A stretch of DNA of 35,575 nucleotides, taken from the IMG/VR virus record IMGVR_UViG_3300028388_004500, positions 1 through 35,575 of that record; one strand, 5' to 3'. This document shows, piece after piece, positions 1 through 35,575 of this stretch. A program made the position numbers and the translations under genes. Origin of the DNA: a virus. The notes below the pieces were generated by a model. It ran no database searches, was not told the DNA's origin, and saw nothing but the letters and a program-made list of their open reading frames with translations. Every line of letters starts with the position of its first letter. Positions within the stretch are counted from its first letter, which is position 1.

Positions 1-2130
1 CTAGGCTATGACAGAGCAACCTGTGAGCGAGACACTGGACTGGTAATTGATGCAATCAGCTATGACCTAGTATTTGGATCAAACTTCCGTTCAGTAACGG
101 CAGGACGTTCGTATTTGAGACAGAGCGGCACTGTGTTGCCAGCAGAACAGAGAGCGGCAACAACGGCAGCGTTTACATATCTCGGAACACTGCTTAAGGC
201 GTTGATAATTCAAACAAATACTGATGCAGACACTGCTAAAGCAAGCATTGACTCAAACATTGCTTTGATTAATTCAATAATCAATGACGGCTCTAGTGCA
301 GTTCCTGATACGTTTGTTATTCCGGATCCGACAAATTATGATCCTGAAAATCCAGATGATCCAGAGGAAGACACATATCTACCAGGATACTACAATGCAC
401 GCGAGAACATTGATAGAAACAGAGATTTCTTAATTGAAGAAGTTATCGACCTTATTGCAAGCGGTGGAACCACACCTGATGTATCTGGAACATACAATGA
501 AACTAAGTGCAGAGAGGATCTTGGACTTATTTTAGATGCTGTATACTACGACATGACATATGGCGGCAATCTAGAAACTCTAGTAGCCGCAAGAGCTTAT
601 ACTAATGGTGTGCTTACTGGTACTAATACAGACGAAGAGGCTGCAACTATCGAAGCATACACATTCCTGTCAACACTGATTGAGCAGGTTGCTCTAAATA
701 ATGATGTCGCAGAACGTCAAGTAGGTGTAGCACAGGATCTAACTGGTCCAGCCGCAACAGCAGGTGCAGCAGAGCAAACCAAACTGTTGATCGAAGACAT
801 CATTGAGTTGATTCCAGATGATGATAGCACAGGCGACGAAGACTATCCAGTTATTACTTGGACTAGCACAACCAAGCAGGCTATTTTCAATCAGTTCATC
901 AGTGAGCGTGCTGACTTGGTCAAACAGGTTACTACTTATATTGAAGAAAACTTTGCTTATCTAGAAACCAAGTGCCGCAGAGATATTAACTACATTGTAG
1001 ACGCTGTGCGTTACGATTTGACATATGGCGGCAACCTAGAAACAACTGTTGTGGGTAGAAGTTACTTCTCCGACGAAGGTGTCAATCAGCTAGGAAGCAT
1101 TAGAGAAATTAATGCCACAAAGGCAGCTTATGAGTATCTAGGCCAAATAATTGAAAGTGTTGCCAGCAACACTTCCATTACAGCCAAGAACACTGTGGAA
1201 ACCCAAGATACCACAGGCGGATCACCAAGCGGCGATGCGGCATCGATCAAAGCAGGTTCTTTGATTGAAGCTATCATCAAGTGGATCGATAACACACAAG
1301 GCTCAGATTCTACTAATCCAGAAGAACAGCCAGATCTAAGTTGGGTTAACAGGAAGTTAGTAACAGCACATAATACTCTGCAAAATGAAAAGGCTCTAAT
1401 CAAGCAATCAGTTACAGAGTTTATTGAAGCTAACTATGCATATGTACAAGAAAGATGTGAAAGAGATATCAGATATATTGTGGATGCAGTATGCTACGAT
1501 ATATTCTACTTGGGTAACTCACAGGCGCATCTAGCGGCAGAGCAATACTTCGATGGCGGATTCCTACAGATTCCAGTACCAACTAAGGAAGCTACTGTAA
1601 GAACGTTTGACTTTATAAGAGAGTTGTGCAAAGACTCAGTTATTAACATTGAACTGAGTCCGTTGCAAACAGCAGTTGCACAGGATCTATCACTTCCTGC
1701 GGCATCTTCTGCACAGTCAGACAGAATTGAAGATCTGTTTAAGGTAATTGTAAACCTAATACAGCATGGATTCTCAAGCACAGTAACGTTTGACGTTAAC
1801 ATTGCTTCAGGAGGAATTCCAAAGATTGGCGAAAGAGCCACATTCCACCAGACCAGCTTGATTACTGCATCAGGACAGACGTTTGAGTGGGTAGGTTCAG
1901 GTACTAACATTAATGAAGCAGTACCGTACAAAGGTGGACAGCCAATCCAGGAACAGCAAGTTGTTGAAAGTAACGAAGGTAAGGTGTACTTTACAAGTAC
2001 GGACCAGACAGGTGACTTCAAGATTGGTAACAGCTTGACTATTGAACGAGCAACAGGTACTATCACAGGTGACACATTTGATAGATCACTGTTTGCTGTA
2101 TTAACACCATACATATTGTCACTACAATAA
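1..2130 (+). CDS. Virion structural protein with four ~160-aa repeats (5'-partial)
   Basis: The frame is open from base 1, so the gene starts upstream of the window; 709 codons are visible before the TAA at 2128. Four repeats begin with a conserved Cys at about 22, 508, 973 and 1456. Each has the pattern C-(R/E)-(R/E)-D, then DA-x-x-YD, then YGGN or a variant, then a short Arg/Ala-Tyr segment, followed by a helical stretch and, in the later ones, an AQDL(T/S)-x-PAA segment. The spacing is 162, 155 and 161 residues. The last ~120 residues differ: they are beta-rich and contain KVYFTSTDQTGDFKIGN, a type of segment I associate with marine T4-like phage structural proteins. It is followed after 17 nt by the next gene on the same strand. 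The role is probably in a fibre or baseplate-attached structure; this is inferred from context and repeats, and no enzymatic motif was seen. The TTG at 115 is not a likely start because the first repeat begins upstream of it. Confidence 0.85.
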   Translation, partial: LGYDRATCERDTGLVIDAISYDLVFGSNFRSVTAGRSYLRQSGTVLPAEQRAATTAAFTYLGTLLKALIIQTNTDADTAKASIDSNIALINSIINDGSSAVPDTFVIPDPTNYDPENPDDPEEDTYLPGYYNARENIDRNRDFLIEEVIDLIASGGTTPDVSGTYNETKCREDLGLILDAVYYDMTYGGNLETLVAARAYTNGVLTGTNTDEEAATIEAYTFLSTLIEQVALNNDVAERQVGVAQDLTGPAATAGAAEQTKLLIEDIIELIPDDDSTGDEDYPVITWTSTTKQAIFNQFISERADLVKQVTTYIEENFAYLETKCRRDINYIVDAVRYDLTYGGNLETTVVGRSYFSDEGVNQLGSIREINATKAAYEYLGQIIESVASNTSITAKNTVETQDTTGGSPSGDAASIKAGSLIEAIIKWIDNTQGSDSTNPEEQPDLSWVNRKLVTAHNTLQNEKALIKQSVTEFIEANYAYVQERCERDIRYIVDAVCYDIFYLGNSQAHLAAEQYFDGGFLQIPVPTKEATVRTFDFIRELCKDSVINIELSPLQTAVAQDLSLPAASSAQSDRIEDLFKVIVNLIQHGFSSTVTFDVNIASGGIPKIGERATFHQTSLITASGQTFEWVGSGTNINEAVPYKGGQPIQEQQVVESNEGKVYFTSTDQTGDFKIGNSLTIERATGTITGDTFDRSLFAVLTPYILSLQ
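22..1560 (+). repeat. Four ~160-residue protein repeats
   Basis: Conserved Cys codons lie at 22-24, 508-510, 973-975 and 1456-1458, giving unit lengths of 486, 465 and 483 nt. Each unit carries the C-x-R/E-D ... DA-x-x-YD ... N pattern. The units are clearly related in protein sequence but diverged in DNA, so the duplication is old. Confidence 0.85.
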
Positions 2131-2147
2131 TAAGAGGATAAAATAAA

Positions 2148-2486
2148 ATGGCCGAACCGTTAAATGTATTTAAAACAGTAACACAAGAGATTACAGACGT
2201 TAACGAAATTGTCTACACTGTTCCAGAAGGCAAGACTGCGATTATTTTGATGGCGCAGATCTCAAACATCACGGAAACACCTGTAGCAGTTGACTTTCTT
2301 CACTTTGATTCGTTCACAGCGGACCAAACTGAACTGTTAAAAGGATTTGTAATCCCAGGGAATGATGCTACCAGCCCTATTACAGGTAAGCTAGTAGTTG
2401 AAGAATCAAACAGTCTACGAACAGTGGCTAGCGCAAACGAATCGCTAGTGTTAACACTGAGCTTATTGGAGTCACTAAATGCATAA
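2148..2486 (+). CDS. Small virion-associated beta-domain protein, copy 1
   Basis: This 112-aa protein starts at ATG 2148 behind an AAGAGG ribosome-binding site at 2132-2137. It is mostly beta-strand in character, with no signal peptide, membrane segment or Cys. It begins MAEPLNVFKTVTQEITDVNE and ends LTLSLLESLNA. It is paralogous to the protein at 3141-3482: both share a V(N)EI(V/I)YT segment, a central DF/SYF-type strand, a (G/R)KLVV or GRLVV strand and the LSLLE ending. Proteins of this size and style occur in marine T4-like phage structural regions, usually as hypothetical proteins. Its stop overlaps the next gene by 8 nt, which suggests translational coupling. A role as a small fibre or baseplate subunit is inference. 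Confidence 0.85.
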   Translation: MAEPLNVFKTVTQEITDVNEIVYTVPEGKTAIILMAQISNITETPVAVDFLHFDSFTADQTELLKGFVIPGNDATSPITGKLVVEESNSLRTVASANESLVLTLSLLESLNA

Positions 2487-3060
2487 TATTGGACTACTAA
2501 GTAACCGGGTCAAAAAGACCCCAGCTACTCTAGCAGAAGATTATCGCTATGATTTTCTTGACTTAGAGAACGCCGAACCAGACTGGGGTGTTCCAGATAC
2601 AGCACTATCACCAAATAGGGGCATTAACAAAGAAACTGGCCTTGCAGGTTCGGAACCCAACGGCACACGTAAGTGGGTAGTTGTTGGTGACGGTCTCCAA
2701 GTAGATATAGACAACAGACTGAATGTTGACGAAACTGCATTCGTTAGTTTGGAAGGCGATCAGGAATTTTCAGGAACCAAGACTTTCTTGGATCAAATCA
2801 TTGTTGGTTCAACGGATTCAACAGACTTAGGTGAAAGATTACGTGTAGATGGTACTATCTCGGTCAATAATATCACTACACAAAATCCAGCATTTAACTT
2901 GATTGACACTGTAGCGGAAATTGTAAACTTTGCAGGACAAGGTACTGATATTAACATTGGTTCTAGCTTCGGTACTACCACAATCAATAACGATTTAATT
3001 GTGAAAGGCGACATTGTAATAGAAGGCACAGAGCATAAAATAGACGGTGGTTTCTACTAA
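2479..3060 (+). CDS. Fibre-like structural protein, cassette copy 1
   Basis: This 193-aa protein starts with ATG 2479 inside the end of the preceding gene. The N-terminal ~40 residues (IGLLSNRVK, then YxFLD, then AEP) match the start of the protein at 3475-4158. The middle has EGDQEFSGTKTFLDQI, a type of segment common in phage fibre proteins. The C-terminal part (INIGSSFGTTTINND then LIVKGD) resembles the strand-turn repeats of the giant fibres downstream. The N-terminus may be a shared docking element and the rest a short fibre; both are inference. An intrinsic terminator overlaps its stop codon. Confidence 0.82.
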   Translation: MHNIGLLSNRVKKTPATLAEDYRYDFLDLENAEPDWGVPDTALSPNRGINKETGLAGSEPNGTRKWVVVGDGLQVDIDNRLNVDETAFVSLEGDQEFSGTKTFLDQIIVGSTDSTDLGERLRVDGTISVNNITTQNPAFNLIDTVAEIVNFAGQGTDINIGSSFGTTTINNDLIVKGDIVIEGTEHKIDGGFY

Positions 3061-3078
3061 GGAACCACTTTTTGTTTT
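3047..3078 (+). terminator. Rho-independent terminator overlapping a stop codon
   Basis: The arm GTGGTTTC (3047-3054) pairs with GGAACCAC (3061-3068) in an 8-bp stem with one G-U pair and a 6-nt loop. It is followed directly by TTTTTGTTTT (3069-3078). The TAA stop of the preceding gene (3058-3060) lies in the loop. It would end the transcript of the first cassette just before the promoter-like element at 3096. Confidence 0.8.
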
Positions 3079-3095
3079 CAGGAGAAAAAACTCTA

Positions 3096-3102
3096 CTAAA
3101 TA
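3096..3102 (+). promoter_or_regulatory. Candidate T4-type late promoter element (CTAAATA)
   Basis: CTAAATA at 3096-3102 resembles the T4-type late promoter core (TATAAATA and variants). It lies between a terminator and a gene start. By the T4 spacing, transcription would begin near 3108, about 33 nt before ATG 3141. The same 7-mer lies 41-35 nt upstream of ATG 4245. It sits within an 18-nt inverted repeat (CTACTA 3093-3098, TAGTAG 3105-3110). No -35 element is expected for this promoter class. The assignment rests on the motif and position only. Confidence 0.5.
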
Positions 3103-3140
3103 CCTAGTAGCACATTAGAATATGAGTCAAGGATCAACGA

Positions 3141-3482
3141 ATGGCTAATAATACATTTAAAGCGATTAACACAGTAATTACAAGTGTAAATGAAATTATT
3201 TACACCTGTCCTGGTACTATTACTACAATTGTTATTAATGCTCAACTGGTAAACACTTCGTCAGAGGACTATGACGTAACGTTCAGTTATTTCAACAGCC
3301 TCACAGGCAAGGAACTACCTCTTGTGAGAGATTTTCGTATTAGAGGAAATCAAAGTAACAGTGCAATTCTAGGAAGACTCGTTGTTAACGCCAATGACAG
3401 TATTAAGTGTCGTGCGGTCGGTCCAACACCTCAATCTGATGTAAGATTAAGTTTGAGTCTCCTGGAAACCGAAGATGTCTAG
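3141..3482 (+). CDS. Small virion-associated beta-domain protein, copy 2
   Basis: This 113-aa protein starts at ATG 3141 behind AAGGA at 3129-3133. It is a paralogue of the 112-aa protein at 2148-2486, with aligned features NEIIYTCPG, VTFSYFN, ILGRLVV and LSLSLLE. The DNA of the two copies is well diverged, so the duplication is old. The stop TAG overlaps the following gene by 8 nt, exactly as in copy 1. A similar fold may also be present, apparently lacking its first third, at the start of the fibre gene near 4858. It has no enzymatic motif; a structural role is inferred from location. Confidence 0.85.
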   Translation: MANNTFKAINTVITSVNEIIYTCPGTITTIVINAQLVNTSSEDYDVTFSYFNSLTGKELPLVRDFRIRGNQSNSAILGRLVVNANDSIKCRAVGPTPQSDVRLSLSLLETEDV

Positions 3483-4158
3483 AGGCATTGGATTATTAAG
3501 TAATAGAGTAAAAGCAATACCACCCACCGAAGCCGATCTAAAGAGTCCGGACAGATACTCTTTTCTCGACACTGCCAGCGCAGAACCAAATCTCAGCGTA
3601 CCGCCAGAAGGCGAAGGTTACTTCTTAACATCGGATGCTGCAGGAAACAGAGCTTGGTTACCTCCAAGCGAAGTAGAGCTCAACGGCGTAGAAAATGAAC
3701 TGGTGTTTATAAAAAATAACATCAGCGCCAGTACCACAAACATTGAGTACGACGAAACCACAGAAAGTATCAAATTCAATGACGGCTTTCAGTTAAAAGG
3801 TAATGTTCAAACAGTAGTATACGATGATTCAACATCAAGTGCCAGTTCTGGTGTAATTGCTACATTTGACAAAACAAAGTTCGGCAGTGCAAAGTTTGTG
3901 ATTCAAGCACAAGACGAAGACAACAACGAGCGCCAAATCACAGAACTGCTGGTTGCTCATAACAATACCACAGCTACATCAACAGAGTTCGGTGTGCTAA
4001 CAACCACCGAAGATCCTATAGCAGAATTTGACGTTGACATAGTGAACAACACTGTGCGACTGAAAGCAACCAACCTCACAGAATTTACCACAACATACAG
4101 AGTATCACAAACGCTGATGCTGGCTGTAGATGTTATTGGTGATTCATCTATACCTTAA
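3475..4158 (+). CDS. Fibre-like structural protein, cassette copy 2
   Basis: This 227-aa protein starts with ATG 3475 inside the preceding gene. Its first ~40 residues (RGIGLLSNRVKAIPP, then YSFLD, then AEPNLSVP) are homologous to the start of the protein at 2479-3060, but the remainder is different. The C-terminal ~110 residues, from about VVYDD to FTTTYRV, contain AKFVIQAQDEDN and ELLVAHNNTTATSTEFG. They resemble a beta-sandwich domain I associate with fibre-type proteins of marine phages. A shared N-terminus with different C-terminal parts fits a common attachment site carrying different tips; this is inference. Confidence 0.82.
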   Translation: MSRGIGLLSNRVKAIPPTEADLKSPDRYSFLDTASAEPNLSVPPEGEGYFLTSDAAGNRAWLPPSEVELNGVENELVFIKNNISASTTNIEYDETTESIKFNDGFQLKGNVQTVVYDDSTSSASSGVIATFDKTKFGSAKFVIQAQDEDNNERQITELLVAHNNTTATSTEFGVLTTTEDPIAEFDVDIVNNTVRLKATNLTEFTTTYRVSQTLMLAVDVIGDSSIP

Positions 4159-4203
4159 CACTTCTCATAATACATAATTCTATACCCATATAATCAGTTT
4201 TGG

Positions 4204-4210
4204 CTAAATA
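4204..4210 (+). promoter_or_regulatory. Candidate T4-type late promoter element (CTAAATA)
   Basis: CTAAATA at 4204-4210 is identical to the element at 3096-3102. It lies in the 86-nt gap 4159-4244, the longest gap on the plus strand in this part of the window. T4-type spacing predicts a start near 4216, about 29 nt before ATG 4245. It is partly within a short inverted repeat (GGCTA 4202-4206, TAGCC 4219-4223). If active, it would drive the giant fibre operon. Confidence 0.5.
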
Positions 4211-4244
4211 CGTTACAATAGCCTAATTGGGGAGAGTGGAACCG

Positions 4245-4796
4245 ATGGCGAATACGAAACGTTTTGTGGTCAAAAACGGGCTGCAAGCGCAGAATGTTGA
4301 CTTCAAAAGCACAAATTCTGACAATTCAATTCTAGCAGTAATGGACGACAATGGTGTTCTCAGTATACAAGGGGACTCTGGAAATGTGGTTAAAATTACA
4401 GACACGCTGGAAGGCTCAGTTTTTTCAGTAAACGAGCAATCAGGAGTACCCAGCATAGAGGTATTCACTGACGGCAACGTTCGACTGGCAGAATCTAGCG
4501 GAGCAATTTTAGTAGGCACAGATTTCGATAATGGACTAGACAAAGTCCAAGTTGAGGGCACTGTGTCCGCAGATAGATTTATTGGTGATTTCCAAGGAGA
4601 TGTGTTCGGACAGGACTCTTCCAAACTTGTAGATTCAACCTATGGAGAATTCAACGGTTTCTTAAATGGTCAGGTGTCAAGCATCGAAAACCACACAACC
4701 GATGATCTCAGAGAGGGCGATGAAAATTTGTATTTTACAAAGCAAAGGGCAAGACGTCAAGCACGAGTTATGGCACTAATCTTTGGGAGTTGTTAA
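4245..4796 (+). CDS. Fibre-like structural protein, module-sharing with the giant fibres
   Basis: The start chosen is ATG 4245, behind GGGGAGAG (4229-4236); the upstream TTG at 4227 overlaps this ribosome-binding site and is unlikely. The product is 183 aa. The N-terminus (MANTKRFVVKNGLQAQNV) is followed by strand-turn repeats and then FIGDFQGDVFGQDSSKLVD, which matches repeats in the giant genes. It ends in an NHTTDDLREG ... LYFT segment, also found several times in the 2,893-aa protein. Elsewhere that segment continues into a GVTYxNG and IGQPVG part, but here it stops after RARRQARV and an unrelated 8-residue tail. The gene may therefore be truncated, or be the detached 5' end of the following gene. 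The next candidate ATG (4800) comes directly after tandem stops. Confidence 0.78.
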   Translation: MANTKRFVVKNGLQAQNVDFKSTNSDNSILAVMDDNGVLSIQGDSGNVVKITDTLEGSVFSVNEQSGVPSIEVFTDGNVRLAESSGAILVGTDFDNGLDKVQVEGTVSADRFIGDFQGDVFGQDSSKLVDSTYGEFNGFLNGQVSSIENHTTDDLREGDENLYFTKQRARRQARVMALIFGSC

Positions 4797-4799
4797 TAA

Positions 4800-4860
4800 A
4801 TGTCATTTTTAGGTAATACGAAAGTAACCGGTCAAAATCAACACACCAAACGAAACGGTG
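4800..4860 (+). other. Likely frameshifted 5' end of the giant fibre gene
   Basis: ATG 4800 has a good ribosome-binding site (GGGAG, 4785-4789) and encodes MSFLGNTKV in frame with the 4,822-aa frame far downstream. Removing one base (for example A4827) joins it to PVKINTPNETVKVTLSYYD in the frame of 4858-8424. The only alternative start downstream, GTG 4858, has no ribosome-binding site. Against the 112/113-aa proteins, the joined sequence also seems to lack about 25-30 residues, so a deletion is possible as well. Confidence 0.6.
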
Positions 4861-7800
4861 AAAGTGACCCTCAGCTACTACGACGCTTCAGAGCCAAGCA
4901 CACGTGCCTTTACGATATTTGAAGTCGAGCCACAGAGCTCCTTTGAGTACACAAAAACAATTAATTTGCAGCCAGGCGATAAATTACTGGCAGAAACAGA
5001 CGGCGGCGATGTAAACATACTGGTTGGTGCATTCCTTGACACAGACAGCTTTGTGTCAGACACATTTAACATTCGCGGCGAATACGATCCTACACTTACA
5101 TATGATTCTTTCGATGTGGTATACTACAACGGTGCTACATATGTCAGCACTGTTAACGGACAGATAGGTAACGATCCGGACGATACAGGAAGCTCTGGCG
5201 GTTGGACACCTTTAGGAAGCGGCTTTTATGCATATGGAGACTGGGAAACCGGATTTATTTATCCTCCGCTTTCGGTCGTAACGCACGTTGGTGCAGTATG
5301 GGTAGCACCAACTGGAGCCGATGCCGATGCAGAACCAGGAGTTGACGGTGCGTGGACAAGTTTTTCCAGTTTGCAATCAGCAGAAATTTCAGATTCATCT
5401 TCAGTTGGCGGACCAAATGTAGCGGCAAGCTTAACCATACTGGATCAGCGACTGGATACTATTGATACTAGCGATGTGCCTGAAGTAGCCGGCGTAGACT
5501 TAGATCCAACTCCAGGAAGCGAACAAGCATATTTTTCACAGACTCGTGTGCGAGACTCGCTATCTGCAGCGGGCGACTTAACTTATGATCCAGCCACTGG
5601 TACATTTACAGCATTTACTTTGTCAGAAGGCGATGTAAACAGCTTTATTGACAACAGGGTAACAAAACCTTATCTAGATGCTCTTAATGTTGATGCAGAC
5701 ACACTGGACGGTGTTGATATTTTACAGATAGCACGCACAGATGTCAATGAAATATTTGAGCAGGATATCAGTGTAAGTGGACTTATTTACGGTGACTTAT
5801 TTGGAAATGTATTAGCGTCTGACAGTTCCAGAGCAGTTGACACTACCGGTGAGATAACCGTTTTCAACGGCGACCTTGTGGGCAACAGCACCGGGTTCCA
5901 CACAGGCGATGTAAACGGTAATATAATTCAAGACGACTCTACCATCTTAGTCAATGCCAGCACTGGTATTCTTCAAGGAGAATTACAAGGCACTGTTGAT
6001 GCTAGAACTGTAATAGGAACCAGTTATTTTACGGATCTTGAGATTACAGGCGACCTTACTGTATCCACTCTCATCCAGGGTAACATTAGCAGTACAGGTA
6101 CCAGCACATTTGCCAATATAGATATCAACGGCGGTACAATTGATGGCGCAGTCATAAATGCATCTGGTGTTTTAACAGCAGGTTCGATAGATGTAATAGG
6201 ACAAATTCAATCTCCATTGTTTTTAGGAGAGTTCCAGGCTTCAACTGGCAGTACATCAAGATTTGACAACTTGATCGTACAAGGTGAATTAACATTCTCA
6301 GAATTAGAAGTTCAAGGAAATGCAGAATTTAACAGTGACGTAACAGTTGGCGGACAATTAACAGTTGCAGGTGAAACTGTATTTACGGATGTAAACATCA
6401 CGGGCGGAAACATAACGGGAGTTCAAATAGGCAGCGGTTCATTGCCAGCTGATATGGTAGCCAGTGTAATAACTGTAAGTGATATTTTAAATGCAGAACA
6501 GGCTGCTGCAAAATTCGGCGACGTAACAGTTGTAGGAAGATTTGTAAGTCAAGATGCTTTAGAAGCAGATGTCAAAGGTAACCTCATAAGCTCCGACGAA
6601 AGTTCTTTGGTTGTTGATACATTTAATAGAAGAGTGATTGCCGATCTAGTAGGCGATGTTACAGGTAATGTTTCAGGCGATGTTACAGGTAATGTTACAG
6701 GAAACCTAGTTGGTAACGTTGTTGCGATAGGTGGCACAAGCACATTTAACACACTTAATTCAGATATAATCACAGTTACTGATATTAATATAACAGGAAA
6801 TGCTAATTTTGGTTCGGATTTATCTTTTACTGATTTAAGTTTAACCACACTGGATGTAAACAACACAATTAATGTCGACGGAGTTGCAACATTAGCCAGT
6901 GTTGATATAAGCGGCGGCACAATTAACAACGTCAGTATTGGTCAAGAAACAAATGGCGCGGGTGCAATTACCGGTACAGAAATCACCGCAATTGATAACT
7001 TTACGGGCGAGCTTCGCGGTAATGTTGTAGGTAGCCTAGAAGGTCGTGTAGATGGCGATTTGTATGGAGATGTGTTCAGTGTCGATTCAACTAAGTTAGT
7101 AGATGCTGTAAACAATAGATTTTTAGGCAACGTAGATGTTCGTGGTTTAACAGGAACCAGTTATTTTGATAATATTCAAGTTGATGGCAACATTATAGGT
7201 AATCTAGAAGGTCGTGTGGACGGCGAATTATACGGCGATGTGTTTAGCATAAATTCAACCAAGTTGGTAGACGCTTTTAATAATAGATTCTTAGGTAATG
7301 TAGACGTTCGCAGCGTCAGCGGCACAAGTTATTTTGATAACATTCGCGTTGAAGGCAACTTTGATGTTGCTACTATTGTGTCTGAGGATATTAGAGGTAA
7401 TTTAGACGGAAATCTTGTTGGTGATGTTTTTGCTTCTGATGGTTTGAAGAAAGTTTTAGAATCAGGTAATGGAACAAATATTCCTGCATCTTTTGAAGGT
7501 AATGTCACAGGTGAAGTGGATGGTAGATTTACTGGTATAGCTGAAGGTAATTTCTATGGTGACTTTTATACTGTTGACAGCACCCGAGTAATTGATGGCT
7601 TTTCCGGCAATATCTTTGGCGATTTAACAGGTAATGTAATCGGCGACCTAAGTGGTAATGTTAATGCCACAACTGGAACTTCTACATTTAACAATTTAGA
7701 AGTGTCAGGCAGTATTGATCTTAGCGGTGCATCGGGCAATATTTCAGCAAATGTTATAGGCGATTTAACAGGCCGAGTGCTAGCAACAGATGACACTGTG

Positions 7801-8424
7801 GTAGTAGATGCCGGCAATGGTGTCAATCCTGCTGAATTCTTTGGTAATTTGACAGGATCTGTGTTTGGAAACATTGTAGCCAACAGTAGCAGTGATCTTA
7901 GTGTGCTGGGCACAGTGAATATCTTAGAAGAAATAATCGGCGATATTCGCGGAAATGTATTAGCCAGCACGGGCGATATTATAGTTAATTACCTTACAGA
8001 GAATATTACAGCAAATACTGTTGAAGCGAGAGGCAGTTTTGACGGCACACTGCGTGGTAATGTTGATGTGAGGGGATTAGGCGGCACCAGTTATTTCGAC
8101 AGTTTAAGTGTAAGCGGTGAAATTGATCTTTCTGGTGCATCAGGAAATATTTCTGCAGACGTAGTTGGAAATTTAACAGGCAATGTGTTTAACAGTGTTG
8201 GATCCTTAGTTTTAAATTCTGGCGGCACAGGTATTCCTGCATTGCTTACAGGTAATGTTGAAGGTAATGTTACTGGTGAATTAATCGGCGATGTTTACAG
8301 CTCTAACGGAGCATTTAGGGTATTAGACGCAGGCACTGACGGCAGTGATGCGTTCTTGATCGCAGAAGTGTCTGGAGACTTGCGCGGTAACGTTTTAGCA
8401 ACTGACAGTACCAGTCACAGCTAA
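4858..8424 (+). CDS. Giant tail-fibre protein, N-terminal part (frame-disrupted)
   Basis: The open frame encodes 1,188 aa from GTG 4858; the frame is open from 4828 and the true start is probably ATG 4800 through a frameshift. Residues ~1-60 resemble the second half of the 112/113-aa beta-domain proteins. Residues ~74-120 (YNGATYVS ... GGWTPLG) look like a small carbohydrate-binding module of the CBM5/12 type (Y-N-G-x-x-Y, W near the end), and a second weaker one follows at ~125-172. From ~residue 200 onward come fibre repeats: SGTSxF, ING(G)TIDG, GDVTGNVTGN and DSTKLVD. Two adjacent 56-residue units at 7036-7371 are near copies. The frame stops at 8422 inside a module that continues in another frame, so it is probably one gene with 8466-22934. 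The N-terminal part would be virion-proximal and the repeats would form the shaft; this is inference. Confidence 0.7.
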   Translation: MKVTLSYYDASEPSTRAFTIFEVEPQSSFEYTKTINLQPGDKLLAETDGGDVNILVGAFLDTDSFVSDTFNIRGEYDPTLTYDSFDVVYYNGATYVSTVNGQIGNDPDDTGSSGGWTPLGSGFYAYGDWETGFIYPPLSVVTHVGAVWVAPTGADADAEPGVDGAWTSFSSLQSAEISDSSSVGGPNVAASLTILDQRLDTIDTSDVPEVAGVDLDPTPGSEQAYFSQTRVRDSLSAAGDLTYDPATGTFTAFTLSEGDVNSFIDNRVTKPYLDALNVDADTLDGVDILQIARTDVNEIFEQDISVSGLIYGDLFGNVLASDSSRAVDTTGEITVFNGDLVGNSTGFHTGDVNGNIIQDDSTILVNASTGILQGELQGTVDARTVIGTSYFTDLEITGDLTVSTLIQGNISSTGTSTFANIDINGGTIDGAVINASGVLTAGSIDVIGQIQSPLFLGEFQASTGSTSRFDNLIVQGELTFSELEVQGNAEFNSDVTVGGQLTVAGETVFTDVNITGGNITGVQIGSGSLPADMVASVITVSDILNAEQAAAKFGDVTVVGRFVSQDALEADVKGNLISSDESSLVVDTFNRRVIADLVGDVTGNVSGDVTGNVTGNLVGNVVAIGGTSTFNTLNSDIITVTDINITGNANFGSDLSFTDLSLTTLDVNNTINVDGVATLASVDISGGTINNVSIGQETNGAGAITGTEITAIDNFTGELRGNVVGSLEGRVDGDLYGDVFSVDSTKLVDAVNNRFLGNVDVRGLTGTSYFDNIQVDGNIIGNLEGRVDGELYGDVFSINSTKLVDAFNNRFLGNVDVRSVSGTSYFDNIRVEGNFDVATIVSEDIRGNLDGNLVGDVFASDGLKKVLESGNGTNIPASFEGNVTGEVDGRFTGIAEGNFYGDFYTVDSTRVIDGFSGNIFGDLTGNVIGDLSGNVNATTGTSTFNNLEVSGSIDLSGASGNISANVIGDLTGRVLATDDTVVVDAGNGVNPAEFFGNLTGSVFGNIVANSSSDLSVLGTVNILEEIIGDIRGNVLASTGDIIVNYLTENITANTVEARGSFDGTLRGNVDVRGLGGTSYFDSLSVSGEIDLSGASGNISADVVGNLTGNVFNSVGSLVLNSGGTGIPALLTGNVEGNVTGELIGDVYSSNGAFRVLDAGTDGSDAFLIAEVSGDLRGNVLATDSTSHS
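7036..7371 (+). repeat. Tandem 168-nt (56-aa) duplication
   Basis: Units 7036-7203 and 7204-7371 encode LEGRVDG(D/E)LYGDVFS, then STKLVDA-x-NNRFLGNVDVR, then GTSYFDNI. They are nearly identical in protein sequence, with scattered synonymous DNA changes. Confidence 0.85.
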
Positions 8425-8468
8425 ACGATCTTATAGTTTTAGGAGATTTAACAGTTCAAGGTGATATG
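8403..8468 (+). other. Second reading-frame break within the fibre gene
   Basis: The upstream frame ends ATDSTSHS-stop at 8422-8424. The downstream frame is open from 8406 and reads LNDLIVLGDLTVQGD (8421-8465) before ATG 8466. That segment is the normal start of a module seen at many other places. A -1 shift anywhere between 8406 and 8421 restores one continuous protein. No canonical X-XXY-YYZ slippery heptamer was seen here. Confidence 0.65.
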
Positions 8469-11400
8469 ACCGCGGTACAAACTACCGATTTAGAAATTTC
8501 CGATAACACAATTACATTGAACGTAGGCGAAACGGGTAACGGCGTCAGCAGGAATACAAGTGGAATATCTATCGATAGAGGTATACTGCCTAGCACCAGC
8601 CTAAAATGGACAGAAAATGCGTTTGACGACAGCGGCTATTGGAATTTTGGAAACAGCGAAGTTAGAGCAGACAGGTTTACAGCTGAGATTGGAATTGCAG
8701 GTGACCTTACAGGTGATATTTACAGCACCAACGGCGTAAGAATTTTAAACAACGGAACTACCGGTGCAAATGCAACATTCACAGGTAACGTTACAGGACA
8801 ATTATTTGGAAATGTTACCGCAGATACTGGCATCTCTAATTTTGTAAACATACAGGTTCTTGAAGAAATTGACGGAACACTCAGGGGTAGTGTGTTAGGC
8901 GAAGACAGTACACAGATTATAAATCCTTTCAACAATGAAGTGACAGGATCAATTGTGCGTGCTGAGAATAAATTTGTAGGCGACATTGAAGGTAATGTAA
9001 CAACATTCACAGGTACATCTATATTCAACGACATTGATATTAGAGGTGATATTCAGTTTAACGAATTGAACATTACTAATTCTGAAATCAGTAACGATCT
9101 GGATGTTGGACGTAATCTAGACGTAGGTGGCACAGCTACTCTTAACAATGTTGGTATTTCATCCGGTACCATTGAAAGTACTGCTATAGGCGTCACTACT
9201 CCTTCGCAACTTAAAGCCACTCGAGTAGACGTAACCAATGGTGACTTGATTGTAGAAGTCGGTAACATTGACGTCCAATCAGGCAATATTATTGGAGACA
9301 TAATTACTGCAAGATCTAGATTCGACGGAGATCTAGAAGGTGATGTTTCAGGTAATGTCACTGGTAATGTAAGTGGTGATTTGACTGGTAATGTGATTGC
9401 AGACGACAGCACCACAATACTGGTAAACGCTGCTTCGCAGAGATTTACTGGAGATTTAACGGGTGATGTAGTCGGTGATGTTACTGGTAACTTATCAGGC
9501 GACGTACAAGGCAACGTAGAAGGATCACTGTTTGGAGATGTGTTCTTCTCCGGTGGTACTACTCCTATTCTAGACACAGGAAGCGAAACTATTCCTGCAC
9601 AATATCGTGGTAATGTAATCGGTGACGTTTCGGGCAATTTAATAGGTAGTGTAACAGGTGATGTAAGCGGGGATGTTCAAGGTAACGTAATTGCGGAAGA
9701 CAGCACCACAATACTGGTAAATGCAGGTACACAGAAGTTTACTGGTGATATCACGTCTTCAGGAACCAGTTTCTTCAACAACATTGACGTTTCAGGAAAT
9801 TTAAGCTTCCAGCAGTTCAATCTTGACGAGATCACCGTAGGTACTTTATTACAGGTAGACGGCACTGCTAATATCAATAGGCTTAATGCAACTAGCGGTG
9901 ACATTGACAATGTAATAATCGGTGACACTACTCCTAGACGAATAACAGGTACTGAAATCACAGCAGATGATAGATTTATAGGTTTATTGCAAGGCAATGT
10001 ACAAGGTGACGTATCCGGTGATCTGTCAGGTAATGTTAAGGCAGATGACAGCTCTATCATTGTAGATTATGAACAAAAGAAATTTACTGGAAGTTTTATT
10101 GGAGATGTATTCAGCTCAGACTTTACCAGAGTATTAGATGCAGGCACCGATGGCACGAATGCAACCTTTACAGGTGACGTCACTGGTGATATTGAGAGTA
10201 CTGGTACCAGTGCATTCAACAATATTCTACAAACAAACGGCACAGCAACATTCGAAACAGCCAGCATTGAAAATTTAACAGTAACTGGAACCATTGATTC
10301 TAACATCAATGTTACGTCGGGCACTAGCTTTTTCAACGTACTAGATGCTAATAATTTAATTGTGAGACAAGGAACACTGGACGGTGTTAGAATTGGCACA
10401 ACCGATCCTGACACGGTGCGTGGTACAATTATCACAGCTGACACTAGATTCCAAGGCAATGTAACAGGTGACATAACAGGTCCGGGCATTAGCAGATTCA
10501 GAAGCATTGAAGTGCAAGAAGAAATAACTGGTGTTGTGCGTGGCAATGTAATAGGAGATGACAGCAGCACTATCATTGATGTGTTTACCAGAGACATAAA
10601 TGGCGAAACGATAACAGCTAATAATTTCTCTGGCGATTTGCAAGGTGATATAACCAGTTCGGGCACAAGTTCATTTGTAAACCTCAATACCTCTGGCACG
10701 GTTACTTTGGACACTGCCACAGTGACCAATGACATAACTGTTGATGGTGATGTTGTAGGTAATGTTGTAGGTAATGTTGTAGGCAATGTACAAGGTGATG
10801 TAACAGGTAATGTAACAGGTGACATAACAGGTCCTGGAATCAGTCGTTTCAGAAGTATCGAAGTTGAAGAAGAAATTACTGGCACTGTTCGTGGCGATGT
10901 TATTGCAGACGACAGCAGCACTATCATTAATATGTTCAACAAAGATATTGATGGTAGACAAATTACAGCCACAGTTGGATTTGTAGGAGACATTGACGGG
11001 AACATTGATGCTAGAGGACTAGGCGGCAAGAGTTGGTTTGAAGATATTGAAAGTTTGGGATTTGTTAGGCTTGATACTGCTACAATCACAAATGATCTAA
11101 CCGTAGACGGCGATCTTCGCGGCAATATGATTGGTAACGTGCGAGGTGACATTCTGTCACAAAACGGTGTGCGCATTTTAGATTCTGGCACCGACGGAAC
11201 CGATGCTACATTTTTAGGTGACGTTACTGGTAGAGTAACAGGCGACGTAGTTGGTAGTGTGTTAGGCGACGATTCCAGCGTGATTGTCAATTATCTTTCA
11301 AAGCGTATGACTGGCTCATTTGAAGGCAGTGTATATTCTGACAACAATGTTAAGATATTAAACAACGGAATCGATGGAACTGATGCATTGTTAGCAGGTA

Positions 11401-14400
11401 ATGTTGATGCGGCAAACGGTGTTAGTAAATTTACAGATTTAGATCAATATGCCGGAGGCGTAGCAGACCTAGAAACTGTGAATGTTGCACAAGATCTAAC
11501 GGTCACTGGCGATATCGTAGGCAATGTAAATGTGCCCACAGGATTAAGCAGATTCTTTGATGTAAATCTAGATAACGATTTGGTGGTAGATGGTAACCTT
11601 ACAGTAAAGGGTACCACAACCACGGTTGACACACAACAAATACTGCTAGCAGATAATATTATAACACTGAACAGCGATTTGGACAACCTCACAGATCCTA
11701 CACAGGATGCTGGTATAGAAATCAACAGAGGATCCGAAGACGCTCGCAGATTTATCTGGGACGAAACTCTTGACAAATGGACGATCGAAGGCGAAAGATT
11801 TGACGCAGGATTTGTGTACAGTTCAGGCGGCTTCCAAGGAGATATTACAGGTAATGTGACTGGTGATGTAACTGGTAATGTGACTGGTAACATAACAGGC
11901 CCTGGTATTAGCCGTTTCAGAAGCATTGAAGTAGAAGAAGAAATCACAGGTATTGTTAGAGGAAACGTAATAGCAGACGACAGCAGTACTATCATCAATG
12001 TGTTTAACAGAGATATTACAGGACGCACCGTAACAGCTAACGACTTTGTTGGCGAACTCACAGGCAATGTAGACGGTCGTGGTGTAGGAAACCGCAGTTA
12101 CTTTGAAGAAATAGAAGTTGACGGTGCATTTATTTTAAACAATGCAGCAGGACTGGTAGGTGCAGTAACAGGCGATGTCACAGGTAATCTTATAGGTGAC
12201 ATTGTTGCCAGTGACACAGTAACCAAAGTGCTCGAAGCTGGAAACGGCACTTCAATAAACGCAACTTACAAAGGCGATGTAATTGCCTTAGATGATACTT
12301 CAATTGTTGATGCTTCAACTAAAACTGTTACTGCAACCAGCTTTGTGGGCGATGTTCTAGGCAATGTAGACGGTAATATCACAGGCAATGTATTGGGTCA
12401 AGATACTGTTACTCTATTAGACAGCGTATCTAGAACACTAACTGGTGATGTTACTGGCGATGTCACGAGCTCAGGCACAAGCACATTTGCTGATGTGAGA
12501 ATTAACGGCGGCAATATTGAAAGCACCGAGATAGGATCTAACGGCAACACTGCTGATATCACAGGTGACACTATCACAGCAGTTACAAACTTCTCTGGAT
12601 TATTAGTGGGTTCACTCACAGGCGACGTCGAAGGGGATTTGCGTGGTAATGTATTAGCAGCAACGGATCTTAGCACTGTGGTAGTTGATGCTACTAACAG
12701 GATAGTAACAGCGGATCTGTATGGCGACGTTTACTCTGAAAACGATACTGCAATCCTTACCAGAGGAATAGACGGTACTGATGCAGTATTCAGAGGCAAA
12801 GTTATAGGTAATGTTGACGCACGATCTACTTTGGGTAAAACATTCTTAAATGAATTGCAAACTTATGGCGATGTTGTATTTGATCGTGCACAAGTAACAA
12901 ATGATCTAACGGTTGACGGCGCACTGATTGGTGATGTAACAGGTGACATAACAGGTGACGTTTATTCAACAAATGGCACACGGATTTTAAACAACGGCAA
13001 TGACGGAACAGATGCTGTGTTCACCGGAAGTGTTGAAGGAGACATAAATTCAACCGGTACAAGCACGTTTGAAGATGTAACTGTCAACGGTGTTCTCACA
13101 GCTGACGGCGGCATTGTGGGCAATCTCACAGGTAACGTGGATGGAAATGTCACAGGCAATGTGGTATCTGAAAACTCGGGTGACATTATCAACTCTGTGA
13201 CCAGACAGATCGACGGATCAATTATAACAGCAGATTCCGGATTTGTGGGAGATTTAACCGGCACGGTTTTCGGAAATCTTGAAGGCAACGTAAATGCAAA
13301 TTCAGGAATATCTACATTCAATGATGTAAACATAACAGGCAGTGTAAGTTTCGCAGATTTACAAGTAACCAGTCTTGACATTACCAACGACACAACTATA
13401 GGACTGGACTTGACAGTGGATGGCCTATCAACATTGGCCAATGTTGATATAAACGGTGGTAGAATAGGCGGAGTGGTAATTGGTGGAGACGGTAATCCAC
13501 AAGCTGGAACATTCACAACGGTTACAGCAACAACCGCAAATTCTACTACAATTAACGCAGATAACATTAACATAAACACAGGAACAGGACATCAATTTAC
13601 TGGACCATTAGTGGGCGATGTAACAGGTGGATTAATAGCACAAGCAGGCGACACAGTTGATGTAAGTTCAGCAGCCAGTTTGGTATTTGCCGCTGATCAA
13701 ATATCAGGAAATGCAATTGATAGCGGAACAATATCTAATGCAAATCTAGCGGGTGATGGATCAAACACTCTTAGCGGATACAGTATTACAGTAGGCGCAG
13801 GACAAACCATAAATGTAAGTGCTGGTGAAATTACATTCAGAAATCAACAGATTTCAGGTGATGTAATTGCAGGCGGCACTATAAACAATGCCAGCCTAAT
13901 AGGTAATAACTCAACTAACTCCATAACAGGATATAATATTACACTGGACAGTGGTCGTATTTTAACCAATAACGGCGAAACCAATCTTAATTTACTTGAC
14001 GTATCTGGCCTTGCTAGTCTCGACGGTGGCATTAATGTAAATGATGTATTTACAGTAAATCAGTTCTCGGGCAACGTGATAACAAATGGTGCACTGTCAG
14101 CAGGAAACACTGTGATAAACGGAAGCCTAGATATTGGAGGTCCAGTATCAATTGAAGGCGATTCAACTGATAGTGTATCTAACACTTCGGGTGCACTGAT
14201 AATTGAAGGCGGCGTAGGCATTGGAAAGAGTGTAAACATCGGCGGCAGTGTTGACATAGACAATAACTTGACAGCGGGTGATACAGAAGTAGAAGGAACT
14301 TTGGGCGTCACCGGATTAGCAACCTTGGCAGGCGGCATAGACGTAGACGGTGCATTTACTGTAGACAATATAACAGGTAATGTTGTTACTTCTGGTACTT

Positions 14401-17400
14401 TAGCCGCAGGTAATACATCATTAGGCGGAACACTAGGTGTAGTCGGCACTGCTACACTAAGCGGAGCACTAAATGTAGACGGCGCTGCTTACGTAGACAA
14501 CATATTCGAAGCAACTGGTTCAACAGTGCTAGGCAGCACAGTTGACATTGGCGGCACGACTACGTTATCAGCTGCGTCTGACTTTGTGATGTATGACACA
14601 ACTCCGGCTATTGTGTTTTCAGTAGATGGTGCAACCGGTAACACATTCACTGAAGGCAGCTTAGACGTTACAGGTGATGTGTCAATTGGAAGCGAAACTA
14701 ACAGCATTAGTACACTTACAGGTGCACTGGTGGTCGCAGGCGGCGTTGGCATTGAGAAAGATGTCTTTACAGGCGGAAATTTAACCGTAGCAGGTGACAT
14801 TACATTTGGCGGAAATATTAATCTACAAGCATTGACACTAAATGCTGTGGCTTTCCTCAACGGCGGCATAAACGTAGACAACAAGTTTACTGTTAGCGGC
14901 ATCAACGGTGATGTATTTACTCAAGGCTCTCTAGAAGCAGGAAGCACCGTGCTATCTGGAACACTAGATGTAACAGGTGCTGTGGTAATTGAAGGCGATT
15001 CTACCAATAGTATTTCAAACAGCACAGGTTCATTGGTAGTACAAGGTGGCGTAGGAATAGCGTCAAACGTCAATGCTGGTGGAAATCTGGACATAGACGG
15101 ATTTGGTATATTCGGTGGAAGTTTAACAGTAAATGACGATATGCTTGTTGCAGGCACTGCTACTATCAGTGACGACACTACCATAGGTGGTAATTTATTC
15201 ATCACAGGTAGATCAGCCGCGACCCAAAATGCCATTGAAGTCACAAACACCACTACACAAAAAGTATTCACGGTTAACGGAGTTGACGGCGACACCTTTA
15301 TTTCAACAAACTTAACAGTGGGCACAGACTTGTTAGTGGAAGGCAGCACTGTTATTCGCGGAGATTTAACCGTTGAAGGTGACACTATTACAATAAGTGC
15401 AGCAACACTTGATGTAGAAGATAGAAATATAACACTTGCTAAAGGCGCCACAACCGCAGGAGAAGCTGACGGTGGTGGTATAACACTGGAAGGTGCAAAT
15501 GCTCTATTCACATATTCCAGTGGCAACGATCGTTGGAATTTAAACAAAGATCTAACTGTGCCAACCGTGATAGGCGATGTGACTGGAGACGTCACAGGAG
15601 CAGTTACTACTCCCGTAGGTGAAACATTTGAACTGCGTGGCGATTTCGACGTAAATGCTCAAAACACAGGCAGCTTGGACAACATAGTCATTGGCGGCAT
15701 TACCAAGCGAGCAGGCACATTTACCAGTGTAACTGCTGACACGCTGAACTTGACTGGTACAGGATCTATATCTACCAACAGCGGTGACATATCATCTCAG
15801 ACAGGTAATATATCAACAGTTGACGGTAATATAGTCACAACCAACGGAGATATCACAGGAAACATAATAACAGCTAATACCAGATTCCAAGGTGATCTAG
15901 AAGGTGCAACAGCTCAGCTTACCAGTGCCTTAGATTTAATTGGATCGGGCAGTATTACACTAGCCAGCGGCGATGTGACATCAATCAGTGGTAATTTTTC
16001 TACAGCTTCGGGCGATTTCTCAACTACTAGTGGTGATATGACTGCACAAACAATCACAGCTAACAATGTGTTTTTAGGACAGTTAGGCGAGGACGACAGC
16101 ACCGTGGCAGGCGCACAATCTCGTCAGGCAGCATATGTTTCGACTCTGGATACCCTATCTACACTGAGTGTAAACGGATTAAGTTTGTTAAACAACGGTC
16201 TTATTGTGGAAGGCACCACACAGATCAACGGAAACCTAAATGCAGCGGTAGGTACAACCGCTGAATTTGACAGTGTAATTATTAATGGCGATTTTGACGT
16301 TGCAACAATTACAATTAACGACTTTACAGTACAGGATACCCTGGAAGTAGGTGGACAAATAACAGCTGCATCTGGTGTAGAAGTTCAAGGTTTATTCCAA
16401 TCTATTAACTCACAGATGTCAGGCGCAACAATCACACTAAGCGATATTGACAGCACACCTATTGGTGCAAACATAGCCAGCACTGGTAGATTTTCAAGAC
16501 TAACAGTTACTTCCGATAATGTCACAATCGAAGACGGAAACGTAACCCTACAAAATGGCGATATAATATTAAGCAGTGGCGATATAGATATAGACGCTGG
16601 CAGTTTAACCGTTGCCACAGACATCACAGTGGGCAATAACTTAACAGTTACTAATGATATCACTGTGAGCGGATTTGTATTTGCAACCTCAGATACAAAT
16701 AACGGACTTGTTGGTGATGTGTATGCCTGGGACGGAACTTCTGCAACTAAAGTTTTACAAGCAGGCACCGACGGAACAGATGCTGCTTTCACTGGAGATG
16801 TGAGCGGTAATATTACTGCATCCGCCGGCACCAGCTCCTTTGTGGCCATAGAAGCATCAGGTTTGATAGAAGCAAATGGAGGAATAGAAGGAGATCTTGT
16901 TAGTGACAGTGTGGATATTAACGGAGGCACAATTGACGGAGTCAATATAGGCCTAGGAACAGCCGGCCAGGGTGATGCAAGATTTACCAATATGGAGGCA
17001 GCTGTTGTAGACATTGGCGGTGGACAGATAGACAGCGTGCAAATAGGTGCCGCAGGTTCTGGCAGGGCTGACGGTTACTTTAATATTTTAGACGCCAACA
17101 ACATAAATCTAACAGGCGGTTCTATTTCAAATGTGCAAATCGCCGCGGCAGGAAGCGGCAGAGCAAATGCTTTCTTCTTGAATGTAGACGCCAGCCAAGG
17201 TATTGATGGTACTTTAACCGGTAATGTGCTTACTACTGGAGGCGCAATAATAATTGACGCCACTGCAAATACTGTAAACGCAAGTTCAGTTACAGCCCAA
17301 GAAATTACAGCTACCAATGCACAAGGATTTATCGGTAACGTTAATGCTTCATCAGGCACCAGCCAATTTGCAACCATAAATGCCACCACAGTAAATGCAA

Positions 17401-20400
17401 ATCTAGTTGGTAACGTAACTGGACAAATAACAGCAGATGCATTAGGCGGAAGCAGTAGATTTCGTGATGTAACAGTGGTAGGTGAGGTAGTCATTAATAC
17501 TGATCTAGACGTACAAGGCATCGCTAATCTAGGCGCTAATATTAATGCCAATGGCGGCGCGATAAGCGGTGTTGATATTTCACAGGGTTCGATCACAAAT
17601 ACACCAATTGATAACAGCACTGTGGGAGGCACATTTAACACCCTTACTGTTAACAACACTATTAATGCAGATATAAATTCTGCAAGTTCAAGTTCATTTA
17701 ATCAAGCCAGCTTTGGCGGAAATGTAAATATCAATAATGCAGATTTGACTGTTTCAGGCGACATTACTGTAACCGCAGGTACACTCACGGGGATAATTCA
17801 AACACTAGCAGGAACCAAAATTGAACAGGCTGATATTGAAAACAGTGTGGTTGGCGCCAACGGCAATGTTGCTGCTGTAAACGGAACAACGATTACAGGT
17901 CAATCTGTTAGATCAACCGGCACTTTGCAAATAGACGGTGACGCAACAATAAATCGGATCATAGCAAACAGCGCAAATACAAGCGAAATCTTAAATTTAG
18001 AGTCCAATGCATTTTTATCTTCGGATGTAACCATAACTGGCGGATCTATCACTAGAACAGAAATTGGACAGGGCGGTGGTGAAGCTGATTTAATTAACGG
18101 TACAATTATTACAGCTGAAACTAGATTCCAGTCGGCGCAATACAATACTTCAGCAAACAGCGATGTAGACGATGTTAACCATTCGGCGGTTACAGGACAT
18201 TTCACTACCCTAAATGTTGATACTGTAAACACTGTGCGAATAAACATTGAAGAGACACAGGCATTTGAAGAAATTACAGTTGGCACCGGGGGTATAACAG
18301 TCCAGGGCGATGCCTTGTTCCAAAACGACGTCGAGATTGAAACTGAAACTATATTGCTACGAGCCAACCAGACACTGCCAGGTAACGCTGGATTAGTTAT
18401 TAATCGCAGCAGCTCAGAAAGTCCTGTACAGGTGAGCTTCCTGTGGGACGAGGTTAACGATACGTTTACAATCGGCAACCAAGATTTTGTTGCTGGCGAT
18501 ATCACTGCTGATAGGCTTAACGGAAACATCACTGCTGTAAGCGGCAATAGCACACTGAACAATTTAGAGATTACAAACAGTGCAGATCTAGGCACAAACG
18601 TAACCATCGAAGGCGGCGCAATTACTGATACACAGATTGGTACATCGGATCCGGCTGTTGGTAATGATAGCATTTATGGCACTGTTATCACAGCTCATAC
18701 TAGATTTGAAGGTGACATCACGGGCGATGTAACTAGCTCAGGGACATCTAGCTTCGCTGATATAACCGTGACAGGTGATGTAACAGGTAATATTACAGGC
18801 GTAGTTACTGGCACATCGGGTTCAAGCATAACAAACGGTTTTATAGTAGCCAGCACCATAGGTAGAAACAGCGGCGGCACAATTCAAAGGGGTGAAGGAT
18901 TTTTCACTAATCTGAATGCCAACGGAACCATCACTGCAACCGCATCGCAAGGATTTATTGGTAATGTAAACGCACCTGCTGGAACCAGTAGCTTTGACGT
19001 GTTAGAAGCCAGCGGTGACACAACACTGATAACCACAAACATAAACGGCGACCTCACAATGGGTGCAGGAACGACAGCATTCTTCCAGTCAATCAGTGTA
19101 TCTGGTACAGTGCAGTTTGACGAGTTAGATATCAGTCAAACACTGGATGTCACTGGTGATTTCCAGGTTATAGGTTCAGATCCTGCAAATCCCAAATTCA
19201 CAGTAAATTCAGCCACTGGTGCTGCAGAAGTAGACGGTGCGCTCACTGTTACTGGAAACAGCACACTGGAAGGAAATTTACTAGTTCAAGGCAACACAGT
19301 TTTAGGTGATGCAGTAACCGATGAATTAAGTATTACAGCTAAACTAGCAAGCGACCTGTTAGTTGATGCTAATAATGTGAGAGATCTAGGTGACAGCACC
19401 AATAGATTTTCAACGGTGTACACAAACGAATTAAACACTTCAGGTGATGTATTAGTTGGCGGCAACTTAACAGTGGAAGGTGATTTAACCACAGTTAGCA
19501 CAGAAACCATATTGCTCAGTGATAATATTATTGTGCTTAATTCAGATGTCACCGGCGCTCCTACCCAAGATGCAGGTTTAACCATTGAAAGAGGCACCGC
19601 ACCAAATGTGTCAATCCTTTGGGATGAAAACGCAGGTGAGTTTTCTGTAGGAGCAGAAACATTTAACGCAGCCGTATTCAAAGGTGATCTAAACTCCAGC
19701 TCTGATTCAACATTGATAAACTTTGTAAACAGAACTATTGAAAACATCACAGCGGCTACAGTGAGTGGCAATATTGACACAGGGTCTCTAGAAGCAACAA
19801 ACAATGTAGAAGTTGGAACAACACTGACTGTTGTAGGTCTGTCTACACTCGCCCAGGCAACTGTTGAGGATTTAACAGATAACCGAGTTGTCCTTGCTGG
19901 TACAGGAGGTCGATTAACCGACGATTCAAATCTTACCTTTAACGGCAATGCCTTCAATGTAGGCTCTCAGTTCGAAGTTACTGCTAGCTCAGGCGAAGTG
20001 GACATCGGTGGCAACTTAGAAGTTACAGGAACAGTATCTACGCAGGGTAATTTTGATGTGGCCACAGACAGATTTACTGTAAATGCAACATCAGGAAACA
20101 CAACAGTAGCAGGAACACTGGGAGTAACAGGCCTGTCTACACTGAACACACTCGCAGTAACGACTGATGCCACGGTAGGTGGGCTGTTAAATGCAAACGG
20201 AGGCATTGCGGTTGACACGGATAGATTCACAGTTGCGGACGCAACTGGTAATACCAATATTGAAGGAACTTTAGCTGTCCAAAGTCTAATGAGTCCAAAT
20301 GGTGGCATAAACGTAAACGCAGGGGTGTTTACGGTAGTAGGCGGAACTGGTAACACTGATATTGCAGGAACTTTAGACGTTACAGGCGAATCAACACTAG

Positions 20401-22934
20401 CCAGTGCCACAATAAGTGATCTTTCTGCAAACGGAATTGTGTTAGCAGGTGCAGGTGGTTCTCTAGGAACTGATGTCAACATAGTATTTGAAAGCGGCGA
20501 ATTCAAAATTGGTGGTAATAAACTGGTAGTAGACAGTGCCAACGGTGATACTGCATTTGCAGGCGAAGTGATATTCAGTAACAATGTGTTTTTAGACACC
20601 GCATCCAGTTTAACCATTGATAATAATGAAACTATTGCAGAAACTGTGTTCGAAGTAGACGGAACTACAGGTAACACTAATATAGCTGGAACACTTGACG
20701 TTGGTGGCACATTAGATGTAACAGGCGCAATATTCAGTAATTTAGCAGGCACCAGCATTCCAGTTGTGGGCGCCAATGGTGAGATCACAGAAGACTCTGA
20801 TCTAGTGTTAACATCCACAGAACTAAACGTAGGCGCAGGCAAACTCACAGTAAACAGATCTTCTGGACTTGTTCTTATAGCCAATGCACTTACAGTGCAG
20901 GGAGCAGTGAATTTGAACGACACTTTCACTACTTCCGCAGATGTAGTGGTAAATTCAACAACAGCCAGTACAAGTTCTAACTCTGGCGCAATTCGCACAT
21001 TGGGTGGTCTTGGAGTTGCAGGAAACACAAATCTTGCAGGCACACTCACAGTAGGCGGCAACGTAAATATATCCAGTGGAACAATTAGCGGAACCACCAT
21101 TAACAATTCACCGTCGATTACAGCTACAACAATTTCTGCAGGAGAGATTATAGGAACAGGCGCAGGTTACGATGGAGCAGTAACCAGTTCTAATGTAGAC
21201 ATCACCGGCGGCACAATTGATGGAGTTACAATTGGCGGCGGCGCCGCAACAACAGGGTTTACACCTAACGCAATCCGCGGAACAAACATTTATGCTAATT
21301 CACTGTTTAGAGGTAACATCGATTCACGTGCTGGCGCAGGTGTAGGCGGTAATGGTCAAGACTTCCTAACCACAGTTACTACCACTGGAAATCTAACAGT
21401 GCAGGCAAATGCAACAATTGATAATAATCTTAATGTGGTAGGTGATGTTGATATTAACGGTGGTAATATCGACGGCGTTACCATTGGCGGCTCTGTCGCA
21501 GGAAATATTACCGGTAATACCATAACGGCAGATACCAGTTTCGAAGGAGATATAAACTCCGACGGAACCAGTACATTCTCTGATGTCACAATCAGTGGAG
21601 ATATAACAGCAAACACCGCCGGCAGTGTAGCACAATTTAACGAATTGCAGGTAAATGTTTTTAACCCCACTGACTTGACTATTACAGGAAGGGTAGAATT
21701 CTTCGATCCTATAATTAATCTAAATGCTGACTTTACAGGTACTAGCCCAACAGACAGTGTGGGAATTCGTGTAACACGAGATCTAGCAGGTAACAAAGAA
21801 CTGCTATGGGAAGAAACAGGTGGCGGTCGTTGGACAATTGGTTCAAACACATTTAGAGCCGCAACCTTTGATGCAACTTCCAGCGTAATAAGCCCTCAGT
21901 TCACAGGTGATTTGACAGGGGACGTAACGGGAAATGCAGACACAGCAACAGCACTTGAAACGGAGAGAAACTTCAGTATCACAGGTGACGTGGTTGCAAC
22001 TGCCGTAGGGTTCGACGGCACAGGTAACGTGATTTTAGATGCTACGATTGTGAATGCCAGTGTGGAATTAGGAACACAAACCACTGGAAACTATGCCGAA
22101 GATTTGACTATTGCAACCGGTAGCGGATTACAAATTACCGGTACTCCGGGCGTTGGTACAAATTACATATTAGACACTAATGCCACAAACTTATCAACTC
22201 CTAACGCTATAGTTTCAAGAGATGGCGCAGGAAGCTTCAGTGCAAATGTTGTAACTGCAAGTAGCTTTGTTGGTGATGTACAAGGCGATATTGTAGGTGA
22301 TGTAACAGGACAGATTGACGGAACTGCAGGCGGCACATCAGAATTTGACGATCTTCAAGCAGCCACTGCAACTATCGAAAATGTAACAATTGGTAGTGCC
22401 AGTAATCCAGGTATCATTAATCACACTGAGATAGGCACAGGCACCGGCGGCGCTAGAAATATTACCGGTCAAACTATTACTGCGGATACTGGATTCACTG
22501 GCGATCTCACAGGCGATGTGTTTGCAGCCAACGGCACAACAAAAATCTTAGACAGTGCTGCTAACAAAATAACTGCAACTGATATAGAAGGTAGAATTGG
22601 TCAAGGCAATAAGTTTGACGGCAGCTTTGCGGATCTAGACGCAACCACTATCACTGAATCATCTAGTATTAAATACAAAGAAAATGTTGTAGAAATTGAA
22701 GATGCATTAGATAAAGTTACACAACTGCAAGGTGTAACTTACGACAGGAAAGATGGATCAGCGCACAATGAACCAGGTTTAATTGCTGAAGAAGTAGAAA
22801 AAATACTTCCAAATGTTGTGAATTACAAAGACGGCGAAGCAGACGGATTACACTATACTAGAATCATAGCATACTTGGTAGAATCGATCAAAGAGTTGCA
22901 GACTGAAATCAAAGAATTGAAGGAGAAAAATTAA
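8466..22934 (+). CDS. Giant tail-fibre protein with C-terminal S74-type chaperone domain
   Basis: The frame encodes 4,822 aa (roughly half a megadalton) from ATG 8466, although real translation may enter from upstream through a frameshift. Nearly all of it is low-Lys, Gly/Thr/Asn/Asp/Ser-rich repeats; I noticed no Cys. Recurrent modules include GNVTGD tetrapeptide runs, VYSxNGxxIL ... GTDGTDATF units, TGPGISRFRSIEV units (10473-12006), LNS ... AGIxIxRG ... WDE units, QISG units and (S/A)LxGGI(D/N)V units. A long beta-solenoid or strand-turn shaft is likely. The last ~90 residues match the endosialidase-type intramolecular chaperone (Peptidase_S74): SSIKYKEN at 22662-22685, then GLIAEEVEKILPNVV and a C-terminal coiled coil. 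In that family the chaperone assists trimer folding and cleaves itself off before the Ser. The stop codon abuts the next ATG. Confidence 0.88.
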   Translation: MTAVQTTDLEISDNTITLNVGETGNGVSRNTSGISIDRGILPSTSLKWTENAFDDSGYWNFGNSEVRADRFTAEIGIAGDLTGDIYSTNGVRILNNGTTGANATFTGNVTGQLFGNVTADTGISNFVNIQVLEEIDGTLRGSVLGEDSTQIINPFNNEVTGSIVRAENKFVGDIEGNVTTFTGTSIFNDIDIRGDIQFNELNITNSEISNDLDVGRNLDVGGTATLNNVGISSGTIESTAIGVTTPSQLKATRVDVTNGDLIVEVGNIDVQSGNIIGDIITARSRFDGDLEGDVSGNVTGNVSGDLTGNVIADDSTTILVNAASQRFTGDLTGDVVGDVTGNLSGDVQGNVEGSLFGDVFFSGGTTPILDTGSETIPAQYRGNVIGDVSGNLIGSVTGDVSGDVQGNVIAEDSTTILVNAGTQKFTGDITSSGTSFFNNIDVSGNLSFQQFNLDEITVGTLLQVDGTANINRLNATSGDIDNVIIGDTTPRRITGTEITADDRFIGLLQGNVQGDVSGDLSGNVKADDSSIIVDYEQKKFTGSFIGDVFSSDFTRVLDAGTDGTNATFTGDVTGDIESTGTSAFNNILQTNGTATFETASIENLTVTGTIDSNINVTSGTSFFNVLDANNLIVRQGTLDGVRIGTTDPDTVRGTIITADTRFQGNVTGDITGPGISRFRSIEVQEEITGVVRGNVIGDDSSTIIDVFTRDINGETITANNFSGDLQGDITSSGTSSFVNLNTSGTVTLDTATVTNDITVDGDVVGNVVGNVVGNVQGDVTGNVTGDITGPGISRFRSIEVEEEITGTVRGDVIADDSSTIINMFNKDIDGRQITATVGFVGDIDGNIDARGLGGKSWFEDIESLGFVRLDTATITNDLTVDGDLRGNMIGNVRGDILSQNGVRILDSGTDGTDATFLGDVTGRVTGDVVGSVLGDDSSVIVNYLSKRMTGSFEGSVYSDNNVKILNNGIDGTDALLAGNVDAANGVSKFTDLDQYAGGVADLETVNVAQDLTVTGDIVGNVNVPTGLSRFFDVNLDNDLVVDGNLTVKGTTTTVDTQQILLADNIITLNSDLDNLTDPTQDAGIEINRGSEDARRFIWDETLDKWTIEGERFDAGFVYSSGGFQGDITGNVTGDVTGNVTGNITGPGISRFRSIEVEEEITGIVRGNVIADDSSTIINVFNRDITGRTVTANDFVGELTGNVDGRGVGNRSYFEEIEVDGAFILNNAAGLVGAVTGDVTGNLIGDIVASDTVTKVLEAGNGTSINATYKGDVIALDDTSIVDASTKTVTATSFVGDVLGNVDGNITGNVLGQDTVTLLDSVSRTLTGDVTGDVTSSGTSTFADVRINGGNIESTEIGSNGNTADITGDTITAVTNFSGLLVGSLTGDVEGDLRGNVLAATDLSTVVVDATNRIVTADLYGDVYSENDTAILTRGIDGTDAVFRGKVIGNVDARSTLGKTFLNELQTYGDVVFDRAQVTNDLTVDGALIGDVTGDITGDVYSTNGTRILNNGNDGTDAVFTGSVEGDINSTGTSTFEDVTVNGVLTADGGIVGNLTGNVDGNVTGNVVSENSGDIINSVTRQIDGSIITADSGFVGDLTGTVFGNLEGNVNANSGISTFNDVNITGSVSFADLQVTSLDITNDTTIGLDLTVDGLSTLANVDINGGRIGGVVIGGDGNPQAGTFTTVTATTANSTTINADNININTGTGHQFTGPLVGDVTGGLIAQAGDTVDVSSAASLVFAADQISGNAIDSGTISNANLAGDGSNTLSGYSITVGAGQTINVSAGEITFRNQQISGDVIAGGTINNASLIGNNSTNSITGYNITLDSGRILTNNGETNLNLLDVSGLASLDGGINVNDVFTVNQFSGNVITNGALSAGNTVINGSLDIGGPVSIEGDSTDSVSNTSGALIIEGGVGIGKSVNIGGSVDIDNNLTAGDTEVEGTLGVTGLATLAGGIDVDGAFTVDNITGNVVTSGTLAAGNTSLGGTLGVVGTATLSGALNVDGAAYVDNIFEATGSTVLGSTVDIGGTTTLSAASDFVMYDTTPAIVFSVDGATGNTFTEGSLDVTGDVSIGSETNSISTLTGALVVAGGVGIEKDVFTGGNLTVAGDITFGGNINLQALTLNAVAFLNGGINVDNKFTVSGINGDVFTQGSLEAGSTVLSGTLDVTGAVVIEGDSTNSISNSTGSLVVQGGVGIASNVNAGGNLDIDGFGIFGGSLTVNDDMLVAGTATISDDTTIGGNLFITGRSAATQNAIEVTNTTTQKVFTVNGVDGDTFISTNLTVGTDLLVEGSTVIRGDLTVEGDTITISAATLDVEDRNITLAKGATTAGEADGGGITLEGANALFTYSSGNDRWNLNKDLTVPTVIGDVTGDVTGAVTTPVGETFELRGDFDVNAQNTGSLDNIVIGGITKRAGTFTSVTADTLNLTGTGSISTNSGDISSQTGNISTVDGNIVTTNGDITGNIITANTRFQGDLEGATAQLTSALDLIGSGSITLASGDVTSISGNFSTASGDFSTTSGDMTAQTITANNVFLGQLGEDDSTVAGAQSRQAAYVSTLDTLSTLSVNGLSLLNNGLIVEGTTQINGNLNAAVGTTAEFDSVIINGDFDVATITINDFTVQDTLEVGGQITAASGVEVQGLFQSINSQMSGATITLSDIDSTPIGANIASTGRFSRLTVTSDNVTIEDGNVTLQNGDIILSSGDIDIDAGSLTVATDITVGNNLTVTNDITVSGFVFATSDTNNGLVGDVYAWDGTSATKVLQAGTDGTDAAFTGDVSGNITASAGTSSFVAIEASGLIEANGGIEGDLVSDSVDINGGTIDGVNIGLGTAGQGDARFTNMEAAVVDIGGGQIDSVQIGAAGSGRADGYFNILDANNINLTGGSISNVQIAAAGSGRANAFFLNVDASQGIDGTLTGNVLTTGGAIIIDATANTVNASSVTAQEITATNAQGFIGNVNASSGTSQFATINATTVNANLVGNVTGQITADALGGSSRFRDVTVVGEVVINTDLDVQGIANLGANINANGGAISGVDISQGSITNTPIDNSTVGGTFNTLTVNNTINADINSASSSSFNQASFGGNVNINNADLTVSGDITVTAGTLTGIIQTLAGTKIEQADIENSVVGANGNVAAVNGTTITGQSVRSTGTLQIDGDATINRIIANSANTSEILNLESNAFLSSDVTITGGSITRTEIGQGGGEADLINGTIITAETRFQSAQYNTSANSDVDDVNHSAVTGHFTTLNVDTVNTVRINIEETQAFEEITVGTGGITVQGDALFQNDVEIETETILLRANQTLPGNAGLVINRSSSESPVQVSFLWDEVNDTFTIGNQDFVAGDITADRLNGNITAVSGNSTLNNLEITNSADLGTNVTIEGGAITDTQIGTSDPAVGNDSIYGTVITAHTRFEGDITGDVTSSGTSSFADITVTGDVTGNITGVVTGTSGSSITNGFIVASTIGRNSGGTIQRGEGFFTNLNANGTITATASQGFIGNVNAPAGTSSFDVLEASGDTTLITTNINGDLTMGAGTTAFFQSISVSGTVQFDELDISQTLDVTGDFQVIGSDPANPKFTVNSATGAAEVDGALTVTGNSTLEGNLLVQGNTVLGDAVTDELSITAKLASDLLVDANNVRDLGDSTNRFSTVYTNELNTSGDVLVGGNLTVEGDLTTVSTETILLSDNIIVLNSDVTGAPTQDAGLTIERGTAPNVSILWDENAGEFSVGAETFNAAVFKGDLNSSSDSTLINFVNRTIENITAATVSGNIDTGSLEATNNVEVGTTLTVVGLSTLAQATVEDLTDNRVVLAGTGGRLTDDSNLTFNGNAFNVGSQFEVTASSGEVDIGGNLEVTGTVSTQGNFDVATDRFTVNATSGNTTVAGTLGVTGLSTLNTLAVTTDATVGGLLNANGGIAVDTDRFTVADATGNTNIEGTLAVQSLMSPNGGINVNAGVFTVVGGTGNTDIAGTLDVTGESTLASATISDLSANGIVLAGAGGSLGTDVNIVFESGEFKIGGNKLVVDSANGDTAFAGEVIFSNNVFLDTASSLTIDNNETIAETVFEVDGTTGNTNIAGTLDVGGTLDVTGAIFSNLAGTSIPVVGANGEITEDSDLVLTSTELNVGAGKLTVNRSSGLVLIANALTVQGAVNLNDTFTTSADVVVNSTTASTSSNSGAIRTLGGLGVAGNTNLAGTLTVGGNVNISSGTISGTTINNSPSITATTISAGEIIGTGAGYDGAVTSSNVDITGGTIDGVTIGGGAATTGFTPNAIRGTNIYANSLFRGNIDSRAGAGVGGNGQDFLTTVTTTGNLTVQANATIDNNLNVVGDVDINGGNIDGVTIGGSVAGNITGNTITADTSFEGDINSDGTSTFSDVTISGDITANTAGSVAQFNELQVNVFNPTDLTITGRVEFFDPIINLNADFTGTSPTDSVGIRVTRDLAGNKELLWEETGGGRWTIGSNTFRAATFDATSSVISPQFTGDLTGDVTGNADTATALETERNFSITGDVVATAVGFDGTGNVILDATIVNASVELGTQTTGNYAEDLTIATGSGLQITGTPGVGTNYILDTNATNLSTPNAIVSRDGAGSFSANVVTASSFVGDVQGDIVGDVTGQIDGTAGGTSEFDDLQAATATIENVTIGSASNPGIINHTEIGTGTGGARNITGQTITADTGFTGDLTGDVFAANGTTKILDSAANKITATDIEGRIGQGNKFDGSFADLDATTITESSSIKYKENVVEIEDALDKVTQLQGVTYDRKDGSAHNEPGLIAEEVEKILPNVVNYKDGEADGLHYTRIIAYLVESIKELQTEIKELKEKN
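10473..12006 (+). repeat. Three 115-nt TGPGISRF modules
   Basis: Copies lie at 10473-10587, 10824-10938 and 11892-12006. Each reads ITGPGISRFRSIEV, then EEITG-x-VRG(N/D)VI, then DDSSTII. Proteins are nearly identical, but many third codon positions differ. More diverged relatives occur near 8830-8960 and 7900-8010. Confidence 0.85.
10751..10828 (+). repeat. 12-nt tandem repeat encoding GNVx tetrapeptides
   Basis: A 12-nt unit (TGTTGTAGGTAA and variants) is repeated about six to seven times. It encodes successive GNVV, GNVQ, GDVT and GNVT tetrapeptides. The first three units differ by one base at most, so slippage or recent expansion is likely. Confidence 0.8.
13630..14480 (+). repeat. QISG and GGI-V module block, copy in the 4,822-aa frame
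   Basis: Two QISG units (QISGNAIDSGTISNANLAG and QISGDVIAGGTINNASLIG, each followed by an SITVGAG-type turn) are followed by LASLDGGINVND and LATLAGGIDVDGAFTV units. The same order appears at about 28480-29040 in the next gene. Confidence 0.75.
22662..22931 (+). other. Peptidase_S74-like intramolecular chaperone domain
   Basis: This is residues 4733-4822 of the frame starting at 8466. SSIKYKENV corresponds to the family's SDxRLKENI: the candidate catalytic Ser is 4733 (TCT 22662) and the Lys is 4738 (AAA 22677). ALDKVTQLQGVTYDR, GLIAEEVEKILPNVV and a heptad-rich end (IKELQTEIKELKEKN) follow in the usual order. Self-cleavage before Ser4733 would release a 90-residue trimeric cap. The family match is by motif; the cleavage is inferred from family knowledge. 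Confidence 0.85.
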
Positions 22935-25900
22935 ATGGCAGATTTACGTGACCTAGTAGTAGCGCCAGGAACCAGTAGGTTTGATGGTGATGTGACATTC
23001 ACTACCACAGTAGATATCAACGGCGGAACCATCGACAATGTCACAATCACAAATGCCACACTGAACGATATGGTTGCTGTATCCGCGGATCAGTTTACAG
23101 GACCGCTTACTGGTGATGTGATTGGTGAAATTGGCAATGGCGGATCCAATCGAAATCCTGCTTGGTTTACAAACATAGATGCAACAGGTAATGCATCTAT
23201 AGGCGGAACACTCGGTGTTACCGGTATTGCAACCCTGCCAGAAGTTAACATTGATAGCGGATTCATAGATGGCACAAGAATTGGTCAAACAGTGCAAGCT
23301 GCCGCTGATTTTCTAAATGTTTCAGGAAACACCATAACAGCAAATACTGGATTTATTGGCAACATTACAGGACCTTCAGGTGGTACAGTAGGAACAAGCA
23401 CCCTTAACAATTTAACCCTAAATGGTAACCTTGTGATAAATTCTGGTAATTCTTTCACACTGGACGGCCAAACTGTTATAGATGCCGACAGAAATGCCAT
23501 TTTTGAATCTATTCAGGTCAACCAGACATTCGAACCTGCAACACTCACAGTCACAGGTACTGGAGTAAGCACCGTTGCAGGAAGCCTTGAAATCGCAGGC
23601 AACCTTACAGTAAGTGGCACCCAGACAACAATTAACACAGAACAAATTAACTTGGCAGATATTGCGATAGAATTAAATACAACAGCAACAGGTACTCCTG
23701 CAGATACCAATTATGGTCTTATAATTAACAGGGGCGCAGAATCTCCTGTTACACTTTTCTGGAACCAAACCACAGGGCGTTGGACCGTTGGTACAGGTAC
23801 AACTGGTATTTTTGAAGCTGCAACGTTTTTTGGAAATATTACAGGCGATGTTACAGGTAATGTCACTGGTGATGTTACAGGAAATGCAGACACTGCTGAT
23901 GCTTGGTCTACAGCACGCAGTGTGACATTTGCAACAGGCGACGTAACAGGTACATTTAGCATAGACGGCAGTGCAAACGTCACAAACGTAGATTTAACCA
24001 TTGAAGACAACAGTGTTGCACTAGGGACACAAACCACCGGAAACTATGCACAAGATGTAGGTGTAAGTGGTAATGGATTGTCTATCACAGGAGCACCGGG
24101 CGAAGGTACACAATTCGTAGTCAACAGTAATGCTGTAGCAACCGCTGATCCGCAAACACTGGTGTTTAGAAATGCGCTAGGCGACTTTGCAGCTCGAGTT
24201 ATCACAGCTGATACGTTTACTGGTAATATCGATTCTACTGCAGGTGTTGACAATCTATTTACTACCACAGTAGGAGACAGTTTAACAGTAACAGGAACTG
24301 CTACGTTTAACAATTCTGTCACCGTGTCAGCGGGACAGACATTTGCAACTGATACAGCTGCAATAAGTGGAGGCTCGATTGTGAGAACTCCAATAGGGCA
24401 AGGTGCTGGTAATCAAGCAGATGTTCGCGGTGATACCGTTATAGCTGTTACTGGATTTGAAGGAGACTTGACAGGAGATGTCACAGGAAACGCAGATACT
24501 GCATCTGCGCTAGATCATACCATACAGATCAGTTTGTCGGGAGATGTCACAGGAACATCAACGGGTAATAATCTGGCAGGCGGCGGAGTGACAATACCTG
24601 TGACTATACAGCCAGACAGTGTTGCATTAGGCACAGACACAACAGGTAATTATGCACGAGATATATCTGTTACAGGCGGCGGACTAACGCTCAGTGGTAC
24701 TCCTGGCGAAGGAACCCAATACGAAATAAGCAGTAATGCTACAAACTTAAACACACCGAACACCATTGTTCAAAGAGATACCACCGGTAGTTTTTCAGCC
24801 AACACAGTAAGTGCGGATTTAACTGGAGATGTAACAGGTACATTATTGGGTAATGTTGATATTGCTTCAGGAACCAGTAATTTTAACAATATAGATGTAG
24901 CTGGCAGCAGTACCTTAGCCTCTGTGGATATAAACAGTGGTAATATTGACGGCACTACAATTGGTGCATCTGTCCAAGCAGATGCAGACTTTTTAGATGT
25001 AAGCGGCGCAACAATCACAGCAACCACTGGATTTGTTGGGAACATTACAGGTCCTGATGCAGGACAAACAGGAACCAGCACACTTAACAATCTAACACTA
25101 AACGGCGATCTAACTGTTGACTCTGGTGTGATTCAAATTGGTACCAACACTGTTATTGATGAAAATAGAAACGCATTTGTCAACAACATTGATATTGGGG
25201 GCTCGTTTGCTATTAACACAATTACAATCGGTGAAACCACTCCTGGAGTGAGTGGTGATGGCTCCGTGTTTGAAGGAGCTGGAGGTGATTCTTCGTTTAA
25301 TAGTACGTTATCTGTGTCAGGCACATTTACTGCTGATGGCTCTGCAAGATTTGCAGCCCCGCAGATCACATTAAACTATGACTTACCTGGTGATACTGCA
25401 CCTAGTGAAAACGCAGGTATAATTGTAGAACGCGGTAACTTGAGTGATGTTGAATTTATTTGGAATGAAAGTCTTGATAGATGGAGCACAGGCGGACAAC
25501 CACTTACTGCAAGTGATTTTGTAGGAAGCATCGGTGCCACAACTAGAAGCACAGGACAATTTACTACCATTGACACCAGCTCCAATGCGGACATCGGCGG
25601 CATTTTGACAGTCACCCAAACAAGTACTCTCACAGGCGCAGTATCAGCGCCTGGTGGTATAACAGGTTCGTTAATTGGACAAGTAACACATTCCGCTGGA
25701 ACTTCTACTTTTGACAATCTTACTATCACCGGCGATGTTAGTATTGATGGAATATTGTCAGCAGACAACTTCGAATTGCCAGGTGTTACCAATGCCGGCA
25801 CACTTAATTTATCCGGTACATTAGATGTAAGTGGTAATATGTCCGGCGATGCTGACCTTACAATTCAAGGTACTGCTGATATTGGTACCGATCTAATAGT

Positions 25901-28900
25901 TAGAGGTCAACCTAGAATTCAAGGCACTACAATTCGACTGCATACTGAAGTATTAACCGGTAGTTTACCCAGTGTTGATGACGATGTGGGTATTGTAGTG
26001 AACAGAGGCGACGATGCTGACATAAAATTCCTATGGAACGAAGGTGTTGATAGATGGATAGCAGACACCGCATTACAGTCAGATAATATCTATGGCGAGC
26101 TTACTGGTAGCGTAAATGTTGGAGCCGGTGAAACTCTAGATGTAAGTGCAGGTACTTTAACATTAGCTGACAATCAAATTTCTGGTAATAAAGTTGAAGG
26201 CGGCACAATTAACGAGATAACGATTAATACAATAAACAGTGGAAATGCTGTTATTACCGGTGGTAGCATAGATGGCACGGTGATAGGCGGCACTACTTCT
26301 GCTAATATTACAGGTGATACGATTATAGCAGAAACAGGATTTGCAGGACCATTGTTTGGCCAAGTTACTGCCACAATCAATGGCGGCGGCACGTCAAACT
26401 TTGACAACCTAAATGTGCAAGGAACCACAACTCTAGACGACGTAACTGTAAACGGTATTACTACAATTGCTAATGATTTAAATGCCCAAGCAGGCACTAC
26501 TGCTACATTTGATGCTGTAGAAGTAGAAGATCTCACAATTAATCAAACCATTAATATTACAAATTTCGATGTTGGTGGGACTTTAACAGTAACCGGACTG
26601 GCAAGTTTTGAAAATAATTTTATCGATATTAACTCCAATCCAACTGGTGCATCAGATGCCGGCATCAACGTGGGCAGATTTGGTACTTCGGACGCAACCC
26701 TTAAATGGGATGTAGCCTCAGGACAATGGAGCTTCTCAGGAGCCGATGTTGCAGCAAGTTCATTTATTGGCACACTGGTCGGTCCAGTAGATTCGTCTAG
26801 TGTTGACATTGACGGCGGCAATATTGACAACACACCCATCGGTGAAAATACTCGCTCGTCAGGTCAGTTCACAACGTTAGATGCAACAGGTACAATAACA
26901 GGATCATTTAGCGGTCCTGTAACCAGTACCAATGTTGACATAGATGGTGGTGATATCAGCAGTACCACAATTGGTGCAAACGGTGCAACCACAGGACAAT
27001 TTACCACAGTGGCTGCGGATACAATAAATGTGTTTACAGGTACCGTTACGGCTCAAACTGTCGAAGCTACAAATACGCCTTATGGATTTATTGGTAATCT
27101 TGACGGTCAAATCAACGACATCAGCAACTGGAGCACAGCTGATCTCGCAGAAGATCCTAGCGCAACCGCAACATCGGGCACACAATACTTTACCACAACC
27201 AGGGTTGATGCACACCTAAGTGGCGGCTTAGGCGTGACATATACGAATGGTACTATTAATATCGGACAGCCTGTTGCCCCAACCGATAATGTTACTTTCA
27301 ATGATGTTAGGGTCGATGGTGATATAACTGTAATTGGAGCTATTGATGTACCTAACCTTACTGTAACGGGTGATCTTACAGTAAATGGAACAACCACCAC
27401 CTTAAACACAGAGACCATAAACCTAGAGGACGCCGTAATTAGATTAAATAACGGCGGCGCCGCATCGGACAGTGGCATTGAAGTTGCAAGAGGTGCAAAC
27501 CCTGCTGATGCAGTAGAATTGTTATGGAACGAAACCGCAGGTCGTTGGACGGTTAACAGCGAAGACTTCCAAGCTCAAATGTTTTACGGTGATTTGACCG
27601 GAGATGTTACGGGAAATGTTACCGCAGCCAGCGGCCAGAGTTCATTTGCCAGCGTGGTTATCGATGGAGGCAACATTGACGGTACAGCTATCGGTGTTAA
27701 CGCAACAGATGAAGGTAATTTTACCACTGTGGATGCTTCTGGTGATGTTACGGCAAATAGATTTTTCGGGCCCGTGACCGGAAACGTTACAGGCACAGTT
27801 TCAGATATAAGCAATCATACTACGTCTGCGCTGGCTGAAGGATCCAGATTGTATTTCACTGACGCTCGAGTTGATGCAAGACTAGACAGCACTAATACAA
27901 CTGGAGGAACAGGTGTTTCATATGCAAACGGTACTATCAGTATCGGACAGCCGGTTGGAACCTCAGACGATGTAACATTTAGAGATGTACAAGTTACTGG
28001 CACATTGGATGCAAATACATTTAATCCTACCAACATAACAACCACCGGCAATGTCACTGTGGGTAACAGTTTGACTGTTAATGGTTCTACTACACTGGGC
28101 GACACTGTAAACATCAAAGATAATGAAATTGTGCTAAACAGTGATTTTTCAGGAGGATCTCCAACCGACAATGTAGGATTTATTGTTAATCGAGACAGTG
28201 CAGGCAGTGTAAGTTTCATATGGGACGAAGCGGCTGATAAATTTACAATAGGCGGCAACACTATGGTTGCCGGTACATTTGAAGGCAATTTCACAAGTAC
28301 CGGTACAAGCACATTTAACACTGTTGATATCAACACTGTTGATATTGACGGCGGCAACATAGACGGCACCAAGATTGGAGCCAGCACCGCAGACACAATA
28401 ATAGGCACAGACATAGATGGAGAAACCATTACGGCCTCAGTGGGCTTTGTTGGCGATATTACTGGGAACGTCACAGGCGGACTTACACTTCAAACAGGCG
28501 AAACTGTTGATGTAAGTTCAGGCACATTTACCGTTCGCAACGATCAAATATCGGGCGATGCCGTTAACGGAGGCACAATTTCTAATGCATCACTGGCAGG
28601 CAATAATGCCGGCAACTCAATTACAGGAGTTGATATCACGGTGGGTTTTGCTAGAACACTCAATGTCGCCGGAGGCACACTTACACTAGCAAACAATCAA
28701 ATCTCCGGCGACAAAATTGACGGTGGAATAATAAGTGACGCAACACTCACAGGAAACGGTACAACTAACTCTATATCCGGCTATGACATAACTGTTGGCG
28801 CAGGCAAAGCACTTACGGTAAACGGAACCACAAACGTCAGTGTATTAAATGCCACAGGTTTGGCCAGCTTAGATGGAGGCATTGATGTAGACGGTGCATT

Positions 28901-31616
28901 TACCGTGGCAGATACCACAGGTGACACTGCTATATCAGGAACTTTATCTGCAGGAGCCACAACAGTTAACGGCACACTGGATGTTACCGGACTGGCCAGC
29001 CTAGATGGAGGAATTGACGTAGACGGAGCGTTCACTGTTGCAGATACTTCCGGAAATGTCAGCACAACTGGCAGCATAACAGGCGGCGTAATTACTTCAA
29101 ATTCAGGATTTGTAGGCAATATTAACAGCAACGGTGCTTCTGTGTTCTCAGGAACTATAAATCTTAATGGAGCAACTGTAAGCAATGCTACATTCGACCT
29201 AACGGGCAACTTAACCGGCGATGTTACATCAACAGGTACAAGTTCGTTCAGCGTTTTGAATGTTACAAACCTTGCCAGCCTAGATGGCGGTATTGATGTA
29301 GATGGTGCATTTACTGTGGCAAATGCAACAGGTAATATATCAACTTCAGGTACATTGACAGCCGCCGCTACAACACTGACCAGTTCTCTAGATGTAGCAG
29401 GATTAGCCAGCCTAGATGGCGGTATTGATGTAGATGGCGCATTCACAGTTGCGAACACTTCAGGTAACGTAAACACATCTGGTTCAATCACAGGTAACAC
29501 AATCACTGCTACATCAGGAATAACCGGTAACATTACATCAATAGGCACATCTGTGTTTTCGGGAACAGTAGACTTAAACGGAGCCACTGTAAATAACGCT
29601 GCGTTTAATTTAACGGGTAATTTAACTGGTAACGTCACTTCATCGGGTTCTAACTCTTTTGCAACTGTAACAGTTACAGGACTATCAAGCCTTGATGGCG
29701 GCCTAAACATTAATGATAATCTAACAGTAGATGCCGCCAACGGTAATACTGCAATATCAGGAACTTTATCGTCGGGTGCAACCACAATAAGCGGAACACT
29801 AAGTACCAGTGGACTTGCCAGTTTAGGCGGCGGCATTGATGTAGACGGCGCATTTACTGTTGCAGACACAACTGGAAATGTAAGCACATCGGGAAGTCTG
29901 GATGCAGGAAACACTACAATTGCAGGTACCCTAGGAGTAACAGGTCTTGCCAGCTTAGATGGAGGTATCAGTGTTGACGGCGCATTTACTGTTGCAGACA
30001 CAACTGGAAATGTAAGCACATCGGGAACTGTTAATGCAGGTGACATCACAGGCGATACTATTACAGCAACCACAGAATTTGTAGGCGACATAGTAGGAGA
30101 TATTACCAGTACAGGAACATCATCATTCTCTAATGTAAACATAACCGGAGGATCACTTTCAAATATATCACTGAGTTTAGGTGCAGGATCGTCTGTAAGT
30201 GCTAATGCAGCGTTTAATTTGACAGGTAACGTCACAGGTAATGTAACATCTAGTGGTGCATCGTCGTTCAGTGATGCGACAATATCAGGCGGCACTATTA
30301 ACGGAGTTGTTATAGGTGGTTCAACTCCTGGACAGATTACAGGAAGCACAATTACTGCTAACAATGGCTTCTCAGGCAATATCACAGGTAACGTAATTGG
30401 CAATGTCACAGGAGACGTAGTAGGAAATGTAACAGGAACTGTTAGTTCACTGGCTAACCATACCACCGATGATCTAGCCAATGGAACTGTAAACAAGTAT
30501 TATTCAGACATACTGGTAGATGCCCACTTGAGCGGAGGTGTAGGAGTTACTTACACCAACGGAGTAATTGATATCGGTCAGCCTGTAGGCACCAACGACG
30601 ACGTAACATTCAATGATGTTACTGTTAATGGGCAGTTACAGTTTATTGGAGATTTAAGTTTTGATAATCTAACGGTCACTGGTAATTTAGAAGTACAAGG
30701 ATCAACCACAACCATAGATTCGGAACTGATTGAATTGGCAGATAATATTATATTGCTTAACTCAAATGAAACAGGTTCCCCAAGTGTGAGTGCAGGCTTA
30801 GAGATTCAAAGAGGTACATCTGCAAACAAACAGCTTACTTGGAACGAAACTACAGACAAGTGGACAGTTGGCTCGGAAACATTTGTAGCCGGCAATTTTG
30901 AAGGTGACGTAACTGGCGAATTGACAGGAAATGTTACTGCAAGCACAGGAACCAGTTCGTTTAACGCTATAACAGCCAGCGGCACTATTACCAGCAACGG
31001 TGGCTTTGACGGCGACTTAACTGGGTCTGTGACAGGCAATGTAACAGGAACAGTAAGTTCTTTGTCAAATCACACCACAGATGATTTAGTAGAAGGTGCT
31101 AATCTTTATTATACAACTGCTAGACTAGAAAGCAGAATCGGTGGCAACCTAACAACCAGTATTATTCCAGCACAGGATGCTGTATACAATATAGGTTCTG
31201 CAACAGAACAATTTGCAAACGGGTTCTTCTCCGGCACAGTAGATGCAGGCACACTAACAGCACAAACCAAGAGCTTTATAATTGATCATCCAACTAAATC
31301 AGGAATGAAACTGAGATATGGATCTTTAGAAGGTCCAGAAAACGGTGTATACGTCAGAGGAAAACTCAAAGGCACAAACACAATTGAGATGCCGGATTAT
31401 TGGACAGGACTAGTAGACGAGGACAGTATCACGGTTACACTGACCGCAAACAGAGGATACCAGCAGCTGTTCGTAGCAGACATTGTAAATAACACAGTGA
31501 TTGTGGGAATAGAAAACAAAGATATTGCAGATATAGATTGCTTCTACACAGTCTGGGCAGAGCGCAAAGATGTAGCTCCATTCCAGGTTGAATACACAGA
31601 TAAAGGTGAGGAATAA
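22935..31616 (+). CDS. Second giant tail-fibre protein
   Basis: This 2,893-aa protein starts at ATG 22935, directly after the previous stop, with AAGGAG at 22920-22925. It is built from the same modules as its neighbour: GDVTGNVTG runs, WNE units (seven copies), the LGTQTTGNYA block (two copies), and NHTTDDL/LYFT/GQPVG units (several). A dense array of LASLDGGIDVDGAFTV units lies at 28840-30060. The C-terminal ~120 residues differ from the S74 domain: they contain FIIDHPTKSGMKLRYGSLEG, then MPDYWTGLVDEDSITVTL and an FYTVWAERKD end. This is a compact C-terminal domain I associate with fibre-type proteins of marine T4-like phages. The only Cys I noticed is in that domain. It probably forms a second long fibre, or a distal part of the same fibre; this is inference. 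Tandem TAATAA stops close it. Confidence 0.88.
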   Translation: MADLRDLVVAPGTSRFDGDVTFTTTVDINGGTIDNVTITNATLNDMVAVSADQFTGPLTGDVIGEIGNGGSNRNPAWFTNIDATGNASIGGTLGVTGIATLPEVNIDSGFIDGTRIGQTVQAAADFLNVSGNTITANTGFIGNITGPSGGTVGTSTLNNLTLNGNLVINSGNSFTLDGQTVIDADRNAIFESIQVNQTFEPATLTVTGTGVSTVAGSLEIAGNLTVSGTQTTINTEQINLADIAIELNTTATGTPADTNYGLIINRGAESPVTLFWNQTTGRWTVGTGTTGIFEAATFFGNITGDVTGNVTGDVTGNADTADAWSTARSVTFATGDVTGTFSIDGSANVTNVDLTIEDNSVALGTQTTGNYAQDVGVSGNGLSITGAPGEGTQFVVNSNAVATADPQTLVFRNALGDFAARVITADTFTGNIDSTAGVDNLFTTTVGDSLTVTGTATFNNSVTVSAGQTFATDTAAISGGSIVRTPIGQGAGNQADVRGDTVIAVTGFEGDLTGDVTGNADTASALDHTIQISLSGDVTGTSTGNNLAGGGVTIPVTIQPDSVALGTDTTGNYARDISVTGGGLTLSGTPGEGTQYEISSNATNLNTPNTIVQRDTTGSFSANTVSADLTGDVTGTLLGNVDIASGTSNFNNIDVAGSSTLASVDINSGNIDGTTIGASVQADADFLDVSGATITATTGFVGNITGPDAGQTGTSTLNNLTLNGDLTVDSGVIQIGTNTVIDENRNAFVNNIDIGGSFAINTITIGETTPGVSGDGSVFEGAGGDSSFNSTLSVSGTFTADGSARFAAPQITLNYDLPGDTAPSENAGIIVERGNLSDVEFIWNESLDRWSTGGQPLTASDFVGSIGATTRSTGQFTTIDTSSNADIGGILTVTQTSTLTGAVSAPGGITGSLIGQVTHSAGTSTFDNLTITGDVSIDGILSADNFELPGVTNAGTLNLSGTLDVSGNMSGDADLTIQGTADIGTDLIVRGQPRIQGTTIRLHTEVLTGSLPSVDDDVGIVVNRGDDADIKFLWNEGVDRWIADTALQSDNIYGELTGSVNVGAGETLDVSAGTLTLADNQISGNKVEGGTINEITINTINSGNAVITGGSIDGTVIGGTTSANITGDTIIAETGFAGPLFGQVTATINGGGTSNFDNLNVQGTTTLDDVTVNGITTIANDLNAQAGTTATFDAVEVEDLTINQTINITNFDVGGTLTVTGLASFENNFIDINSNPTGASDAGINVGRFGTSDATLKWDVASGQWSFSGADVAASSFIGTLVGPVDSSSVDIDGGNIDNTPIGENTRSSGQFTTLDATGTITGSFSGPVTSTNVDIDGGDISSTTIGANGATTGQFTTVAADTINVFTGTVTAQTVEATNTPYGFIGNLDGQINDISNWSTADLAEDPSATATSGTQYFTTTRVDAHLSGGLGVTYTNGTINIGQPVAPTDNVTFNDVRVDGDITVIGAIDVPNLTVTGDLTVNGTTTTLNTETINLEDAVIRLNNGGAASDSGIEVARGANPADAVELLWNETAGRWTVNSEDFQAQMFYGDLTGDVTGNVTAASGQSSFASVVIDGGNIDGTAIGVNATDEGNFTTVDASGDVTANRFFGPVTGNVTGTVSDISNHTTSALAEGSRLYFTDARVDARLDSTNTTGGTGVSYANGTISIGQPVGTSDDVTFRDVQVTGTLDANTFNPTNITTTGNVTVGNSLTVNGSTTLGDTVNIKDNEIVLNSDFSGGSPTDNVGFIVNRDSAGSVSFIWDEAADKFTIGGNTMVAGTFEGNFTSTGTSTFNTVDINTVDIDGGNIDGTKIGASTADTIIGTDIDGETITASVGFVGDITGNVTGGLTLQTGETVDVSSGTFTVRNDQISGDAVNGGTISNASLAGNNAGNSITGVDITVGFARTLNVAGGTLTLANNQISGDKIDGGIISDATLTGNGTTNSISGYDITVGAGKALTVNGTTNVSVLNATGLASLDGGIDVDGAFTVADTTGDTAISGTLSAGATTVNGTLDVTGLASLDGGIDVDGAFTVADTSGNVSTTGSITGGVITSNSGFVGNINSNGASVFSGTINLNGATVSNATFDLTGNLTGDVTSTGTSSFSVLNVTNLASLDGGIDVDGAFTVANATGNISTSGTLTAAATTLTSSLDVAGLASLDGGIDVDGAFTVANTSGNVNTSGSITGNTITATSGITGNITSIGTSVFSGTVDLNGATVNNAAFNLTGNLTGNVTSSGSNSFATVTVTGLSSLDGGLNINDNLTVDAANGNTAISGTLSSGATTISGTLSTSGLASLGGGIDVDGAFTVADTTGNVSTSGSLDAGNTTIAGTLGVTGLASLDGGISVDGAFTVADTTGNVSTSGTVNAGDITGDTITATTEFVGDIVGDITSTGTSSFSNVNITGGSLSNISLSLGAGSSVSANAAFNLTGNVTGNVTSSGASSFSDATISGGTINGVVIGGSTPGQITGSTITANNGFSGNITGNVIGNVTGDVVGNVTGTVSSLANHTTDDLANGTVNKYYSDILVDAHLSGGVGVTYTNGVIDIGQPVGTNDDVTFNDVTVNGQLQFIGDLSFDNLTVTGNLEVQGSTTTIDSELIELADNIILLNSNETGSPSVSAGLEIQRGTSANKQLTWNETTDKWTVGSETFVAGNFEGDVTGELTGNVTASTGTSSFNAITASGTITSNGGFDGDLTGSVTGNVTGTVSSLSNHTTDDLVEGANLYYTTARLESRIGGNLTTSIIPAQDAVYNIGSATEQFANGFFSGTVDAGTLTAQTKSFIIDHPTKSGMKLRYGSLEGPENGVYVRGKLKGTNTIEMPDYWTGLVDEDSITVTLTANRGYQQLFVADIVNNTVIVGIENKDIADIDCFYTVWAERKDVAPFQVEYTDKGEE
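28480..28850 (+). repeat. QISG module pair in the 2,893-aa protein
   Basis: Two units (QISGDAVNGGTISNASLAG and QISGDKIDGGIISDATLTG) are each followed by an (I/T)SG/TGxDITVG turn. They are closely related to the pair at 13630-13980, and a single unit lies near 26160. Confidence 0.75.
28840..30060 (+). repeat. Array of seven LASLDGGIDVDGAFTV repeats
   Basis: Seven units share L(A/S)SL(D/G)GG(I/L), mostly with VDGAFTVA and then a (T/S)GNxSTSG turn. Some are direct 44-residue tandems and others are separated by insert modules. It is the youngest-looking part of the fibre region, since some units are near identical in DNA. Confidence 0.85.
29844..30027 (+). repeat. 52-nt exact direct repeat
   Basis: 29844-29895 and 29976-30027 are identical over 52 nt, 132 nt apart (44 codons). 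They encode DGAFTVADTTGNVSTSG. In contrast to most repeats here they have no synonymous differences, so the duplication or conversion is recent. Confidence 0.85.
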
Positions 31617-31622
31617 TAACAG

Positions 31623-32324
31623 ATGGCAAACACAGATAAAAATATTGTAATTCGACCACGTCAAGGGGACACACTTAATCCTGTGATTGAATTTGTAGGT
31701 GCAGACGGATCTACTGGTCCTCAAACATTGGTGTTAGAAGTAACCGCAACAGACCAGGGCACAGTAACACTGAGTGGCGCATCAGGAACAATTTTACAAA
31801 TTGCAGATAATGCTACTGCTAAATTAGAAATAAATGGTACTGTTGCCCCTAGCTTGGATAATACTTACAATCTAGGCACCAGTGGATTGAAATGGAATAC
31901 CATGCATGCAACCCTGTTTAACGGAACAGCACTAGAGGCATTCTACGCTGACTTAGCGGAGAATTATATCGCAGACGAATTCTATGAACCTGGCACGGTA
32001 TTGGTGTTTGGCGGTGACGCCGAAGTAACTGTTACAGACACTGCTAATAACTTTAGGGCAGCAGGTATAGTATCTACACAACCTGCAACTCTAATGAACA
32101 CACAACTAGAAGGTTCCACAGTGGTGCCGTTAGCACTGCAAGGTAGAGTGCCCTGTAAAGTGATAGGAAGCGTAGAAAAAGGCGATTTGATTGTGACCAG
32201 CTATGTTGAAGGACACGCAATGGTTAATAATGATCCACCTATGTCCAGTGTTATAGGAAAAGCAGTTGGTGTTAAAACTGACGAAGAGCCCGGCGTTGTA
32301 GAAATAGTTGTTGGCAGGGTCTAA
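31623..32324 (+). CDS. Fibre-tip-like structural protein with DLAE-type C-terminal domain
   Basis: This 233-aa protein starts at ATG 31623, 6 nt after the giant fibre stop; GGTGAGGA (31606-31613) can serve as ribosome-binding site. The N-terminal ~100 residues have the same GTILQIADNATAKLEING and NTYNLGTSGLKWNTMHA style as fibre shafts. From about residue 107, DLAENYIADEFYEPGTVLVF begins a domain that continues with AGIVSTQPA, LALQGRVPCKVIG, KGDLIVTS and a VVEIVVGRV end. This domain occurs at the C-terminus of many phage and bacterial fibre-type proteins. It may be a separate tip or cap for the giant fibres. It ends with a 4-nt tail-to-tail overlap with the Nudix gene. Confidence 0.82.
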   Translation: MANTDKNIVIRPRQGDTLNPVIEFVGADGSTGPQTLVLEVTATDQGTVTLSGASGTILQIADNATAKLEINGTVAPSLDNTYNLGTSGLKWNTMHATLFNGTALEAFYADLAENYIADEFYEPGTVLVFGGDAEVTVTDTANNFRAAGIVSTQPATLMNTQLEGSTVVPLALQGRVPCKVIGSVEKGDLIVTSYVEGHAMVNNDPPMSSVIGKAVGVKTDEEPGVVEIVVGRV

Positions 32325-32755
32325 AACAAATCAGCCATTTCTTCTATGGTTGCCAGTTTAATTTTGTTTGTCTTTGCATTGAGAGTATTGCGCAACCCCT
32401 GATGCAAAGGCTTGGGCCAATTATTCATCCCTACCCAAGCATATCCGTCGTGTTCTGAATTAAGCAAAGGAATAAATTCTTCTCCAATAAGACAGAGATA
32501 GGTGTGAAATTGAAACTTTTCATCGCTGGAAATAAATGTTTCTAAAGGAATTGTTTTCACAATCTCAGGAAGCTCGCCTATTTCTTCTGTGATTTCTCTT
32601 TGAAGCCCTTCCCAGGGAGTTTCCGACTCTTTGTTTGCACCGCCCACAAGTCCCCATTGATTGCTTCTCTTGCCGTTTTTTCTATACAGCATTAGAAAAC
32701 GCCTAGTATCAAGGGTATAAAACAGTGCACCACTGCACACAATAAGTTCGCTCAT
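32321..32755 (-). CDS. Nudix hydrolase
   Basis: This 144-aa protein starts at ATG 32755. It has a Nudix box: GGANKESETPWEGLQREI followed by TEEIGEL, fitting GX5EX7REUXEEXG; the usual hydrophobic residue after the last Gly is Glu here. Residues R-E and E-E supply the metal-binding Glu cluster. The family hydrolyses nucleoside diphosphates linked to other groups; the substrate cannot be told from this sequence. A WGLVGG segment just before the box is typical of MutT-like members. It follows gp15 on the minus strand after 10 nt and is probably cotranscribed. It is the only enzyme seen in the window. No strong ribosome-binding site is visible. Confidence 0.9.
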   Translation of the reverse strand: MSELIVCSGALFYTLDTRRFLMLYRKNGKRSNQWGLVGGANKESETPWEGLQREITEEIGELPEIVKTIPLETFISSDEKFQFHTYLCLIGEEFIPLLNSEHDGYAWVGMNNWPKPLHQGLRNTLNAKTNKIKLATIEEMADLF

Positions 32756-32765
32756 ACAGTAATTA

Positions 32766-34187
32766 TTAATCTAGGCTGATGCGCCAGGTGCCAACTGGGT
32801 ACTCGCCGTCTATGCTTAATAGCCAATCACCGTCTGCATAACGATATTGCACACTGGTATTCAAATTGGTAACATATGTCACAGCAGAAGTTTCACTGCT
32901 GTCAAACACAATGTGCCACTGTGCACCGTCCCATTCTACAATATCATTTGCACTTGCAACAAAGCGTGTGCCGTCCGTGTTTTTCCAAGCGGCGGCTCCT
33001 TCTGTGGCAAGTTCATTGCCCACATCATCCAACAGCAACAGTCTAGTGCCTGCCTGCTTTACCGTGGTAGGATTGAATTTTTGGGGATCAATAATATAAT
33101 CGATTGTGGTTTTGTCACCTGTGGGACCTGATATAATGCTGTCCTGGGGGAAACTGTCCGAATCCCAGTTTATGCTGAGTTTGCTTTCGTCTAACGGGTT
33201 AAGGCTGATTGAACCTGTTACCACAGCATCTGAATCTTTGTTTTCTAAAAATATTCTGCTGATATCCGCAATATACTGTCCTGGCAGGCTTTCTAGAACG
33301 TCTCTCCAGTTAACACTGCCCACTGCACCTCTGTGTATAATTTGTGCAGTTGTGCCGTCTATGTACGCCCCATAATTGAGGTAGTTTACGTTTGCCATTT
33401 GATCCGTGCTTTCTGTCACAGACTTTCTGCCAAATTGATTTTCTGTTACACCTGGAGATATTGCATCATCGTAGGCGTTTGTTATGGGTCTGGAAACACC
33501 AGTTTCTATGTCACCAATGTCTTCATTGAACATACTGGTAATAATGTTTGTGATAACGCCCAGCTTCTTGACTTTTGCAGGCGGAGATATGTATATAGGA
33601 ATATTAAAGCTTAACGTAGCAACATCTATTTCTGAGTCCACGCCTGCGGGAATAGTTCTGTTGCTCCAATTTATGTTTTCCAATTCCAGTGTGGTAATGC
33701 TGGTCCAATCCACAAAGTTATCTGTTGTTTGCAGCTCCAGAGTCGGATTAAACCATACCCCTATCTGCTCAATTACCTGAAGCTTTTGATCAGTATTAGA
33801 CGTCCATATGTCGACGTTTGCCTTAAGCAAATAGGGTGTTGGCATCAATCTTTCTACAGTGTAATTCTTACCCTGAGTATTAAGGTATTCTTCGCCGTCC
33901 TCATCGTAAGCACGTTCTTTGATGTTCAGCTTGTTTATGAACGTGGCATCTTGTGTGCGATCTCTGTCCTGCTCCAGTCCTGTGAGATACACAGCCATTC
34001 TGGGTGCGCTGGGCAGTTTGTTTTCTGAGTTGTCACGAATAATGTTTGCAACCTGGCGTGTAATATCACCGTACACTACCGGAATAGCAGTAATGGTTCC
34101 GTCACCGTATCGCACAGGAAAGTTGCTGAGCAGTCTCATCAACTGGGTAACATATCTGCGTATTTGCCCGTCGTAAAAAAATTCCAT
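32766..34187 (-). CDS. 15: Tail sheath stabilizer / tail completion protein gp15
   Basis: This 473-aa protein starts at ATG 34187. The N-terminal half matches T4 gp15 in order: an FFYDGQIRRYVTQLMRLL start (T4 has FYNSSFRRYATLM), an IPVVYGD strand, AVYLTGLEQDRDRTQD, a VERLMPTPYLLKANVDIWTS strand (T4 PSPIKMIYELSIFT), then LQVIEQIGVWFNPTLELQ (T4 FQIVEQILPYFQPHFN) and IYISPPAKVKKLG. In T4, gp15 caps the tail tube and sheath and joins the tail to the head neck. T4 gp15 is 272 aa; the extra ~200 C-terminal residues (with TTIDYIIDPQKFNP and ANDIVEWDGAQWHIVFD) are of a type I associate with marine relatives. Its start codon overlaps the gp14 stop by 1 nt (TAATG), indicating coupling. Confidence 0.88.
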   Translation of the reverse strand: MEFFYDGQIRRYVTQLMRLLSNFPVRYGDGTITAIPVVYGDITRQVANIIRDNSENKLPSAPRMAVYLTGLEQDRDRTQDATFINKLNIKERAYDEDGEEYLNTQGKNYTVERLMPTPYLLKANVDIWTSNTDQKLQVIEQIGVWFNPTLELQTTDNFVDWTSITTLELENINWSNRTIPAGVDSEIDVATLSFNIPIYISPPAKVKKLGVITNIITSMFNEDIGDIETGVSRPITNAYDDAISPGVTENQFGRKSVTESTDQMANVNYLNYGAYIDGTTAQIIHRGAVGSVNWRDVLESLPGQYIADISRIFLENKDSDAVVTGSISLNPLDESKLSINWDSDSFPQDSIISGPTGDKTTIDYIIDPQKFNPTTVKQAGTRLLLLDDVGNELATEGAAAWKNTDGTRFVASANDIVEWDGAQWHIVFDSSETSAVTYVTNLNTSVQYRYADGDWLLSIDGEYPVGTWRISLD

Positions 34188-35347
34188 TAATTATCCGCCT
34201 TGGGTCTAAGAGCTTTACTTAGAGCTTGTCTTTCTGGCACCGTCTCACCGCCTATGCTGTTTGTGGCGGTGTTGTTGATAAAGCCTGCTTTCTGCGTGCT
34301 TCTGGTGTTGTTATTGGTGAGTGTTTCTCTGAGAGAATCCTCTACCTTGATCCAACGCTCGCCGTCATATCTAAACAGCCTGTTGGGCAAAAAGTCAGTG
34401 CGCATGAAATAATCACCCCGTTCGTTATCCAGTGGAAACTGTATGCCACTTCCAAACGCGGCTCCATTGGGTGCTTCACCGTCACCGTAATTGAGCAGAT
34501 AGCCTGTGTAACCCTGTCTTGCAGGAGGAACAACTTCCGAAGTGTTTACGCCCGTGCTGTCAACTTCGGTATCCGTGGCAGGACGCAAATCTACCTGCCC
34601 GTCTTCTGTTCTAGTCACGGTGTAGAAATGACTGGTTTCGTATCCGCTGAGGGGTGCTTCGGCTTCGCCTTGTTTGATGACAGCATCATTGATTTGCATT
34701 TCTTTGTCGTACACTGATAGTAAATCTCTCAGTGTGTCTCCGCCTGGATTTTCTTCTTCGGCTGGCAAGTCCAGTATTTCTTTGAATTCTTGTCCGTCGT
34801 ATATCTGTTTCAGTTTCAGCCTGTAAAGATGCGGATACCAAGTGTGGCTGAATCCTTCTGAGGCTCTGTTTACATCTTCTATAACGTAGAAACGCTTTAG
34901 TGCCACTGAATAATCATTAAGGGCATATTCGTCCTTTAAATGCGGAAGTTCTATGACATCACCGCTGAGAGGTTTTCTGCCCAGTGTTTTCACAATGTTG
35001 CGAATGTGCACAGTCATAAACAGCGTGTCATTGCTCAAGAATAATCCAAACGCACTCAGATCAAAATCTATATCTTGCACGTTGTAAATGGCGCGGGTTT
35101 TATAGATATCCGGATCATACTTTCTGTCTCTGTTTTCAAGGAACAGCAAGTCTTGAATGTTGGTTTCTTTCACAGCATCGTATTGTGGTTGTACCGCATC
35201 AGCTTCATCGTCGGATAGATTGTTACTTCCTAGATATTTGTGAATATTGATTTCGGTACCACCTACCACAAACATCTCTTCGATTTGCTTGTCTAGAAAT
35301 TCGTAATCGTTACCGCGTTCGGGCTTGTATAGTGACAGTCTTGGCAT
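34187..35347 (-). CDS. 14: Neck protein gp14
   Basis: The start chosen is ATG 35347 (MPRLSLYKPERGNDYEFLD), giving 386 aa; ATG 35353 two codons upstream is possible. The order of features follows T4 gp14: GGTEINIHKYLG, a FGLFLSNDTLFMTV strand, KPLSGDVIELP (T4 KEPKEGDLIYFP), an RFYVIEDV segment and a YDGQEFKEI segment. In T4, gp14 with gp13 forms the collar that closes the filled head and receives the tail. T4 gp14 is 256 aa; the C-terminal extension here has PLDNERGDYFMRTDFLPNRL and RYDGERWIKVED. The promoter-like GATAAATA element directly upstream would place transcription start at or next to the A of ATG 35347. The gene is divergent from gp13, whereas in T4 genes 13-14-15 share a strand. Confidence 0.87.
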   Translation of the reverse strand: MPRLSLYKPERGNDYEFLDKQIEEMFVVGGTEINIHKYLGSNNLSDDEADAVQPQYDAVKETNIQDLLFLENRDRKYDPDIYKTRAIYNVQDIDFDLSAFGLFLSNDTLFMTVHIRNIVKTLGRKPLSGDVIELPHLKDEYALNDYSVALKRFYVIEDVNRASEGFSHTWYPHLYRLKLKQIYDGQEFKEILDLPAEEENPGGDTLRDLLSVYDKEMQINDAVIKQGEAEAPLSGYETSHFYTVTRTEDGQVDLRPATDTEVDSTGVNTSEVVPPARQGYTGYLLNYGDGEAPNGAAFGSGIQFPLDNERGDYFMRTDFLPNRLFRYDGERWIKVEDSLRETLTNNNTRSTQKAGFINNTATNSIGGETVPERQALSKALRPKADN

Positions 35348-35352
35348 ATACA

Positions 35353-35360
35353 TATTTATC
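35353..35360 (-). promoter_or_regulatory. Candidate T4-type late promoter for gp14-gp15-Nudix
   Basis: The minus strand reads GATAAATA at 35360-35353, matching the T4 late core except in the first base. By T4 spacing (core about -13 to -6), the start would be at about 35347, the A of the gp14 ATG. No Shine-Dalgarno sequence lies before that ATG. Confidence 0.55.
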
Positions 35361-35366
35361 GTAACG

Positions 35367-35374
35367 AATAAATA
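35367..35374 (+). promoter_or_regulatory. Candidate T4-type late promoter for gp13
   Basis: AATAAATA at 35367-35374 differs from TATAAATA in the first base only. T4 spacing puts the start near 35380, giving a leader of ~11 nt that contains GGAG (35381-35384), 6 nt before ATG 35391. It is separated from the minus-strand element by 6 nt. Confidence 0.55.
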
Positions 35375-35390
35375 CAATACGGAGAACAAT

Positions 35391-35575
35391 ATGAGCGATT
35401 TAGTTACCCAAAAGCAAGAAATATTCGATTATGTAAACACATTCTTAGGCGGCGGCATGGTGGATGTAGAGCTTGATCCTATACACTATGAAACTGCACT
35501 AACCAAAGCACTGACACGGTTTAGACAGAGAAGCGACAATGCCGTGGAAGAAAGCTATATGTTTATGCCCACGGT
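35391..35575 (+). CDS. 13: Neck protein gp13 (3'-partial)
   Basis: The first 61 codons are in the window; the gene runs off the right edge. ATG 35391 follows GGAG at 35381-35384. The pattern KQEIFDYVNTFLGGGMVDVE, then LDP, then ALTKALTRF matches the N-terminus of T4 gp13 ([20 protein letters not shown] ... CIQRALELY). In T4, gp13 binds the portal side of the filled head with gp14 to form the neck. The assignment rests on the N-terminal pattern and on adjacency to gp14 and gp15. Confidence 0.83.
   Translation, partial: MSDLVTQKQEIFDYVNTFLGGGMVDVELDPIHYETALTKALTRFRQRSDNAVEESYMFMPT

Follow-up and report, generated by a model that had tools for sequence, protein, structure and literature searches.

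The window, which was the whole stretch of DNA analysed here, was an IMG/VR virus record of 35,575 nt. The array of repeats was carried by a repeat-rich, fibre-like ORF of 2893 amino acids (22935–31616), which was located on the plus strand, as were all repeat features given below, and stayed open through the array. Its C-terminal part matched phrog_17490 (2.1e-36) and phrog_28536, both families of unknown function, and the ORF also matched phrog_697, annotated as 'head and packaging, structural protein', with 33.5 bits. No Pfam family was found for the ORF or its 44-aa units at an E value of 0.01. Most relatives among the matches listed for 30420–31613 were hypothetical proteins, and a putative tail fibre annotation was present in some phages: Roseobacter phage CRP-207 had the label 'putative tail fiber protein', and Flavobacterium phages had 'putative tail fiber-like protein'. 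At 32766–34187, a match to PF16724 (85.6 bits) identified a T4 gp15-type tail sheath stabiliser. The array gene adjoins tail genes of a contractile-tail phage, as expected of a tail fibre locus of the T4 type. The 2893-aa product was considered fibre-like, and its repeats presumably belong to the shaft. The predicted structure of the array (10 sequences) gave a mean pLDDT of 50.3 and a pTM of 0.23, which was too low for use.

Relatives of the array were searched for in 50,697 phage records, a set that possibly leaves out records very near the source genome. No match was found at an E value of 1e-5, either with blastn of 28800–30200 or with tblastn of 28836–30140. A protein query from 26700–28500 gave no relative, with the same reservation about near records. 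The lists of relatives covered the best 80 of 410, the best 80 of 178 and the best 80 of 105 relatives. The nearest phage by flank (L088 and L012, which are one contig) carried a 2243-aa protein that was 41% identical to residues 1–2258 of the 2893-aa protein. It contained zero copies of the array motif and was too distant for unit counting. Related ORFs were located further along this contig, and complete loss of the fibre cassette in the nearest flank phages was rejected. The relatives of the downstream 233-aa gene led to another group of phages (L008–L011), whose fibre-like gene was about 29% identical to the array gene over the best chain.

The array had been described in the initial annotation as a seven-unit LASLDGG array. 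Seven units were indeed present, but the motif was altered in two of them (GLSSLDGG and GLASLGGG), and the units, starting at 28857, 28989, 29268, 29400, 29679, 29811 and 29943, were spaced by 132, 279, 132, 279, 132 and 132 nt. The array is a higher-order repeat of 411 nt, whose third period contains one additional 132-nt unit, and not a plain seven-unit tandem row. Repeat and unit comparison assigned unit 1 (28857–28988, 44 aa) and unit 3 (29268–29399) to an A-type, and unit 2 (28989–29120) and unit 4 (29400–29531) to a B-type. By the same comparison, unit 5 (29679–29810) was diverged with an A-like tail. Unit 6 (29811–29942) and unit 7 (29943–30074, the B position of the third period) were defined by unit comparison. 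No inverted exact 25-mers were present within the window, and an inversion switch was rejected on this basis.

The longest exact repeat of the window was located in units 6 and 7. Positions 29844–29895 and 29976–30027 were identical over 52 nt, in frame and at an offset of 132 nt, which confirmed the repeat reported by the initial annotation. The next exact repeats of at least 25 nt were one of 32 nt, also at an offset of 132 nt (29274–29305 in unit 3 and 29406–29437 in unit 4), and one of 26 nt. When the codons of the 2893-aa gene were shuffled synonymously 1000 times, the longest repeat was 19.8 nt on average and 36 nt at most, and a repeat of at least 52 nt was obtained in 0/1000 shuffles. 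The 52-nt patch contrasted sharply with the remainder of both units. Identity between units 6 and 7 was 70% in columns 0–32, 100% in columns 33–84 and 51% in columns 85–131. The local identity was thus well above that of the flanks of the same copies, as is expected of gene conversion. Codons for the same residue were identical in 17/17 cases in the patch and in 6/13 cases outside it (Fisher P 0.0008). In the 5' flank, 6/9 such codons differed. The 3' edge was less sharp at silent sites, because 3/4 same-residue codons matched there.

When the 100 variable columns across the seven units were permuted, the run of 36 identical columns in pair 6–7 was reached in 0/5000 permutations, and the run of 19 in pair 3–4 had a global P of 0.0064, compared with 0.32 for the third-best pair. 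A permutation of codon runs gave P 0.0028 for pair 6–7 and P 0.002 for pair 3–4, and the lowest value of the other 19 pairs was 0.09. The neighbouring pairs 1–2 and 5–6 showed no such identical patch in these tests. These results indicated that the 52-nt identity is not due to chance, and that units 3 and 4 are a second, weaker case of a copied patch.

Unit 6 is a mosaic of the A- and B-types. Its residues 28–44 were closer to those of units 1, 3 and 5 (0.65, 0.41 and 0.53) than to those of the B units 2, 4 and 7 (0.24, 0.18 and 0.29), and its tail was 45% like that of unit 5. Its patch was B-type and identical to that of unit 7; the nucleotide identity was 0.79 and 0.73 to units 2 and 4, and 0.67, 0.71 and 0.48 to units 1, 3 and 5. 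The direction from unit 7 to unit 6 is based on few, diverged units, and unit 4 (0.73) was barely above unit 3 (0.71).

We consider it likely that the 52-nt identity represents a short conversion-like tract within the gene, which probably passed from unit 7 to unit 6. DNA recombination would have copied a part of one repeat in register into the neighbour 132 nt away, with the B-type unit 7 as the probable donor and the A-type unit 6 as the probable recipient. The event would be recent, and recombination enzymes of the phage or of its host would be the agents. Such copying would leave the unit count unaltered, with none gained and none lost. The effect on the protein would be small, with residues reshuffled inside one repeat of the presumed fibre shaft. 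In principle, 52 nt of perfect homology could support an unequal crossing-over at a later time.

The initial annotation had proposed the repeat as the current site of copy-number change by unequal recombination. Recombination between the copies was supported by the permutations, but a recent whole-unit duplication was not what was seen, because the identity extended over only 52/132 nt and the two units had diverged on either side of it. It is therefore unlikely that unequal crossing-over recently added one 132-nt unit, with flanks that then diverged fast. The third 411-nt period has one 132-nt unit more than the first two, the product of a crossover would be an A/B mix as unit 6 is, and related fibre-like genes gain or lose whole modules. 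However, unit gain predicts identity over about 132 nt, and 33/132 positions differed between units 6 and 7, none of them in the patch; recent tandem duplication was rejected as the main reading for lack of near identity over the whole unit. The differing codons of the 5' flank and the low similarity between the tails of units 5 and 6 also argued against it, and a true 396-nt module pair in a related locus (L010) was 92% alike across its full length. The 33 differences were not adenine-specific (8 fell on an A of unit 6 and 8 on an A of unit 7), and a variable repeat of a diversity-generating retroelement was rejected from this base pattern.

It is also rather improbable that one copy is foreign, with the patch or a longer mosaic imported from the array of a co-infecting phage that carried this sequence. 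Recombination between phages at the locus is likely, since the loci L088 and L089 were 95.3% identical over 32318–35575, and in neither of them did a blastn match (E 1e-5) run on into the fibre genes. In addition, each copy of the 396-nt module in L010 resembled a different relative. An imported piece would nevertheless have to be identical to the adjacent unit over all 52 nt, and a 32-nt pattern from the patch had no exact match in the viral contigs scanned, although records very near the source genome possibly lie outside this set. Selection that kept the same protein sequence and the same codons, or chance, is very unlikely and was disfavoured by the codon test. Most units had similar residues at these positions, and some exact repeats had stayed identical in the two phages of a related pair; against this stood the synonymous shuffles and the 17/17 identical codons, compared with 18–73% in the patch columns of the other 20 unit pairs. 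The least probable explanation was a wrong join or collapse at the repeat during assembly. The source was an IMG/VR virus record that was judged from its sequence alone, but the reading frame stayed open across the array, and the usual short reads are longer than a 52-nt repeat. The conversion-like tract was retained as the preferred reading.

Related fibre-like genes showed that whole modules do change in copy number between close relatives in genes of this kind. The 396-nt module was present in two copies in L010 and in one copy each in L008 and L011, and the number of a 120-nt module differed between L070 and L077. Copy 1 of the 396-nt module in L010 was 93.7% identical to L008 and 91.9% to L011, and copy 2 was 97.7% identical to L011 and 91.9% to L008. 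In a survey of 238 fetched loci and the window, exact repeats of at least 40 nt were found in 41/217 fibre-like ORFs and in 2/249 other ORFs. Among the exact repeats of at least 48 nt in fibre-like ORFs, 44/48 were shorter than their own spacing. Fifteen repeats were compared in related pairs. One was clearly directional, a 52-nt repeat in L025 compared with L169, whose second copy was 1995 nt away and which was supported by 9/9 informative sites. In six, both phages carried identical copies, including some comparisons with an overall identity of 87%; a part of the patches is therefore old or under constraint. The other eight were mixed or had at most two sites pointing one way. Many identical patches in the relatives had poorly matching flanks, and insertion of a copied piece fits these equally well. 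It is a tentative suggestion that short in-register copy tracts of about 50–110 nt are a general and ongoing way of rewriting shafts in giant phage fibre genes, commoner than gain or loss of whole units.

Recombination inside phage fibre genes is already known and has been published for Xanthomonas phages and crAssphage. In the Xanthomonas oryzae phages OP1, Xp10 and Xop411, in-frame tail fibre domains are reported to vary (1-2-3, 1-2-2-2-3 and 1-2-3-3-3), and short repeats were proposed to participate in domain gain and loss (PMC2248197). In-frame repeats within one fibre gene are common to both cases. However, whole domains change in number in those phages and are tied to host range, whereas here the identity is confined to a patch inside a unit. 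Duplications in the T4 tail fibre adhesin likewise alter the content of a fibre gene; a small adhesin region was duplicated and the host range was widened (Tetart 1996, cited in PMC2248197). Here the patch lies in a presumed shaft repeat with no known selection. The BACON array of crAssphage also consists of tandem units in a tail-associated protein, with internal single-unit duplications given as its origin (PMC6949934). There, a named domain (BACON) forms a stable array of eight units, in contrast to the 44-aa units here, which have no Pfam family and mixed spacing. No conversion tracts in such fibre genes were found in the literature searched, mostly by title or the opening of the abstract.

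It would be natural to take the unit with an identical patch as the newest one, and units 6 and 7 corrected this inference. They provide a sequence-level example of how the repeats of a giant phage fibre-like gene get mixed and stay alike. If such patches prove to be as frequent as the survey suggests, trees built from the single units of such fibres would be misleading, and part of the variation of the fibres would be reshuffling and not a change in length.

Seven LASLDGG-like units of 132 nt (44 aa) were carried in a 2893-aa fibre-like ORF (22935-31616). The initial annotation had described two identical 52-nt stretches lying 132 nt apart among them, and this was borne out by the coordinates: exact, in-frame copies at 29844-29895 and 29976-30027, at an offset of 132 nt, formed the longest exact repeat of the window, a virus record of 35,575 nt. 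The runners-up were 32 nt (29274/29406, offset also 132) and 26 nt. In 1000 synonymous-codon shuffles of the gene, the longest repeat had a mean of 19.8 nt and a maximum of 36 nt, and none reached 52 nt. The repeat was therefore real, and repeated protein sequence alone was insufficient to explain it.

The units started at 28857, 28989, 29268, 29400, 29679, 29811 and 29943. Their spacing of 44, 93, 44, 93, 44 and 44 codons meant that a 411-nt period, composed of an A unit (132 nt) and a long-tailed B unit (279 nt), was present twice at 67% identity and was followed by a third period with one additional 132-nt unit. Alignment of the three periods left unit 5 over; the mixed unit was unit 6. The extra unit was the sole sign of unit gain within the array, and it looks old because even the most similar pair, units 6 and 7, was only 75% identical across 132 nt. 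A 571-aa antisense ORF (28781-30496, minus strand) overlay the array. Such long antisense ORFs were common in the repeat-rich genes, probably as a result of their composition.

The identity between units 6 and 7 was unevenly distributed. With columns numbered 0-131 within the unit, it was 70% up to column 32, 100% from column 33 to 84 and 51% from column 85 to the end of the unit. Codons for the same residue matched in 3/9 cases 5' of the patch, 17/17 inside and 3/4 on the 3' side (patch against outside, Fisher P 0.0008). Permutation of the 100 columns variable across the seven units gave 0/5000 for pair 6-7, a global P of 0.0064 for pair 3-4 and 0.32 for the next-best pair. Pairs 1-2 and 5-6 showed no patch by this test; of the four pairs of neighbours lying 132 nt apart, two (6-7 and 3-4) thus carried one.

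We compared unit 6 with both unit types. Its tail was A-type: amino acid identity over residues 28-44 was 0.65, 0.41 and 0.53 to units 1, 3 and 5, against 0.24, 0.18 and 0.29 to units 2, 4 and 7. Its patch was exactly that of unit 7, and its identity was 0.79 and 0.73 to B units 2 and 4 against 0.67, 0.71 and 0.48 to units 1, 3 and 5. Given an A-type tail with a B-like patch, the simplest account is that a short conversion-like tract would have been copied out of unit 7 into unit 6; we infer this direction from few sequences. In the initial annotation, the patch looked like the current site of copy-number change by unequal recombination. Recombination among repeats held up, but the newest-unit reading did not, as the identity ended within the unit. 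A newly added unit should be nearly identical over about 132 nt, and the patch was unlike that. As a yardstick, the phage locus L010 carried a 396-nt module twice, 92% alike end to end, with background level beyond both ends. A retroelement origin was also considered, and the 33 differences outside the patch were not adenine-specific, which counts against it. Most likely, the identical patch marks copying between units, not the newest unit.

Exact repeats were surveyed in 238 fetched loci and the window. Repeats of at least 40 nt occurred in 41/217 fibre-like ORFs against 2/249 other ORFs (at least 400 aa), and repeats of at least 52 nt in 22/217 against 0/249; the fibre-like class was set by residue composition only, loci were chosen for resemblance either to the 2893-aa gene or to the adjacent gp15, and orthologues that were nearly identical were dropped only where an exact 200-nt key agreed, so the survey was neither random nor fully independent. 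Of the 48 repeats of at least 48 nt, 44 were shorter than their own spacing and four had offset 132 (L039, L072, L187 and the window). Flank identities ranged from background to 98%, so not every repeat need reflect conversion. Among related phage pairs less than 99.5% identical, 15 comparisons of repeats of at least 36 nt were obtained: one was clearly directional, six had identical copies in both phages, and eight were mixed or had at most two sites one way. In the directional case, a 52-nt patch of L025 was identical at ORF positions 1242 and 3237 (1995 nt apart), and 9/9 informative sites resembled the second copy of the related locus L169. It is likely a conversion event, or identity lost in L169. 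The conversion reading thus has one clear analogue, which is not general proof.

Whole-module gain and loss happens in such genes, as seen in relatives rather than in the window's array. In a distant group (L008-L011), with a downstream protein resembling the C-terminal portion of the 233-aa protein encoded in the window (63-70%), L010 had two copies of the 396-nt module and L008 and L011 one each. Copy 1 was 93.7% identical to L008 and 91.9% to L011; copy 2 was 97.7% identical to L011 and 91.9% to L008. Likewise, L070 had one more 120-nt unit than L077. A 321-nt in-frame segment (L010 ORF positions 5094-5469) was present in L010 and L021 and missing in L008 and L011; its ends had short repeats only (53% over 55 nt), without long flanking repeats.

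The closest phages by flank, L088 and L089, matched the window at 95.3% identity across 32318-35575. No blastn match (E 1e-5) ran on from the flank into their adjoining 3182-aa partial ORF, which shared just 21% identity with a part of the 2893-aa protein. Related genes lay further along the L088 contig (L012). A partial ORF of 2184 aa shared 47% identity with the C-terminal half of the 4822-aa protein encoded in the window, and another ORF, of 2243 aa, shared 41% with the 2893-aa protein over its residues 1-2258. DNA matches of this stretch to the window's fibre genes were scattered (e.g. 78% over 27134-27455). The array motif was absent from all three ORFs. A near-identical flank thus went together with fibre genes that were far diverged and differently composed. 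The change was abrupt at window position 32318, the end of the fibre genes. It looks as if the fibre region recombined or was rearranged beside a conserved flank. A 32-nt pattern from the patch had no exact match in the viral contigs searched, a set that possibly lacks the window's closest kin.

Downstream of the fibre genes were a NUDIX hydrolase gene (32321-32755, minus strand), a T4 gp15-type tail sheath stabiliser (32766-34187; best isolate match 35% identical) and a virion structural protein (34187-35389). In Pseudomonas phages such as Cassandra, a MutT/NUDIX annotation appeared under the sheath stabiliser match. The 4822-aa ORF upstream (8466-22934), one among several consecutive giant repeat-rich ORFs, ended in a C-terminal Peptidase_S74 chaperone domain, which is usual in fibres and spikes. 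The C-terminal part of the 2893-aa protein had relatives in 59 phage records, of which 37 belonged to Synechococcus phages; a number were annotated as tail fibre and most, among the matches listed, as hypothetical. The protein also matched phrog_697 ('head and packaging', 33.5 bits). A Pfam search with it gave no family match and structure prediction of the array no usable model, so we infer, rather than observe, that the array is a fibre shaft. That it varies fibre length, as the initial annotation held plausible, is more conjectural still.

Tail fibre genes that gain and lose domains have been described for Xanthomonas oryzae phages (PMC2248197, where T4 is also cited), and tandem unit growth in a tail-associated protein has been described for crAssphage (PMC6949934). 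The window's case is a commonplace instance of repeats recombining with one another; its particular feature is that the patch most likely marks inter-unit copying.
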